Source of the DNA: Candidatus Moraniibacteriota bacterium
GTDB lineage: Bacteria > Patescibacteriota > Minisyncoccia > Moranbacterales > UBA1568
Reading direction: 5' to 3'
Length of the DNA: 56,070 nucleotides
Assembly: GCA_023261645.1 (NCBI GenBank)
Contig: JAHFOO010000008.1
Coordinates: forward strand, 1-56,070
Numbering within the stretch: the first letter of the stretch is position 1; the number at the start of each line of letters is the position of its first letter. Both the position numbers and the translations under genes were made by a program. Shown piece by piece: positions 1-56,070 of the stretch. A model generated the notes under the pieces. The model made no database searches. It was not told where the DNA came from and was given only the letters and a program-made list of their open reading frames with translations.

Positions 1-137
1 ACAAAGCTTCCCTTGAGGCTGGCGTGGCCTGTTTTGACCGATTTCACCTCTGATCCGGTCAACACTAAACCAGCCTCGTAACGACCGTCGAGGGTATAGT
101 CAAAACCGGCTCTTCTATTGGTAGCGATGACTGTCAT
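1..137 (-). CDS. smpB: SsrA-binding protein SmpB (5' part, cut by window edge)
   Basis: SmpB binds tmRNA and brings it to stalled ribosomes for trans-translation. Only the first 45 codons are present; the rest lies before position 1. The visible N-terminus reads MTVIATNRRAGFDYTL followed by a GSEVKS motif and GHASLKGSF, the conserved beta-strand segment of the family. The ATG at 135-137 is preceded on the minus strand by GTAGAGG about 7 nt upstream, a plausible ribosome-binding site. It diverges from argS with about 110 bp between the starts. Identity is clear despite truncation. Confidence 0.9.
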   Translation of the reverse strand, partial: MTVIATNRRAGFDYTLDGRYEAGLVLTGSEVKSVKTGHASLKGSF

Positions 138-249
138 AATCGTACCTCTACTCTAGCGAAAGAATGGGAGAATAGCAATTTTTTCAGCTATCCAGAAAGG
201 GTTCGGAGAGCTCTTTTCTTTTTGACTTTTGTACGCTACGATGAAGAGT

Positions 250-1854
250 ATGAAAAAGATACTGGAAGAAAAGATACGGACAGCGATACAGGAACTCAAA
301 AATGAGGAGATCTTTCCTTCTTTTGATGTGCCGGAAATCCGCGTGGAACGGCCGAAAGACGAGCAGTTCGGCGAATATACGACGAATATCGCGTTGGTCT
401 TGGCAAAACTGGCCAAAAAGGATCCGATGGAAGTGGCAGAGGCTATCAGTCAGCAATTGACAATAAACAGTCAACAAGAAAAAACTTTTGAAAAAATCGA
501 AGTCGTGAAACCCGGACATATCAATTTTTATCTTTCACAAGAAACACTCGTTGCTTTTGTTACAGAAATCTTGGAGGAGGGTCAGAAATTCGGTTCAAGC
601 GAAAAAGGAAGAGGAGAGAAGGTGAACAATGAGTTCATCTCTGCCAATCCAACCGGACCTCTCTCAGTAGGGAATGGTCGTGGTGGATTTTATGCCGATA
701 CACTCTCCAATGTTTTACGTAAATCAGGATATGATGTTACAAACGAATATTATGTGAATGATGGCGGTGGACAGGTGTTGAAACTTGGACACAGTGTTCT
801 CAATGATAGTGAAGCAGTCTATGGAGGAGAATATATAGAACAATTAACAGCTAACAATAGACAAGAAACAGTGAAAGAAACTGGAGAATGGGCTGCTACA
901 TACATAATGGAAGAGATGATCAAGAAAACTATTCAGGAGAAAATGAAGGTTTCTTTTGATAAATTCATTTCTGAAAAGGAAGATATTGTTGAAAAAGGCT
1001 ATGTCGATAAGGCCATCACTCTTCTCAAAGAAAAAAATCTCACCTATGAATCAGAAGGGGCTTTGTGGCTTCGGACGACTGATTTCGGTGATGATAAAGA
1101 TCGTGTGTTGATAAAAAAAGATGGAGCAAGGGCGTATTTTTCTGGCGACTGCGGATATTTTCTTCATAAGATGGATCGAGGATTCACCATTCTCATCCTT
1201 TCCCTTGGGGCGGATCATCATGGATACATCGGACGTTTACGCGCTGCCGCAAAAGCATTGGGGTTTCAAGGAGAACTTCATTTTATTATTTCTCAAATGG
1301 TGAAGGTAGTGAAAGACGGGAAGGAAGTTCGTATGAGCAAGCGTGCCGGTAATGTCGTGACAGTTGATGAATTGATAGAAAAAGTAGGGCACGATGTAGC
1401 ACGGTTCTTCTTCCTTCTGTATGCACCGGAGACGCATATGAATTTCGATCTCGGTCTGGCAGAGGAGCGTTCACAGAAGAACCCCGTGTTCTATGTGGAG
1501 TATGCACACGCCCGTCTCTGTAGTATCTTACGAAAGGCTGAAGAAGGACATTTCGGAGAAAAGAATGGTGACCTGAATCTTCTCGTTCATCCGAAAGAGA
1601 GAGAACTTATTCGAGAACTTCTTTTCTTCCCCGAGCTTATTGAAACGGTTGCAACTGATTTTTCCGTGCACAAATTACCTCAGTATGCTATGCAACTTGC
1701 AGATAAGTTCCATTCTTTTTATAATGATTGCAAGGTGATAGACGAAGAACATCGTGATATGAGTATGGCACGGCTCGAGCTCGTCCGCGCGACGAAGATT
1801 GTTTTGTCAGAGACGCTCAACTTGATGGGTATCGACGCTCCGGAGAAGATGTGA
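250..1854 (+). CDS. argS: Arginyl-tRNA synthetase
   Basis: Class I synthetase charging tRNA-Arg in the cytoplasm. The N-terminal Add-1 region is followed by SANPTGPLSVGNGRGG, the family's HIGH-equivalent, then the Rossmann core, the KMSKS-like RMSKRAGN, and the C-terminal anticodon-binding DALR helices. From the ATG at 250 the protein is 534 residues, usual for the family; an in-frame ATG at 241 and a TTG at 229 are alternatives, and neither choice is fixed by a strong ribosome-binding site. Two short A-rich segments (454-485 and 841-872) encode similar QLTxNxxQE peptides and look like in-frame insertions (see findings). Confidence 0.93.
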   Translation: MKKILEEKIRTAIQELKNEEIFPSFDVPEIRVERPKDEQFGEYTTNIALVLAKLAKKDPMEVAEAISQQLTINSQQEKTFEKIEVVKPGHINFYLSQETLVAFVTEILEEGQKFGSSEKGRGEKVNNEFISANPTGPLSVGNGRGGFYADTLSNVLRKSGYDVTNEYYVNDGGGQVLKLGHSVLNDSEAVYGGEYIEQLTANNRQETVKETGEWAATYIMEEMIKKTIQEKMKVSFDKFISEKEDIVEKGYVDKAITLLKEKNLTYESEGALWLRTTDFGDDKDRVLIKKDGARAYFSGDCGYFLHKMDRGFTILILSLGADHHGYIGRLRAAAKALGFQGELHFIISQMVKVVKDGKEVRMSKRAGNVVTVDELIEKVGHDVARFFFLLYAPETHMNFDLGLAEERSQKNPVFYVEYAHARLCSILRKAEEGHFGEKNGDLNLLVHPKERELIRELLFFPELIETVATDFSVHKLPQYAMQLADKFHSFYNDCKVIDEEHRDMSMARLELVRATKIVLSETLNLMGIDAPEKM

Positions 1855-1892
1855 TAGCAGAAGCTATCACCCTGAGCACGGTCGAAGGGTTT
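1851..1892. repeat. Hairpin and REP-like palindrome after argS
   Basis: GTGATAGC and GCTATCAC pair across an AGAA tetraloop and include the argS stop codon. Immediately after comes CACCCTGAGCACGGTCGAAGG, an imperfect palindrome (CCCT/AGGG) of the CCCTGAG...TCGAAGGG type that I recall as a dispersed intergenic repeat in many bacterial genomes. No T-run follows, so it is not an obvious intrinsic terminator. It may stabilise the argS transcript end. Confidence 0.55.
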
Positions 1893-1929
1893 ATTTCCTA
1901 TTTATATATAATCAGTAAGAAATACGAAG

Positions 1930-2082
1930 ATGGCACGACTCAAAAAAGAATACAGAGACAAATACAAAAAAGAGCTTGGTTGGGATGAAAAATTGCTTCG
2001 TTTCGCTATAAAAGCTGTCGGTTCAGCTGCGTTGTTCTTTGTAGCGGCTATCGGCATAGACGCTTATCATTTCTTCCACTGA
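1930..2082 (+). CDS. Small single-span membrane protein, 50 aa
   Basis: A short ORF running ATG to TGA. The first 24 residues are highly charged (MARLKKEYRDKYKKELGWDE), followed by one hydrophobic segment (about residues 25-44, AIKAVGSAALFFVAAIGI) and a short His-rich end. It lies between argS and the phosphatase gene with the same orientation and ends 17 bp before the next start. The positive-inside charge pattern suggests a cytoplasmic N-terminus and one transmembrane helix. I do not recognise a family; codon use fits the neighbours. Confidence 0.6.
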   Translation: MARLKKEYRDKYKKELGWDEKLLRFAIKAVGSAALFFVAAIGIDAYHFFH

Positions 2083-2099
2083 ACATTATTTCGTTTTGT

Positions 2100-2666
2100 A
2101 TGATTACTTTTTATCTGGTACGACACGGGGAGGCGGAAAACAACGTGAATCACATCGGTAATTCTTCTCCAGAAAAGATAAAAATGCATCTTACGGTAGA
2201 GGGTATCCGTCAAGTAACAACTACTGCTGAGTTTCTCGTCGGGAAAAATATTGATGTCATTCTTGCTTCGCCTCTCCAGAGAACGCGTGAAACAGCGGCT
2301 CTTATTGCAGAAAAGATAGGGAAAGAAGTGTTGATCGACGATCGTCTGCACGAGACAGGAATGGGTATTTATAACGGAGAGCCGATAGAGAAATTTTTCT
2401 CTCGGTACCCCGATATGCGTGCGCGTATCACCACTCTTGGTGAGGATGGTACGGAAAGTTTCATCGATATGAGGGGTCGCCTGACAGAATTACTGAGTGA
2501 TATGAAAAAGGTCTACGCGGACAAGAAAGTCGTGCTTGTGTCGCACGGTGATGTCTTGGATCAACTCTACGGCATATTGAGCGAAGAAAGTATCGGATGG
2601 ACACTGGATGATGATTGGTATCCGGAAAAAGGGTCTTGTATGGAAGTAGTGTGGTCTGAGAATTGA
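2100..2666 (+). CDS. Histidine phosphatase family protein (phosphoglycerate mutase-like)
   Basis: 188 residues with the histidine phosphatase RHGE motif at residues 8-11 (LVRHGEAENN), the second conserved part SPLQRTRETA, an acid/base glutamate region (HETGMGIYNGEP) and the late catalytic His in VLVSHGDVLD. These enzymes use a phosphohistidine intermediate; substrates vary from phosphosugars to nucleotides, and the sequence does not show which. It sits between argS and ileS. Confidence 0.87.
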   Translation: MITFYLVRHGEAENNVNHIGNSSPEKIKMHLTVEGIRQVTTTAEFLVGKNIDVILASPLQRTRETAALIAEKIGKEVLIDDRLHETGMGIYNGEPIEKFFSRYPDMRARITTLGEDGTESFIDMRGRLTELLSDMKKVYADKKVVLVSHGDVLDQLYGILSEESIGWTLDDDWYPEKGSCMEVVWSEN

Positions 2667-2691
2667 TTTTCTCATTCGTTTGTGATAGTAT
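2663..2691 (+). promoter_or_regulatory. Promoter for the ileS T-box transcript
   Basis: TTGATT (2663-2668) and TAGTAT (2686-2691) are separated by 17 bp. Transcription would begin near 2698, just ahead of the T-box leader. It overlaps the stop of the preceding phosphatase gene. Confidence 0.55.
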
Positions 2692-2697
2692 AACCGT

Positions 2698-2894
2698 ACG
2701 ATTTTGAAAGGCGATGAAGGAGATATCACTCCGGAGCTGTGGAAAGAAATCTCAGTGTGAGACGTAGAATCTACCGGGCTGACCCGTAATAGTCAGAGAT
2801 GAAGGGTAATTATTCGTAATTACTAAAGTAAGGTGGTACCACGTTCTGAATGTTTCAAACGTCCTTAACACGGTTTTGTGTTGAGGATTTTTTT
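2698..2894 (+). promoter_or_regulatory. T-box leader with intrinsic terminator upstream of ileS
   Basis: The canonical T-box AAGGTGGTACCACG is at 2830-2843. AAGG can pair with CCTT (2863-2866) to form the antiterminator. The competing terminator pairs TCCTTAACAC (2862-2871) with GTGTTGAGGA (2878-2887), then a run of seven T. A short hairpin GGAG-ATATCA-CTCC (2719-2732) displays ATC, an Ile codon, in its loop and may be an ultrashort specifier stem; a 7-bp TTCG-capped hairpin lies at 2799-2816. Known mechanism: uncharged tRNA-Ile stabilises the antiterminator and allows ileS transcription. The T-box and terminator are clear; the specifier assignment is inference. Confidence 0.9.
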
Positions 2895-2918
2895 GTTTAT
2901 CTTGTTAAAGTGAAACAT

Positions 2919-5819
2919 ATGAAAAAAGTAGAATCACAAGTGAGTTTCCCGGAGATGGAAGAGGAAATCCTCAGGTTTTGGGACGCAGAAAAAATATTTG
3001 AGAAGTCGATAGCCAACCGTCCGGCTGATAAGTTGTACAGTTTTTATGACGGACCGCCATTTGCGACGGGGACACCTCATTATGGGCATATCGTAGCGAG
3101 CGCTATCAAAGATACGGTACCGAGGTACTGGACGATGAAGGGGTACCGAGTGGAACGCAAATGGGGCTGGGATTGTCACGGACTGCCTATCGAGAATATC
3201 GCTGAAAAAGAATTGGGCATCGCGCACAAGAAAGAAATTGTAGAAATGGGAGTGGAGAAATTCAATGAAACGTGCCGTTCGAAAGTATTGGAGTACGTCG
3301 CTGAATGGAAAAAAGTGATGCGTCGTTTCGGACGCTTTGCTGATATGGAAAATGCCTACAAGACGATGGATCTCGACTATATGGAGTCTGTCTGGTGGGT
3401 ATTCAAAGAATTGTGGGATAAGGGACTCATCTATGAGAGCTACCGAACGATGCATATCTGTCCACGTTGTGAGACGACACTTTCTCAGTCCGAAGTGGCA
3501 GAAGGATATCTCACAGTCAAAGATCTGGCAGTGACAGCAAAATTTGAACTCATAGACGAGCCTGGAACATTTATGCTTGCTTGGACAACGACACCGTGGA
3601 CTTTGCCGGGTAACGTCGCTCTGGCGGTGGGAAAAGATATCAAATATCAAGCGGTAAAAATCAAAGGAGAGAAAGAAAAATATATCGTAGCGGAAGACAG
3701 AGTTCAGGAAGTGTTCAAGGATAAAGAGTATGAAGTAGTCGAGGAATGTACAGGTGAAAAACTCATCGGGAAATCATACAAACCGCTGTTTGATTATTAC
3801 GCGAAAGATGAAACGCTGGAAAATCGTGAGAATGGATGGAAGATCTATCATGCGGATTTCGTGACTACCGATATGGGGACTGGTATCGCTCACGAAGCAC
3901 CGGCTTTCGGTGAGGATGATATGGAACTTGGGAAAACAAATAATTTGCCATGGGTTCAGCACGTCAATATGGATGGTACGATGAAGCCGGAAGTGACTGA
4001 CTTCGCAGGCCAGCCGGTGAAAGACAAGGAAGATCCGCAAGGGATGAATGTCGAGATTATCAAATATCTCGCGAAACAAGGGACACTTTTTGCGAAAGAA
4101 AAATATGAGCACAGTTATCCGCACTGTTGGCGTTGTGATACCCCTCTCCTCAATTATGCGACGTCTTCCTGGTTTGTTTCGGTGACGAAAATTAAACCAG
4201 AGATGCTTGAATTGGCAAAAAATATCCATTGGTCACCAGAACATATCAAGGAGGGACGATGGGGGAAGTGGCTCGAGGGAGCACGGGACTGGTCCATCAG
4301 TCGTCAGCGGTATTGGGCGTCTGTGATGCCGATTTGGAAGTGTGAATGCGGTGAGATGAGAGTCTTCGGCTCAGTGGCCGATCTCGAAAAGGCCAGCGGA
4401 AAAAAGATCGGTGATTTGCATAAACATATCGTCGATGAAATCACTGTGCCGTGTGAGAAATGCCAGAAAGATATGAAGCGTGTTCCTGATGTGCTCGATA
4501 CGTGGTTTGATTCGGGCTCGATGCCATATGCGCAATCGCATTATCCTTTCGAGAATAAAGAAAAATTTGAGCAGACATTCCCAGCTGATTTCATTGCCGA
4601 AGGTATCGATCAGACTCGTGCCTGGTTTTATTATCAACACGTCATAGGTACAGCAATCAAGGAAAGCAATGCCTTTCAGAATGTCATTGTGAACGGTACT
4701 GTCGTAGCCGAGGATGGCAAAAAAATGTCGAAGCGTCTGAAGAATTATCCTGATCCGATGGAACTCATCAATAAATATGGAGCTGATGTTCTCCGTTACT
4801 ATCTTCTTTCTTCACCCGTGGTGACAGCAGAGGATCTCAATTTTTCTGAACGAGAGCTCGGTGATGTGAGTCGTAATATATTCCGAATGCTCTGGAATTC
4901 ATATTCATTTTTCACGACGTACACGTCGATTGATAATTGGGTACCGAAGAAAAATGCGAAACCATCAGAGAATTTGCTCGATCGGTGGATTCTTTCGGAG
5001 CTTCAACTCCTTATTAAGGAAGTCGATGGTGCTATGCAAAGTTATGAGCTCAATCGGGCGACGCGAGCCTTTGCACCGTTTGTTGATAACCTTTCGAATT
5101 GGTATATCCGCCGGAGTCGCAATCGTTTCTGGAAATCAGAAGATGGTGGCGACAAGGAGAATGCCTATCAGACGTTGTATGATGTTTTGGTGACGCTTTC
5201 GAAAGTGATGGCACCGTTCACACCGTTCCTTTCGGAAGAAATTTACAAAAATCTTACAGGAAAAAATTCGGTTCATTTGGCCGATTATCCAGTACCCAAT
5301 GAGACATTGATCAATAAGGATGTACGAGAAAAAATGATGATAACTCGCAATCTCGTTGTTCAAGGTCTCCAGAAACGTTCAGAAGCGGGTATCAAGGTCA
5401 GACAGCCACTGGCTCTGTTGTCAGCAAAGATTAGGATTGACCTACCTCAAGAGTATAAAGACATCATCAAAGAGGAACTGAATATTAAGGACATTGTTTT
5501 TGATATCTTAGAGAGTTTGGAGATGGAAGAAGACATTGTGCTTGATATTAAAATCACTTCTGAATTGAAGCTCGAAGGGGAAGCACGGGAAATTATTCGA
5601 GCCATCCAGGAAGGCCGTAAGAAAGCCGGATTTAATGTGGAAGATCGTATCAGTCTCAGTTCTGTCGGGAAAGAGAAAGTCTTCGAGAAATTCGGTGATA
5701 TGATTGCAAAAGAAGTTCTCGCTACTAAAGTAGAGTCAGGCGTACCTTCCGATGCCGAATATTCTGAAACAGTATCGCTTGATGGTGAAGATTTTTCTTT
5801 CAGTTTGAAACGGATATGA
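2919..5819 (+). CDS. ileS: Isoleucyl-tRNA synthetase
   Basis: Class I synthetase for tRNA-Ile. The chosen ATG at 2919 gives 966 residues (MKKVESQVSFPEMEEEI); the open frame extends back to 2850, but that stretch is inside the T-box and terminator and cannot be coding. HIGH is HYGH in PFATGTPHYGHIVASAIK; KMSKS is in DGKKMSKRLKNYPDP; the editing domain lies between, with AWTTTPWTLPGN. Several CxxC pairs (CPRCETTL, HCWRCDTP, CECGEM, CEKCQK) suggest bound zinc. Overall the sequence resembles the eukaryote/archaea-like type 2 IleRS. It overlaps the Nudix gene by 4 nt. Confidence 0.96.
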   Translation: MKKVESQVSFPEMEEEILRFWDAEKIFEKSIANRPADKLYSFYDGPPFATGTPHYGHIVASAIKDTVPRYWTMKGYRVERKWGWDCHGLPIENIAEKELGIAHKKEIVEMGVEKFNETCRSKVLEYVAEWKKVMRRFGRFADMENAYKTMDLDYMESVWWVFKELWDKGLIYESYRTMHICPRCETTLSQSEVAEGYLTVKDLAVTAKFELIDEPGTFMLAWTTTPWTLPGNVALAVGKDIKYQAVKIKGEKEKYIVAEDRVQEVFKDKEYEVVEECTGEKLIGKSYKPLFDYYAKDETLENRENGWKIYHADFVTTDMGTGIAHEAPAFGEDDMELGKTNNLPWVQHVNMDGTMKPEVTDFAGQPVKDKEDPQGMNVEIIKYLAKQGTLFAKEKYEHSYPHCWRCDTPLLNYATSSWFVSVTKIKPEMLELAKNIHWSPEHIKEGRWGKWLEGARDWSISRQRYWASVMPIWKCECGEMRVFGSVADLEKASGKKIGDLHKHIVDEITVPCEKCQKDMKRVPDVLDTWFDSGSMPYAQSHYPFENKEKFEQTFPADFIAEGIDQTRAWFYYQHVIGTAIKESNAFQNVIVNGTVVAEDGKKMSKRLKNYPDPMELINKYGADVLRYYLLSSPVVTAEDLNFSERELGDVSRNIFRMLWNSYSFFTTYTSIDNWVPKKNAKPSENLLDRWILSELQLLIKEVDGAMQSYELNRATRAFAPFVDNLSNWYIRRSRNRFWKSEDGGDKENAYQTLYDVLVTLSKVMAPFTPFLSEEIYKNLTGKNSVHLADYPVPNETLINKDVREKMMITRNLVVQGLQKRSEAGIKVRQPLALLSAKIRIDLPQEYKDIIKEELNIKDIVFDILESLEMEEDIVLDIKITSELKLEGEAREIIRAIQEGRKKAGFNVEDRISLSSVGKEKVFEKFGDMIAKEVLATKVESGVPSDAEYSETVSLDGEDFSFSLKRI

Positions 5820-6355
5820 AATACGGAGTGCAAAATTGGGAAGAGACTTCTCGTGAAGAAGTGTTCAAGAAATTCGGTCGTGGCATCGAGAAGCGGGTCT
5901 ATCGTTTGCCACACGGAAAAGAAGCGGAATTTTACCTCAAAACAGGGCATTCGAGCATTGCTTGTTTGGCCCTCACGAAAGAGCATCAGGTTATTCTCGT
6001 GAAACAATTTCGTCCCGGTCCGGGAAAAGTTCTGATAGAAATGCCCGGTGGCGGAATGAATGGGGATGAAATGAGGGAGGATGCGATGAAACGTGAATTG
6101 CTTGAAGAAACGGGCTATAAAGGTGACATCGAATTTATTGCGGAGATTCTACCGGATGCATATTCGACATATACGAAGAATTTCTTCGTCATAACACAGT
6201 GTGAAAAAATTTCTGAACCACAGGTTGAAGACAATGGAGAGGAAGTAGAAGCGATCCTGATGAATCTGGAGGAATTCCGTACACATATCCGTACCGGACA
6301 GATGACGGACATCGAGGGGGCCTACCTGTGTCTCGATTATTTGAATTTATTGTAG
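5816..6355 (+). CDS. Nudix hydrolase (ADP-ribose pyrophosphatase-like)
   Basis: 179 residues with a full Nudix box near residues 82-104, running from GGGMNGDEMREDAMKREL into LEETGY, matching GX5EX7REUXEEXGU. The layout (N-terminal beta-strands, then IEMPGGGM) resembles NudF-type ADP-ribose pyrophosphatases, but the substrate is inferred. The ATG overlaps the ileS TGA (ATGA), indicating translational coupling and one operon under the T-box. Confidence 0.88.
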   Translation: MKYGVQNWEETSREEVFKKFGRGIEKRVYRLPHGKEAEFYLKTGHSSIACLALTKEHQVILVKQFRPGPGKVLIEMPGGGMNGDEMREDAMKRELLEETGYKGDIEFIAEILPDAYSTYTKNFFVITQCEKISEPQVEDNGEEVEAILMNLEEFRTHIRTGQMTDIEGAYLCLDYLNLL

Positions 6356-6376
6356 TTTTTTGAGGCAATGCGATCA

Positions 6377-6525
6377 AGACATCTGCGGCAAGAATTTTTC
6401 AGAGAGGCTTGAAACTTTTGCGAGCATGGCTCCGGCGTTTCGCCGGATCGCAAAAGTTTTAGGAGTGAAGTCCGTCGCTGGACGGACGAGTGTCTCTCTG
6501 GAAGATTGCTTGCCGTCAGATGTCT
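6377..6525. repeat. 149-bp nested palindrome (three-way-junction repeat, copy 1)
   Basis: The outer arms 6377-6407 and 6493-6525 are imperfectly complementary, sharing AGACATCTG, GGCAAG and AGAGAG blocks. Inside are arm 1 (AAACTTTTGCGA 6412-6423 with TCGCAAAAGTTT 6448-6459, capped by TCCGGCG/CGCCGGA 6431-6447) and arm 2 (GTCCGTC 6470-6476 with GACGGAC 6481-6487, loop GCTG). The space between the Nudix gene and recO is filled by this element. Copies 2 and 3 (22929-23071 and 33454-33601) share its layout and junction motifs. Confidence 0.75.
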
Positions 6526-6553
6526 CTCTAAAAATCTTTACTAAAAATATTCA

Positions 6554-7276
6554 ATGGAAATTCGTTACAACGCCATTATCCTGAGAAAAAAAGAGGTGGG
6601 GGAAACCGACCGCTTGTATACATTGTATACGGAGACGGCCGGCAAGGTTTCACTTGTGGCTAAAGGCGTGCGGAAATCCGAAGCCAAACTGGCCGGACAG
6701 CTTGAAACCCTGATGCAGGGGCTCGTTATCGTGGTCAAAGGACGCGGAACAGGCAGGATAGCCGGTGCGGTAGCAGAGAAGAATTTCCTCTCTCTGCGTA
6801 CGGATGGTGATATCCTGAAGCGCGTACTCGAAACCATCAATATCTTCGAACGTTTGGTCGGGTGGGATGAGCCGGATAAAGAATTATTCCAACTGCTCGA
6901 AGTATATCTCATTTTGACGGACGATCTGGCGAAAGATGGGAAAAAAGAAAAGATATTCTTATTGACAGAAGGTTTTCTCGTACAGCTTTTTGCGCATCTG
7001 GGGTATACGATTGAAACCGGCCAATGCGCCGTATCGGGAGAGAAGGTGCGATCAGGAGAACGATATTTCTTCAGTCCGAGTGCCGGAGGTATACTTGCTG
7101 AGAAGTATGCCAATACCACAGAAGGTGCTTTTCCTGTCAGCGAGAATACGATAAAACTCATCAGACTTTTCCTCTGTAATCGTCTGGATACGTTTTCTCG
7201 AGTGAGAGTGACCGAAGGAGGGCTGCGTGAAGTGAATCTCGTCGTTACGCGTTTCTTCCAGTGGATTATGCACTGA
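6554..7276 (+). CDS. recO: DNA repair protein RecO
   Basis: 240 residues. The N-terminal OB fold begins MEIRYNAIILRKKEVGETDR and continues through LYTETAGKVSLVAKGVRK, hallmark RecO sequence, followed by the helical C-terminal domain. Known role: with RecR, loads RecA onto SSB-coated DNA in gap repair. The usual zinc-type cysteines of the C-terminal part are mostly missing (one Cys near 155). It follows the palindromic element and precedes a separate promoter at 7281. Confidence 0.9.
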   Translation: MEIRYNAIILRKKEVGETDRLYTLYTETAGKVSLVAKGVRKSEAKLAGQLETLMQGLVIVVKGRGTGRIAGAVAEKNFLSLRTDGDILKRVLETINIFERLVGWDEPDKELFQLLEVYLILTDDLAKDGKKEKIFLLTEGFLVQLFAHLGYTIETGQCAVSGEKVRSGERYFFSPSAGGILAEKYANTTEGAFPVSENTIKLIRLFLCNRLDTFSRVRVTEGGLREVNLVVTRFFQWIMH

Positions 7277-7280
7277 TGAG

Positions 7281-7309
7281 TTGTGGAAACCCCTCATTTC
7301 TGATAAAAT
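7281..7309 (+). promoter_or_regulatory. Promoter for the 7345 gene
   Basis: TTGTGG (7281-7286), 17-bp spacer, TAAAAT (7304-7309), located in the 3' end of recO and the gap after it. The start codon at 7345 is about 30 nt beyond the expected transcription start. Confidence 0.5.
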
Positions 7310-7344
7310 TGCAGGAGACAAATACAAATACTGAACAAAGAAGT

Positions 7345-9273
7345 ATGGCTCTTGAAGATCTGAATGAAAAACTCTATGGCCGTGATATACACCTCGGTCG
7401 TATGGAGAAGCATACCCCATTTGATCCAAAGCGAGGCGGGGCTGATCTGAATGTTGAGGGACAATTCCGAAAAGATGAAGAATGGCAGGCTCCTGTCCCA
7501 AAAACTGATCCGATCAAAGTATTGACGGACGTTGCAACGAACAAACGAACAAAAAAAATAGCTTTCTTTTTGGGAGGTTTGGCGATCATTCTCCTCCTCG
7601 GTGGAACTGTCATCAAAATACGTACGATGATTTTCAGTGAAAATCAGGTTGCCGTATCGATTTCCGGCCCGAAAGATGTCGCGAGTGTTGAGGTGACGAC
7701 CTTTACAGTCACATATGCCAATGATAATTGGGCAGGGTTGGACAATGCGACATTGATTCTCGCTTATCCGGAAACATTTCATCTGCAAGCTGAAAATACG
7801 ATGAGTGTCAATGGATCGCGAGCAGAAATCTCCATTGGAAATATAGCAGCGAGAACTCAAGGAAAGATAATAGTGGAAGGGAAATTCTATGGTTCCAAAG
7901 GAGATAAGCTGGATCTGCACGCGACACTCCGTTACTCGCCGAGCAAGGTATCGACCATACTCGAAAAAACAACACAGCTCACTGTGACTGTCGGCTCTTC
8001 GCCGCTTTCTCTCGAGATTACTGCACCGCTCGAAATGGCGACCGGTCAGGACGTCGAATATGTTTTCGATTACAGCAATAAGAGCGATTTGCCGTTTTCC
8101 AATCTGCGGGTGAAGGCGGACTATCCTGATGGATTTCGTTTCGTGAGCGCTGAACCGGCGCCATCAGAAGGGGAATCTGTCTGGTATGTGGGGAATCTGG
8201 ATGCCGGTGTCAAAGGAAAAATCACTATTCATGGAGTGATAATCGGAAAAAGTCAGGAGTACAAAATCATCCACGGTACTATCGGTTTTTTCGGCGGTGA
8301 CGGAAAATTCGTTTCATACGAAGCAAATGATCGACAAATTCGGATCATCGCTTCGCCTCTTTCCATTTCTCAAGCAGTCAATCGTCTCACGGATATCGCG
8401 GTGAAAGCCGGCGATGTCCTGCGGTATGTCGTCCATTACAGGAATGATGGGAATATCGGTTTGCGTGATGCCATCATTACCGTTGAAATCGATCCGACTT
8501 TTCTCGATGTCAATCGGCTCCTGGTAGAAAACGGCGCTTACGATCCGGCACGCAGAGTAATCGTGTGGAAAGCCTCCGATGTCCCTGCACTGGGGAAATT
8601 GGCGCCAGGCGATGAAGGCGATGTATTCTTTTCTGTGCCGGTACTGGAAAAAATCGATGTGAATAGCGGGAAAAACCTCTCCATCAAAACCGTTGCCAAA
8701 ATAGACAGTCTCGATATCCCGACGCCCATCGGAGCGAACAAGATAATCGCGAGTAACAATCTCTATGTGAAGTTGCAGTCATCGGTGGCTATCAATGTGA
8801 GTACGCTTTATACGGATACTGTTTTTCCTAATAGTGGTCCTATCCCGCCCAAGGCTGGACAAGAAACGAGTTATACCATACATTTGAATGTGACCAATTC
8901 TTCGAATGATCTCAGATCAGCGCGTGTTGCTATCACACTTCCGACAGGCGTGCATTATGCCGGGAAATATTCCAAGTCGGATGAGGTGCTCACATTCAAT
9001 GAACGGAGCAATGAACTCGTGTGGGAACTCGGGACATTCTCCGCGACAGAAGGGAAGCCACACGAGATTGTCTTTCAAGTGTCCGTTCTCCCTGGTCCGG
9101 ATCAGATCGGGAATACGCTGGATCTGATAAACAGCGTCGTACTCACTGCTTATGATACGTTCATCAACCAGGATATCCGTGTCGAGAAAGGAAGGCAGAC
9201 GAACGCTCTCGGTGATGATTCCGTGTATGGCTCTTTTTCTAATAATGCGAGTATGGTAGAGAAGGCCGATTAG
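7345..9273 (+). CDS. Membrane-anchored Ig-like/DUF11-type repeat protein
   Basis: From the ATG at 7345 the product is 642 residues; the open frame reaches back to 7261 through recO, so the later start is preferred. A charged cytoplasmic region of about 70 residues precedes one transmembrane helix (KIAFFLGGLAIILLLGGTVI, about residues 70-90). The rest is extracellular beta-sandwich repeats with patterns such as VTYANDNWAGLDNATL and VVHYRNDGNIGLRDAI, typical of DUF11/CARDB-like 'conserved repeat' domains. Probably a cell-envelope protein; no enzymatic motif seen. Confidence 0.75.
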   Translation: MALEDLNEKLYGRDIHLGRMEKHTPFDPKRGGADLNVEGQFRKDEEWQAPVPKTDPIKVLTDVATNKRTKKIAFFLGGLAIILLLGGTVIKIRTMIFSENQVAVSISGPKDVASVEVTTFTVTYANDNWAGLDNATLILAYPETFHLQAENTMSVNGSRAEISIGNIAARTQGKIIVEGKFYGSKGDKLDLHATLRYSPSKVSTILEKTTQLTVTVGSSPLSLEITAPLEMATGQDVEYVFDYSNKSDLPFSNLRVKADYPDGFRFVSAEPAPSEGESVWYVGNLDAGVKGKITIHGVIIGKSQEYKIIHGTIGFFGGDGKFVSYEANDRQIRIIASPLSISQAVNRLTDIAVKAGDVLRYVVHYRNDGNIGLRDAIITVEIDPTFLDVNRLLVENGAYDPARRVIVWKASDVPALGKLAPGDEGDVFFSVPVLEKIDVNSGKNLSIKTVAKIDSLDIPTPIGANKIIASNNLYVKLQSSVAINVSTLYTDTVFPNSGPIPPKAGQETSYTIHLNVTNSSNDLRSARVAITLPTGVHYAGKYSKSDEVLTFNERSNELVWELGTFSATEGKPHEIVFQVSVLPGPDQIGNTLDLINSVVLTAYDTFINQDIRVEKGRQTNALGDDSVYGSFSNNASMVEKAD

Positions 9274-9285
9274 AGAAGAGAGAAT

Positions 9286-10419
9286 ATGACAGTATGGAAA
9301 CAACGAGAAGAAAGTGATGGAAAACGCAGAGGCGTCTTCGTCACAAGGAAGGGGAGCTTGCAAACTCCTTTTTTTATGCCGGATGCGACCAGAGCGTCGG
9401 TGCGAGGTCTGTCTCCAGAGGATTTGGAAAAGATCGGTATAGAAGCTCTTGTCGTCAATACGTATCACCTTTTTCTTCAGCCCGGTGAGGCGCTCATCAA
9501 AGAGGCGGGAGGGATACATACATTTATGAACTGGGACAGGCCGGTATTGTCTGATTCGGGAGGCTATCAGGTGTATTCGCTCATTCATAAGAATCCGGAT
9601 CTGGGGCGTATCACCGAAGATGGTGCGGAGTTCCGTTCGGTGATTGATGGATCGAAGCATCTGCTCACGCCCGAACGTGCGATTCAAATCCAGTTTGATC
9701 TCGGGACGGATATGATGGTCGTCCTTGATGATCCGCGACCAAATGATGCGTCGGAAGAAGAAATCATCCGAGCAGTGGATCGTACACTCAGATGGGCGAA
9801 GCGTTGTCGGGATGAATATGAGAGACAGGTAACAGCACGAGCATTCGACGATACGACTCGCCCGCTTCTTTTCGGAGTGGTGCAGGGAGGAATGATACTT
9901 TCAGAGCGCAAACGTTGTGCTCTTGGACTGATCGAAATAGGATTTGATGGCTATGGACTGGGTGGTCGGCACGTAGATATGGAAGGAAAATTTTTGGGTG
10001 AGCTTATGACGGCACTTGCTTCGTTCATACCAAAAGACAGCATTCGTTTTGCTTTGGGGGTAGGGAAGCCTGAGGATATCGTCCGTCTCCATAGTGTCGG
10101 TTGGGATATGTTCGACTGCGTGATTCCTACCCGTGAAGGCAGGCACGGTAGGTTGTTCGTCTGGAAAGAAGGGAAAGATGTGAATCCGGAACAGCTCGAT
10201 TTTTATGAAACCATCAATATCCATAATGAACAATTTACGAGGGATTTCACACCGGTAGATGAAACGTGTGACTGCGCGCTCTGTATTCACTATACGAAGA
10301 GTTATCTGAGGCATCTGTTCCGTGTCGAAGAATCTCTCGCTTTTAGCCTTGCTTCGATTCACAATCTGCGTTTTTATGCGAAGCTTATGGAAAAACTTCG
10401 AAGTGATGAATCTCTTTGA
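9286..10419 (+). CDS. tgt: tRNA-guanine transglycosylase
   Basis: 377 residues. Hallmarks are the substrate-pocket segment LSDSGGYQVYSL, FGVVQGG, the nucleophile-region segment ALGVGKPEDIVRLHSVGWDMFDCVIPTREGR (quoted by parts: GVGKPEDIV, DMFDCVIPTR), and the zinc site CDCALC followed by a His in SLASIHN. Known reaction: exchange of the wobble guanine of GUN anticodons for a queuine precursor. No queuosine biosynthesis genes are visible here, so the base may be salvaged. It lies 12 bp after the Ig-like gene. Confidence 0.95.
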   Translation: MTVWKQREESDGKRRGVFVTRKGSLQTPFFMPDATRASVRGLSPEDLEKIGIEALVVNTYHLFLQPGEALIKEAGGIHTFMNWDRPVLSDSGGYQVYSLIHKNPDLGRITEDGAEFRSVIDGSKHLLTPERAIQIQFDLGTDMMVVLDDPRPNDASEEEIIRAVDRTLRWAKRCRDEYERQVTARAFDDTTRPLLFGVVQGGMILSERKRCALGLIEIGFDGYGLGGRHVDMEGKFLGELMTALASFIPKDSIRFALGVGKPEDIVRLHSVGWDMFDCVIPTREGRHGRLFVWKEGKDVNPEQLDFYETINIHNEQFTRDFTPVDETCDCALCIHYTKSYLRHLFRVEESLAFSLASIHNLRFYAKLMEKLRSDESL

Positions 10420-10468
10420 CTTTTGGCTCTGGAAAGGGTAGATTGAGTGTACTTATTAATACTTTTTT

Positions 10469-11788
10469 ATGGCAGAAGAAAAAAACGATTTGATGGAAAA
10501 AATAGTGTCACTCTGTAAACGCCGAGGATTTGTGTTCCCGGGGAGTGATATTTATGGCGGGCTAGCCAATAGTTGGGATTTTGGTCCGTATGGGTCTCAG
10601 CTCAAAAAAAATATCAAAGATCATTGGTGGAAGTTTTTCGTAGAACAACGTGATGATATGGTGGGGCTTGATGCCAGTATCATTATGAATCCAGAAGTCT
10701 GGAAGGCAAGTGGTCATACAGAAAATTTTACGGATCCTTTGGTGGAATGTAAAAAATGTCATCATCGGCATCGAGCTGATCAGATTGATGTAACGAAGGG
10801 TTGTCCGGATTGTAAGGGAGAACTTTCAGAAGCTCGTCCGTTCAATGGGATGTTGCGGACGTTTCTCGGTCCGATTCAAGATGAGGGTGCTCAGGTATAT
10901 CTCCGTCCCGAAACGGCGCAGGCAATGTTTGTGGATTTTGTACAGATTCAACAGACGAGTCGGAAGAAGCTTCCTTTTGGCGTCGCACAGATTGGCAAGG
11001 CATTCCGCAATGAGATCACTCCGGGGAATTTCATTTTTCGTACGCGTGAGTTTGAGCAGATGGAAATAGAATATTTTTTCAATCCTGCAAAAACGAAATG
11101 GGAAGAAGTTTTTGCCGTGTGGCAGAAAGCGATGGAAGAATGGATGATGACTGTCGGTATCGATACGGCGAAGACGCATATCGTAGATATTCCAGATGGA
11201 GATCGCGCACATTATTCCAAGCGGACAATAGATTTCGAATTTGAATATCCGTTTGGTCAGAAAGAACTTTTTGGATTGGCGTATCGTGGAGACTATGATT
11301 TGGAACAGCACGAAAAAGTGAGCGGACAGGAGCTTCGTTACCTCGATTCAGAAACAAATGAGAAAGTCCGCCCGCATGTTATTGAGCCGTCACTCGGTGT
11401 CGAGCGAGGAATGCTTGCTATTATCCTCTCTGCTTTTGAAGAACAGAAACTCGAAGGGGATGATGTACGTACAGTGCTTCATCTGAAACCAGCTATCGCC
11501 CCGGTGCAAGTAGCGGTGTTTCCGCTTATGAAGAACAAGCCGGAGCTCGTGGAAAGAGCCAAGGAGGTATACAGTGCTTTGAAAAAAGATTTCCGTGTCG
11601 AGTTCGATGATAATGGCAATGTTGGGAAACGTTATCGCCGTCAGGATGAGATCGGGACACCATACTGCGTAACTGTCGACTTCGATAGTCTCGAAGACGG
11701 TGCTGTCACTGTTCGTGACCGCGATACGATGGAACAGACGCGCGTGAAGACAGAAGAGCTGAAAAAATACTTTGAAAATAATTTTTAA
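10469..11788 (+). CDS. glyS: Glycyl-tRNA synthetase (alpha2 dimer type)
   Basis: Class II synthetase, 439 residues. It opens with the expected CKRRGFVFPGSDIYGGLAN and DFGPYGSQLKKNI, then GHTENFTDPLVECKKC, a CxxC...CxxC zinc-like insertion (CKKCHH, CPDCKG), motif 2 around FRNEITPGNFIFRTREFEQM and motif 3 in SLGVERGMLAII. A C-terminal HGTP anticodon-binding domain follows (VQVAVFPLMKNKPELVERA). This is the eukaryote-like single-chain form rather than the alpha2-beta2 form. Two bases separate it from the next gene. Confidence 0.95.
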   Translation: MAEEKNDLMEKIVSLCKRRGFVFPGSDIYGGLANSWDFGPYGSQLKKNIKDHWWKFFVEQRDDMVGLDASIIMNPEVWKASGHTENFTDPLVECKKCHHRHRADQIDVTKGCPDCKGELSEARPFNGMLRTFLGPIQDEGAQVYLRPETAQAMFVDFVQIQQTSRKKLPFGVAQIGKAFRNEITPGNFIFRTREFEQMEIEYFFNPAKTKWEEVFAVWQKAMEEWMMTVGIDTAKTHIVDIPDGDRAHYSKRTIDFEFEYPFGQKELFGLAYRGDYDLEQHEKVSGQELRYLDSETNEKVRPHVIEPSLGVERGMLAIILSAFEEQKLEGDDVRTVLHLKPAIAPVQVAVFPLMKNKPELVERAKEVYSALKKDFRVEFDDNGNVGKRYRRQDEIGTPYCVTVDFDSLEDGAVTVRDRDTMEQTRVKTEELKKYFENNF

Positions 11789-11790
11789 GT

Positions 11791-12336
11791 ATGAAAGTGA
11801 TCATTGCTTCAGAAAACCCAGTCAAACAATCTGCCGTAGAGATTGGATTTCAGAAAACATTTCCTGATACTGAATATGAGTATGTCGGAATGAAAGCGGA
11901 ATCTTCCGTCAAGGATCAGCCTGATACTGACGAAGAAACAATCACAGGAGCGAGAAATCGCATCGCACATCTCAAAAAGGAAGACCATAACGCCCAATAT
12001 TATATCGCTATCGAGGGTGGAATAGAGAAAATATATGATAAAATGTTTGCTTTCGCCTGGGTTGTCATCGAAGATGAAAATGGAAAAGTGGGCGAGGCGA
12101 GGACGGGTGCATTTGAACTCCCTCCTCAAGTAGCGAAGCTTATTGAAGAGGGAATAGAGCTTGGAATAGCGAACGATCAAGTCTTCGGAACGGAGAATTC
12201 GAAACACAAGAATGGAGCCCTCGGTATTTTGACCAATGATCTCATTACGAGAACGTCGGAATATGCGAATGCAGTCGTACTCGCACTCATACCGTTTCAG
12301 AAACACAAAGAGCTGTATAATTCACAGAAAAGATGA
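11791..12336 (+). CDS. Inosine/xanthosine triphosphatase (YjjX/DUF84 family)
   Basis: 181 residues starting MKVIIASENPVKQSAVEIGF, the phosphate-binding start of the family, with AESSVKDQPDTDEETITGA and YYIAIEGGIEKI as further signatures. Known role: hydrolysis of non-canonical purine nucleoside triphosphates such as ITP/XTP. It follows glyS by 2 bp and overlaps the M16 peptidase start by 4 nt (ATGA), so it is co-translated. Confidence 0.85.
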   Translation: MKVIIASENPVKQSAVEIGFQKTFPDTEYEYVGMKAESSVKDQPDTDEETITGARNRIAHLKKEDHNAQYYIAIEGGIEKIYDKMFAFAWVVIEDENGKVGEARTGAFELPPQVAKLIEEGIELGIANDQVFGTENSKHKNGALGILTNDLITRTSEYANAVVLALIPFQKHKELYNSQKR

Positions 12337-13616
12337 AAATTATGAAATATCAGAAACACACACTGAAAAGCGGACTCCGAATCATATTGGCTCCGATGCC
12401 GGGGTCGGGAACGGCGACGGTAATCGTGATGACGGGGGTCGGATCACGCTATGAATCGCGGGCCGAGAACGGTTTGGCGCATTTTCTCGAACATATGTTC
12501 TTCAAAGGCACGATCAAGCGTCCGACGGCGATGGATATTAGCCGAGAGCTCGACGCCATCGGAGCCGAGTACAATGCTTATACCGGCAAAGATCGCACGG
12601 CGTATTATGCGAAAGTCGAAGCACATCATTGGGAAACAGCTCTCGATGTCGTCTCTGATCTGTTCCTCAATGCCAAAATCGATCAGGAGGAGATCGATCG
12701 TGAGCGTGGGCCGGTCTTGCAGGAGCTCAATATGTATGAAGATATGCCGATGCGTCACATCGGAGATTTGTGGGAACTCCATCTCTATGGGGATGAGCCG
12801 TTGGGTTGGGAAATCATCGGGCCGAAGGAAAACATCAAGCGATTCCAGAGGAAGGATTTCATCAAATATCTCAATCGTGGATATATGGCAGACAATGTCG
12901 TCATCGGTGTGGCTGGGAATATCGATCCAAAGAAAGTAAAGAAAGAAATCGAAAAACACTTTGCAGGTATCCGCACCGGTAAGAAGCCGACGTTCAAAAA
13001 AACGACAAAGAAACAATCGGTACCGGAGGTTTTCGTGCAGAACAAGAAGACCGATCAAACCCAGCTCATTGTGGGAGTGCGGGCATATGATATGTATCAC
13101 AAAGACAGATATGTCCTGGCAGTTCTCTCAACTATTTTGGGTGGAGGAATGTCGAGCCGTCTCTTTATGGCTGTGCGGGAACGACGAGGATTGGCATACA
13201 GTGTCCATACGATGACTGAGACTTTTCACGACGCAGGCTATCTTGCCACTCAAGCAGGAGTGGAGCATGAGAATCTCGAGAAAACGATCGCTATTATTCT
13301 GGATGAATACAAGAGAATTGCTACCGAAAAAGTCGAGGCGGACGAACTGAAAAAAGCCAAAGAATATATCAAAGGTAAAATGGCAATGGGACTCGAAGGA
13401 TCGGATGATATAGCGGAGTATCTTGTGACAGAGGAAGCTGTCCGGGGAGAAATTATCGTGCCGAAAGAAAAAGCCAAGAGAATCGATGCCGTGACTGCTT
13501 CAGACATCTCGCGTGTCGCCAAGGACATCTTCCAGAATAAAAAACTCAACCTTGCCGTTATCGGTCCAAAGGCATCCGAAGCAAAGCTTCGCAGAATCTT
13601 GAATTTTGAATCTTGA
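12333..13616 (+). CDS. M16 family zinc metallopeptidase
   Basis: 427 residues. The inverted zinc motif HxxEH is HFLEH in NGLAHFLEHMFFKGT (about residue 50), with the distal glutamate in RGPVLQELNMYED. The C-terminal inactive-like half contains GGGMSSRLFMAVRERRGLAYSV, the conserved substrate-binding R/Y segment. Processing-peptidase-like (PqqL/YmxG type); the substrate is unknown. No signal peptide is visible. The ATG overlaps the preceding stop. Confidence 0.92.
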   Translation: MKIMKYQKHTLKSGLRIILAPMPGSGTATVIVMTGVGSRYESRAENGLAHFLEHMFFKGTIKRPTAMDISRELDAIGAEYNAYTGKDRTAYYAKVEAHHWETALDVVSDLFLNAKIDQEEIDRERGPVLQELNMYEDMPMRHIGDLWELHLYGDEPLGWEIIGPKENIKRFQRKDFIKYLNRGYMADNVVIGVAGNIDPKKVKKEIEKHFAGIRTGKKPTFKKTTKKQSVPEVFVQNKKTDQTQLIVGVRAYDMYHKDRYVLAVLSTILGGGMSSRLFMAVRERRGLAYSVHTMTETFHDAGYLATQAGVEHENLEKTIAIILDEYKRIATEKVEADELKKAKEYIKGKMAMGLEGSDDIAEYLVTEEAVRGEIIVPKEKAKRIDAVTASDISRVAKDIFQNKKLNLAVIGPKASEAKLRRILNFES

Positions 13617-13624
13617 ATTTCGAT

Positions 13625-14008
13625 ATGACTGAGAAAAAGATACAATCATTCACGGATCTCAATTCTTGGAAGGAATCACACAAATTTGTTCTGTTGGTAT
13701 ACAGAAAGACAGCGTCCTTCCCAAAAGAAGAAATATTCGGTATAACTAACCAGATTCGTCGTGCTGTGGTTTCCATTGTTTCCAATATCGCAGAAGGATT
13801 TGGGAGGCAATCGTATAAGGAAAAGGTTCAGTTTTATTCCATAGCACAGGGTTCAAATCTCGAGATACAGAGTCAGATGCTAGTTGCTAGAGACTTACGG
13901 TTTTTGGAAGAGAACGATTTTCAGGAAATTGCTGATCAATCGATTGTCGTTGGAAAGTTACTGAGTGGGTTGATTAGAGCGACGAAGGATCGTTCTGCAA
14001 AAATCTAA
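13625..14008 (+). CDS. Four-helix-bundle protein of the 23S rRNA-IVS (S23) family
   Basis: 127 residues. Family signatures are SFTDLNSWKESHKFVLLVY, IRRAVVSIVSNIAEGFGR and the C-terminal helix LLSGLIRA. These proteins are encoded in rRNA intervening sequences and as free-standing genes; the fold is shared with Avd accessory proteins of diversity-generating retroelements. Function here is unknown. A TTG at 13613 would overlap the peptidase gene; the ATG at 13625 is preferred. Near-identical 14-15 bp repeats (TTCGAT(T)ATGACTG) bracket the gene, at its own start and at the start of the next gene, hinting at insertion. Confidence 0.85.
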   Translation: MTEKKIQSFTDLNSWKESHKFVLLVYRKTASFPKEEIFGITNQIRRAVVSIVSNIAEGFGRQSYKEKVQFYSIAQGSNLEIQSQMLVARDLRFLEENDFQEIADQSIVVGKLLSGLIRATKDRSAKI

Positions 14009-14030
14009 ATTCGATAATCAAGATTCGATT

Positions 14031-15077
14031 ATGACTGTCGATGAACACATTGAAGTCGGAACCAAAGTATTGCTCAGGGCTGCCATTATGGTCGGTGCAC
14101 TGTACGCTGTGTACCTGATTCGCGACGTAGTGCTCCTTGTACTTCTTTCTGTGCTAACAGCTACCGCGCTCGTACCGGCTATTACGAAACTGCGTTCATT
14201 TGGGTTGTCTCGCACTGTGGCCGTCATCATTTCTTATTCCATTCTCTTCTTCGTCGGAGTGATGTTGCTCTCGGTTTTTCTGCCACTTTTCTTCTCTGAA
14301 ATCAAACAATTTCTCGGGAGTTGGCCGGAACACGCCAGGCGATTCGATAGTTTTATGAACGGTGTAGAAACATATACCGCTAGTATCGGTATCGAATGGA
14401 GCAAGACAGATTTCACTCAGAATATCGATAGTAACGTCTCTTCATGGCTCTCACATATTTTCTCAACGACAGTCAACTTGTTTCAGAGCTTCATCCATTT
14501 CATCGGGTATTTCTTTCTTGCCCTCTATCTCTCGCTTGAAGAGAAAGGCATCGAAAATTTTTTCCTCGTTCTCACTCCAAAGAAATATCATCATCAAGCA
14601 CTTTCGATTGCTAGTCGTATGCAAGACAAGGTAAGTCGTTGGCTCTTCGGGCAGATGCTCCTTATGCTCATCGCTTTCGGGCTATATTTCGTCGGACTTC
14701 TGATTCTCGGTGTACCGTATGCACTCGCCATCGCTTTTTTTGGAGGGTTGATGGAAATCCTCCCGTATGTCGGTCCGGTCCTGGCTGCTGTCCCGGCTCT
14801 TATCATCGGACTTCTTGTTTCGCCGGTACTTGGCATTTCTGTGCTTGTCTTTTATATCATCGCTCATCAGTTGGAAGCACACATTGTCGCCCCTCAAGTG
14901 ATGAAACACTCCGCCGGACTGAACCCTGTCGTTCTCATTATCGCCATCCTGATCGGGCTCGAGCTCGGTGGACCACTTGGTATCATACTTGCTGTACCAA
15001 TTACGATGATTCTCTCCGTCTTCGTGGAGGATTTGGTCTTGAAGAAAAGTATTGAGAAAACAGAAGCGATACTATGA
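14031..15077 (+). CDS. AI-2E family transporter (PerM-like)
   Basis: 348 residues, seven or eight transmembrane segments. The family layout is clear: an N-terminal helix pair (LYAVYLIRDVVLLVLLSVL), a soluble middle region, then GYFFLALYLSLEE, FFGGLMEILPYVGPVLAAVPA and HQLEAHIVAPQVM, the most conserved stretch. Named for the AI-2 exporter TqsA, but members differ in cargo, so the transported substrate is not known. It overlaps rsmI by 4 nt. Confidence 0.9.
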   Translation: MTVDEHIEVGTKVLLRAAIMVGALYAVYLIRDVVLLVLLSVLTATALVPAITKLRSFGLSRTVAVIISYSILFFVGVMLLSVFLPLFFSEIKQFLGSWPEHARRFDSFMNGVETYTASIGIEWSKTDFTQNIDSNVSSWLSHIFSTTVNLFQSFIHFIGYFFLALYLSLEEKGIENFFLVLTPKKYHHQALSIASRMQDKVSRWLFGQMLLMLIAFGLYFVGLLILGVPYALAIAFFGGLMEILPYVGPVLAAVPALIIGLLVSPVLGISVLVFYIIAHQLEAHIVAPQVMKHSAGLNPVVLIIAILIGLELGGPLGIILAVPITMILSVFVEDLVLKKSIEKTEAIL

Positions 15078-15775
15078 CAGAAAAAACAGGCATCTTGTAT
15101 ATGGTAGCCACACCGATTGGGAATCTCGGAGATATCACTTTACGCGCTCTCGAAACATTGAAGGCAGTAGATACCATATTGTCTGAAGACACGCGCGTGA
15201 CAGGGAATTTGCTCCGTCATTTTGAGATCAAGAAACCGCTCATATCATTTCACGAACACACGGATTCTGACAAAGCACAGAAACTCATCGATCGGATAGT
15301 AGCAGGAGAGAATATGGCGCTTGTGACTGATGCGGGTACACCGGGAATATCCGATCCGGGCAATGTCTTGGTAGAATTGGCTGTCCTCGCAGGAGTGAGT
15401 GTTATTCCTCTTCCTGGGGCCAATGCCCTCGGAGCGATTGTTTCCGTCGCAGGGATTGATATGCGAGAGTTTATTTTTCTTGGGTTTCCACCACATAAGA
15501 AAGGGCGGGAGACGTTTTTCAAAAAGGTGGTCGCATCGGAATATCCGGTCATCTATTATGAATCGCCTCATCGGGTGATAAAGAATCTGGAACTTCTCGC
15601 AGAACTGGCACCGCACAGAAAACTTGTTTTGGGACGGGAATTGACCAAGATATTCGAAGAAGTGGTGCGGGGTAGTGTCGGTGAGGTGAAAACATATCTG
15701 GAAAACAAGGCGGGGAAAACAAAAGGGGAGTTCGTGATTATAGTATATAATAAAGAAGAGAGGAAAGAAGTCTAA
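15074..15775 (+). CDS. rsmI: 16S rRNA (cytidine-1402-2'-O)-methyltransferase
   Basis: 233 residues, tetrapyrrole-methylase fold. Signatures are LYMVATPIGNLGDITLRAL, SEDTRVTGNLL, the SAM site VTDAGTPGISDPG and LPGANALGAIVSVAG. Known role: 2'-O-methylation of C1402 in 16S rRNA using SAM, fine-tuning decoding. It is shorter than the E. coli protein, lacking the extended C-terminal region. The start overlaps the permease stop (ATGA). A minus-strand terminator hairpin lies downstream. Confidence 0.93.
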   Translation: MTEKTGILYMVATPIGNLGDITLRALETLKAVDTILSEDTRVTGNLLRHFEIKKPLISFHEHTDSDKAQKLIDRIVAGENMALVTDAGTPGISDPGNVLVELAVLAGVSVIPLPGANALGAIVSVAGIDMREFIFLGFPPHKKGRETFFKKVVASEYPVIYYESPHRVIKNLELLAELAPHRKLVLGRELTKIFEEVVRGSVGEVKTYLENKAGKTKGEFVIIVYNKEERKEV

Positions 15776-15797
15776 GAAGAAAAAAGTATACAAAAGA

Positions 15798-15834
15798 AAA
15801 AGCTCGACCGTACTATGTACAAATCGGGCTTGGG
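15798..15834 (-). terminator. Terminator for the small minus-strand gene
   Basis: On the minus strand AAGCCCGA pairs with TCGAGCTT across a loop that itself contains GTAC...GTAC, followed by TTTTTCTTTT. It sits between the converging rsmI and the 15853 gene; the A-rich flank on the other side could serve rsmI more weakly. Confidence 0.55.
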
Positions 15835-15852
15835 TTCCAGGTTTTGGCGAGT

Positions 15853-16065
15853 TTATCTGCCGAAGAGCCTAGCAAAGTTCACGAGAACCTCTCCCCACCA
15901 GTAATTGGCGAAAGAGCAGGGACCACCGTGGTAGCAGGCGGTGGAGAGGAGTGAGAACGCAATCGACAGAGTGATTGCGACAAGTGCTACCGCGAAAATA
16001 ATTTCGCTGAGCGGTATCCCTGACTCTGGCTTGGCCAGCTGACGGAAATCTTCTCGAGTAGTCAT
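15853..16065 (-). CDS. Small membrane protein, 70 aa, strong ribosome-binding site
   Basis: Begins MTTREDFRQLAKPESGIPLS, then a hydrophobic helix (EIIFAVALVAITLSIAFSLL, about residues 21-40) and a Trp/Cys-containing tail (CYHGGPCSFANYWW). The ATG at 16063-16065 has AGGAGA 6 nt upstream on the minus strand, a much better Shine-Dalgarno than most genes here, and the gene has its own terminator. The frame is open further upstream, but that lacks such a site. It is transcribed opposite to both neighbours. No family recognised. Confidence 0.7.
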   Translation of the reverse strand: MTTREDFRQLAKPESGIPLSEIIFAVALVAITLSIAFSLLSTACYHGGPCSFANYWWGEVLVNFARLFGR

Positions 16066-16148
16066 TGACTGTCTCCTAGAGTTAAAAAGGTACTGTAGAA
16101 CCATTATACATCATAAATAACAATTTGTCAAGTATAGAAAGAATAATT

Positions 16149-17576
16149 ATGCCAAAAGGTACTGAAAACAAGCCATTTTTCATCACAACACCGATCTATT
16201 ATGCCAGTGGATCGCCACATATCGGACATGCCTACACTACGGTTGTTGCGGATTGTTTGGCACGTTTCAAGAAAGAACAAGGTTATGAAGTTTTCTTCTC
16301 TACTGGTACTGATGAACACGGGCAGAAGATCGCCAAAAAGGCGGAAGAGGAAGGAAAAGAAGTCAGAGCTTTCGTCGATGAGATGACAGACGGATTTCAG
16401 AAGCTGTGGCAGGCGCTCGATATCGAGTATACGAAATTCATCCGCACGACCGATACGCATCATATAAAAGCGGTGCAGAAAGTCTTGCAAACACTCTATG
16501 ACAATGGATCTATCTACCAGGGATTCTATGAAGGACTCTACTGCATCGGTTGCGAACAGTTCAAGACAGAGGAAGATCTTGTTCTCGGCAAATGTCCTGA
16601 TCATAACAGTGTGCCGGAATTTATGAGAGAGGAGAGTTATATTATGAAGATGACGGAACTTCAGGATGAATTGATCCATCGTATCGAAACAGATGTTCTT
16701 TGTGTCACTTCGGGGAAATATAAAACGGAAATTCTTTCTTTTCTTAAGAGAGAAAAATTGGAAGACGTTTCCATCTCTCGTAAGAATGTGAAATGGGGGA
16801 TACCTCTGCCATTTGATGAAGCACATACGACGTATGTGTGGGTAGATGCTTTTCTCAATTATCTGACGGTGCTCGGATGGGACGGCGATACGGATGTCGT
16901 GCCGAAAGAATGGCCCGCCGATGTACAGATTATCGGTAAAGATATCTTGCGCGTGCATGCGACCATCTGGCCGGCCGTTCTGATGCACCTCGGCATCCCG
17001 ACGCAGAAACTCCTTCTCACCCACGGACATATCTTGTCGGGCGGGAAGAAGATGAGCAAGACTATGGGGAATATAATCGATCCGCTTACACTGGTGGAAC
17101 GGTTCGGTGTCGATGGGACACGCTATCTCCTTATGAGTGCGGGAACATTCGGTGGAGATGTCGATCTTACTTTGGAGCGGATGACAGAAAAATACAATGC
17201 TGATCTCGCCAATGGCCTCGGAAATCTGGTCTCTCGGGTACTCAAGCTTGCGGAGCAGGTTTCTCTCTGCAGAGAAATAAGCACGTTGAAAGACAGCGAG
17301 ACGATGGACACATTGATGAATGAATATAAATTCTCCGAAGCTCTCCAACATATCTGGCAGAAAGTTTCAGAGGCCAACAAATATATCGATGAGATGAAAC
17401 CATGGGTACTTGTGACGTCTGATGGAACGAAATTTTCTGAAGTAATGGAGGTTCTCCTCGGACAGCTTGCATCTATCGCGATACTCCTCCAGCCATTTAT
17501 GCCTGAAACATCCGAAAAAATAAAAAGAGCTCTCAAGACAGGAAAAGTCGAACCACTTTTTCAACGAATCAAATAA
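16149..17576 (+). CDS. metG: Methionyl-tRNA synthetase
   Basis: 475 residues from the ATG at 16149 (MPKGTENKPFFITTPIYY); the frame is open to a TTG at 16125. HIGH is HIGH in GSPHIGHAYTTVVADCLARF; KMSKS is in GGKKMSKTMGNIIDP. The connecting-peptide zinc knuckle keeps one CxxC-type pair (CIGCEQF...KCPDHN). The protein ends after the anticodon-binding helices and lacks the C-terminal tRNA-binding/dimerisation domain, the short monomeric form. tatD starts immediately after the stop. Confidence 0.95.
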   Translation: MPKGTENKPFFITTPIYYASGSPHIGHAYTTVVADCLARFKKEQGYEVFFSTGTDEHGQKIAKKAEEEGKEVRAFVDEMTDGFQKLWQALDIEYTKFIRTTDTHHIKAVQKVLQTLYDNGSIYQGFYEGLYCIGCEQFKTEEDLVLGKCPDHNSVPEFMREESYIMKMTELQDELIHRIETDVLCVTSGKYKTEILSFLKREKLEDVSISRKNVKWGIPLPFDEAHTTYVWVDAFLNYLTVLGWDGDTDVVPKEWPADVQIIGKDILRVHATIWPAVLMHLGIPTQKLLLTHGHILSGGKKMSKTMGNIIDPLTLVERFGVDGTRYLLMSAGTFGGDVDLTLERMTEKYNADLANGLGNLVSRVLKLAEQVSLCREISTLKDSETMDTLMNEYKFSEALQHIWQKVSEANKYIDEMKPWVLVTSDGTKFSEVMEVLLGQLASIAILLQPFMPETSEKIKRALKTGKVEPLFQRIK

Positions 17577-18437
17577 ATGCAGGACATCCATACACATCTC
17601 TATTGGAAATCATACGACGTTGATCGGGACGACGTGATCTTGCGTGCCCGCGAGGTGGGAGTGAAAGAGATGTTCGTCATCGGGTGTACGGTCGAGGAGA
17701 GCCGACAGTCTCTTTCTCTTGCGGAGAAATACTCGGATATGTACGCTTCTATTGGTATCCATCCACAAGAATTTTTTGATGCATCTGGAATTTCGAGTTT
17801 GGAGTTGTGGATCGAAGAGCTTGGTGTATTGGCAAAAAATAAGAAAGTGATCGCCGTAGGAGAGTGTGGACTGGAGTATTATAAACATCCTGTCTCAGAT
17901 ATCGCACCGCTTACTGAAGAACGAAAGCAGTGGCAGAAAAAAGCTCTTTTGGCGCAGATCGCTTTGGCACAAGAGGCCGGACTTCCCCTCATTCTTCATT
18001 GTCGTCCGTCCGTTGGCACTCAAGACGCATACGAAGATATGTTTGATATTTTTTCGGATTCAAAACTCAAAACTCAAAACTCAAAATCCGTTTTGCACTG
18101 TTATATGGGTGATACCGAAGTGACGAGAAAATTTTTGACGTTACCGAATATATATTTTTCTTTCACTGGGAACATCACCTATCCGGTGAAGAAGGCTGTT
18201 ATAGGAACGAAAGATGACCTGACTGAAACAGTGAAAATTATTCCGCTTAATCGAATTTTCACCGAAACGGATTGCCCGTTTCTCGCTCCGCAATCAAAAA
18301 GAGGGGAACGGAACGAGCCGGGTTATGTGAGAGAGGTGCTCGAGTGTATCGCCAAACTTCACCATCAAGAGATTTCGGTCGTCGAGCGAGCAATAGAAGA
18401 GAATGTTAAGAAAGTTTTTCCTACAATTTTATCCTAA
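17577..18437 (+). CDS. tatD: TatD family metal-dependent deoxyribonuclease
   Basis: 286 residues. TIM-barrel metal ligands are visible: HTHL at the N-terminus, GECGLEYY, LILHCRPS, LHCYMGD and ETDCPFLAPQ. Known role: 3'-5' DNA exonuclease/hydrolase. It abuts metG without a gap, a common metG-tatD pairing. Between GTQDAYEDMFDIF and the HCYMGD strand the coding sequence holds three tandem CAAAACT heptamers inside a CGGATT/AATCCG inverted repeat (18055-18090), giving the peptide DSKLKTQNSKS; this looks like a short in-frame insertion. Confidence 0.93.
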   Translation: MQDIHTHLYWKSYDVDRDDVILRAREVGVKEMFVIGCTVEESRQSLSLAEKYSDMYASIGIHPQEFFDASGISSLELWIEELGVLAKNKKVIAVGECGLEYYKHPVSDIAPLTEERKQWQKKALLAQIALAQEAGLPLILHCRPSVGTQDAYEDMFDIFSDSKLKTQNSKSVLHCYMGDTEVTRKFLTLPNIYFSFTGNITYPVKKAVIGTKDDLTETVKIIPLNRIFTETDCPFLAPQSKRGERNEPGYVREVLECIAKLHHQEISVVERAIEENVKKVFPTILS

Positions 18438-18441
18438 ACAT

Positions 18442-18675
18442 ATGCCAGAGAAACCACCTGTACCACCAATGCCGGAGGACAATACTGAAAAAGAAATGAC
18501 ATTGGAACAACTCGGACAGAAGATCGAAGAATGTTCCGCCCAAATCGAGGATCTCCTTGGGAGAAACGCGGGAAACCAGACTTTTCAGACTGCCATTTCT
18601 CGAAAAATCAATGAGCGGGCAGGCTATATTATGAAGCGAGATGAAATATTGCAGAAAGGATCCGAGAAGCATTGA
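18442..18675 (+). CDS. Small charged protein, 77 aa
   Basis: Begins MPEKPPVPPMPEDNTEKEMT, a proline-rich leader, then a helical coiled-coil-like region (LEQLGQKIEECSAQIEDLL, residues 21-40) and a basic C-terminus. It starts 4 bp after tatD. The open frame extends to 18403 inside tatD, but the ATG at 18442 fits better. No family recognised; charged heptad-like helices suggest a structural or adaptor role. Confidence 0.6.
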   Translation: MPEKPPVPPMPEDNTEKEMTLEQLGQKIEECSAQIEDLLGRNAGNQTFQTAISRKINERAGYIMKRDEILQKGSEKH

Positions 18676-18732
18676 TGTACTGCTGTCCGGAATACTGTAT
18701 AATAGAGGAGTATAAATATTTTTTCTATTCTT

Positions 18733-19113
18733 ATGAGATTCGGGAAAGAGAAACATATCCAAGAAGTATGGAGGGAAAATGCCTCAGAGAAGAAAAAAGT
18801 TGTCGGCAAGGAAGAACAGTTGTTCATTCAAGCAGAAAAAGAGGCTTTGAAACAGAGAATGGAATCCGAAATTGTTCGTCTCAAGGAAAATATCAGTATC
18901 ATCAAAGAAAAACAGGAGAGACTGGCGATACGGATAGCGGAGGTGCACACCGAGGTGGCCTCCGATGATGGTACTGATCCGCATATTACCGGAGCTCGTG
19001 TAGCTATACTGAAAAAATACGAAAAATACAGAGATTTGGGAGAGGTACTACTGATGAAAGAAACAATAAAATTGGAAGAACAGGAAGCGAGATACCGGAC
19101 AGTTCCCGAATGA
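18733..19113 (+). CDS. Coiled-coil hypothetical protein, 126 aa
   Basis: Almost entirely charged helix: heptad-like segments such as QRMESEIVRLKENISIIKEK and VAILKKYEKYRDLGEVLLMK, with no hydrophobic span and no catalytic motif. TATAAT at 18698-18703 lies about 30 nt upstream of the ATG and probably drives it. It is the last gene before the ATP synthase operon. No family recognised. Confidence 0.65.
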   Translation: MRFGKEKHIQEVWRENASEKKKVVGKEEQLFIQAEKEALKQRMESEIVRLKENISIIKEKQERLAIRIAEVHTEVASDDGTDPHITGARVAILKKYEKYRDLGEVLLMKETIKLEEQEARYRTVPE

Positions 19114-19135
19114 ACGAATGGATATTTCTCTCTGA

Positions 19136-19164
19136 TTGACGTTTCTTGTCTCCCGATATATACT
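19136..19164 (+). promoter_or_regulatory. Promoter of the ATP synthase operon
   Basis: TTGACG (19136-19141), 17-bp spacer, TATACT (19159-19164): the best -35/-10 pair near the operon. Transcription would start around 19171, at the foot of the hairpin listed next. Confidence 0.65.
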
Positions 19165-19174
19165 GAAGTCGCTA

Positions 19175-19200
19175 AAAAAGAAGGGCAATCCTTCTTTTTG
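19175..19200 (+). terminator. Hairpin with T-run in the atp operon leader
   Basis: AAAAAGAAGG (19175-19184) pairs with CCTTCTTTTT (19190-19199), loop GCAAT. Because the promoter at 19136-19164 lies before it, the hairpin falls at the very 5' end of the atp transcript. It may end transcription from upstream, act as an attenuator, or protect the mRNA 5' end. Confidence 0.55.
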
Positions 19201-19225
19201 CTTGTTTTGAAATCTATTGGAAGGT

Positions 19226-19978
19226 ATGGAAATATCGATTGCCGCTGAAAAATTATTTATGTTGGGATCTTTCCCTGTGACGAATTCTTTTCTGATCGGT
19301 TTTTTGGTCAGCCTGGGGATGGTGCTTGTGACGTGGTTTATTTTTCGCAAGAAAGAGCTCGTGCCTCGCGGATTGCAGAACGTCTTCGAGCTCATAGTGG
19401 AAGAACTCTTGTCGTTCATCGAAAGCGTGACAGAGGACAAAGCTCAGGCAAAAAAATATTTTCCGCTTATCGCGACGATTTTTCTCTTCGTGTTGTTTTC
19501 CAATTGGATCGGACTTCTGCCCGGTCTCGGTACTGTCGGCCTCTCTCATATAAAGGATGGACATTCGACAATCATCCCGTTTCTCCGAAGTACATCGGCT
19601 GATTTGAACTTCACGCTGGCATTGTCGCTTATCGCCGTCATTACCGTGCAATTTACCGGTATTGTCGCTCTTGGTATCATCGGATATGGTAAAAAGTTCC
19701 TTGTCAGTCCATTTCACAAGCCATACGTCATTGGCACGATCGTCGGTATTCTTGAACTCGTGAGTGAGGTCGGTAAGACTATCTCGTTTACCTTTCGTTT
19801 GTTTGGCAATGTGTTTGCCGGCGAGGTACTTCTTACCGTTATGCTTCATCTCGTTCCGTTTTTCTTGCCACTTCCGTTTATGTTTCTTGAGATATTCGTC
19901 GGACTTATTCAGGCAGTAGTATTCTCTATGCTCACACTTGTCTTCCTCAAGATGGCCACTATTCCGGCAGAGCACTAG
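19226..19978 (+). CDS. atpB: F1Fo ATP synthase subunit a
   Basis: 250 residues from the ATG at 19226. Multi-span membrane protein; the essential arginine region is in SEVGKTISFTFRLFGNVFAGE, with the conserved FRLFGN signature, and the last helix is AVVFSMLTLVFLKMA. Together with the c-ring it forms the proton half-channels. First gene of a complete operon (a, c, b, delta, alpha, gamma, beta, epsilon); no atpI/uncI precedes it. Confidence 0.96.
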   Translation: MEISIAAEKLFMLGSFPVTNSFLIGFLVSLGMVLVTWFIFRKKELVPRGLQNVFELIVEELLSFIESVTEDKAQAKKYFPLIATIFLFVLFSNWIGLLPGLGTVGLSHIKDGHSTIIPFLRSTSADLNFTLALSLIAVITVQFTGIVALGIIGYGKKFLVSPFHKPYVIGTIVGILELVSEVGKTISFTFRLFGNVFAGEVLLTVMLHLVPFFLPLPFMFLEIFVGLIQAVVFSMLTLVFLKMATIPAEH

Positions 19979-20038
19979 GAGGAAAATCATGTCATATGGA
20001 CAGATGTGAGAAAAAGCTGTAGAATAGTTTAATGTTAA

Positions 20039-20287
<249 letters not shown>

Positions 20288-20351
20288 TTGTACCGATTGA
20301 TAGTGAACGGAGGTATCTCGTTTTTTGTTTACTGTCGATCACCGATTGTTT

Positions 20352-20837
20352 ATGGATATTTTTACAAAACTTGGTATTGATTGGAAATTGCTCATCGCTC
20401 AGGTGATCAATTTTGGTATTCTTTTTTGGATACTTCGTCGTTACGCTTATCAGCCAATGTTTGATTTTCTCGAGAAACGTACTACCCGCATCGAACAAGG
20501 ATTGAAGGATGCTGAGGCTGCCACAGTGAGACTTGGTGAAATGGAAGTGAAAGAGAAAGTCGTTCTGACAGAGGCTCGTGCTGAAGCTCGAAACATTATC
20601 GCTTCTGCCGAAGAATCGGCCAAGAAACGCGATACGGAACGTGAAAAGGAAACAGAAACGAAAGTGAAACGTTTGCTCGAAGAGGCTGCCATAAAGATTC
20701 GCGAAGAAAAGGATGCGATAATGACGGAAGCGAAACAGGAAATCGGCGAGCTTGTCATCATCTCAGTCGAGAAGATCTTGCGCGAAAAGGTGGACGTGAT
20801 AAAGGACAAGAGTCTGATAGAAGGGATGATGAAATAA
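20352..20837 (+). CDS. atpF: F1Fo ATP synthase subunit b
   Basis: 161 residues from the ATG at 20352 (MDIFTKLGIDWKLLIAQVIN). One N-terminal membrane helix (NFGILFWILRRYAYQPMFDF) is followed by a long charged alpha-helix with heptad character, the peripheral stalk that holds F1 to Fo. The frame opens earlier at a TTG (20325), but family starts match the later ATG. Confidence 0.93.
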   Translation: MDIFTKLGIDWKLLIAQVINFGILFWILRRYAYQPMFDFLEKRTTRIEQGLKDAEAATVRLGEMEVKEKVVLTEARAEARNIIASAEESAKKRDTEREKETETKVKRLLEEAAIKIREEKDAIMTEAKQEIGELVIISVEKILREKVDVIKDKSLIEGMMK

Positions 20838-20945
20838 AGAATTTTCAATTCACAATTTTCAAACAATGGTTCAATTTAAAAAATTTCGAAATTAAGTCAT
20901 TGGAGATTCCTGCCCGCTCGGCAGACGGGGTTTAGAAATTAGAAA
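20838..20945. repeat. A+T-rich repetitive spacer with a GC mini-palindrome
   Basis: The gap between atpF and atpH consists of repeated AATTTTCAA- and AGAAATT-type words around CAATG...CATTG and a small GC hairpin CTGCC-CGCTC-GGCAG (20910-20924). The composition is unlike coding DNA. It is one of several short GC palindromes scattered between genes in this window. Confidence 0.55.
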
Positions 20946-20969
20946 TTGGAATTTAGAAATTTAAAAAAT

Positions 20970-21368
20970 ATGCGTCCAACTGTTTCACAATATGCACGGG
21001 CATTGGAAGAACTTTCACAAGAAAATGTGATGCCTTTGCCCGTTGTTGTTCGGAGCTTCTCTGATTTTTTGAAGAGGCAAGGGGAATCGAAGAAATTCGA
21101 TGCCATTGTGAAACAACTGGAAAAATCAGATACAATGCGCTCAGGAAAATTGTCAGTCATTGTCGTGACGGCGTACGAGCTTTCTCCTGAGACAAAAGTT
21201 CTCTTGACGAAGAAGGCAGAAGATATTTTTCCAGGGAAAACAGCGATTCTTTCCTATGAAGTCAAGAAAGATATCATCGGCGGTGCCTGTTTTCGGACGG
21301 ATGAAATCTTGTATGATGTCACCATCGCAACCGAGCTTTCAGCTCTCAAGAAAGTGATTCAAAAATAA
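20970..21368 (+). CDS. atpH: F1Fo ATP synthase subunit delta
   Basis: 132 residues from the ATG at 20970 (MRPTVSQYARALEELSQENV). It is shorter and more divergent than the usual 170-180 residues, but the C-terminal signature is kept: YEVKKDIIGGACFRTDEILYDVTIATELSALKK (parts: VKKDIIGGACFR, DVTIATELSALK), equivalent to the D.S.IGG..I....D.S....L motif. It connects F1 alpha to the b-stalk. Order in the operon supports the call. Confidence 0.88.
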   Translation: MRPTVSQYARALEELSQENVMPLPVVVRSFSDFLKRQGESKKFDAIVKQLEKSDTMRSGKLSVIVVTAYELSPETKVLLTKKAEDIFPGKTAILSYEVKKDIIGGACFRTDEILYDVTIATELSALKKVIQK

Positions 21369-21419
21369 GTATTCTCATTTTCTATTTTTCTAAGACATAA
21401 TTGCTAAAAAGTCATTCCT

Positions 21420-22919
21420 ATGAGTAACCCACTGATTCAAGAATTGAAGAAACATATTTCTGAATTTCATCACGAGCCGAAAGTCGAGGCTATCGGTACG
21501 GTGCTCGAGATCGGTGATGGAGTCGCTCGCGTTGCAGGTCTTTCAGAAGTTATGGCAGGGGAAATGGTAGAATTTGAAAACGGAGCCGTCGGCGTCGCTC
21601 TCAATCTCGAAGAAGGTGAAGCAGGAGTGATGCTTCTTGACGAGACAGGGACACTCGGTGAAGGAGCGATTGCCAAGAGTACGGGCAAGATTCTGTCGGT
21701 GCCGGTAGGTGAAGGCGTGATCGGACGAGTCCTCTCTCCTCTCGGTATTCCTATCGATGGGAAGGGAGATATTGAAGCCAAAGCATATTATCCTGTCGAA
21801 AAAATCGCTCCCGGTGTCATTACGCGTCAGTCGGTCAATCAACCACTTCAGACGGGTATCAAAGCCATCGATGCTCTCATTCCAATCGGACGTGGTCAAC
21901 GTGAACTCATCATCGGTGATCGTCAAACAGGTAAGACGGCCATTGCTATCGATACGATCATCAATCAGAAGGGGCAAGGAGTCATCTGTATCTATGTCGC
22001 TATCGGACAAAAGGAATCCAAAGTTGCTCGTATCGTAGCAGAACTGGAGAAGAGTGGTGCGATGGAATATACCACGATAGTCGTCGCCGGAGCTTCTGAT
22101 CCCTCAGCTTTGTCGTTCATCGCACCATACGCCGGTTGCGCTCTCGGAGAATACTTTATGGATCAGGGCAAGGATGTGCTCGTGATTTATGACGATCTCT
22201 CGAAGCATGCGGTCGCGTATCGTCAGATATCGCTCATTCTCCGTCGTCCACCGGGACGCGAAGCTTATCCTGGAGATGTGTTCTATGTCCATTCACGTCT
22301 GCTCGAACGGAGCGCGAAACTCAACAAAGAAAATGGCGGTGGATCATTGACAGCCCTCCCTATCATCGAAACGCAAGCCGGCGATGTGTCGGCCTATATT
22401 CCGACGAACGTGATTTCGATCACTGATGGTCAGATTTATCTGGAGAGCGATTTGTTCTACAAAGGCATCCGTCCGGCGCTCAACGTCGGCCTTTCCGTAT
22501 CGCGTGTGGGCTCATCGGCTCAGATCAAGGCGATGAAACAAGTATCGGGAACACTCCGTTTGGATCTCGCTCAATTTCGTGAGCTGGAAGCTTTTTCTCA
22601 GTTCGGATCCGATCTCGATGAGAAGACAAGGACGCTCATCGAACGCGGAAGGCGAGCGGTGGAAATATTGAAACAGCCTCAATATTCACCGCTACCGGTT
22701 GAGAAAGAAGTAGCAGTGCTGTACGCTCTCACTCGCGGATATGTCGATGACATTGCTGTCGAGGAAATCAATCGTTTCGAGAAAGAATTCGTCGCGTATC
22801 TGAATAATGAAGGGAAAGCGATATCCGAAATGATAATGAAGGAGCGGGCTCTGACACCTGAAGTGGAAGAACTGTTGAAAAAAAATATTGAAGAGTTTAA
22901 GAAAGGATTTACGGTATAG
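21420..22919 (+). CDS. atpA: F1Fo ATP synthase subunit alpha
   Basis: 499 residues. Walker A-type loop GDRQTGKT, the segment [17 protein letters not shown] and the arginine-finger region of [19 protein letters not shown] are intact. Non-catalytic nucleotide-binding subunit of the alpha3-beta3 head. A 143-bp palindromic element separates it from atpG. Confidence 0.98.
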
Positions 22920-22928
22920 TTTTTGGAA

Positions 22929-23071
22929 GTTCGTTGAAAAAATATTTCTTTTGAGACCGTTGGAATCTGGACGGGCACGGTTTCCGCCAAAGGCGGAAGA
23001 GGGAAGATTCCACAGAACGAGCTCCCCGCTGGGGAGTGAGAGGGTCGCAAAAGGAATATTTTTCAAAGAAC
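22929..23071. repeat. 143-bp nested palindrome (three-way-junction repeat, copy 2)
   Basis: The outer arms 22929-22958 and 23043-23071 match over about 29 bp with three mismatches and one indel. Arm 1 is TGGAATCT (22961-22968) with AGATTCCA (23005-23012), capped by TTCCGCC-AAA-GGCGGAA (22982-22998). Arm 2 is CTCCCC-GCT-GGGGAG (23022-23036). The junction words ACGGGCACGG and GGAGTG recur in related form in copies 1 and 3. It lies between the co-transcribed atpA and atpG and so would be part of the mRNA. Confidence 0.75.
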
Positions 23072-23089
23072 GCTTAATGAAAAAATTGT

Positions 23090-24004
23090 ATGGCAAGTGC
23101 ACGAGACATCAGAAGACGGATCAAGGGAGTGAAGGGCACGGGGAAAATCACCCGCGCTATGGAAATGATTTCGGCTGTCAAAATGCGCAAAGCTGTCGTG
23201 AATGTGCTTTCTATCCGTCCGTATGCCAAGAGTGCTGTCGAATTGCTCGAACAATTGAAACGTGCCGTAGGGAATGAAGGACACGTCCTTTTGACACAGC
23301 GTCCGGTGAAGAGGGAGCTTTACGTGATCATCACGAGTAATCGTGGTCTGTGCGGAGCGTTCAATGCTCAGATCGTGAAGCATTTGCGCCAGACATTGAA
23401 AGATGATGCGAATCGGGAGCGAGTGTTTATTACTATTGGAAAAAAGGGAGAAAATGCGGTGCGACGAATGCTGGCAACTCCGGGAAAGTGGGGAGGGATT
23501 ATCGCTTCATTTCCTGATGTTCTTTCAGTGCCGACCATTCTCGGTATGCGGGCCATCGCCAAAATTATCATTGAAGAGTTTGAGATGAAGCGTGTCGATC
23601 GTGTGGTGATGGTGTATACGAATTATGTTTCTATGCTTTCTCAGGAGGTGAAGGTGCGGGCACTTTTACCGGTTGCCATCAAAGATACGAAGAAAGCGAT
23701 GTATGAGATGGATGAGAAGCGGGGAAAGAATATTCCGATCGATGCCGAATACGTGATTGAGCCAACGCCGAAAAAAGTACTGTGGCAGATGATTCCACGA
23801 TTGATCGAGATGGAACTCTACCATGCCGTACTTGAAAGCAACGCCTCACAAGAATCATCTCGTATGATGGCGATGAGAAATGCCACCGATGCTGCCAAAG
23901 ATATGGTAGCCGATTTGACGCTCGCCTACAATCAGCTCCGTCAAGGAAAGATTACACAGGAAATAGCGGAATTATCGGCTGGTATGGCGGCGGTACAGAA
24001 ATAG
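23090..24004 (+). CDS. atpG: F1Fo ATP synthase subunit gamma
   Basis: 304 residues. N-terminal coiled-coil helix MASARDIRRRIKGVKGTGKI and TRAMEMISAVKMRKA, middle ITSNRGLCGAFNAQI (the conserved SDRGLCG-type strand), and the C-terminal helix SSRMMAMRNATDAAKDMV with LRQGKITQEIAEL. Central rotor shaft of F1. The start follows the palindromic element by 18 bp. Confidence 0.96.
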   Translation: MASARDIRRRIKGVKGTGKITRAMEMISAVKMRKAVVNVLSIRPYAKSAVELLEQLKRAVGNEGHVLLTQRPVKRELYVIITSNRGLCGAFNAQIVKHLRQTLKDDANRERVFITIGKKGENAVRRMLATPGKWGGIIASFPDVLSVPTILGMRAIAKIIIEEFEMKRVDRVVMVYTNYVSMLSQEVKVRALLPVAIKDTKKAMYEMDEKRGKNIPIDAEYVIEPTPKKVLWQMIPRLIEMELYHAVLESNASQESSRMMAMRNATDAAKDMVADLTLAYNQLRQGKITQEIAELSAGMAAVQK

Positions 24005-24035
24005 TCGAACGTTGTTGAATGGTTCTATCGCTTTA

Positions 24036-24118
24036 TTACCAAACGAAGTGAGTGAAACGAAAGTTTACTTTCGTTTCCGAGCGAGTGCTGGTAAAATCGG
24101 GTGAATACCCGTTATAAT
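24036..24118 (+). promoter_or_regulatory. Palindrome and internal promoter before atpD
   Basis: TTACCA (24036-24041) pairs with TGGTAA (24089-24094), enclosing an 11-bp hairpin GAAACGAAAGT/ACTTTCGTTTC (24054-24077). The same TGGTAA also reads as a -35 element, 18 bp from TATAAT (24113-24118), with a small CGGGT/ACCCG hairpin between. An internal promoter giving extra beta subunit transcript is plausible. Confidence 0.5.
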
Positions 24119-24142
24119 GTATTGAGCGATGAAACAGTGTAA

Positions 24143-25582
<1,440 letters not shown>

Positions 25583-25637
25583 TATGTTCCAGTCGTTTGA
25601 AGAAACATCGACAACTGACTGAAATATTCTCAAACGT

Positions 25638-26084
25638 ATGATCAAATTCAAAATTATCACTCCGGAAAAAATAGTCATCGAAGAGGAAGTATATCAAGCG
25701 ACACTGCCGGTTCTGGGTGGGGAAGTGACCATCTTATCGAACCATATACCCTATATCGGTGCTTTGCGAGCCGGAGAAATCATTTTTCGGAAAAAGCAAA
25801 ATGAGGAAGAAACAAACCTCGCTACTTCAGGTGGTTTCGTAGAATTTCATAACAATGTTCTCTCTATCCTGGCTGATACGGCAGAACGAGCTGAAGAAAT
25901 CGATCTGGCCAGAGCCGAAGAAGCACGAGAACGAGCTGAGGCATTGAAGAAAGAGCGTTTGACTATGGATGATGAAGAATATGCCCGCATATCAGCTCTT
26001 CTTGAGAAAGAATTGACTCGTGTACAGGTAGCTCGAAAGCATCATACGAGACGAGGCATATCTCTCGGAAACAATACGCTGTAA
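25638..26084 (+). CDS. atpC: F1Fo ATP synthase subunit epsilon
   Basis: 148 residues. N-terminal beta-sandwich MIKFKIITPEKIVIEEEVYQ with the signature TILSNHIPYIGALRAGEI, followed by the two-helix C-terminal domain rich in EEARERAEALKKE. It has a longer basic tail than usual (RKHHTRRGISLGNN). Modulates F1 ATPase activity. Last gene of the operon, followed by a strong terminator. Confidence 0.94.
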   Translation: MIKFKIITPEKIVIEEEVYQATLPVLGGEVTILSNHIPYIGALRAGEIIFRKKQNEEETNLATSGGFVEFHNNVLSILADTAERAEEIDLARAEEARERAEALKKERLTMDDEEYARISALLEKELTRVQVARKHHTRRGISLGNNTL

Positions 26085-26109
26085 TCAAGCATTACTTGCT
26101 TGTCGATTG

Positions 26110-26144
26110 AAGAAGTCCTGATTCCTTAGGACTTCTTTGTTTTA
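26110..26144 (+). terminator. Terminator of the ATP synthase operon
   Basis: AGAAGTCCT (26111-26119) and AGGACTTCT (26128-26136) form a 9-bp stem with loop GATTCCTT, followed by TTGTTTTA. Confidence 0.85.
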
Positions 26145-26174
26145 GTGTGAGATTCTCCACACACAGAGAAGGAA

Positions 26175-26203
26175 GTGACTTATTCTTCAATAAATGCTAT
26201 ACT
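26175..26203 (+). promoter_or_regulatory. Promoter for the 26236 gene
   Basis: GTGACT (26175-26180), 17-bp spacer, TATACT (26198-26203), with TGC just before the -10 hexamer (extended -10). Transcription would start near 26210. Confidence 0.5.
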
Positions 26204-26235
26204 CTAGACCTTCAAGTACTTTTGTAAAGACCACT

Positions 26236-27495
26236 ATGCTTCCACTCTATCCACTGGAACGCACAAGGAGGTTCCAGAAAAAACATATTTTCTTTTCGGC
26301 TCCGCTGATACTTGTCGCTCTAGGGAGTTTCTATTTCTTTATGCCTTTTTTCCATAAGGAAAGCGAGATGGCGATTGTTCCGAAAGAAGAATCATCAGTA
26401 CCGGAACTTTCAGAATGGGTGGATGAAAAACCGACTCTTGACGAAAAGGATATTCCGCAAAAAGAAGGAGAAGGAGGTCTTCCTTTTCTCCCTCCTCCTC
26501 CGCCCCCATCGATGGATCGGATGAAAAAACAGGGTTGTGTGGCCGATGGTTTTCTCTCAGGATATGGGGGAGACCTGAATAGTTCCATAGCGCTTATAAA
26601 CCGTTCGAAATGTTATTATCTGCATCGGGCACTCGAGACATGGCTCCGTCCGCCAGATTTCGAGTTAGCACGAAAAATACAATCAAAAGTCACAAGGCCG
26701 AATATTTTGTACGGTATGTTTATCGCGGAAGCCATAAGTACGAGTGTGAAGTACTATTATCCGGCAGAAAATCGTGATTTCAATTTCAGTGATATGTGTC
26801 GCAGTGGGAGTAAGAATTACTGGGGCGAACATACCTGTAAGCCATCACTTACGAAAGAAGAATATCGTAAATATGTAGAGTACATAGCGGAACAAGCTAT
26901 GGATATGGGCATACAGAGCTTTCTTTTCGGAGAAGTGTCCTATCAGGATGCAGGAGATTTGGGAGAGAGCGTGATGCCAGAAGTCATCGCGGGTATGCGT
27001 GAGTATGCCGATTTCCGCGGTATGAAAATTTTTATCGGTGCTCAAACCAATGACATCACCGACGAGAAATATCTACGTCTTTTTGATTATATCGAAGGCG
27101 GGGTCGGAGTGAGCGGAAACGGTACTGTCGAAAACGGACCCTGTTTCTCACGCTGGTGGCAGAAGCCAGGGGATTGGTGCTGGGCGCTTCTCTGGCATCC
27201 TCAATTCTCCAGTCGAGCGAACAATGTCCTTGTACACTTTGATTGGAGCGGGAAATGGGGAGATGATATGAGTGTTTTTACGCGGATGGACAAAAATGAT
27301 CGCGAAACGACATTGTATAATCTCTATACATCATTTACCGCCAGAGGTACAGGATTCCTGATGCCTGTTTTGGCGACGCTGTATAAGGACAATGGAGGCT
27401 GTCGAGGACCGAAGAAACGTTTTTATTCCGCCAGCGATAAATATTCTTGCCAGGATGAAGATGCTATCAATCGTATCCTCTCCGGGAGAGAATGA
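26236..27495 (+). CDS. Membrane-anchored exported protein of unknown function, possible glycosidase-like barrel
   Basis: 419 residues from the ATG at 26236; the earlier ATG at 26194 overlaps the -10 box. One N-terminal signal anchor (IFFSAPLILVALGSFYFFMP), then an acidic and proline-rich linker with seven consecutive-type prolines (LPPPPPPSMDRM), then a globular domain with several Cys and many aromatic residues. Alternating strand/helix segments such as MGIQSFLFGEVSYQD, MKIFIGAQTND and VLVHFDWSGKWGDD would suit a TIM-barrel hydrolase, but I cannot name a family or catalytic pair. Extracytoplasmic location is likely. Confidence 0.6.
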   Translation: MLPLYPLERTRRFQKKHIFFSAPLILVALGSFYFFMPFFHKESEMAIVPKEESSVPELSEWVDEKPTLDEKDIPQKEGEGGLPFLPPPPPPSMDRMKKQGCVADGFLSGYGGDLNSSIALINRSKCYYLHRALETWLRPPDFELARKIQSKVTRPNILYGMFIAEAISTSVKYYYPAENRDFNFSDMCRSGSKNYWGEHTCKPSLTKEEYRKYVEYIAEQAMDMGIQSFLFGEVSYQDAGDLGESVMPEVIAGMREYADFRGMKIFIGAQTNDITDEKYLRLFDYIEGGVGVSGNGTVENGPCFSRWWQKPGDWCWALLWHPQFSSRANNVLVHFDWSGKWGDDMSVFTRMDKNDRETTLYNLYTSFTARGTGFLMPVLATLYKDNGGCRGPKKRFYSASDKYSCQDEDAINRILSGRE

Positions 27496-27526
27496 TTTTT
27501 TCTTCGCTTTGAAAGAGAATTCTTGA

Positions 27527-27532
27527 TATAAT
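27527..27532 (+). promoter_or_regulatory. Extended -10 promoter for the RNHCP gene
   Basis: TGATATAAT: TATAAT at 27527-27532 preceded by TG with one base between. No good -35 at 17 bp. The start codon is about 33 nt downstream. Confidence 0.45.
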
Positions 27533-27564
27533 GAATCGTGTAAGATACTGTTTATTTTTTTGTG

Positions 27565-27888
27565 ATGCCTCTCTCTCAGGAAAAGAAATTTCAACGACGA
27601 AAAGAAGATTTCCAATGTGAAAACTGCGGAGCTATGATGTTCGGAGACGGATATACGAATCATTGTACGAAGTGTCTCTGGAGCAAGCACGTAGATATCG
27701 CTCCTGGGGATCGCTTGGCCCTCTGCGGAGGATTGATGGAGCCGATAGCCTTGAGATTGGAAAGTACCGGGTATATATTGATTCATCATTGCAAGAAATG
27801 CGGATACGAAAAGAAGAATAGAGGGGCAGAAGATGATGATTTTGAAGCTTTGATTGAGCTTTCCCGTCGATTGGCGAACAAGCAATAA
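27565..27888 (+). CDS. RNHCP domain zinc-binding protein
   Basis: 107 residues from the ATG at 27565. The domain pattern FQCENCG, NHCTKCLWSKHVD, PGDRLALCGGLMEPIAL, HHCKKCGYEKKNR and the DDDFEALIEL tail match the RNHCP domain (here NHCTKC replaces RNHCPxC). Four CxxC-type pairs suggest zinc binding. The function of the family is not established; RNA binding is often supposed. It lies 12 bp before the P-type ATPase. Confidence 0.8.
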   Translation: MPLSQEKKFQRRKEDFQCENCGAMMFGDGYTNHCTKCLWSKHVDIAPGDRLALCGGLMEPIALRLESTGYILIHHCKKCGYEKKNRGAEDDDFEALIELSRRLANKQ

Positions 27889-27900
27889 AAACAAAAGAAT

Positions 27901-30471
27901 ATGGAGTGGAAAAAGATAGCTTCGGAAGACGTCGCACAAGTCTTTTCGGAACTTGAGAGTCAGGAATCAGGTCTTTCAATCAAAGTTGCTGAAGAGCGAT
28001 TGCGTGCTCTTGGAGAAAATAGTGTGAAGGAGAAATCGACCTCACTTTTTGAAATGTTTAAACGACGCCTGCATTCTTCTTTTCTGTACCTCCTCCTCGG
28101 AGCGGCCGGACTTTCTTATTTTTTGGATGATCGGATAGAATCCGGTCTTATCCTTCTGTTCATTCTCATCAATATCGGCCTGGAAATGTATCAAGAGTAT
28201 CGTGGAGAGAAGGCTGTAGAGCTCCTCAAAAAATATCTCGTGGTACATACTCGGGTGAGACGAGGCGCTACGGTGATGAATATAGAAAGTGAGAACGTTG
28301 TTCCTGGAGATATTGTCCTTGTCGAGGCGGGAGACCGTCTGCCGGCTGATATGCGCTTCACCGCTTGTTTCGGTCTTGCTCTTGATGAAAGCGTGATGAC
28401 AGGCGAATCAATCGCTGTACAGAAAAAGAGTACGCAGCTCCCTACCTCTCCAGCTGAAATGTTTGAAGCGGAGAATATCGGATTTGCAGGAACCATCATA
28501 ACAGCCGGGCGAGGGGAGGGTATCGTTTTTGCAACGGGCGATAAAACAGCTCTGGGGGATATTCAGGCGATCGTCACAGAGCAGAAGCACGAAACAGGCT
28601 TCGAAAAGAGCCTTGCAGAGTTCAGTCGTTTCATCGTGAAGTTCGTTATCGTAACATTGGTGTTGGTATTTCTTGCAAATATATTCATCAAGGGAGAAAG
28701 CGTGAATATCACGGAATTACTCATTTTTTCTCTGGTGCTCGCCGTATCAGTCATCCCGAATGCATTGCCGGCGATTGTTACTGTGGCGCTTTCTCGTGGT
28801 GCGATCCAGCTCGTGCACAAAAAGGTCATCATCAAACGTCTTTCAGCTATCGAAGATCTCGGAAGTATTGAAATCCTTTGTACCGATAAGACAGGGACAC
28901 TTACTGAGAATATCCTCTCCGTGAGTCAGGTGCAATCTTCCGATAAGCGACGATGTCTCTCTCTCTCGATGATTGCCTCTCTCTCGGCACCGCTCCATCA
29001 GAAAGATTTGCATGATGCTTTCGATAAGGCATTGTGGAAAGAGCTTTCTCCGCTCGAACGATCATCCGTGAAGAATGTACGACGAATCGATACCATCCCC
29101 TTTGATCCGGAACGGAGACGGAACAGCGTTTTGGTGGAAAGTCAAGCAGGTGAAAGAGAAATCATCGTACGAGGCGCACCTGAGGAAATATTACGTCTTT
29201 CGCATAATGTCGATTCTTTCGCCATCCGAAAATCTCTTGAGTGGATGAAGGAGAGGGGCATTCTCGGAGAACGAGTGTTGGCTGTTGCGAGACGATCCTT
29301 TCCTGTAAAACGAGAGTACACTTTGTTCGAAGAACAACAGCTCGAATTCGTAGGACTGATTTCTTTTCTTGATCCTCTCAAAAAGACGACCAGAGAAACG
29401 TTGATGAAGGCGAAAGCTCTCAATGTGCAGGTGAAAATTCTCACTGGTGATAGTAAGGAAGTGGCGGGTGCTGTCGGTTATGCTGTCGGACTATTGCGAC
29501 GCCCAGGAGACGTGATAACGGGGAGCGACCTTTCGATGATGAAGTATGTAGAAAAACGGCGAGTGGTACTCTCGAACACTGTTTTTGCGCGTATTTCCCC
29601 GAGAGAGAAATATGAGATCATCAAGATATTGCAAGAGAAATATGAAGTCGGTTTTTTGGGAGAGGGCATTAATGACGCGCCAGCACTTCAAACGGCTGAC
29701 GTCGGACTTGTGGTAGCAGAAGCATCAGATGTCGCTCGCGGGGCTTCTGATGTCATTTTGCTCGAGAAGAGTCTCGATACGGTTATTGATGGCATAAAAG
29801 AAGGGAGAATAATTTTTGCGAACATCTTGAAATATCTCAAAATCACACTGACATCCAATTTCGGTAATTTCTATTCCGTAGCCGTAGCTTCTCTTTTTCT
29901 TCCGTTCGTTCCGCTCCTCCCTGTACAGATACTTCTCCTCGATCTCCTTTCGGATTTTCCGATGATTGCTATCGCGACGGACACCGTCGATACGGAAGAA
30001 TTGGAACAGCCAAAAAAATATCAAGTGCACTCCGTTATTTTGGCTGCCACACTTTTTGGCGTCGTAAGCTCTGTCTTCGATTTCATTCTCTTCGCAAAAT
30101 TTTATCATACGAGCGAAGCGACACTTCAGACGGCTTGGTTCCTCCTCAGTATCGCGACAGAAGTGATCTTGGTGTATTCTCTTCGTACTAGGAGACCATT
30201 CTTCCAATCGAGAAAGACCCCTCTTTTTCTCGGATCACTTTCTCTTTTCATAGTGGCGCTTGCTTTTTCTCTTCCGTTCACTCCGTTGGGAAAGGATATG
30301 TTTCTTTTTGCACATCCGACGGCACAGATGTTCCGTACAGTCATACTTCTTATACTTGGTTATTTCATAATGACTGAAATCGTGAAGCATTTTTATTTCC
30401 AGTATTTTCATGAATACTCGGAGAAGAAATCAACTCGGTTCAATAGAAAAAGACAGTTTGCGAAAGTATAA
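27901..30471 (+). CDS. P-type cation-transporting ATPase (P3B/Mg-type-like)
   Basis: 856 residues. Actuator motif TGES, phosphorylation site CTDKTGTLT, nucleotide-domain signatures and the hinge GEGINDAPALQTADVG are intact, with about ten transmembrane helices. The stretch before the phosphorylation site (KVIIKRLSAIEDLGSIEILC) resembles MgtA-type magnesium ATPases, but the M4 ion-binding segment reads IPNALP rather than PEMLP or PEGLP. Cation specificity is therefore uncertain. It is followed 3 bp later by the nuclease gene. Confidence 0.9.
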   Translation: MEWKKIASEDVAQVFSELESQESGLSIKVAEERLRALGENSVKEKSTSLFEMFKRRLHSSFLYLLLGAAGLSYFLDDRIESGLILLFILINIGLEMYQEYRGEKAVELLKKYLVVHTRVRRGATVMNIESENVVPGDIVLVEAGDRLPADMRFTACFGLALDESVMTGESIAVQKKSTQLPTSPAEMFEAENIGFAGTIITAGRGEGIVFATGDKTALGDIQAIVTEQKHETGFEKSLAEFSRFIVKFVIVTLVLVFLANIFIKGESVNITELLIFSLVLAVSVIPNALPAIVTVALSRGAIQLVHKKVIIKRLSAIEDLGSIEILCTDKTGTLTENILSVSQVQSSDKRRCLSLSMIASLSAPLHQKDLHDAFDKALWKELSPLERSSVKNVRRIDTIPFDPERRRNSVLVESQAGEREIIVRGAPEEILRLSHNVDSFAIRKSLEWMKERGILGERVLAVARRSFPVKREYTLFEEQQLEFVGLISFLDPLKKTTRETLMKAKALNVQVKILTGDSKEVAGAVGYAVGLLRRPGDVITGSDLSMMKYVEKRRVVLSNTVFARISPREKYEIIKILQEKYEVGFLGEGINDAPALQTADVGLVVAEASDVARGASDVILLEKSLDTVIDGIKEGRIIFANILKYLKITLTSNFGNFYSVAVASLFLPFVPLLPVQILLLDLLSDFPMIAIATDTVDTEELEQPKKYQVHSVILAATLFGVVSSVFDFILFAKFYHTSEATLQTAWFLLSIATEVILVYSLRTRRPFFQSRKTPLFLGSLSLFIVALAFSLPFTPLGKDMFLFAHPTAQMFRTVILLILGYFIMTEIVKHFYFQYFHEYSEKKSTRFNRKRQFAKV

Positions 30472-30474
30472 TCT

Positions 30475-31053
30475 ATGACAAGAAGACAAAGTATTTTCCT
30501 CCTTCTGACGCTTTTTTCGGGTGTAAGCGTCGTGGTCATACTGCTGGTTCAAAATATCTCAGAACAAAGCGTATTTTCTTCTGTGGCAAGGTGGAAAACA
30601 AGTCTGGGAACGAATTTTTTCGGGCAGAAAGTAAACGATAGCGATGAAACGTTCTTGGTAAAAAGAGTTGTGGATGGCGATACGATAGAACTGGAGAATA
30701 AAGAAAAAGTCCGTTATATCGGTATTAATACGCCAGAAAGTGTCGATCCAAGAAGAAAAGTCGAGTGTTTCGGCAAGGAGGCATCGATATACGACAAGGA
30801 GCTCGTCGAAGGGAAAAGAGTACGACTCGTAAAAGACGTTTCTGATCGTGATATGTATGGACGTTTGCTCAGATTCGTCTATCTGGAAGATGGAACATTC
30901 GTGAATGAAGTGCTCATACGAGAAGGATACGCTTTCGTTTCGACCTATCCGCCGGATGTTACCAATCAGGATGTCTTTCGTCAGGCAGAAAGAGAGGCGA
31001 AGAATGAAAAGCGCGGTTTGTGGAGCGAAACTACCTGTAATGGAAAAAAATAA
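30475..31053 (+). CDS. Exported thermonuclease (staphylococcal nuclease family)
   Basis: 192 residues: an N-terminal signal anchor (FLLLTLFSGVSVVVILLV), then an SNase OB-fold. Catalytic-site pieces are VVDGDTIEL, YIGINTPES (calcium-binding Asp replaced by the usual T/E pattern), and DRDMYGRLLRFVY with the catalytic arginine. Known activity: calcium-dependent DNA/RNA hydrolysis outside the membrane. In reduced-genome bacteria it could scavenge nucleic acid; that is inference. Confidence 0.88.
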   Translation: MTRRQSIFLLLTLFSGVSVVVILLVQNISEQSVFSSVARWKTSLGTNFFGQKVNDSDETFLVKRVVDGDTIELENKEKVRYIGINTPESVDPRRKVECFGKEASIYDKELVEGKRVRLVKDVSDRDMYGRLLRFVYLEDGTFVNEVLIREGYAFVSTYPPDVTNQDVFRQAEREAKNEKRGLWSETTCNGKK

Positions 31054-31103
31054 AAATACTGAGAATAACGGACGTTTGCTTCACTCATTTTGTTTGATAA
31101 TAA

Positions 31104-31143
31104 AAAGTGCCCGGCATCCTCGTAAGGAGCCGGGCTTTTTTCT
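31104..31143. terminator. Bidirectional terminator
   Basis: GCCCGGC (31109-31115) pairs with GCCGGGC (31129-31135), extended by TCC/GGA past one bulged A. TTTTTT follows on the plus strand and an A-run precedes it. It separates the converging nuclease and 31171 genes. Confidence 0.85.
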
Positions 31144-31170
31144 GACGACGATGCGTCAACGGAGTGATAA

Positions 31171-31524
31171 TCAGCAGGCAGTGCAGTAGTAAATGTGACC
31201 ACGTGTGATAAGGCGTCCGTTATTGGCATCGTGCATATTCAGATGACAATGATGCCTGCCTGAAGCTGAGTGACAGATATCCGGATTGCAGACATCTTCA
31301 ATAGATTTTCTCTTGAGCTCCGCTTTTCTCAGAGCGGCCCGTACTGTCGTCATTACTGAGCTTTTGTTATACAGACGCTCAGAAATCTGTGCCTGGGCGA
31401 TTGCTCTTTTTGCATCTTCCTCGGCAATCATCTGTTCATCGATGCCAGGGTGACAAGGAACATTGATCGGAATGTGATTACAACCGATTGTCTGAAACGC
31501 TGTCGCACGAAATTCGTGTGTCAT
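31171..31524 (-). CDS. Cys/His-rich small protein, 117 aa
   Basis: Begins MTHEFRATAFQTIGCNHIPI. AGGAGA lies 7 nt before the ATG on the minus strand, a clear ribosome-binding site, which is why this start is preferred to the longer frame up to 31683. The middle is helical and Ala-rich (EEDAKRAIAQAQISERL); the last 40 residues hold CNPDIC, GRHHCHLNMHD and YYCTAC, an arrangement of Cys and His suited to metal binding. No family recognised. Like the 15853 gene, it is an isolated minus-strand gene with its own terminator and strong ribosome-binding site. Confidence 0.7.
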   Translation of the reverse strand: MTHEFRATAFQTIGCNHIPINVPCHPGIDEQMIAEEDAKRAIAQAQISERLYNKSSVMTTVRAALRKAELKRKSIEDVCNPDICHSASGRHHCHLNMHDANNGRLITRGHIYYCTAC

Positions 31525-31640
31525 TTCTTCTCTCCTATTGTTGTGAACTCTTTTGACTTCGTTTGAAGCCTGCGTAACAAAAAACGGCGTGCCGTTTCTT
31601 GTTACCGTTTTTATACCACGGCGAAGTTTTTTGTGCAATA

Positions 31641-33386
31641 CTATTCTTTGGACGCAATCAGTTGTCCAAAAAGGGTGACGCATTCATCAGGTGTTTTCGC
31701 TCCGAGAGAACCATCGATCCGGTGTTCGAGTGTGACAGTACGAGCTTCCACCTCTTTGTCTCCAATGATGATGAGATAGGGGATTTTCTGTACCTTGGCA
31801 TTTCGTACGCGTTTGCCGAGAGATTCATTGTCGAGATCGAGGTCAACGCGGATATCACGCTTTTTGAGTACGTCGGCTATTTCTTTGGCATATGCCTGAT
31901 GGCTTTCTCCTATAGGAAGGACGACCACCTGAACCGGCGCAAGCCAGAGAGGAAAAGCTCCGGCATAATGCTCGATGAGAATCCCCATAAATCTGTCCGG
32001 CGAACCGATGAGAGCACGATGAATCATTACCGGTGTCTTCTCTGTACCATCATTGTCAGTATAGACCAGGCCGAATCGTTTCGGTTGATTGAAATCGAGT
32101 TGTACGGTAGAAATCTGCCATTCCCTCCCGAGAGCATCAACGGCCATAATATCAATCTTTGGACCATAGAAGGCGGCTTCGCCCTCTGCTTCTTTGTGAG
32201 TGATATTTTTCTCTTGCAAAAGTTTGCGCATAATCGATTGCGAGCGTTCCCAGACACTGTCGTCTCCGAGATATTTTTCTTTTTTCTCTGGATCACGGAG
32301 AGAGAGACGCATCCAATAGTCGATCTTGTATGTCGTGAGAGCAGTATCAATAGCAGTGAGTATGTTTGCCATCTCTTCTTCTATTTGACTTTCCATACAA
32401 AAAACGTGTCCATCATCTTGTGCGAATGAACGCAATCGGGTAAGTCCTGAAAGTTCACCGGGACGTTCATCGCGGTAGAGATTGGCGAAATCAGAGTAGC
32501 GGATAGGCAAGTCGCGATAACTGCGAGGCCGAGAAGCATAAATTTGTGTATGTTGCGGACAGTTCATAGGTTTCAAAAAATAGTCCTCGTCGCTGTACTG
32601 CGATCGCACAACGAGCATATCCTCCTTGTATTTGTCATAATGGCCGGAGATTTTGAAAAGTTCCGCCTTGTTTATGTTCGGAGTGTGAACCTCTTCGAAT
32701 CCGAGACTGTGATTCAACTCACGTGAGAAACCGATGATGGCATTGCGAATGATATTTCCTTTGGGAGTGAACATCGGCATTCCAGAGCCCACGAGATCAG
32801 AAAATACGAGCAAGTCCTGTTCTTTGGCAATTTTTCTGTGATCACGTTTCTTGGCTTCTTCTTGCTTTGTGAAGTACGTCTTGAGTTCTGCTTCAGTAGC
32901 GAAGGCTGTCCCATAGATACGAGTGAGCATCGGATTTTTCTCATCACCACGGAAATAAGCACCAGCCAGATGAGTGATGGCAAATGATTTGGCATCGATT
33001 TCACCGGTATTCTCGACGTGCTTTCCTTCGCACAAATCGACGAAGTCACCGGTGGAATAGAGACTGAGAGTCTCACCACTTTTTTCGATGTCATCGATGA
33101 TGGCAAGTTTGTAGGGATTGTCGGCAAACTGTTTTCGAGCTTCCTCTACCGAGATCTCCTTTCGTATGAATGGGAGCTTTTTGTTGATCTGTTTGCGTAT
33201 CGTTTTCTCGAAGGCTTTCAAATCCTCCGGAGCAGGGGTCTTGCCAGTGCTGAAATCGATATCGTAATAGAAACCGTTCTCGGTGACTGGGCCGACGGAA
33301 AGTTTGGCATCCCGATCGTGTTCGAGAGCTGCTATGGCGAGCAGATGAGCCAAAGAATGACGTATATTATAGAGTTTTTCTTCCAT
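31641..33386 (-). CDS. thrS: Threonyl-tRNA synthetase (lacking the TGS domain)
   Basis: 581 residues from the ATG at 33384-33386 (MEEKLYNIRHSLAHLLAIAA). It starts directly in the N2 editing domain (HSLAH metal motif), without the usual N-terminal TGS domain of about 60 residues. The class II core has motif 2 in YRDERPGELSGLTRLRSFAQDD and the zinc-binding Cys in LKPMNCPQHTQIY; the HGTP anticodon domain is C-terminal. On the minus strand TTTACA and TATACT, 17 bp apart, end close to the ATG, so the mRNA is nearly leaderless. Confidence 0.93.
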   Translation of the reverse strand: MEEKLYNIRHSLAHLLAIAALEHDRDAKLSVGPVTENGFYYDIDFSTGKTPAPEDLKAFEKTIRKQINKKLPFIRKEISVEEARKQFADNPYKLAIIDDIEKSGETLSLYSTGDFVDLCEGKHVENTGEIDAKSFAITHLAGAYFRGDEKNPMLTRIYGTAFATEAELKTYFTKQEEAKKRDHRKIAKEQDLLVFSDLVGSGMPMFTPKGNIIRNAIIGFSRELNHSLGFEEVHTPNINKAELFKISGHYDKYKEDMLVVRSQYSDEDYFLKPMNCPQHTQIYASRPRSYRDLPIRYSDFANLYRDERPGELSGLTRLRSFAQDDGHVFCMESQIEEEMANILTAIDTALTTYKIDYWMRLSLRDPEKKEKYLGDDSVWERSQSIMRKLLQEKNITHKEAEGEAAFYGPKIDIMAVDALGREWQISTVQLDFNQPKRFGLVYTDNDGTEKTPVMIHRALIGSPDRFMGILIEHYAGAFPLWLAPVQVVVLPIGESHQAYAKEIADVLKKRDIRVDLDLDNESLGKRVRNAKVQKIPYLIIIGDKEVEARTVTLEHRIDGSLGAKTPDECVTLFGQLIASKE

Positions 33387-33453
33387 ATCATTGAGTATAG
33401 TAGTTTTTGATGACAATGTAAATTATAAGAATTGCGAGCATTATTTACAGTTA

Positions 33454-33601
33454 TTTCTTCCCATTTTCTTTTGAGAGCACATTCGCTTCACCCAGCCGTT
33501 CCGCTCATTCCTGTTTCCCCTTCGCTCTTTTTGCTTTTGAAAAGCAAAAAACCATGCCCGCTTCAGGAAAACAAGTCTCTCAAATGAAAATGGGAAGAAA
33601 C
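33454..33601. repeat. 148-bp nested palindrome (three-way-junction repeat, copy 3)
   Basis: Outer arms 33454-33477 and 33578-33601 are 24-bp inverted repeats with one mismatch. Read on the minus strand, an inner stem TTCCTG/CAGGAA encloses GCGGGCATGG and a hairpin TTTTTGCTTTT-CAAAAGCAAAAA-type stem. The TCTTTTGAGA end of the plus-strand outer arm equals that of copy 2. It fills the gap between the DUF4012 gene and thrS. Confidence 0.75.
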
Positions 33602-33650
33602 ATGATAGGAAACGAATGATAAATAACACTGTTTATTCTTAGATGCAAAT

Positions 33651-35063
33651 CTATTTTTTCTCTTCTACAGTTTGAATAGAGAAGTTGAGATCTTTCTTCA
33701 ATTCAGTGGTTTGATCGTAGGTCTTCCCGTCTTTGGTTTTGAGATGGACAGTGACAGGAATCGTGCCGACGCCGGATTGCTTCTGAATCAGGAGATGATA
33801 ATTTTCTGAAGTGATCGTATCGGGGAGTTCATAGGTGAGAGTGGTATGGACGTCGCTTTGTCCGATTTCGACATCCACGAATCCATCGAAATATGTTTTA
33901 TTGAAAGCCGTCTTGGTCGTCACGGCATTGATCATCGAGCGAGTGAGAAATACCGATCCTTGCGGAACATAAGCGCGGAGATAGGTGTGGTAGTCGCTGG
34001 TACGCCAATCACCATGAGGAGCGGTATTCTGATATGTATAGACGACTGTTCCTGTTGGTTTTTCTCCGGTGAAATCAGCCGTGTATTCGAGTGATCGTTT
34101 GATGTAAAAATCCGTTTTGAGCGCTCCCATATTGGCATCGACAAGCATCAAATAATCATTGTTCCAGTCTTTGGAAACACTTCCATCCCAATGGACGCTT
34201 TCCACGAGTGATTGAAGAGCAGGATCTTTGAAGTAGAGCATTACGTCTTTGTTGCGCAGTTCTGTCTGTACGAATTCTGCCAGTTTCGGGATATTGGAAA
34301 CGGTCACTGCCCGCTTCATAATTTCCGCGGCGATCTTCTTCATAATCGATTTTCGTGCCTGTTTGAGTTCTGCAGGAACGTCCTCTCCGAGATATGCTCT
34401 TTCGACACGATCTTCCAATTTATAGGCTCCATCAGTACTGGTATAGACGTTGGAGTCCCCGGGAATCTGGATAGGACCGGTGAGAGCCAGGATATTATTG
34501 AAAGTGAGAGAGTTGACGGCGATAACACCATCAAATGCTTCTCGTCCTCCGGCAAGGCGATAAAAATACTGTGCCTTTTCGGCGTTGGTCGGAAAATCGG
34601 GTGAAAAGTTGGAATCGCGGAATTTCCATTTCTTGAGTTGTATCTTGCGATCGAACGGATAGGGAGTGGGTATATCGGCGGTGATACGCTGATCGAGGAG
34701 ATTGGCATCTTCGACAAGTGTCGATGTCACTTCGCCATTTTTCGTTTTGACGATGGCGTACTGTCCGAGGAATCCTCCGCCCGGACGGAGCTCGTCGCTA
34801 TTTTGGAGGAGGATAAGGAATGTGTGGGTTTGATCGTCTTGCTTGGTTATGGCTTCGACGAGTTTGTTTACCACGTCGATTTCTTTTTTCGTATCAGGAG
34901 CGATAGGGAGAAGTTGTGAGACCTTTTGGAAAAGATTGAAAGAATTCGCTGCGAATTCTGTCTTATGCGTTTGAGCATAAGAAAACAAAAAAAAGCCTCC
35001 TCCAAGAACGAAGGTAAGGATGGCGATAATGATAATACGTTTGCGGGTAAAAAACGAGAGCAT
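33651..35063 (-). CDS. DUF4012 domain-containing membrane protein
   Basis: 470 residues. A signal anchor (IIIIAILTFVLGGGFFLFSY) is followed by the DUF4012 signature LILLQNSDELRPGGGFLGQY and IVKTKNGEV, then a beta-rich extracellular region. The family is common in Patescibacteria and Actinobacteria near polysaccharide genes; molecular function is unknown. It is followed on the same strand by the palindrome copy 3 and thrS. Confidence 0.85.
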   Translation of the reverse strand: MLSFFTRKRIIIIAILTFVLGGGFFLFSYAQTHKTEFAANSFNLFQKVSQLLPIAPDTKKEIDVVNKLVEAITKQDDQTHTFLILLQNSDELRPGGGFLGQYAIVKTKNGEVTSTLVEDANLLDQRITADIPTPYPFDRKIQLKKWKFRDSNFSPDFPTNAEKAQYFYRLAGGREAFDGVIAVNSLTFNNILALTGPIQIPGDSNVYTSTDGAYKLEDRVERAYLGEDVPAELKQARKSIMKKIAAEIMKRAVTVSNIPKLAEFVQTELRNKDVMLYFKDPALQSLVESVHWDGSVSKDWNNDYLMLVDANMGALKTDFYIKRSLEYTADFTGEKPTGTVVYTYQNTAPHGDWRTSDYHTYLRAYVPQGSVFLTRSMINAVTTKTAFNKTYFDGFVDVEIGQSDVHTTLTYELPDTITSENYHLLIQKQSGVGTIPVTVHLKTKDGKTYDQTTELKKDLNFSIQTVEEKK

Positions 35064-35335
35064 AGAGACAAAAAAGAGGAAATTAAATACTTTCCCAGTG
35101 TATCAGGAGTAGAGCTATTTGGAAAGTTTACCCCGTTACATATTTTGAACACATTTTGCTTATATACATAGTGTAAGACGCAGTCGCTCATAAATCCTAG
35201 TTTACAATTTGCTGAGTCTTTCTGAATATGTAATTGGGGCTTGCTCGTATAGTGGTGGATGCATTACAATAGAGCCATAAAGAACTGCGGGTAGAGGACT
35301 TGTCTGCCGTAGGCAGGCTTCCTAAGGAAATATTT
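35064..35335. other. Non-coding stretch with tRNA-like and GC-palindrome pieces
   Basis: No supportable gene. It holds a possible promoter (TTGCTC 35252 region, 18 bp, TACAAT), a D-arm-like run GCTCGTATAGTGGTGGAT resembling the tRNA pieces that follow, and the mini-palindrome CTGCC-GTA-GGCAG (35304-35316). It may be the remains of a tRNA array. Confidence 0.4.
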
Positions 35336-35395
35336 GCGAGATTAGTATAATGGTAGTACACGACTCCGCCAGAGGCGGATAAACTTCCCTGGTGG
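35336..35395 (+). pseudogene. Decayed tRNA-like sequence interrupted by a GC mini-palindrome
   Basis: GCGAGATTAGTATAATGGTA then GTACACGAC matches the acceptor 5' strand, D arm and start of the anticodon arm of a tRNA-Gly-like molecule, and CTTCCC reappears further on. TCCGCCAGAGGCGGA (35365-35379) sits where the anticodon stem should continue, and no matching T arm or acceptor 3' strand follows. It is probably a tRNA-Gly relic; alternatively only a chance D-arm resemblance. Confidence 0.4.
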
Positions 35396-35404
35396 TTTTA
35401 TAAA

Positions 35405-35475
35405 GCGGGTATAGTATAGTGGTAATACGTGACCTTCCCAAGGTTAAGCGAGGAGTTCGATTCTCCTTACCCGCT
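35405..35475 (+). tRNA. tRNA-Gly (anticodon CCC)
   Basis: A complete cloverleaf: acceptor GCGGGTA/TACCCGC, D arm GTAT-AGTGGTA-ATAC, anticodon arm TGACC-TTCCCAA-GGTTA, variable loop AGCG, T arm AGGAG-TTCGATT-CTCCT and discriminator T. The anticodon loop places CCC at positions 34-36, decoding GGG. No CCA is encoded. A terminator follows. Confidence 0.93.
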
Positions 35476-35486
35476 CTGAAAAGTAT

Positions 35487-35524
35487 AAAAGACCTGTTCG
35501 AAGAGGTCTTTTCTCTTTTTATTT
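35487..35524 (+). terminator. Terminator after tRNA-Gly
   Basis: AAAAGACCT (35487-35495) pairs with AGGTCTTTT (35504-35512), loop GTTCGAAG, followed by CTCTTTTTATTTT. It is partly bidirectional for the opposing 35540 gene. Confidence 0.85.
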
Positions 35525-35539
35525 TCTGATAGAAGATGG

Positions 35540-35875
35540 CTATATATCAACACTTTCAGCAGTCTCTATTTTTCTCTGAGCAGTCGCCACCAATGCATCT
35601 ATTTGCCCGGCAGTTTTTGCAAGTTCCTGGTCTATTCCCAATTGTTTCATAAAGGCGACATTTTCAGGAATTTTTCCGGTGATATGTTTCAATGTCATAT
35701 CAGCACCTGTTATTGCTTTGTTTCCGTCTTCCTTGATAAGTTTTTTGACACTTTCTCCATAGAGGACGAGACCATCTTCAGTGATGATTCTCCTTGGTCC
35801 TTCTGGAGGAATATAACGTTCCCGCGCAATACGTTCATCACCGATCTTTTTTATTTGCTCTGTTTGTTCAATCAT
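35540..35875 (-). CDS. Hypothetical protein, 111 aa
   Basis: Soluble, charged protein with no transmembrane span. It contains ERYIPPEGPRRIITEDGLVL and a central KEDGNKAITGADMTLKHITG stretch with helical flanks. Its ATG overlaps the stop of the 57-aa gene upstream (ATGA), so the two are a minus-strand operon. No family recognised. Confidence 0.6.
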   Translation of the reverse strand: MIEQTEQIKKIGDERIARERYIPPEGPRRIITEDGLVLYGESVKKLIKEDGNKAITGADMTLKHITGKIPENVAFMKQLGIDQELAKTAGQIDALVATAQRKIETAESVDI

Positions 35876-36045
35876 ATGATACCGAGAGATTTCTTAATTT
35901 CCATCATCCTTTTCCCTGTGAGGACTTTTTCAAATTCGACGATGATCTTGTCCTGTTCTCTTCTCAGATCGGAGAGTTTATCGATGTAGGATATATAGAT
36001 TTCTTCGATTTCTTCCACGCGTTTTTTGATTTCTTCTTCGGTCAT
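35872..36045 (-). CDS. Small coiled-coil protein, 57 aa
   Basis: Runs from the ATG at 36043-36045 to the TGA at 35872-35874, beginning MTEEEIKKRVEEIEEIYISY and ending in a basic stretch. It is mostly charged helix. Overlap with the next start by 4 nt supports real translation. Too short for family assignment. Confidence 0.55.
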   Translation of the reverse strand: MTEEEIKKRVEEIEEIYISYIDKLSDLRREQDKIIVEFEKVLTGKRMMEIKKSLGII

Positions 36046-36163
36046 AGGATCGTTATTTATGATTGTAATAGAAGTATAGACTGCACTCTCATCTCTTGCA
36101 AGTGCCTGTCACAATATCGATTGTGTGTTATAGTAGAGAAAAATAATTCATTTTTTTGTGTAT

Positions 36164-36895
36164 ATGGAAACTTTTCGCATCGGAGAAGCACTGTCGTATG
36201 GGTGGGAGAAATTCAAGGTGCATTTTCTCTTTTTGTGGACGATACTCGGAGCTACTTATGGCATTTTTCTCGTGTTCGATCTCCTCCAGAAAGGAGCAGG
36301 GAAAGAAACATTGCTCGGTTCGCTCCTTGGGTTGGTCGCTATCGTTGTCGGATTCATCGTGAAGCTTGGTCTGATCCGGATGTATCTCGATCTGGCGGAG
36401 GGAACCAAAGACAAGGTGGCAGTACTCTTTTCTCAGTATCAGCTGATTTGGAAATATTTCGGTTCCTCCATCCTCTATGGGCTGATGGTGGTGTTCGGAC
36501 TCATTCTTTTCATCATCCCGGGCATTTACTTCGCTTTGAAATACCAGTTTTATTCCTATCTCATCGTGGATAAGAATCTCGGCGTGACGGAGGCTCTGAA
36601 GAAAAGCGCCCGTATGACCGACGGAATCAAATGGAAACTTTTCGGTTTCTCATTGGTGCTCTGCGGGTTGAATTTCTTGGGACTCATCGCTCTCGTATTC
36701 GGACTTCTCGTGACGGTGCCGATGAGCATTATGGCGTATGTGTATGTGTATCGGACACTCCGAGACCGCGGACAAGAAATGATATCGAAAGAGACTCTTG
36801 TGACACCGCCGGTCGCAACACCGACTCCTTCTTCTGTCGTTTCTACTACGACTGTCTCCGGACAGCCGGTAGAAGTCTCTTCAGAGAATAAGTAA
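36164..36895 (+). CDS. Multi-span membrane protein, 243 aa
   Basis: Begins METFRIGEALSYGWEKFKVH, typical of DUF975/YciC- or GlpQ-membrane-domain-like proteins. About six membrane segments follow (FLWTILGATYGIFLVF, LVAIVVGFIVKLGLI, LMVVFGLILFIIPGIYFAL, and others), the last after a soluble loop ARMTDGIKWKLF. A Thr/Pro/Val-rich tail ends the protein. A structural or integral-membrane regulatory role is possible; function unknown. Confidence 0.7.
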   Translation: METFRIGEALSYGWEKFKVHFLFLWTILGATYGIFLVFDLLQKGAGKETLLGSLLGLVAIVVGFIVKLGLIRMYLDLAEGTKDKVAVLFSQYQLIWKYFGSSILYGLMVVFGLILFIIPGIYFALKYQFYSYLIVDKNLGVTEALKKSARMTDGIKWKLFGFSLVLCGLNFLGLIALVFGLLVTVPMSIMAYVYVYRTLRDRGQEMISKETLVTPPVATPTPSSVVSTTTVSGQPVEVSSENK

Positions 36896-36928
36896 CCGGT
36901 ATATATCGTTTCCACAAGAGTGAAGTCC

Positions 36929-37594
36929 TTATCGTACAGAAGTATTCAGAAATTCATTGAGAGAAGTGTTGATTTTCGAGAGGATGGATCCTTCGGATGG
37001 GAGAGGAATCGATTCTGATACGGAAATCAGATTCGTTTCTTCGGATGGGAGGAAGGTGAGAATGATTGTATCGGGTAACTGCACTCGTGTGCCGTACGCC
37101 AGGATATCCTGCGGGAGAGGACGGTCAGGATCGAGAGACAGCTGGTCACTTTTTATTTTTATGGGAATATTCTCTTCTGTCGGCTGGAGGGTTTCTTCTG
37201 ATCTTCTGATCGATGTCCCCAATACGAGAGGAGTACTCTCTTCGTTTATAACCGTTTCTTCTTTTGATGGCTGAGGGTTTTTCTTTGCCGGCACAGTCCA
37301 TCTCCAAGCACTCCCTTTTTCTTTTTTGTAAACAGCATTTTCTGCAACCGGTTTGTCGAGCTTGTACTTGATGCTTTGTAACACTTTGCCGTCAGGCGCA
37401 CGGAGTTCTATCTTTCCTTTTTGATTGGGGAGCGTGAAGAGAGAGAAATCGTGTGTGAGTTTAGCGTCTTTACTCGACCCGATAAAGAAATCTTCACGGA
37501 TGGGATGATTCGAGAGTGTCTTCCATCCGACAGCGATACTGTACCCTTTCAGATTTACTTTTTTCTTCTCTCGATTCTCGATGAGGAGCCACTC
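36929..37594 (-). pseudogene. Lamin-tail-domain protein, 3' fragment (split by the mobile element)
   Basis: C-terminal 221 codons of the gene whose 5' part is at 54759-56051. The codon for Glu (CTC on the plus strand, 37592-37594) is shared by both ends of the element; Trp (37589-37591) and LLIENREKKKVNLKGYSIAV complete the third lamin-tail domain cut by the insertion. Removing the element restores a 651-residue frame. In the present state the open frame runs 24 further codons into the element to 37666, but these are foreign. Confidence 0.9.
37590..37594. other. attL core CACTC
   Basis: Left junction. To the left is host lamin-tail sequence (CTCGATGAGGAGC), to the right element sequence (ATGGACTGTCCC). 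In the reconstructed circle, TTGCGGAACAG (54744-54754) and CTGTCCCACAA (37600-37610) form imperfect inverted arms, 9 of 11 matching, placed evenly about the core, as expected of an attP site. Confidence 0.85.
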
Positions 37595-37929
37595 ATGGAC
37601 TGTCCCACAATACGGAATCCTTTCAGGTGGTATTGAAGGCAGAAGTGGCAGATCAGGACTACTCAAAGGCCAATATGAACTTTTATACTGATACAGGACA
37701 GCTAAGGGGATTGCCGGGGCGAAAGATAGCAGGAAATTACGATTTGGAGTACCATTTATCTAGGACAAGTAATAAAGACGTCCAGAAGCAGATTCTGAAG
37801 CTTGTAGGGCAATACAGCAAAGAGGAAGGGGTTACTATCTCGTACTCACAGCGTCGTATTTGCTTCAAAAAAGGCCTGACCTTTTTAAGTGCAGAAATAG
37901 GGAAAAATGGGGTTAAAATAAGGAAGTAG
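37594..37929 (+). CDS. Detached C-terminal tail of the recombinase (or a separate ORF of about 84 aa)
   Basis: The frame is open from the core through 37929. Joining the right end (codon ACT 54758-54760) to CAT (37594-37596), as in the excised circle, continues the recombinase frame for 111 residues. The tail is basic and includes GQLRGLPGRKIAGNYDLEYH and KILVGQYSKEE-like helices (read here as KLVGQYSKEEGVTISYSQRR). A separate start is possible at ATG 37675 after AAAGG, giving about 84 residues. Which form is translated cannot be told from sequence. Confidence 0.6.
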   Translation, partial: HGLSHNTESFQVVLKAEVADQDYSKANMNFYTDTGQLRGLPGRKIAGNYDLEYHLSRTSNKDVQKQILKLVGQYSKEEGVTISYSQRRICFKKGLTFLSAEIGKNGVKIRK

Positions 37930-37941
37930 AGAAAAAATGAA

Positions 37942-37967
37942 CCGACTGAGGTAATGAACCTCTTCGG
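37942..37967. repeat. Hairpin before the 38007 gene
   Basis: CCGA/TCGG enclosing GAGGT/ACCTC with loop AATGA. It sits after the 37929 stop and before an A+T-rich promoter-like stretch (TACAAT near 37993). A transcript-end hairpin without a clear T-run. Confidence 0.45.
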
Positions 37968-38006
37968 ACGCTTAATTTATTAATATTTATATTACAATTA
38001 CAGGGC

Positions 38007-38690
38007 ATGATCTACCAACATTCATATTTTCAACTAGATACAGAGGCAAAAAAAATCTTTGACGAAAACGGAAAAGAACTTGTTTTAACGGGCAACGCAT
38101 ATCGTATGCTCGTTTTTTTATGTGCGAATAAACACGCTTCGTTAACTAAGATAGGGGAATACCTTGATTGGGCGAAAGAATATACAGAAAACCATCTAAG
38201 GCAGTACAGATATAAAATTAACACGATCATTAGCAGAGAAGTCATTGAGTATAAGAATGGTATTTATTCGCTATTAGGAGAGATCAAAAATGTCGATAAA
38301 CTAAGCACTAACGGGCGTAATACGGATTTATTACAGGGAGACCCTTTAAAATCGAAGATGAAGGGTATGGAAAATCGTATGGAGACAAAATTCAATAAAC
38401 TCCCGGCTATTTTTGCTACCGTTTTATTACTGTTAGCGTTTTTTAGCTGGCCTTACGCCTTTTATACATTTCTGCGGATTGTGACAACTGGAGTGGCCGT
38501 ATATTACGCATATTACCTTTTCACAATTAAAAAACAGGATTATTGGTTTTGGGCCTTAGTGTTAATCGCAGTATTACTCAACCCTTTTGCCCCTATTTAT
38601 ATAGGCGACAGATCGATTTGGAGGATTGTAGATCTTATTGTAGCCATATTCTTTATTACCTTAGTTTGGAAACAAAAAAAGTATGAATAA
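38007..38690 (+). CDS. Winged-helix regulator fused to a DUF6804-like membrane domain
   Basis: 227 residues. Residues 1-95 look like an OmpR/PhoB-type winged helix: strand YFQLDTEAKKIFDENGKELV, then TGNAYRMLVFLCANKHA and the recognition-helix region NHLRQYRYKINTII. After a linker (residues 96-130) come three membrane helices ending LNPFAPIYIGDRSIWRIVD, matching the NPF.PI.L.R..W..ID pattern of DUF6804. This suggests membrane-tethered DNA binding, perhaps reading envelope state, and control of the following gene cluster. It overlaps the next gene by 8 nt. Confidence 0.65.
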   Translation: MIYQHSYFQLDTEAKKIFDENGKELVLTGNAYRMLVFLCANKHASLTKIGEYLDWAKEYTENHLRQYRYKINTIISREVIEYKNGIYSLLGEIKNVDKLSTNGRNTDLLQGDPLKSKMKGMENRMETKFNKLPAIFATVLLLLAFFSWPYAFYTFLRIVTTGVAVYYAYYLFTIKKQDYWFWALVLIAVLLNPFAPIYIGDRSIWRIVDLIVAIFFITLVWKQKKYE

Positions 38691-39456
38691 TTTTCTGTTG
38701 AAAAGTGGAAGTGTGTTAGGTGCATCTTTGTTAGGATTGATAATACTAATAAACTTTTCTGCAGGCATAGTGTCTGGCGTGTGGCTTGCAATTTCAGGCA
38801 ATTGGGCAAACATATTCTATGGATTGCTTCTTTCTATTGTGATGCCGTTTGCATATACAGTTGTTGCCTTGCCTACGATGGCCATAATGCCATTAATGCT
38901 GAAGGTTATTGAAAAAAAGATTAAATCTGCGACCTTTGTTCTGGGATTTATCAATATTTTGTATTCAAACGGAATAATGATTGTTTGGACTTATTTTGTT
39001 TTTACAGAGTTCTCTAAAAATGCGAGTGGATTAATGGCTGTACCTCTAATTCTTTGGGGATATTCGACTGTTGTGGCACCACTTGCTTATATGGCCAGAA
39101 ACGAACCCCCAGATAGTACCGGGACATCATTGGGAATATTTCTTGCACAGGTTGCGTACATTCTAGCGACCGTTTTTTGGATGATTGGTCTTTCTGCTAG
39201 TTTTATACTTTGGGGCATGATTTTATTGGCACTAGCATTTACTTTGTTTTCAATATCTATTGTGATGAAGACCTTTGATGAGGAACAAAAAGTAATGACA
39301 TATCAAGAAGAACCGCCCAAAGTTATTGACGCTGAAATTGAAGAGCTTTTTAAAGATGATGAGACAGAAGTAGCTGTAAAATTTTGTAATAGTTGTGGAA
39401 AGGAGATTATACCCGGTAGTAACTTCTGTAAGTTTTGCGGTAAAAAATTAAATTAG
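38683..39456 (+). CDS. Multi-span membrane protein with C-terminal zinc ribbon
   Basis: 257 residues: about six transmembrane segments (SVLGASLLGLIILINFSAGI, and so on) then a soluble C-terminal region ending KFCNSCGKEIIPGSNFCKFC, a double CxxC zinc ribbon. Overlapping start (ATGAATAA) with the regulator gene. One of five zinc-ribbon membrane proteins in the element. Function unknown. Confidence 0.7.
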   Translation: MNNFLLKSGSVLGASLLGLIILINFSAGIVSGVWLAISGNWANIFYGLLLSIVMPFAYTVVALPTMAIMPLMLKVIEKKIKSATFVLGFINILYSNGIMIVWTYFVFTEFSKNASGLMAVPLILWGYSTVVAPLAYMARNEPPDSTGTSLGIFLAQVAYILATVFWMIGLSASFILWGMILLALAFTLFSISIVMKTFDEEQKVMTYQEEPPKVIDAEIEELFKDDETEVAVKFCNSCGKEIIPGSNFCKFCGKKLN

Positions 39457-39462
39457 AAAGAT

Positions 39463-40044
39463 ATGTTTTGTAAAAATTGTGGAAAAGAAGTCAGTCAAGA
39501 AGCAAATTTTTGTAAAAATTGCGGCGACTCAACAAAAGAATTAATTGTAGAGTCACTAAACAGTACAAACAAAAGTGTGGTTTCTGAGAAAAAACTTGTC
39601 CCAGAACTTACAGAGGATGGTATTTCTAAGTACAGAGGTATTCATGGTTGGCTTATAGTAGTAGTTTTGGGGCTGTTTATTACAACTGGTTATGTAGGTT
39701 TTCAATTTCTGGATATATTTTTTGGCAGCGTTCAATATGGTGAAAATACTGGACTATTTGTTTATGATTTTTTGAGCATGGGCTCAGTTACGGTTTTGTC
39801 TATATATGTTATTTACCTTTTTTTTACAAAGAAAAGAAAGTTTCCAAAATACTATATTTCTTTGCTGATTCTTCTTATGGTAGTTAATATAATTACGCTC
39901 ATAGTAGTATCATCCTACTCAGTAACCGGAAGTGATCTTGCGGAATACTCAAATAACGCCGGGAGAGCCACTGTTCAAGCGATAGTTTGGGGATTATACG
40001 CAACTAAGTCTAGGCGTGTCAAAGCGACATTCGTGGAAAATTAG
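39463..40044 (+). CDS. N-terminal zinc ribbon plus DUF2569-like membrane protein
   Basis: 193 residues. MFCKNCGKEVSQEANFCKNC forms the zinc ribbon; after a linker, IHGWLIVVVLGLFITTGYV begins a four-helix membrane domain of the DUF2569 type (GWL start, then short loops). It starts 6 bp after the preceding gene. The ribbon is at the N-terminus here but at the C-terminus of the neighbour. Confidence 0.7.
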   Translation: MFCKNCGKEVSQEANFCKNCGDSTKELIVESLNSTNKSVVSEKKLVPELTEDGISKYRGIHGWLIVVVLGLFITTGYVGFQFLDIFFGSVQYGENTGLFVYDFLSMGSVTVLSIYVIYLFFTKKRKFPKYYISLLILLMVVNIITLIVVSSYSVTGSDLAEYSNNAGRATVQAIVWGLYATKSRRVKATFVEN

Positions 40045-40067
40045 GCAATTATATAACTAAATGATCT

Positions 40068-40604
40068 ATGGATTGTCCGAGTTGTAGAAAAAGTATTGGT
40101 GCAGATGCTGTTTTCTGTAAGTACTGCGGAGTGGAAGTAGCCCCAATGCGAGTGAAACTTCTGGCTGAAATGTATATCGAGCCAGAAACACAAGAACATC
40201 CATCTGCGTTGCCCGTTGCACAAAGTATAAAAAAAATTCCACAACCTTCAATATGGGAGTCTATTAAAGGCTTGTCTTCATTATGGGATGTAGTCAAAAG
40301 TTCATCTGGAGTTGTCAGAGTGATTTTGTTATTTATAGGTCTGAATGTAATTTTATGGGGAGCTCAAGAGCTTTACTATTGGGGTGATTCACAAAAGATG
40401 GGGGAATTAGATACTCAAATTACGAGTATGGATAGTCAAATAAAAAGTATAGAAAGCTTTCCAAATACCACAACTCAAAGCCAATACGAAAGTTTAATTA
40501 ATAAGAGAAACAAGGCTGCAGATGAGTATAACGCTCTAGTTAAATCGTCTGGTACTAGATGGTATTTAATACCGATCCCTCTAGGTGGCCATTCACTAAA
40601 ATAA
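40068..40604 (+). CDS. Zinc-ribbon single-pass membrane protein, 178 aa
   Basis: MDCPSCRKSIGADAVFCKYC ribbon, a soluble linker, one transmembrane helix (VVRVILLFIGLNVILWGAQE, about residues 84-103), then a coiled-coil-like periplasmic segment (MGELDTQITSMDSQIKSIES). The predicted end overlaps nothing important; the next gene starts 17 bp later. No family beyond the ribbon. Confidence 0.65.
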   Translation: MDCPSCRKSIGADAVFCKYCGVEVAPMRVKLLAEMYIEPETQEHPSALPVAQSIKKIPQPSIWESIKGLSSLWDVVKSSSGVVRVILLFIGLNVILWGAQELYYWGDSQKMGELDTQITSMDSQIKSIESFPNTTTQSQYESLINKRNKAADEYNALVKSSGTRWYLIPIPLGGHSLK

Positions 40605-40621
40605 CTATTAACTTTAAAAAT

Positions 40622-41203
40622 ATGTTTTGTACAGATTGTGGGAAGTCACTAGAGAAAGACAGCGTTTTTTGTGAATTCTGTGGGGCTAAACAAGCAGAAG
40701 CAGGGCCGACAACAGAACCGGGGGCATCTATTTCGGATCAAGTAATGAGTTTAAAAGGCGAGAGTCCAATCAATGCTTCAAAAGAAATTTTAAATAAAGA
40801 ACTTAAACAGATGGCTGACCATCTTGAGTTTCTAGGGTATGGGATTGAAAAGTTAGAAACTAGCGGAGATGACAAAAGAGAGAATGTTTTTGCACAGCAT
40901 CCAAGTAACCTTGATTTTACATTACTGGAAGTATTCCCAGGCTTTATTATTCTCAAAGTGCTAATGGCGACAAAAAAGAAGCCATCTTCAGAGATCGACG
41001 CTTTTATTAATGATATGAATAAGAACTTTATAATTTCGAAAATCTATCGTGAAATAGAGAATGAAACTGTATACCTCAGAATCGAATCAATTTATATGGG
41101 TGTTTACGTTAAGGATCTGTTTGTAAAGTTTATGGACCTGAACATTAGGGAGCATAATCAATTACGATCATCAGATGATTTTACTAATTTGTTTGTAAAT
41201 TAA
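40622..41203 (+). CDS. Zinc-ribbon protein with YbjN-like soluble domain
   Basis: 193 residues from the ATG at 40622, where the ribbon MFCTDCGKSLEKDSVFCEFC begins exactly as in its neighbours; the open frame to 40559 runs through the previous gene. No transmembrane span is obvious. The remainder alternates strands and helices (LDFTLLEVFPGFIILKVLMA) and could be a small alpha/beta domain; the resemblance to YbjN-type folds is only impressionistic. Confidence 0.6.
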   Translation: MFCTDCGKSLEKDSVFCEFCGAKQAEAGPTTEPGASISDQVMSLKGESPINASKEILNKELKQMADHLEFLGYGIEKLETSGDDKRENVFAQHPSNLDFTLLEVFPGFIILKVLMATKKKPSSEIDAFINDMNKNFIISKIYREIENETVYLRIESIYMGVYVKDLFVKFMDLNIREHNQLRSSDDFTNLFVN

Positions 41204-41207
41204 ATTA

Positions 41208-41744
41208 ATGGAAAAATTTAAATCAATAGTTTCGGCATTCTTTGTTATTATCGGCATAGCTTTTGGTATCTTCATATTTGTTAAAAGTTCTGTGCTTACC
41301 ATATGGTCGTCACCATCTGTTCCCGAAACGTATGCAATTAATGGTGCTGATGGTAGATCGATTAAAATAATATTTTTGCCAGAAAATAAAACTATAATGT
41401 GGTATAAAGATCCCAATGTTGGTTCTGAAGAATATAACTTAGTCGAGATGAAGGGAACATATGGGACGCATTATTTCTGGGGACTATGGAAAATAGAAGG
41501 CCCCGGTATTGCTTTTGGGTATAGATTTTATCCTGATGGAACTGAACCAGTTGTAATGGAGACAAAAACAATTCAAAAATACATGAACGGAAAAGGCGAT
41601 CCCAACTTTTCTCCAGTTGGTAAAATTACAAATACCACTTGGCTATTTCGGAAAGATTCTGCCAAGTTTCAGGATATGTGGTTGCAAAAAGAAGAAAACA
41701 ACAATTTATTTATTTCACAGTTATTAAATAACTTGGAGAGGTAA
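41208..41744 (+). CDS. Signal-anchored protein, 178 aa
   Basis: N-terminal helix (IVSAFFVIIGIAFGIFIFV) followed by a soluble, beta-rich exported region with many aromatic residues (IMWYKDPNVGSEEYNLVEMK, HYFWGLWKIEGPG). It starts 4 bp after the preceding gene. No family recognised. Confidence 0.6.
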   Translation: MEKFKSIVSAFFVIIGIAFGIFIFVKSSVLTIWSSPSVPETYAINGADGRSIKIIFLPENKTIMWYKDPNVGSEEYNLVEMKGTYGTHYFWGLWKIEGPGIAFGYRFYPDGTEPVVMETKTIQKYMNGKGDPNFSPVGKITNTTWLFRKDSAKFQDMWLQKEENNNLFISQLLNNLER

Positions 41745-41764
41745 TTAATTTTAATTATAGTCAT

Positions 41765-42076
41765 ATGAAAAAGATTTTAATTTTCCCGCTGCTTTTGTCG
41801 GCATTATTACTATCAGGCTGCAGCGATACAAATTCCTCGGCACTTACTAACACTGCCGTGCCTTCAACAACATCGTCTAAAGCAACCGTACCTGCCGTAG
41901 CTCCCTCTACAAAAACATCCGCTTCTGAAAATACAACAAATCCAAATGTCAAAAAAAGTACCTCTGGGATCTGTCATGCTAAAGGGTCTACCTATTACGG
42001 TAGAACGTTGAATTTTACTGCTTACGATACTATAGATGATTGTCTTAATAGCGGGGGAAGAATGCCAAAAAAGTAA
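41765..42076 (+). CDS. Small lipoprotein, 103 aa
   Basis: Signal peptide MKKILIFPLLLSALLLSGCS with lipobox LLSGC (Cys 19). A Ser/Thr/Ala-rich linker follows, then a compact Cys-containing end (GICHAKGSTYYGRTLNFTAY, DDCLNSGGRMPKK). The two remaining Cys could form a disulfide. Envelope-attached protein of unknown function. Confidence 0.65.
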   Translation: MKKILIFPLLLSALLLSGCSDTNSSALTNTAVPSTTSSKATVPAVAPSTKTSASENTTNPNVKKSTSGICHAKGSTYYGRTLNFTAYDTIDDCLNSGGRMPKK

Positions 42077-42081
42077 TTTGA

Positions 42082-42729
42082 ATGAGTATGGAGTTCGGTA
42101 CTGAAAACATGGGCAGAAAGAAAGCAATAGTATTATTTGCAGCCCTTTTTGTTTTTGTAGTTGCTGTCGCAGTTTATGCCGGATCATTACTCAGGCACCA
42201 ACGAGATGATATTGGGGTAATAGCTTCTCCTTTGACTGATACTCCTGCCAAAGAGATAGGTATCTTGCCGGAGCAAGGGACTGTTAGCGTGGAATCGGCT
42301 GAGGCAAAATGCCACGTTGTTGATGGCCTCCCTGACCTATTATGCACACCTGGGGTAACCGATTCTCGGGTTACACAAGAAAATATTAAAGACACAATTT
42401 GTAAGTCTGGTTATACAAAGACAGTCCGTCCTCCAGTTACAGTGACTTCAAAAATCAAAGAGCAAACAATGAAAGACTATGGATTTACAGATAGCCCAAG
42501 TAACTATGAGTTAGACCATCTTATTTCCCTGGAGCTTGGCGGCTCCCCGGATGATGTAAAGAATTTATTTCCTGAGCCCTATAATATTGAATTGGGTGCC
42601 ACAAAGAAAGACACTGTGGAAAATTATCTTCACGCTCAAGTATGTAGCGGGCTACTCACGCTTAAGGAAGCTCAGAAGGCAATCTCGGAAAACTGGGTGC
42701 TAGTGTATCAGACAAATATTGTGAAATAG
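42082..42729 (+). CDS. Exported HNH-like nuclease domain protein
   Basis: 215 residues from the ATG at 42082; a second in-frame ATG at 42109 directly precedes the signal anchor (KAIVLFAALFVFVVAVAVYA). The C-terminal half has YELDHLISLELGGSPDDVKN then LFPEPYNIE, the DH...N..PE pattern of HNH/endonuclease VII-like domains, with several Cys. A secreted or surface nuclease is inferred; metal-site residues beyond DH are not certain. Confidence 0.65.
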   Translation: MSMEFGTENMGRKKAIVLFAALFVFVVAVAVYAGSLLRHQRDDIGVIASPLTDTPAKEIGILPEQGTVSVESAEAKCHVVDGLPDLLCTPGVTDSRVTQENIKDTICKSGYTKTVRPPVTVTSKIKEQTMKDYGFTDSPSNYELDHLISLELGGSPDDVKNLFPEPYNIELGATKKDTVENYLHAQVCSGLLTLKEAQKAISENWVLVYQTNIVK

Positions 42730-42756
42730 TTTGATATAATGATCAACTGAATTTTT

Positions 42757-44766
42757 ATGGTAGATGGAATCTTTATTTTTCTGGTTAGTGCGGCGGTTGT
42801 TGCTTTGGTGACAATCGCTAATAGATTGTTTGCGAATGGCGGAGATTCTTTGCGAGATAAGAAAGAGGGCCATAATGAAAAGAAACTTGAAACAGTACAG
42901 CTTACCGTAGTTAAAAGTGAGGCTAGTTTAAAAAAAACTGCTAATACAGTAGAAGAAATACCTGGTAAAAAGAAACTTGAAGTAACGACAACTCTACAAA
43001 AGAGAGTATGGACAGTAATAAAAAGAATCAGTAGAAAATATAACCACCTACTTCTGTTTGAGCTCCTAGTGATTCTTACCTGCTTATTTGGCTACATATC
43101 TATCTACAAGCTAGGATCGCCAAATGCTGAATATAACTCTTTCTATAATTATTATTTATTACAATACTTTTTTCTCAAAAAAATACTTCTAACTATTGCT
43201 ATAGCGGTAGGGGTAGCACTTTCTTTAATAATCGTTTTGGCTCTATTGAAAAAGAAACGTTTTAAGAAGAAATACGCAGTCCATTCTTTTTCAGTAGTTG
43301 CGGTCATAATCCTGGCTTTCAATATATCCTTTTTAGCTATCTATGCTTTTTCTTTTGTTGAAACTAGATACTTGCAATATGAAATATCTTCAAACCAAGA
43401 GACGCATGGACTTATCTGGGGCAATGATAAGCTTGTGTCAAAATTAGAGAGCGAAGTAGCGTCACCGCGGATAGTGAAAGCAGAAGAGAACCCAAGCAAT
43501 CAAATAGTTCGGTATATTGTCTCAAATAGAAAGAATAGAGGAGACTACTATTTGCAGAAGATATTAAATGGTGTACTAAACAAATTTCCTACAAACCTCG
43601 GTATTCCTAGTGAGGCTCCTTTGTTCATGTATAGTGATAATTTGTATATAAGAAAACTTGAAAAAGATTCTTATGCAGCGATCAGTCCAATTTTAGGCAA
43701 GCTTTTAGTAAAAGGTGCTTTACCAGATAGGAATATTAAAGATGAGCCCTCCCTCCTTGTAATGGATCGAGAAGAATACAATACCTTCCGTATAGACCAA
43801 ATTAATGAGCATATAGCAAAGATGAAGGATGCCATAGCACGAATTACGAAGGTAGTGAACTCCTACTACTCGGCAGTTTCCTATGATAAAGGGAGGGTTA
43901 ATTATAATGTAGGCATGGCAAATTCGATGATAGCAGAAGGAAACTCAGCCTATTCAAGTTGTATCCGAGCACAAAGCTGTACCTATAACTACATCCCCGG
44001 AACTTGCACATACTATCCATACGTTTATTGTAGTCCTGGATACTCTTATCAAACTTGCCTGCCAAGATATACTCCCTCATACTGTTCGGGTCAAATGGAT
44101 TTTTACTACAACCTTGCTGACGGATATAATAGAAATGCGAATGAATGGAGAGATCAATTGGGTTACGATCAGTATTATCTTGGAGTATATGTTGATTTAA
44201 GAGATACAGTAGAGACATATAAAGCTATGGCTGAAGCGTCTAAAGAAGACGTACCTTATGAGTTAGGTTTGTTTCAGCCGGATCTTGGTATAAAGGTTGT
44301 TTTGGAATCAGATAATCCAGAAACCGTGGCGGATAATATAGGTATCTTAGTCCATGAGTATCTTCACTACACGAGCTATGTTCCCGATATGAGTTTACCG
44401 ACATTCTTTGAAGAGGGTCTGACAGAATATTTCTCAAGAGAGATTGTTGACAAAAATATGGGAGTAAAGACAAAGATCGGGTACCCACTGATAACAAAAG
44501 TAATCGAAAGGATGACCGAAAAGATTTCGGAACAAGAGTTCAGAGACATATACTTTTCTAAAAATAGTGCTCTCCTAACGAGTACCCTGGATCGAGCTTA
44601 CGGTAAAGATTTTTCAAAGAAATACGAACTCTATTTTGAATTCATTTCCTATTTGCCACCAAAGGATGCTCTAGAAATTACAAATAAGTTTTTGGATAAG
44701 ATAGGTGTTGAAAAAATAGTTGAAGAAGACTTGTATAGTAAAGCGAGTGAGTTTAATGCCAATTGA
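42757..44766 (+). CDS. Large membrane protein with zincin metalloprotease domain
   Basis: 669 residues. Membrane segments near residues 4-20, 98-120, 142-168 and 175-205 precede a long extracellular region with a Cys/Tyr-rich insert (CTYNYIPGTCTYYPYVYCSP). Near residue 535, VHEYLHYTSYV is an HExxH zinc site and FFEEGLTEYFSREIV about 20 residues later gives the third ligand (gluzincin, peptidase MA-like). It may process surface proteins of the host or neighbours; target unknown. The largest gene of the element's accessory region. Confidence 0.75.
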   Translation: MVDGIFIFLVSAAVVALVTIANRLFANGGDSLRDKKEGHNEKKLETVQLTVVKSEASLKKTANTVEEIPGKKKLEVTTTLQKRVWTVIKRISRKYNHLLLFELLVILTCLFGYISIYKLGSPNAEYNSFYNYYLLQYFFLKKILLTIAIAVGVALSLIIVLALLKKKRFKKKYAVHSFSVVAVIILAFNISFLAIYAFSFVETRYLQYEISSNQETHGLIWGNDKLVSKLESEVASPRIVKAEENPSNQIVRYIVSNRKNRGDYYLQKILNGVLNKFPTNLGIPSEAPLFMYSDNLYIRKLEKDSYAAISPILGKLLVKGALPDRNIKDEPSLLVMDREEYNTFRIDQINEHIAKMKDAIARITKVVNSYYSAVSYDKGRVNYNVGMANSMIAEGNSAYSSCIRAQSCTYNYIPGTCTYYPYVYCSPGYSYQTCLPRYTPSYCSGQMDFYYNLADGYNRNANEWRDQLGYDQYYLGVYVDLRDTVETYKAMAEASKEDVPYELGLFQPDLGIKVVLESDNPETVADNIGILVHEYLHYTSYVPDMSLPTFFEEGLTEYFSREIVDKNMGVKTKIGYPLITKVIERMTEKISEQEFRDIYFSKNSALLTSTLDRAYGKDFSKKYELYFEFISYLPPKDALEITNKFLDKIGVEKIVEEDLYSKASEFNAN

Positions 44767-44782
44767 TTTAAAAGAGAAACAT

Positions 44783-45265
44783 ATGATAGAAGAAATGTCA
44801 CAAATTATTAAAGATGAAAAAAATGGTTTTTTAGAAAAGTATCTTAATCGGGATACGGCTTTTATAACTGTTATTATTATTCTCGCTGGATTCTTTTTAG
44901 TACCACAGATATGGAGTAAAAATCCGTATAAGGCAGGTACGCAGTATTTTGTTTACCTTTTCCCAGATATTAATTCATCACTAAACTACAGACTTCCCGC
45001 AGATATTCTAATAGAGGAAGACTGTACTGGAGGGGAATGCGAACACGATATTCAAATAGAGACTGTTTACCTTGAGAATGGAAGTAGTAAGTATTTTGGA
45101 TGTATCGTTCAGCTCAAATATGAAAATTTCTGTAAAGATCAGGATGGAAAGGAATGGATGATTGTTTTGAGTGATTGGGAAGAAGCGAAAACAATAAAAG
45201 AGATTAAAGATTCAAAGAAAAAGGTAGATGATATTGTAAATAGCGTGATGAGTGAGGATCATTAG
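44783..45265 (+). CDS. Single-pass membrane protein, 160 aa
   Basis: From the ATG at 44783 (AAAGAGAAAC just upstream): MIEEMSQIIKDEKNGFLEKY, a transmembrane helix (FITVIIILAGFFLVPQIW), then an exported domain with several acidic stretches and Cys (ADILIEEDCTGGECEHDIQI). In-frame ATGs at 44756 and 44720 overlap the peptidase gene and are less likely. No family recognised. Confidence 0.6.
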   Translation: MIEEMSQIIKDEKNGFLEKYLNRDTAFITVIIILAGFFLVPQIWSKNPYKAGTQYFVYLFPDINSSLNYRLPADILIEEDCTGGECEHDIQIETVYLENGSSKYFGCIVQLKYENFCKDQDGKEWMIVLSDWEEAKTIKEIKDSKKKVDDIVNSVMSEDH

Positions 45266-45522
45266 TTGTTCACCCTACAGAAAATACTTTGTATGAACTA
45301 GTGGCAAAGAATGGAACTCAAGTAACATCACAAACGCTCAATGTTCAGTATCCTTTATCAGTGAAGAAAACAGTTGCTCAAAATCCTGTAAATGTGGTTA
45401 ATGAAGCTTCTGATACTTCACAAAATGAAAATAATTCTAGTGCAGTCGGACTGTTGGTGGCGATAGTGGGTGGGGGAACTGTGTGGGCGGTAAGAAAATA
45501 TTTAGGAAAAAGGGTGCTCTAA
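45256..45522 (+). pseudogene. Fragment of an Ig-like surface protein with a C-terminal anchor
   Basis: The frame opens at 45256, has a TTG at 45289 but no ATG, and reads VVHPTENTLYELVAKNGTQV, the TPTxNTxYxLxAxNG pattern of one bacterial Ig-like repeat. A linker and a membrane helix (SAVGLLVAIVGGGTVWAV) end it. It looks like the 3' remnant of a longer surface protein; translation from the TTG is possible. Confidence 0.5.
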
Positions 45523-45568
45523 GAGAATAGATTGTTAGAAATTTAGTGAAAGAAAATTATTGTGACTC

Positions 45569-46930
45569 CTAATTCGATATATTTCCTGATGGAGCCTTCT
45601 TCCTACGGATGTATTTAAAAAACTTTCTTTGTTGTGAGGATATTCCTCGGCCTATGTTTTTCATAACTTCCCCAGCATTTTTTATATAGATGCCTCCTTT
45701 TCTTTTCTTAATTAATCCAATGGCGCTTGGTTGTTTACGTGGATTTTTGTAAGTTTGTCTGTCTAAAAACTTTTGAACTTTCTTGTGCGCCTTTCTGTAT
45801 GCATTCTGTAATGTTTTTCCACGTACTTGGACATTAGATCCATTAAATTCGAAGCCGAGATAGTCAATAAACTTTCGCCCCAATACTTCTCCGTTCCCCG
45901 TTTTAACTTCAACACATACCACAGAACCGTCGCATAGTCTTTTAAAAGTAGCGATAAATGCCTTAGCTGGATTTATCTTTAGTGCATGTAATTTTATCGA
46001 CTCGCACAACGAAGAAAAAACAGCCTCTTTTTCGGGAATGGCACAGACGATTGCAATATCGTCACTGTATCTTCTGTATAACGTGTGAGGAAACTTTTTT
46101 ACAAATTCATAATCAAATAGAGACATGTAAATATTTGCTAAAAGCCCACTCAGAGCACTTCCCTGGGGTATTCCTATAGGCGTTTTGTTTTCTTTAATAG
46201 TTCCATTCCGTCCCAACTCGTATATTGCCTTCACTAGTGGATACTTATTGTGCCTAACCTTTTTCGAAACTTCTAAAATAAACTTTGCATATGTACTAAA
46301 CTTTCTTCGGTGGTGACTATCGTTTAACACATACCTAAATGCTGTTAAGGATCTCAGCACTTTGTATTCATCTCCCGACAGTTTGTTGCCGAGAATCATG
46401 GAAATATTTTCTTTCAGTATCCTGTGGTTTAAAGTATCAAAAAACTTTGAAATATCTGCAATAATTACCGCGCATTCGCCGTTACTTTTGATGTGGTCAA
46501 ATATCTCATGCGCAAAAAAGATATTGTTTTTTCCTTGTAGATTGTCCTCTTCCTTTGTAGCTTTCCTGCTCCTGTATGCTATTGTGTTAGTCTCAATACC
46601 CTTTTCGCGCACAAAAACTTCATATTTTTTACCCCATTGATATGCATAGAAACTGTATATGTGTGCATCAAGATGAGAGGCGTACATGATGGGTCTCTCC
46701 TTTATAGTTCGTATAGGGTTCTTATCTTTATCTTTTCGATATCGGATATCTTTCTTAATGAATTTTACTAAAGGGAGAAATTGATGCGTGCTTATATTTT
46801 TCAATGTAGTTACAACTTGCTCAAAGTCTCGAACATTGTCTATGTCTAGAGTTCTATCAAAATGTCTATATGCACGTTTTCTCTGTTTTGGTTTTAGCGA
46901 CTCCTTCCATTGTGTGTACACCTCTTCCAT
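45569..46930 (-). CDS. Divergent reverse transcriptase
   Basis: 453 residues. Conserved RT blocks: a palm Asp in VIIADISKFFDTLNHRIL, GIPQGSALSGLLANIYMSLF (block 4), the catalytic RRYSDDIAIVC with YSDD, and KINPAKAFIATF (block 6/7). A basic C-terminal region of about 100 residues with clustered Lys/Arg follows, without an HNH or maturase X domain. There is no SQ motif as in diversity-generating retroelements. It best fits the diverse 'unknown group'/abortive-infection-type RTs, some of which are phage-defence systems; the exact class is undetermined. It lies downstream of a structured leader. Confidence 0.85.
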   Translation of the reverse strand: MEEVYTQWKESLKPKQRKRAYRHFDRTLDIDNVRDFEQVVTTLKNISTHQFLPLVKFIKKDIRYRKDKDKNPIRTIKERPIMYASHLDAHIYSFYAYQWGKKYEVFVREKGIETNTIAYRSRKATKEEDNLQGKNNIFFAHEIFDHIKSNGECAVIIADISKFFDTLNHRILKENISMILGNKLSGDEYKVLRSLTAFRYVLNDSHHRRKFSTYAKFILEVSKKVRHNKYPLVKAIYELGRNGTIKENKTPIGIPQGSALSGLLANIYMSLFDYEFVKKFPHTLYRRYSDDIAIVCAIPEKEAVFSSLCESIKLHALKINPAKAFIATFKRLCDGSVVCVEVKTGNGEVLGRKFIDYLGFEFNGSNVQVRGKTLQNAYRKAHKKVQKFLDRQTYKNPRKQPSAIGLIKKRKGGIYIKNAGEVMKNIGRGISSQQRKFFKYIRRKKAPSGNISN

Positions 46931-47337
46931 AAATTTATTTCGTATATGTAAAAACCCTTGTCCTCTGGCGAGCTTATCAGCATGCTCTTGGACAAGGGTT
47001 CTGTGGGCAAGCCCAGGCTATATTCATTGACATGTGTCCAAAAGGAGACACAAGGCTGACGGAACTACATTGATATAATAGTAATGACTATGACTCAAGA
47101 ATGGCTGCACTCTATCGTCGCTGACATCATTATTATGTTGTTCATCACGACCGCGAGCCGAGGCTTGCATATCGTTGTAAACACATCGCCTAACACCCCT
47201 AGAAGCAAGACGGTAGTATAGCCAATTCCTTCTTGAACCGAACGTTAGTCATAACATCATATCACAATGGATCGGTTTCCGCAAGAGCTGAAGATGCTTC
47301 ATCTCTCTCGTTTTAATTTTGATAACGTTCTCATCTA
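46931..47337 (-). ncRNA. Structured non-coding leader of the reverse transcriptase (candidate ncRNA)
   Basis: 407 nt without a convincing minus-strand gene, more GC-rich than its surroundings. On the minus strand there are AGATG/CATCT (47291-47303), a CTTG-AACCG / CGGTT-CAAG two-part stem (about 47232-47286), GTGTC/GACAC (47034-47051), GGG/CCC (47005-47014) and finally AACCCTTGTCC/GGACAAGGGTT (46953-47000) followed by TTTTT 20 nt before the RT start. CTGGGCTT (47009-47016 complement) can instead pair with AAGC/CCAG inside that last hairpin. RT templates or regulators of this kind are known for retrons and DRT systems; the role here is inferred. Confidence 0.55.
47084..47221 (+). CDS. Possible small hydrophobic peptide, 45 aa, antisense to the RT leader
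   Basis: ATG to TAG, reading MTMTQEWLHSIVADIIIMLF then ITTASRGLHIVVN and a polar end: a short hydrophobic peptide. TATAAT (47074-47079) lies only 4 nt before the ATG. It is antisense to the candidate ncRNA, an arrangement reminiscent of type I toxin-antitoxin pairs, but such an ORF can arise by chance in 400 nt. Confidence 0.25.
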   Translation: MTMTQEWLHSIVADIIIMLFITTASRGLHIVVNTSPNTPRSKTVV

Positions 47338-47604
47338 CTAATAAATACGGAAGGCCTTACTCTTCTTCTTCCACATGCATGCGCTTATAGCGTCTTCTGA
47401 TGTTTTAAATTTATTATACTCATCAAATGTATAATAATCCCCTTTATCATTGGACACGACATTCTGTTCCCTTGGTGGCTGATAGTGAACTTCGCTGACG
47501 CACCAACGAGTTTTAGAAATGTACCACCATCCACCCAAAATCGGTACTCCAACTAATAGAGCAATGCCAAGAACCTTAATAATCTTTTTGTCAGTGTTAT
47601 TCAT
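47338..47604 (-). CDS. Small membrane protein, 88 aa
   Basis: MNNTDKKIIKVLGIALLVGV begins a single helix (about residues 9-29), followed by an exported region with two Cys (RWCVSEVHYQPPRE, ISACMWKKKSKAF). First gene upstream of the RT leader on the same strand, so it may share a transcript. No family recognised. Confidence 0.55.
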   Translation of the reverse strand: MNNTDKKIIKVLGIALLVGVPILGGWWYISKTRWCVSEVHYQPPREQNVVSNDKGDYYTFDEYNKFKTSEDAISACMWKKKSKAFRIY

Positions 47605-47904
47605 AGTGTTTTATTGTCGTTATTGAACATTATTTGCTTCTGTCTCCTGCCCCGTCGACCCGTTAAATAGGGGATTAAAATTAATTTGATTTAAAAATCA
47701 GGAAAAAAAATTAACAAAACTATTATTTTAAGCCATTACTTCGTTTAAAAAGGTATTTTGTTTTTTTATTCTTTAAACAAAACCCAGCTAAAATATTTTG
47801 ATAAATTTGATTTTTTTAGAAAAAAATATTTTGTCTTTTTCTGTTCAGGTCGTCATACATTTTTTAACTTAAGGGACTCTCAATCTCAATCCTCCTACCC
47901 CTGG
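47605..47904. other. Very A+T-rich gap, possible replication origin
   Basis: 300 bp without a supportable gene. 47671-47870 is nearly all A/T with long T and A tracts; AAAATATTTTG (about 47790) recurs as AAAATATTTTG (about 47823), and ATTTTGTTTTTTTATTC precedes them. Such tracts suit DNA unwinding or a control region for the circular form. No iteron array is evident. Confidence 0.35.
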
Positions 47905-48168
47905 CTACCAGAGATTAAAAAATACATACAAAGAAAGTGCCGTGATTAACAATTCTGCAAATAGACCAATGACAATCCAAGATTTTGTTACTGGAGTACT
48001 ATGATTTATTCCATTTTCTCGAACATCTTTTCTTAATGCAGAACTAGCAGAAAAATCGACCATGAGCAGAGCAACTATTGTCCAGCCTAGCTGTGATGGC
48101 AATGCAGAATCTGCCATTGACAAAAATATGAGTGCAGCAATACCAATTAGGTTAGAAATTATCGACAT
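47905..48168 (-). CDS. Small two- or three-helix membrane protein, 87 aa
   Basis: MSIISNLIGIAALIFLSMAD and LGWTIVALLMVDFSASSALR are the first helices; the last is SWIVIGLFAELLITALSLYV. Only a short charged loop (RKDVRENGINHS) lies between. No family recognised. Part of the minus-strand run 49574 to 47338. Confidence 0.6.
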   Translation of the reverse strand: MSIISNLIGIAALIFLSMADSALPSQLGWTIVALLMVDFSASSALRKDVRENGINHSTPVTKSWIVIGLFAELLITALSLYVFFNLW

Positions 48169-48200
48169 AGCGTTTTAATTAAGAGTTTCCACACGCGCAC

Positions 48201-48722
48201 CTATAGCTCCTTTTTTCCTATGCACTGGTTATAGTCAAAGGTATCTATGCTTTTCTTATTGCTTCTGCATCGACTTACTCTCTCATCCGTTTTAGTGTTT
48301 TGGTAATCGACGCTTAAATCTTCGTTTGCACACCCATCCTCTCTAAATTGCTTTTCCGCTAACTCTTTCCCAATCTGAGAAACTATCATGCCCTCTATAG
48401 GCAGTCTTCCTTGTAAGCACTCTATCTTTTTTTGGTTTACTCTAGACTCATTCATTTTCTGATTTACTATAATAGCGTCCATTTTTTGTTTTTCTGATTT
48501 TTCTGCAAACAAAGCAAGTGTCCCAAATACTATAAAAATAAGTAGAGCAATCGGTAGCAAAGCAATTATAATTTTTTTAGATTTATTATAGGAACTAGTG
48601 AGCTTCTGAGGCGTTAGCTGTTTTTTGATATTTACCATCGTACCTTCCAACCATTCGCCACAAAACCGACACTTTTTTGCATCATCCTTTACTTCTTCTG
48701 AACAAAATGAACATTTTTTCAT
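48201..48722 (-). CDS. Zinc-ribbon single-pass membrane protein, 173 aa
   Basis: MKKCSFCSEEVKDDAKKCRF with CGEWLE forms an N-terminal double-CxxC ribbon. A basic stretch and one helix (IIIALLPIALLIFIVFGTLA, about residues 50-69) follow, then an exported helical region with Cys pairs (ECLQGRLPIEG, DGCANEDLS, RCRSNKK). The fifth zinc-ribbon membrane protein of the element, here on the opposite strand from the other four. Confidence 0.65.
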   Translation of the reverse strand: MKKCSFCSEEVKDDAKKCRFCGEWLEGTMVNIKKQLTPQKLTSSYNKSKKIIIALLPIALLIFIVFGTLALFAEKSEKQKMDAIIVNQKMNESRVNQKKIECLQGRLPIEGMIVSQIGKELAEKQFREDGCANEDLSVDYQNTKTDERVSRCRSNKKSIDTFDYNQCIGKKEL

Positions 48723-48743
48723 AATAGTTATTTCTTTTAAACT

Positions 48744-49301
48744 TTACAGGGGCGGATATACAACCCAAATAACAACCATAATGACAATAAAGAAGATTAT
48801 CCAGCTCCATTTCATTTTCATCTTGGCAGTCAACGTGTATTTAACTGGGATGAGAATATTCCAACTAAAAAGAAATATTGTTATCCCTATTCTCCAATTG
48901 AAAAAGATATACACTAACCCGAATAACGCACATATCGATATCGCATTATTTCCATACTTATGGAAGTAATATTCGGGATAAAACATTCTGTTTTGTTCTC
49001 TAAATTTTATATATTCATCGGGGCTAACCGTGTCTTTATACTTTTTAAATGCTTTATGCCTCGCAATAAAAAGAGGTATATAAAAAATGATAACACCCGC
49101 AAATGCAAAAATTAAAAACCATAAGAAATCGAGCTGGACGAGAGAAATGACTCCTGAAAACAAAACGCCTATCCCTACTATGCTTATCCAATGCATCTTA
49201 GCCGGACTAAGAACTTCTCGAAGTATATCTTTTTGCTCTATAGTCATTTCATCTGCGTCTAAGCCAAAACCTTTATCAAACATCTCTTTGTCGTTATCCA
49301 T
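48744..49301 (-). CDS. Four-helix membrane protein, 185 aa
   Basis: MDNDKEMFDKGFGLDADEMT is a soluble acidic start; membrane helices follow at about 37-55 (WISIVGIGVLFSGVISLV), 57-80, 120-150 and 160-182 (WSWIIFFIVIMVVIWVV). A charged middle loop (ARHKAFKKYKDTVSPDEYIK) is cytoplasmic by charge. No family recognised. Confidence 0.6.
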   Translation of the reverse strand: MDNDKEMFDKGFGLDADEMTIEQKDILREVLSPAKMHWISIVGIGVLFSGVISLVQLDFLWFLIFAFAGVIIFYIPLFIARHKAFKKYKDTVSPDEYIKFREQNRMFYPEYYFHKYGNNAISICALFGLVYIFFNWRIGITIFLFSWNILIPVKYTLTAKMKMKWSWIIFFIVIMVVIWVVYPPL

Positions 49302-49319
49302 AATCTTTTTAGACCTGAA

Positions 49320-49574
49320 TTAAAAATAGTTCTCATGTTTGTTTCTGTCATGAAACCACGCCCAAATAAATAGCCACGCAACGATATATGTTAATGAAGT
49401 TTTGACACTCCAGTATGAGTCTGTAAGCCAAGCCATTCCTTCCCCAGTTCTTCTAAGAAAAAAAGAAAGTCCCATACAAAAAACCAGAATGAGTCCTGGC
49501 GTCAATGCGGCAAAAAACAAAGATACTAATATTTCTAAACAATATCTCCAAAAATTCGATTTTTCACTTCCCAT
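49320..49574 (-). CDS. Small membrane protein, 84 aa
   Basis: Two helices (CLEILVSLFFAALTPGLILV and SLTYIVAWLFIWAWFHD) around a short loop. First gene of the minus-strand cluster and directly downstream of the structured leader at 49606-49746. No family recognised. Confidence 0.55.
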   Translation of the reverse strand: MGSEKSNFWRYCLEILVSLFFAALTPGLILVFCMGLSFFLRRTGEGMAWLTDSYWSVKTSLTYIVAWLFIWAWFHDRNKHENYF

Positions 49575-49605
49575 AACTTTAACTAAGGATTATTTTTTAG
49601 ATAAC

Positions 49606-49746
49606 AAAAAAGGACAGCCGAGTTGTTCACCCACAACAGACAGCCTCGAAAGGAAGTCCAATCATGGAACTCGACTGCCCCTTACTACCCACGATTGGAT
49701 AGAAAAAAAGACAGTTTCCTTTCGAGAAAATCTATTGTAGGTGAAC
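49606..49746 (-). ncRNA. Structured minus-strand RNA with interleaved helices and terminator
   Basis: In minus-strand order: arm A (49746-49689), arm B (49681-49668), arm C (49667-49625), arm D (49624-49612), then a run of six U. A pairs with C (GTTCACC, ACAA, CTCGAAAGGAA and CCAATC blocks); B pairs with D over 13 bp, forming an intrinsic terminator. The two pairings interleave, so they are a pseudoknot or alternative states. All five single-base arm differences are G.U pairs on the minus strand but A.C mismatches on the plus strand. Probably a leader attenuator or small RNA. Confidence 0.7.
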
Positions 49747-49845
49747 GGATAAATATTATTACATATTATAGAAAAACACAAACCCAGCTTGATTGTAGAG
49801 TCTGCTTAGAGTAGGGTAAGAGTGAGTATTTTTGGATTCAATCTT

Positions 49846-50730
49846 ATGAGCAAAAAAAAGCGGAATAATTATCAAGAGCAAGTGGAGGATCTTATAAAAC
49901 AAGGTAAAGATTTTGAGTATATAGAGAAATTTACTCAAGAAAATTATCCTGAGGAATGGGAGAGGGAAAAAGTGTCTATTGAGACATTCAACAAAAGGAT
50001 ACTAGAAGAAAATGAAAGGAGTATGAGCGCACAAGCATACACTAAGATATCACGTCATTTGGCTGATGTTGTAGTTAGTGCAGATTTTATAGATGAGATA
50101 CAAAAATTAAGGAGAAAATACAAAATACCAGAGAATGGGTTCTCTGTTAATGACCCACATGAAATTGAAGAGCATACCAAAATGAGTCTATGGCCAATCG
50201 AATGGAAATATATAGATGAAGACGAAGACTTAGACTTATACTTTAAAATTGAGGATGAATTAATTCGCCTTGCTATTGCTTTTGGATTACCGCCTCAATG
50301 TAGAGTTTTATTTGACCATTTAGTTTACCGGGATAAGAATTCGCAACTAAACTCAGACGCATCTTTGTGTTATATCAGCGATAGGCTGGAAGAACGAAAA
50401 TATAAAGATGAAATGGTTAATGATTTCTATTACCCGATAGCTATCAGGGTTCATCCGGGGGCATCTCAAAATGATATAACGGATTTTATTAAAAAAAATT
50501 ACACAAGCATTATTAAGCCACTTCAGGAAAAATACGAGGATAAGATGTGCCCTGTAGGAAAAACTCGAAATCGAAAAATCGATATACGGCAGCGTAACGA
50601 TTTCATATACGAAAATAGGGAGAAAAGCGGGAAAGAAATAGCTTCATTGGTATTAAGAAAATTTGGAGTATCTATTGACCATGGGCACGTTCTTAAAATA
50701 ATTTCCTTAGAGAGAAAAAGAAGAAGTTAA
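49846..50730 (+). CDS. Hypothetical protein with C-terminal helix-turn-helix, 294 aa
   Basis: Start at ATG 49846 (MSKKKRNNYQEQVEDLIKQG); a GTG at 49822 with AGGG 5 nt upstream would add 8 residues and is a real alternative. Soluble, charged and helical, with LDLYFKIEDELIRLAIAFGL in the middle and RNDFIYENREKSGKEIASLV then RKFGVSIDHGHVLKII at the end, an HTH-like segment. It is the first plus-strand gene of the replication/recombination module and may be a regulator or initiator. No family recognised. Confidence 0.6.
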   Translation: MSKKKRNNYQEQVEDLIKQGKDFEYIEKFTQENYPEEWEREKVSIETFNKRILEENERSMSAQAYTKISRHLADVVVSADFIDEIQKLRRKYKIPENGFSVNDPHEIEEHTKMSLWPIEWKYIDEDEDLDLYFKIEDELIRLAIAFGLPPQCRVLFDHLVYRDKNSQLNSDASLCYISDRLEERKYKDEMVNDFYYPIAIRVHPGASQNDITDFIKKNYTSIIKPLQEKYEDKMCPVGKTRNRKIDIRQRNDFIYENREKSGKEIASLVLRKFGVSIDHGHVLKIISLERKRRS

Positions 50731-50773
50731 GTGTGGCATAGTTAGTTCTTATCCAAAAACAACCCGATCGATT

Positions 50774-50803
50774 AACCTAGCTTTAAATAGCTAGGTTTTT
50801 TTA
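50774..50803 (+). terminator. Terminator after the 49846 gene
   Basis: AACCTAGCT (50774-50782) and AGCTAGGTT (50789-50797), loop TTAAAT, followed by TTTTTATTT. Confidence 0.88.
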
Positions 50804-50838
50804 TTTCCATCTGTAATTTTAATCATTAAGTAAAAAAT

Positions 50839-51186
50839 ATGTTCAGCCAGGATTCGTTATCTAAGTTACTAACAAAAAAAATAACATCTATGGAAGGCAA
50901 GGGATTTGGTATAGGGAGGATTTTCAACCGCTTAAGAAAAATGAGGGTTTGCGAATGCTTAAGTGATTTAGCGATACTAAGACTAATTCTTTATGAATTG
51001 CAAGGCTTAGAGAGGCTTCCATCAAGAAGCAAGATTTTGCATCATTTTCGAACCAAAATACCGAAAGAAGATTGGAGAGGAGTTCTGAAGACAGAAATTT
51101 TGAGCGATCTTTGTAATCCTATGAATATATCAAATTTTAAGGCACTTTCTTTGTGTAAGAGGTCTGTTAAATTGAAAAATCGATAA
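50839..51186 (+). CDS. Hypothetical protein, 115 aa
   Basis: MFSQDSLSKLLTKKITSMEG start. Basic, soluble and helical, with three or four Cys scattered (MRVCECLSDLAILR) and a basic end (ALSLCKRSVKLKNR). It lies between a terminator and the primase-like gene. It could be a small DNA-binding protein by charge; no family recognised. Confidence 0.5.
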   Translation: MFSQDSLSKLLTKKITSMEGKGFGIGRIFNRLRKMRVCECLSDLAILRLILYELQGLERLPSRSKILHHFRTKIPKEDWRGVLKTEILSDLCNPMNISNFKALSLCKRSVKLKNR

Positions 51187-51195
51187 GTTACCTCA

Positions 51196-51357
51196 ATGAC
51201 CAAAGAATACCAGGTAAAACTGATGTTTTCTGAAAAAGAAGAAGATGAAAATAAACTTCTTTTGGTCTTTGAATATATCCTTAATCTTCAAAATAAAGAT
51301 AAACAAGATGAATCAAAAATACACGCAGGAAATGTTGAGGGAAATAGAAATAAGTGA
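51196..51357 (+). CDS. Small acidic ORF, 53 aa, overlapping the primase start
   Basis: ATG to TGA reading MTKEYQVKLMFSEKEEDENK, LLLVFEYILNLQNKDKQDES and a polar tail. It overlaps the first 50 nt of the next gene in another frame. Length and amphipathic character resemble small phage/plasmid regulatory ORFs, and the overlap suggests translational coupling. Confidence 0.4.
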   Translation: MTKEYQVKLMFSEKEEDENKLLLVFEYILNLQNKDKQDESKIHAGNVEGNRNK

Positions 51358-51952
51358 GCTTTCCGATTTTTCTCATGAACTGGAAAAAGTATGGAGGAGA
51401 TCTCGTTTAAAATTCACGGATAAGGAGCTTGTCTCCCTATTTCCTGAAGCCAAACAAATTATCTCTCAAAAAATTGAAGAATGGAAAGAAGTTTTAAAAT
51501 TGAAAAGAGAAACAGTTAGGTGTTCATTGAAAGAAATCTATAAACTAAATGTTGATGATCTATCAAAATGGTTTGGAGAATATATGGTTGAGGTATTCCT
51601 TTTCAATGAGGTAAAGGGAATTTATAAGCATATTGGTAGATTACAAAGACAGTTGATGCAGATTAATGGTGAACAAGGGGTTCGAATAGAATTTTGGGAC
51701 AATCAATTAGAGAAGGCACGAGGAAAACCAATAGCGGATATTGCAGAGCAAAATCTCCTAGTAAGAAATATCGGAAATAGATTTTCAGCTAAATGTCCTT
51801 TTCATGAAGACAAAACACCAAGCTTTTATATTTATCCAGAAACAAATACATATCACTGCTTTGGATGTCAGGCTCATGGGGATGTAATTAATTTAACCAT
51901 GCATTTATACGGACTTTCTTTTAAGGAGGCGGTACAAATGCTTAATCAATAA
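51308..51952 (+). CDS. CHC2 zinc-finger primase-like protein
   Basis: 214 residues from the ATG at 51308 (MNQKYTQEMLREIEISELSD). The first 140 residues are charged helices; the last 60 hold RFSAKCPFHEDKTPSFYIYP and TYHCFGCQAHGDVINLTMHL, the CPFHxDxTPS...CFGC zinc finger of DnaG-type primases. The TOPRIM catalytic domain is missing, so it may bind DNA for another polymerase or helicase. The RepA-like ATPase follows 6 bp later. Confidence 0.85.
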   Translation: MNQKYTQEMLREIEISELSDFSHELEKVWRRSRLKFTDKELVSLFPEAKQIISQKIEEWKEVLKLKRETVRCSLKEIYKLNVDDLSKWFGEYMVEVFLFNEVKGIYKHIGRLQRQLMQINGEQGVRIEFWDNQLEKARGKPIADIAEQNLLVRNIGNRFSAKCPFHEDKTPSFYIYPETNTYHCFGCQAHGDVINLTMHLYGLSFKEAVQMLNQ

Positions 51953-51958
51953 TATCGT

Positions 51959-53005
51959 ATGGATGCCTTTGAAAAGTTGAAAGAAGAAGCTAAAAATGAA
52001 GTCATTTCTGAGGGAAAAGGAATGAATTTTCTCACTATTAAGGATGTGTGGAATATGGTATTCCCTCCAAATAGATGGGTTGTGGATCAAATTGTCCCTT
52101 CTGAGGGTATTACAATCATCTCTGGTGCACCTGCGAGCTATAAGACGTGGCTTATCCTTCAGATGGCTATTAACATATCAAGAGGAGAATCGTTCTTAGG
52201 AAAGTTCAATACTGAGAAGGGGAATGTATTGATGATTGATGAGGAGAATCACCTTCAATTAGTTAAAGATAGACTTATTCTTTTAGGAGGAGATGATTTG
52301 CTCTCTATCTGTTTTCTTTCTCAACAAGACTTCTTAATCACAGACGAGAGAATGGTGAAGAAAGTGCTATCTATGTGTGAAGAGAAAAGTATATCAGTTA
52401 TATTTATCGATTCACTTGTGAGAATAAATCGTGCTGATGAGAATGATGCCTCTAGAATGTCTGAAGTCTTCCGAGCTATAAGAAGCCTTTGTAAGGCAGG
52501 GAAGACAGTTATTCTTACCCATCATGAGAAGAAAGAAGGGACATTTAAGCTCTCTCCTCAATCAAGAATGCGAGGATCATCAGATATTTCTGCTTCAGTT
52601 GATGCTCATCTAGCGATATCTCGAGATAGAGATAATAAGACATTTCTGATTCTCGAGCAGGCTAAGAATAGACGAGAAATGGAAATTGCTCCGTTTGGAG
52701 TCGAGGTTAAGAAAGAGAATAATCGTGTTTGGTTTGAATATAAAGGAGATTATGATATGGGGAAAAATAAGAAAGGTGAAGCCAGAGAGTCTATCCTCCA
52801 GATGCTCGAAGGCTATCCTGATGGTATGACGAAAGGAGATATTTCAATACAGATTTCTGAAACCTGTAAGATTGGAGCAAAGAGTTGTAGAGAAGCGTTG
52901 GATGATTTAATTAAAGAGGAGCTTGTGAAAGAAAAACCTGGTGTTGGTAATACGAAACACTGTGTATTAGCGAAATATTCTGTTGATGAACAAGGGGAGA
53001 TTTGA
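51959..53005 (+). CDS. RepA-like RecA-fold ATPase (AAA_25) with C-terminal winged helix
   Basis: 348 residues. Walker A is GAPASYKT in EGITIISGAPASYKTWLILQ; MIDEEN and VIFIDSLVRINRADENDASR give the second strand and Walker B; TVILTHHEKKEGTFKLSPQS and MRGSSDISASVDAHL are sensor regions of RepA/RSF1010-type helicases. The last 80 residues (ARESILQMLEGYPDGMTKGD) look like a winged helix. With the CHC2 protein it forms a replication module. Confidence 0.88.
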   Translation: MDAFEKLKEEAKNEVISEGKGMNFLTIKDVWNMVFPPNRWVVDQIVPSEGITIISGAPASYKTWLILQMAINISRGESFLGKFNTEKGNVLMIDEENHLQLVKDRLILLGGDDLLSICFLSQQDFLITDERMVKKVLSMCEEKSISVIFIDSLVRINRADENDASRMSEVFRAIRSLCKAGKTVILTHHEKKEGTFKLSPQSRMRGSSDISASVDAHLAISRDRDNKTFLILEQAKNRREMEIAPFGVEVKKENNRVWFEYKGDYDMGKNKKGEARESILQMLEGYPDGMTKGDISIQISETCKIGAKSCREALDDLIKEELVKEKPGVGNTKHCVLAKYSVDEQGEI

Positions 53006-53057
53006 AATGGCGAATTGGCATGTATATATAGTAGTGCCATTTTGCCGATTCAAAGTG

Positions 53058-53066
53058 TGGTATAAT
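53058..53066 (+). promoter_or_regulatory. Extended -10 promoter of the recombinase leader
   Basis: TGGTATAAT: TATAAT at 53061-53066 with TG one base before it. Transcription would start near 53073, one base before helix A of the leader. Confidence 0.6.
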
Positions 53067-53073
53067 GTAATTA

Positions 53074-53194
53074 CTTATCCAACAATGTTACCTGCGAGTT
53101 TTATTTTGCCAAACTAAAAGGGTAACCATGCTGACAAACCTCGCGGAATGTTGGATAAGTCATGGTTACCCCTTTAGTTTTTATTTTTATTATT
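53074..53194 (+). promoter_or_regulatory. Interleaved-helix attenuator leader of the serine recombinase
   Basis: Helix A pairs CTTATCCAACA (53074-53084) with TGTTGGATAAG (53149-53159), perfect over 11 bp, supported by GCGAG (53094-53098) with CTCGC (53140-53144). Helix B pairs 53111-53130 with 53161-53180, including GGGTAACCATG/CATGGTTACCC, and is followed by TTTTTATTTTTATT, an intrinsic terminator ending at the start codon. A and B interleave (A-B-A'-B'), so only one state or a pseudoknot can form. This suggests transcription attenuation of the recombinase; ligand or trigger unknown. Confidence 0.7.
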
Positions 53195-54805
53195 ATGAAT
53201 AAGGCAGCAATATATCTTCGTGTTTCTAGCGAAGAACAAGTAAGAGGTTTTGGACTAGAAGTACAAGAAGAAAAACTGAGAGACTACTGTAAGTTGTATG
53301 ATTTTGAAATTGAGGAAAAACACGTATTTCGTGAGGAGGGTGTTAGCGGCGCAGAGAGAAATAGACCAGAGTTAAACCGAATGCTTGTTTGTGCTGAGAA
53401 GAAAGAATTTTCTGTTGTTCTCGTATATAAAATAGATCGTCTATCAAGACTATTACTACACCTTCTTGAGGTTACAAATAAATTCGAACAACTTGGTGTT
53501 GGCTTTCGTTCTGTTACTGAGCCTATCGATACAACTAACTCTTTAGGAAGATGTATTTTTCAGATTCTCGGATCATTTGCAGAGTTTGAAAGAGGGGTCA
53601 TCAGAGAGAGGACTTATGGTGGTCAAATCAAGAATAAACAGCAAGGAAATTGGGTGAGCGGTATTACTTCTTATGGTCGTGATTATGATAAAGTCACAAA
53701 AAAACTTGCAGTGAATGAAGAAGAAGATAAATGGGTTCAAAAAATGTTTGAATGGATGACGAAAGATAGAATGTCTTTACATGGTATTGCAGATAGACTT
53801 AATGCTTTAGGTGTCCCAACAAAGTATGACAATCTTGGAAAAAAGAAAAAGGTGAACGGAACTTGTTATTGGAGACCGAGAGCCGTAGGAAGAATTATTG
53901 CTAACAGTACCTATACTGGCACCTTCACTTATAATAAATATGAGAATTCAACAGTTGGCAGTAAGTTACGACCAGAGGATGAATGGATTCCTATTGAAAC
54001 ACCTAAAACAATCAGTAAGGAAATATTTGATCTAGCTCAAGAACAACTTAAATCAAATAGGCGCTTTTCATTAAAGAATGCAAGACATATTTATCTTTTT
54101 TCTGGAATACTTAATTGTGGGGACTGCGGGGGCAGATATGCAGCGAGTTATGATACGGGTAGGAAGACGATGTCAGAAATACAGAAGAAAAGATATTACT
54201 GTAATAATACTCGAAAATATGTTCGTCAGCTGACGTGTAAAGTTCCTAGTATTACTGAACACAGACTAGCAAACCCTATTTGGGAGAAACTTCTTGGTTT
54301 GCTGGAGGATCCAAATGTTGCACTTGAACAATTAGAAAAATTGAACGAGAAAACTGGAGAGCTTAATGATGCTCACACAAGACTAGCCGAAGCAGAGACT
54401 CTTTTGGAGAAAAATACTGTAAAACAGAAGAAGCTTTTAGATGCTTTCTTAGAAGTGGAGGGCGGACTTGAACAGAAGGACTTTCTCTCTAGAAAGCATG
54501 ATTTAGAGGAAGATAAGAATAAGCTTTTAGATGAGAAGCGACGTTATGAGTCAATGCTTATATCTGATGGCGAGAAGAATACTCGTGTAAATGCGATTCA
54601 GATTATGTATCGAAAAATCAAAGAAAACCTTACTAATATTTCTTATGAACAAAAGAGAGAGGTGCTGAAGATGTTGGTAAATAAGGTTATTGTTACTGGT
54701 TCTGAGATAGATATTCACTGCAATATACCCTATCAATTTGCTTTTGCGGAACAGAGCACTCGTTTCCCGTATCGATCCCGGAAGGATTCGGCAGAAGGGA
54801 AGTGA
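53195..54805 (+). CDS. Large serine recombinase (integrase)
   Basis: 536 residues as integrated, starting at ATG 53195. The resolvase/invertase domain has the nucleophile Ser in AIYLRVSSEEQ, then EEGVSGAERNRPELNRML and YKIDRLSR; the recombinase domain follows (GIADRLNALGVPTKYDN, RIIANSTYTGTFTYN), then a zinc ribbon (LNCGDCGGRYAASYDTG, YYCNNTR, TCKVPSITEHRL) and a coiled-coil. Residues 1-522 are element-encoded; the last 14 (RFPYRSRKDSAEGK) come from host DNA beyond attR. In the circle the frame continues for 111 other residues. Confidence 0.95.
   Translation: MNKAAIYLRVSSEEQVRGFGLEVQEEKLRDYCKLYDFEIEEKHVFREEGVSGAERNRPELNRMLVCAEKKEFSVVLVYKIDRLSRLLLHLLEVTNKFEQLGVGFRSVTEPIDTTNSLGRCIFQILGSFAEFERGVIRERTYGGQIKNKQQGNWVSGITSYGRDYDKVTKKLAVNEEEDKWVQKMFEWMTKDRMSLHGIADRLNALGVPTKYDNLGKKKKVNGTCYWRPRAVGRIIANSTYTGTFTYNKYENSTVGSKLRPEDEWIPIETPKTISKEIFDLAQEQLKSNRRFSLKNARHIYLFSGILNCGDCGGRYAASYDTGRKTMSEIQKKRYYCNNTRKYVRQLTCKVPSITEHRLANPIWEKLLGLLEDPNVALEQLEKLNEKTGELNDAHTRLAEAETLLEKNTVKQKKLLDAFLEVEGGLEQKDFLSRKHDLEEDKNKLLDEKRRYESMLISDGEKNTRVNAIQIMYRKIKENLTNISYEQKREVLKMLVNKVIVTGSEIDIHCNIPYQFAFAEQSTRFPYRSRKDSAEGK
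54757..54761. other. attR core CACTC
   Basis: Right junction; element sequence (GGAACAGAG) to the left, host lamin-tail sequence (GTTTCCCGTATCG) to the right. In the restored attB, CGATGAGGAG and TCCCGTATCG flank the core as weak inverted arms. Confidence 0.85.
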
Positions 54806-56051
54806 TGCGGATATCTAAATGTGGATATGATTCTATTTTGAGGGTAAACGCTTCTTCCGTGTCATCCTTGCCATCACTGGTTTTGAGGATGACGGTATAG
54901 GTACCGTTCTTTTCATATGTATGTGAGGTTTTTTCTTTGTAACTTTTGTGGCCATCACCGAAATCCCAGGTGTATTTGAGAGCATCGTCGTCACTGTCTT
55001 TTCCTTGTGCAGAAAAATCTATCGCCACCCCATGGTAGCCTTTTTTTGGAACGTTTTCTTTGGTTTGAGGGAGAGTGTTCGGTTGATTGGGGGCGCCAGG
55101 TGTCGGTGTACCGCCTCGAAAATCTGTGGCTGTGTAATTCCAAGAGATATTTTCTTTGGCCGTCTTGTATGACACGCTCTCTTTTTCCTCATTATTCGGA
55201 TCGAGGAGAGAAACGGTTTCATCAGAATTATTCAGAGCGAATTTGAATAGTGGACGATAGAGAACGAGAAAACCCTTTGATTGGATTTTTGTCTCACGCG
55301 GGAGAATATATTTTCCACTAGCACTCGCGTCTTTCAGTATCCAGAGAGAAAGATCGACGACCGAATCAGATGGATTGAAGAGCTCTATGAATTCATTCTC
55401 TTCCTCGTCGCCGGAGGGATTGGCGAAGATCTCATTGATACGGACAGATATACCGTATGTGGCTTTGGGTGTCGGTTCAGGTTCAGGGCAGAGTGTACTC
55501 GTACTTTTTGTCGGTGTTGGTATGAGAGAAAAATCCGGTAACCAGTCGCTGGTAGCGACATTACGCACCATACTTTTATCGGCTGTTGGGCTGGTGGCAA
55601 ATTTGTAAGCAGATTCATCGAACTGATGGTTGTTTTCCCAGGAGACAGAATCAACGAGAGGATTAGCAACACCTTCCGGCAACAGAAGGGCGAGACTGTA
55701 TTTCGAAGAGAGACTTGTCCCGGTTTTGGTATCAGCAATATCTGCGAAGGCGCCATTGCTATTCGCCCAAAGATAATATCCGTGAGCTGCGATGCAGGTG
55801 TTACCTTTTATTTTATTGAGAGAGTTTTCTGTGCCGGCACTATTTCTGTAACGGAGACGATAGTTGGATATGTCGATGGGGACAGTATGAGGATTATAAA
55901 GTTCAATGAAGTCATCATCAGGGTGCCCGGCGATGCCGGTTATCTGGATTTCACTTATGATGATCTTGTTTGTTTCGGCGTCTGCAGGAGAAATGTGAAA
56001 GAATACGTATGAAAAAACAGCAATACCGATGAAAATGTTTTTTATTTTCAT
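54759..56051 (-). pseudogene. Lamin-tail/PKD surface protein, 5' fragment (split by the mobile element)
   Basis: Residues 1-431 of a 651-residue protein. Signal peptide MKIKNIFIGIAVFSYVFFHI; lamin-tail domain 1 (NKIIISEIQITGIAGHPDDD, FIELYNPH); lamin-tail domain 2 (VRINEIFANPSGDEEENEFI); PKD domain (VAIDFSAQGKDSDDDALKYT, WDFGDGHKS); then the start of lamin-tail domain 3 (ITSLLPNPSGIDTGNE). Translation now runs 21 foreign codons into the element and stops at 54693. Such proteins are cell-surface or secreted; the insertion should abolish domain 3 and the C-terminus. Confidence 0.9.
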
Positions 56052-56070
56052 AATCAGATTTTGAACTGAC

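What the first reader, a model, noticed from the sequence alone, without database searches (positions are those of the whole stretch)
45569..47337. Reverse transcriptase with a 407-nt structured non-coding leader: candidate RT-ncRNA system
The RT has YSDD and GIPQGSALSG motifs, no maturase or HNH domain and no DGR SQ motif. The longest gene-free stretch near it lies directly upstream on the same strand, is more GC-rich than its surroundings and carries several helices ending in a hairpin plus U-run 20 nt before the start codon. DRT- and retron-type defence systems pair an RT with an upstream ncRNA. This may be an undescribed member in a Patescibacterial element.
Basis: partly seen in the sequence, partly recalled or inferred. 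Interest (0 to 1): 0.85.

Follow-up and report, generated by a model that had tools for sequence, protein, structure and literature searches.

The report
Divergent Patescibacterial DRT2 gene-assembling defence system
A mobile element in a tiny bacterium carries a known kind of anti-phage reverse transcriptase (DRT2) whose RNA leader seems to hide, backwards, one repeat of a protein gene that would appear only when the enzyme copies the RNA over and over, apparently with different copy-jump signals from its studied relatives.

Summary
In detail: an intact 453-aa reverse transcriptase (RT; 45569-46930, minus strand) follows a ~407-nt structured, gene-free leader. The RT is a divergent DRT2 (UG2), not a new class. 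Drt2 is its best profile (6e-103), KpDRT2 its best structure (Z 30.6, next 22.6), and it falls inside DRT2 in a tree, in a supported clade with three other loci (two titled Patescibacteria).

The leader has DRT2 anatomy: a 3' scaffold of hairpins plus a pseudoknot that covaries across the four members, and upstream a template encoding, antisense, one stop-free neo repeat. As a tandem array the 114-nt unit (47069-47182) would join TTGCAT to TATAAT at exactly 17 bp and keep a 38-codon frame open. The other three give 111-, 171- and 150-nt units, all in frame, all 17 bp. Position-restricted shuffles reach this in 0.3-0.65% of cases per locus.

The variant part: the jump motif is GUU/GUA, not ACA, and the junction splits the promoter spacer 12+5 instead of 6+11. 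The RT thumb appears to lack ~18 residues. The system rides a 17.2-kb serine-recombinase element inserted in an LTD/PKD gene that is uninterrupted in related genomes. Everything functional is inferred.

The parts
45569..46930 (-). Drt2 reverse transcriptase, 453 aa, YSDD
   Evidence: PADLOC PDLC03757 6e-103; best NCBIfam model Drt2, 295 bits, below its cut-off of 390; KpDRT2 9c0i 9e-42, Z 30.6; inside DRT2 in the tree, 100/100
46941..47270 (-). DRT2-type ncRNA (approximate ends)
   Evidence: fold z -3.0; conserved helices in four loci; 5' end inferred from the helix arm at 47265
47069..47182 (+). predicted repeat unit: template in the ncRNA (minus strand), neo proto-gene in the plus strand; 114 nt, 38 codons, stop-free in one frame only (IDIIVMTMTQEWLHSIVADIIIMLFITTASRGLHIVVN)
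   Evidence: homologous units in L029, L001, L003
47074..47079 (+). -10 element TATAAT of the junction promoter
47165..47170 (+). -35 element TTGCAT (3 of 6 of consensus) of the junction promoter, 17 bp from the -10 of the next repeat
   Evidence: same hexamer in L029
47180..47182 (-). jump motif 1, RNA GUU at the template's 5' end (UGU at 47183-47181 gives the same repeat)
   Evidence: GUU or GUA at the same place in L029, L001, L003
47066..47068 (-). jump motif 2, RNA GUA just 3' of the template (UGU at 47069-47067 gives the same repeat)
47055..47060 (-). pseudoknot strand 1 (GUCAGC)
   Evidence: covaries with strand 2 across four loci
46976..46981 (-). pseudoknot strand 2 (GCUGAU) in the loop of hairpin C
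47033..47052 (-). hairpin A of the 3' scaffold, 7 bp
47004..47015 (-). hairpin B of the 3' scaffold
   Evidence: different sequence but paired in all four loci
46952..47001 (-). hairpin C, 12 bp with an inner 4-bp stem, followed by a U-run
47245..47265 (-). 5' arm pairing with the template's 3' end (like the KpDRT2 template hairpin)
   Evidence: duplex -17.9 kcal/mol, z -4.5 in the window; not significant in the three relatives
37590..54761 (.). 17.2-kb integrative element carrying the system; CACTC at both ends
   Evidence: gene uninterrupted in L038, flanks adjacent in L039-L041
51245..51952 (+). CHC2 zinc-finger (DnaG-type primase) protein of the element
   Evidence: Pfam 2e-23
51959..53005 (+). 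AAA_25 (RepA/helicase-type) ATPase of the element
   Evidence: Pfam 5e-26
53162..54805 (+). large serine recombinase at the right end of the element
   Evidence: Resolvase, Recombinase and zinc-ribbon domains; PHROG integrase 2e-110

Best explanation
The locus is a DRT2 (UG2) anti-phage defence system from a divergent, so far Patescibacterial branch, carried by an integrative element. The upstream transcript folds into an RT-bound ncRNA. By analogy with KpDRT2, the RT copies the 114-nt template repeatedly, jumping from the GUU motif at the template's 5' end to the GUA motif just 3' of the template, so making a tandem cDNA of the 47069-47182 unit. Each repeat junction places TTGCAT 17 bp before TATAAT, a promoter that the genome itself lacks, and the array is one endless open frame (neo). 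After infection the array becomes double-stranded, is transcribed, and is translated into a repetitive hydrophobic Neo protein that stops growth. Shown here by computation: family of the RT, leader structure with covariation, unit geometry, open frame, element. Inferred: transcription, priming, jumping, second strand, Neo expression, toxicity, defence.
For: RT: Drt2 best in PADLOC and NCBIfam, KpDRT2 best in the PDB by sequence and fold, tree position, catalytic aspartates D159, D290, D291 invariant. RNA: hairpins A, B, C and a pseudoknot kept in four leaders with exchanged sequences. Neo: units of 114, 111, 171 and 150 nt, all divisible by 3, each open in one frame only, each with a 17-bp junction promoter at the same place beside the pseudoknot; position-restricted shuffles reach this in 33, 19, 39 and 30 of 6000. 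L029 was found after the rule was set and fits it. The scan finds the published ACA layout in Idiomarinaceae DRT2. No TTG/TATAAT-type promoter in the linear leader by the scan. tmRNA present for stop-less messages.
Against: The RT scores below NCBIfam's Drt2 cut-off. The window's -35 has only 3 of 6 consensus bases, and its two jump triplets differ in one base (GUU/GUA). Without the positional restriction the window unit is not significant on its own (45 of 150 shuffles; 354 of 3000). Similarity of the Neo units in the window and L029 is not specific to the neo frame, so selection on the protein is not shown. No Shine-Dalgarno site is evident before the neo start codons. No expression data.
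Confidence: 0.8

Rival explanations
1. A DRT2-related RT-ncRNA system in which repetitive cDNA is made but is not a gene: the DNA or the RNP itself is the effector and the open frame is incidental.
For: Neo conservation is not frame-specific; the -35 is weak; the discoverers suspected other mechanisms in divergent DRT2 clades (PMC11100668); the related DRT9 makes poly-dA without coding (PMC12483538).
Against: Four of four loci have in-frame, stop-free units with a 17-bp junction promoter at the homologous place.
Confidence: 0.12
2. The leader is an ordinary structured 5' UTR or attenuator of the RT gene and is not a template.
For: A hairpin with a U-run lies just before the RT start.
Against: A pseudoknot conserved by covariation and a template region that fits the DRT2 design; DRT2 RTs are known to bind the upstream RNA (PMC12039810).
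Confidence: 0.03
3. A decaying or inactive DRT2 copy.
For: Weak -35 and mismatched jump triplets in the window.
Against: RT intact with catalytic residues; all scaffold helices kept; 38-codon frame open.
Confidence: 0.04
4. Group II intron, DGR or retron RT with an unrelated leader.
For: The group II model matches weakly (78.8 bits, cut-off 300); RT folds are related.
Against: Drt2 profile 343 bits against 82 or less for other families; tree; no maturase domain and no known intron RNA.
Confidence: 0.01

Closest known systems
Klebsiella pneumoniae DRT2 (KpDRT2; PDB 9c0i; PMC12039810, PMC11100668, PMC12596737)
   Same: Single-domain RT with upstream ~280-300-nt ncRNA; template before a pseudoknotted 3' scaffold; permuted -35/-10 that join at 17 bp in a tandem cDNA; endless antisense frame with length divisible by 3; hydrophobic Neo.
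   Different: About 30% identity; YSDD instead of YCDD; about 18 thumb residues missing in the alignment; jump motif GUU/GUA instead of ACA; spacer split 12+5 instead of 6+11; weak -35; no evident ribosome-binding site; carried by a serine-recombinase element in a Patescibacterial host.
Idiomarinaceae and Marinomonas DRT2 (L006-L008, L002)
   Same: Permuted TTGACA/TATAAT-type promoters, in-frame stop-free units of 132 and 120 nt found by the same scan.
   Different: Idiomarinaceae use RNA ACA (6+11), Marinomonas a UAACA repeat (8+9); RTs 31-34% identical to the window.
DRT9 (PDB 9vma, 9nlv; PMC12483538)
   Same: RT plus upstream structured ncRNA; related RT fold.
   Different: DRT9 copies a U-rich loop into poly-dA; here the RT is much closer to DRT2 (PADLOC 343 against 55 bits; Z 30.6 against 16.8).

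Membership tests
DRT2 (UG2) | RT of the Drt2 family by sequence profile | tested here: met
   PADLOC Drt2 6e-103, 343 bits, next family 82 bits; NCBIfam Drt2 ranks first at 295 bits but is below its equivalog cut-off of 390
DRT2 (UG2) | RT groups with DRT2 RTs in a tree | tested here: met
   inside DRT2 with 100/100 support against four non-DRT2 RTs; other UG classes were not in the tree
DRT2 (UG2) | RT-only protein with the DRT2 fold | tested here: met
   single RVT_1 domain; best PDB match 9c0i, Z 30.6 over 394 residues
DRT2 (UG2) | upstream structured ncRNA with 3' pseudoknot | tested here: met
   covarying pseudoknot and three hairpins in four loci
DRT2 (UG2) | template with permuted promoter elements that join at 17 bp, stop-free frame, length divisible by 3 | tested here: met
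   window and three relatives; window alone only with positional restriction
DRT2 (UG2) | tandem cDNA, Neo protein, growth arrest and phage defence | not testable with these tools
   needs expression experiments
DRT2 close to KpDRT2 | two ACA motifs bounding the template | tested here: not met
   no ACA-bounded, in-frame, stop-free unit in the window; GUU/GUA instead
Group II intron RT | maturase domain, intron RNA, group II profile above its cut-off | tested here: not met
   78.8 bits against a cut-off of 300; no Rfam intron; no maturase domain
DRT9 | Drt9 RT with a U-rich template loop | tested here: not met
   Drt9 profile 54.6 bits against 343 for Drt2; no U-rich loop found at the template start by reading the sequence

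The most novel reading that the evidence does not exclude
A separate DRT2 lineage builds neo with a relocated, different jump signal: GUU/GUA motifs beside the pseudoknot move the repeat junction six bases within the promoter spacer (12+5 instead of 6+11), while promoter spacing and reading frame are kept. Selection would then act on the assembled promoter and frame, not on the ACA motif, and Patescibacteria would use gene assembly for defence, probably with SD-less or leaderless translation of Neo.
Probability: 0.65. Interest if true: 0.72.

Novelty: new variant of a known kind. Interest (0 to 1): 0.62.

Why it matters
The discoverers of DRT2 could predict ncRNAs in divergent clades but found Neo hard to annotate there and suggested other mechanisms (PMC11100668). 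Here the logic of an assembled promoter and endless frame appears to persist in a divergent clade under changed jump signals. That gives a search rule that does not depend on ACA, and makes the question of what defines the jump site testable by motif swaps. It also adds a gene-assembly defence to Patescibacteria; the held literature has no paper naming both DRT2 and Patescibacteria.

Tried and rejected
ACA-bounded units in the window: six pairs with length divisible by 3, none stop-free. A scan with exactly 5 bases before the -10 and a strict triplet match missed the window because GUU and GUA differ; a freer scan found the unit. Viral contigs gave no relative; alignment A1 was not conserved enough to scan with. 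Rfam has no family for the leader. MAFFT alignments misplace the 3' hairpins, so helices were compared by hand; no covariance model was built from only four sequences. Frame-specific protein conservation of Neo was tested and not shown. A helix between the 5' handle and the template's end is strong only in the window. No intrinsic terminator met the scan's rule, although a hairpin with a U-run is present. PADLOC found no second defence gene with a convincing match in the element.

Full report
1. What is there. The minus-strand ORF 45569-46930 encodes a 453-aa single-domain reverse transcriptase. The 407 nt before it contain no sense gene, are GC-richer than the neighbourhood and fold better than shuffles (z -3.0).

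2. Which RT. PADLOC's Drt2 profile matches residues 7-443 at 6e-103 (343 bits); the next family, UG17, has 82 bits. NCBIfam's Drt2 model also ranks first but at 295 bits, below its cut-off of 390. KpDRT2 (9c0i) is the closest solved chain (9e-42). An AlphaFold2 model (mean pLDDT 77.5) matches 9c0i at Foldseek E 1.6e-29 and Z 30.6 over 394 residues, against Z 22.6 for the next entry. In a tree with DRT2s of several phyla and four outgroup RTs (two of them scored by PADLOC as other RTs), the window lies inside DRT2 (100/100). It groups with L029 (50% identity by tblastn), L001 and L003 (98/99). L001 and L003 are titled Patescibacteria. PADLOC calls L029, L001 and L003 Drt2 as well. Compared with the other DRT2s aligned, the window and L001 lack about 18 thumb residues (around KLYxxYxHxGxxN). 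In KpDRT2 a lysine-rich linker of the thumb contacts the pseudoknot (PMC12596737).

3. The RNA. Downstream of the template all four leaders share pseudoknot strand 1, hairpin A, a linker (AUGAAUA-like in three), hairpin B, and hairpin C with the second pseudoknot strand in its loop. Pairing is kept while sequence is replaced. The pseudoknot is GUCAGC/GCUGAU in the window, UCAGC/GCUGA in L029 and GCUGAC/GUCAGC in L001 and L003. Hairpin B is UGGGC/GCCCA, CAGA/UCUG, UAACU/AGUUA and AACUA/UAGUU. Four sequences are few and the helices were compared by hand; the inner stem of hairpin C pairs imperfectly in L001 and L003, and the script's arms for hairpin A of L001 were not matched as typed although its fold shows that hairpin.

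4. The hidden gene. In KpDRT2 the template is copied into tandem repeats whose junction forms TTGACA-17-TATAAT and whose frame never ends (PMC12039810, PMC11100668). ACA-bounded units fail in the window. The window, L001 and L003 read together gave a rule: the unit starts just before the pseudoknot, 5 nt ahead of the -10, and ends 12 nt after a TTG-type -35, giving 17 bp. The L001 and L003 units are 171 and 150 nt, in frame, stop-free. The window unit is 47069-47182, 114 nt, stop-free in one frame only, with TATAAT and TTGCAT. L029, found later in a genome search, fits at 111 nt with TTGCAT and TATAAT. With the unit start held to within 4 nt of its place beside the pseudoknot, shuffles give a solution in 33, 19, 39 and 30 of 6000 cases. 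The loci are related and the rule was drawn from three of them, so these numbers must not simply be multiplied. Without that restriction the window alone is not significant. The scan's control worked: Idiomarinaceae loci gave TGT jumps (RNA ACA) and TTGACA-17-TATAAT split 6+11, in line with the published KpDRT2 layout.

5. How it differs. In this clade the jump motif is GUU or GUA (UGU is possible in the window), and the junction lies six bases further along the spacer, yet spacing and frame are kept. The published work found Neo hard to annotate in divergent DRT2 clades.

6. Mechanism. By analogy with KpDRT2: RNP assembly, priming, repeated template jumping, second-strand synthesis, transcription from junction promoters, translation of hydrophobic Neo, growth arrest. 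None of this is shown here. The host has a tmRNA, useful for stop-less messages. The cDNA start carries GATAT, the primer sequence of KpDRT2, offset by one base; this may be chance. In the window a 5' arm (47245-47265) pairs strongly with the template's 3' end (z -4.5), but not significantly in the relatives.

7. Context. A 17,167-bp element (37590-54761, CACTC at both ends) interrupts an LTD/PKD-domain gene that is uninterrupted in G595; the flanking parts are also adjacent in G610, G787 and G561. It carries a large serine recombinase, a CHC2 zinc-finger protein and an AAA_25 ATPase. The DRT2s of L001 and L003 also adjoin serine recombinases. The RT is rare: only the window's own genome in a phylum sample of 380, 3 of 131 in its order, two of those from another DRT2 branch (L015, L016). 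The phylum of the window itself is inferred from these relatives and from the small genome (0.84 Mb, 96% complete).

8. Verdict. DRT2 membership is firm. The neo unit is well supported as a feature of the clade and moderately for the window alone. Function is inferred.

Noticed in passing
window 37590-54761: A 17.2-kb serine-recombinase element interrupts an LTD/PKD-domain protein gene (remnants at 36929-37666 and 54693-56051, minus strand); related genomes have the gene or its flanks uninterrupted.
   Followed up: yes
window 38007-44766: Element cargo: a run of plus-strand genes for small zinc-ribbon, DUF6804 and DUF2569-type proteins and a 669-aa protein with a weak AI-2E transporter match; function unknown.
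   Followed up: no
window 41765-42076: A 103-aa protein with PHROG matches, one of them weak to Cor-type superinfection exclusion (4e-4), may point to phage-related cargo.
   Followed up: no
L001 1830-5006 and L003 3213-4538, 7173-9105: DRT2s of the two Patescibacteria adjoin a serine recombinase and, nearby, ParB/DNA-methylase-like and terminase-small-subunit-like ORFs, suggesting prophage-like carriers (own reading of the translations, not searched).
   Followed up: no
L015 1438-2769 and L016 1318-2634: A second, YCDD-type DRT2 branch in the window's order, closer to the canonical Drt2 profile, with candidate neo units of 141 and 147 nt.
   Followed up: partly
L009 upstream of 4932: A Clostridia DRT2 has a candidate 144-nt neo unit with an 8-nt jump repeat (RNA AUAUAAUU) and TTGCAA-17-TATAAT; possibly another jump variant (14 of 150 shuffles score as high).
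   Followed up: no
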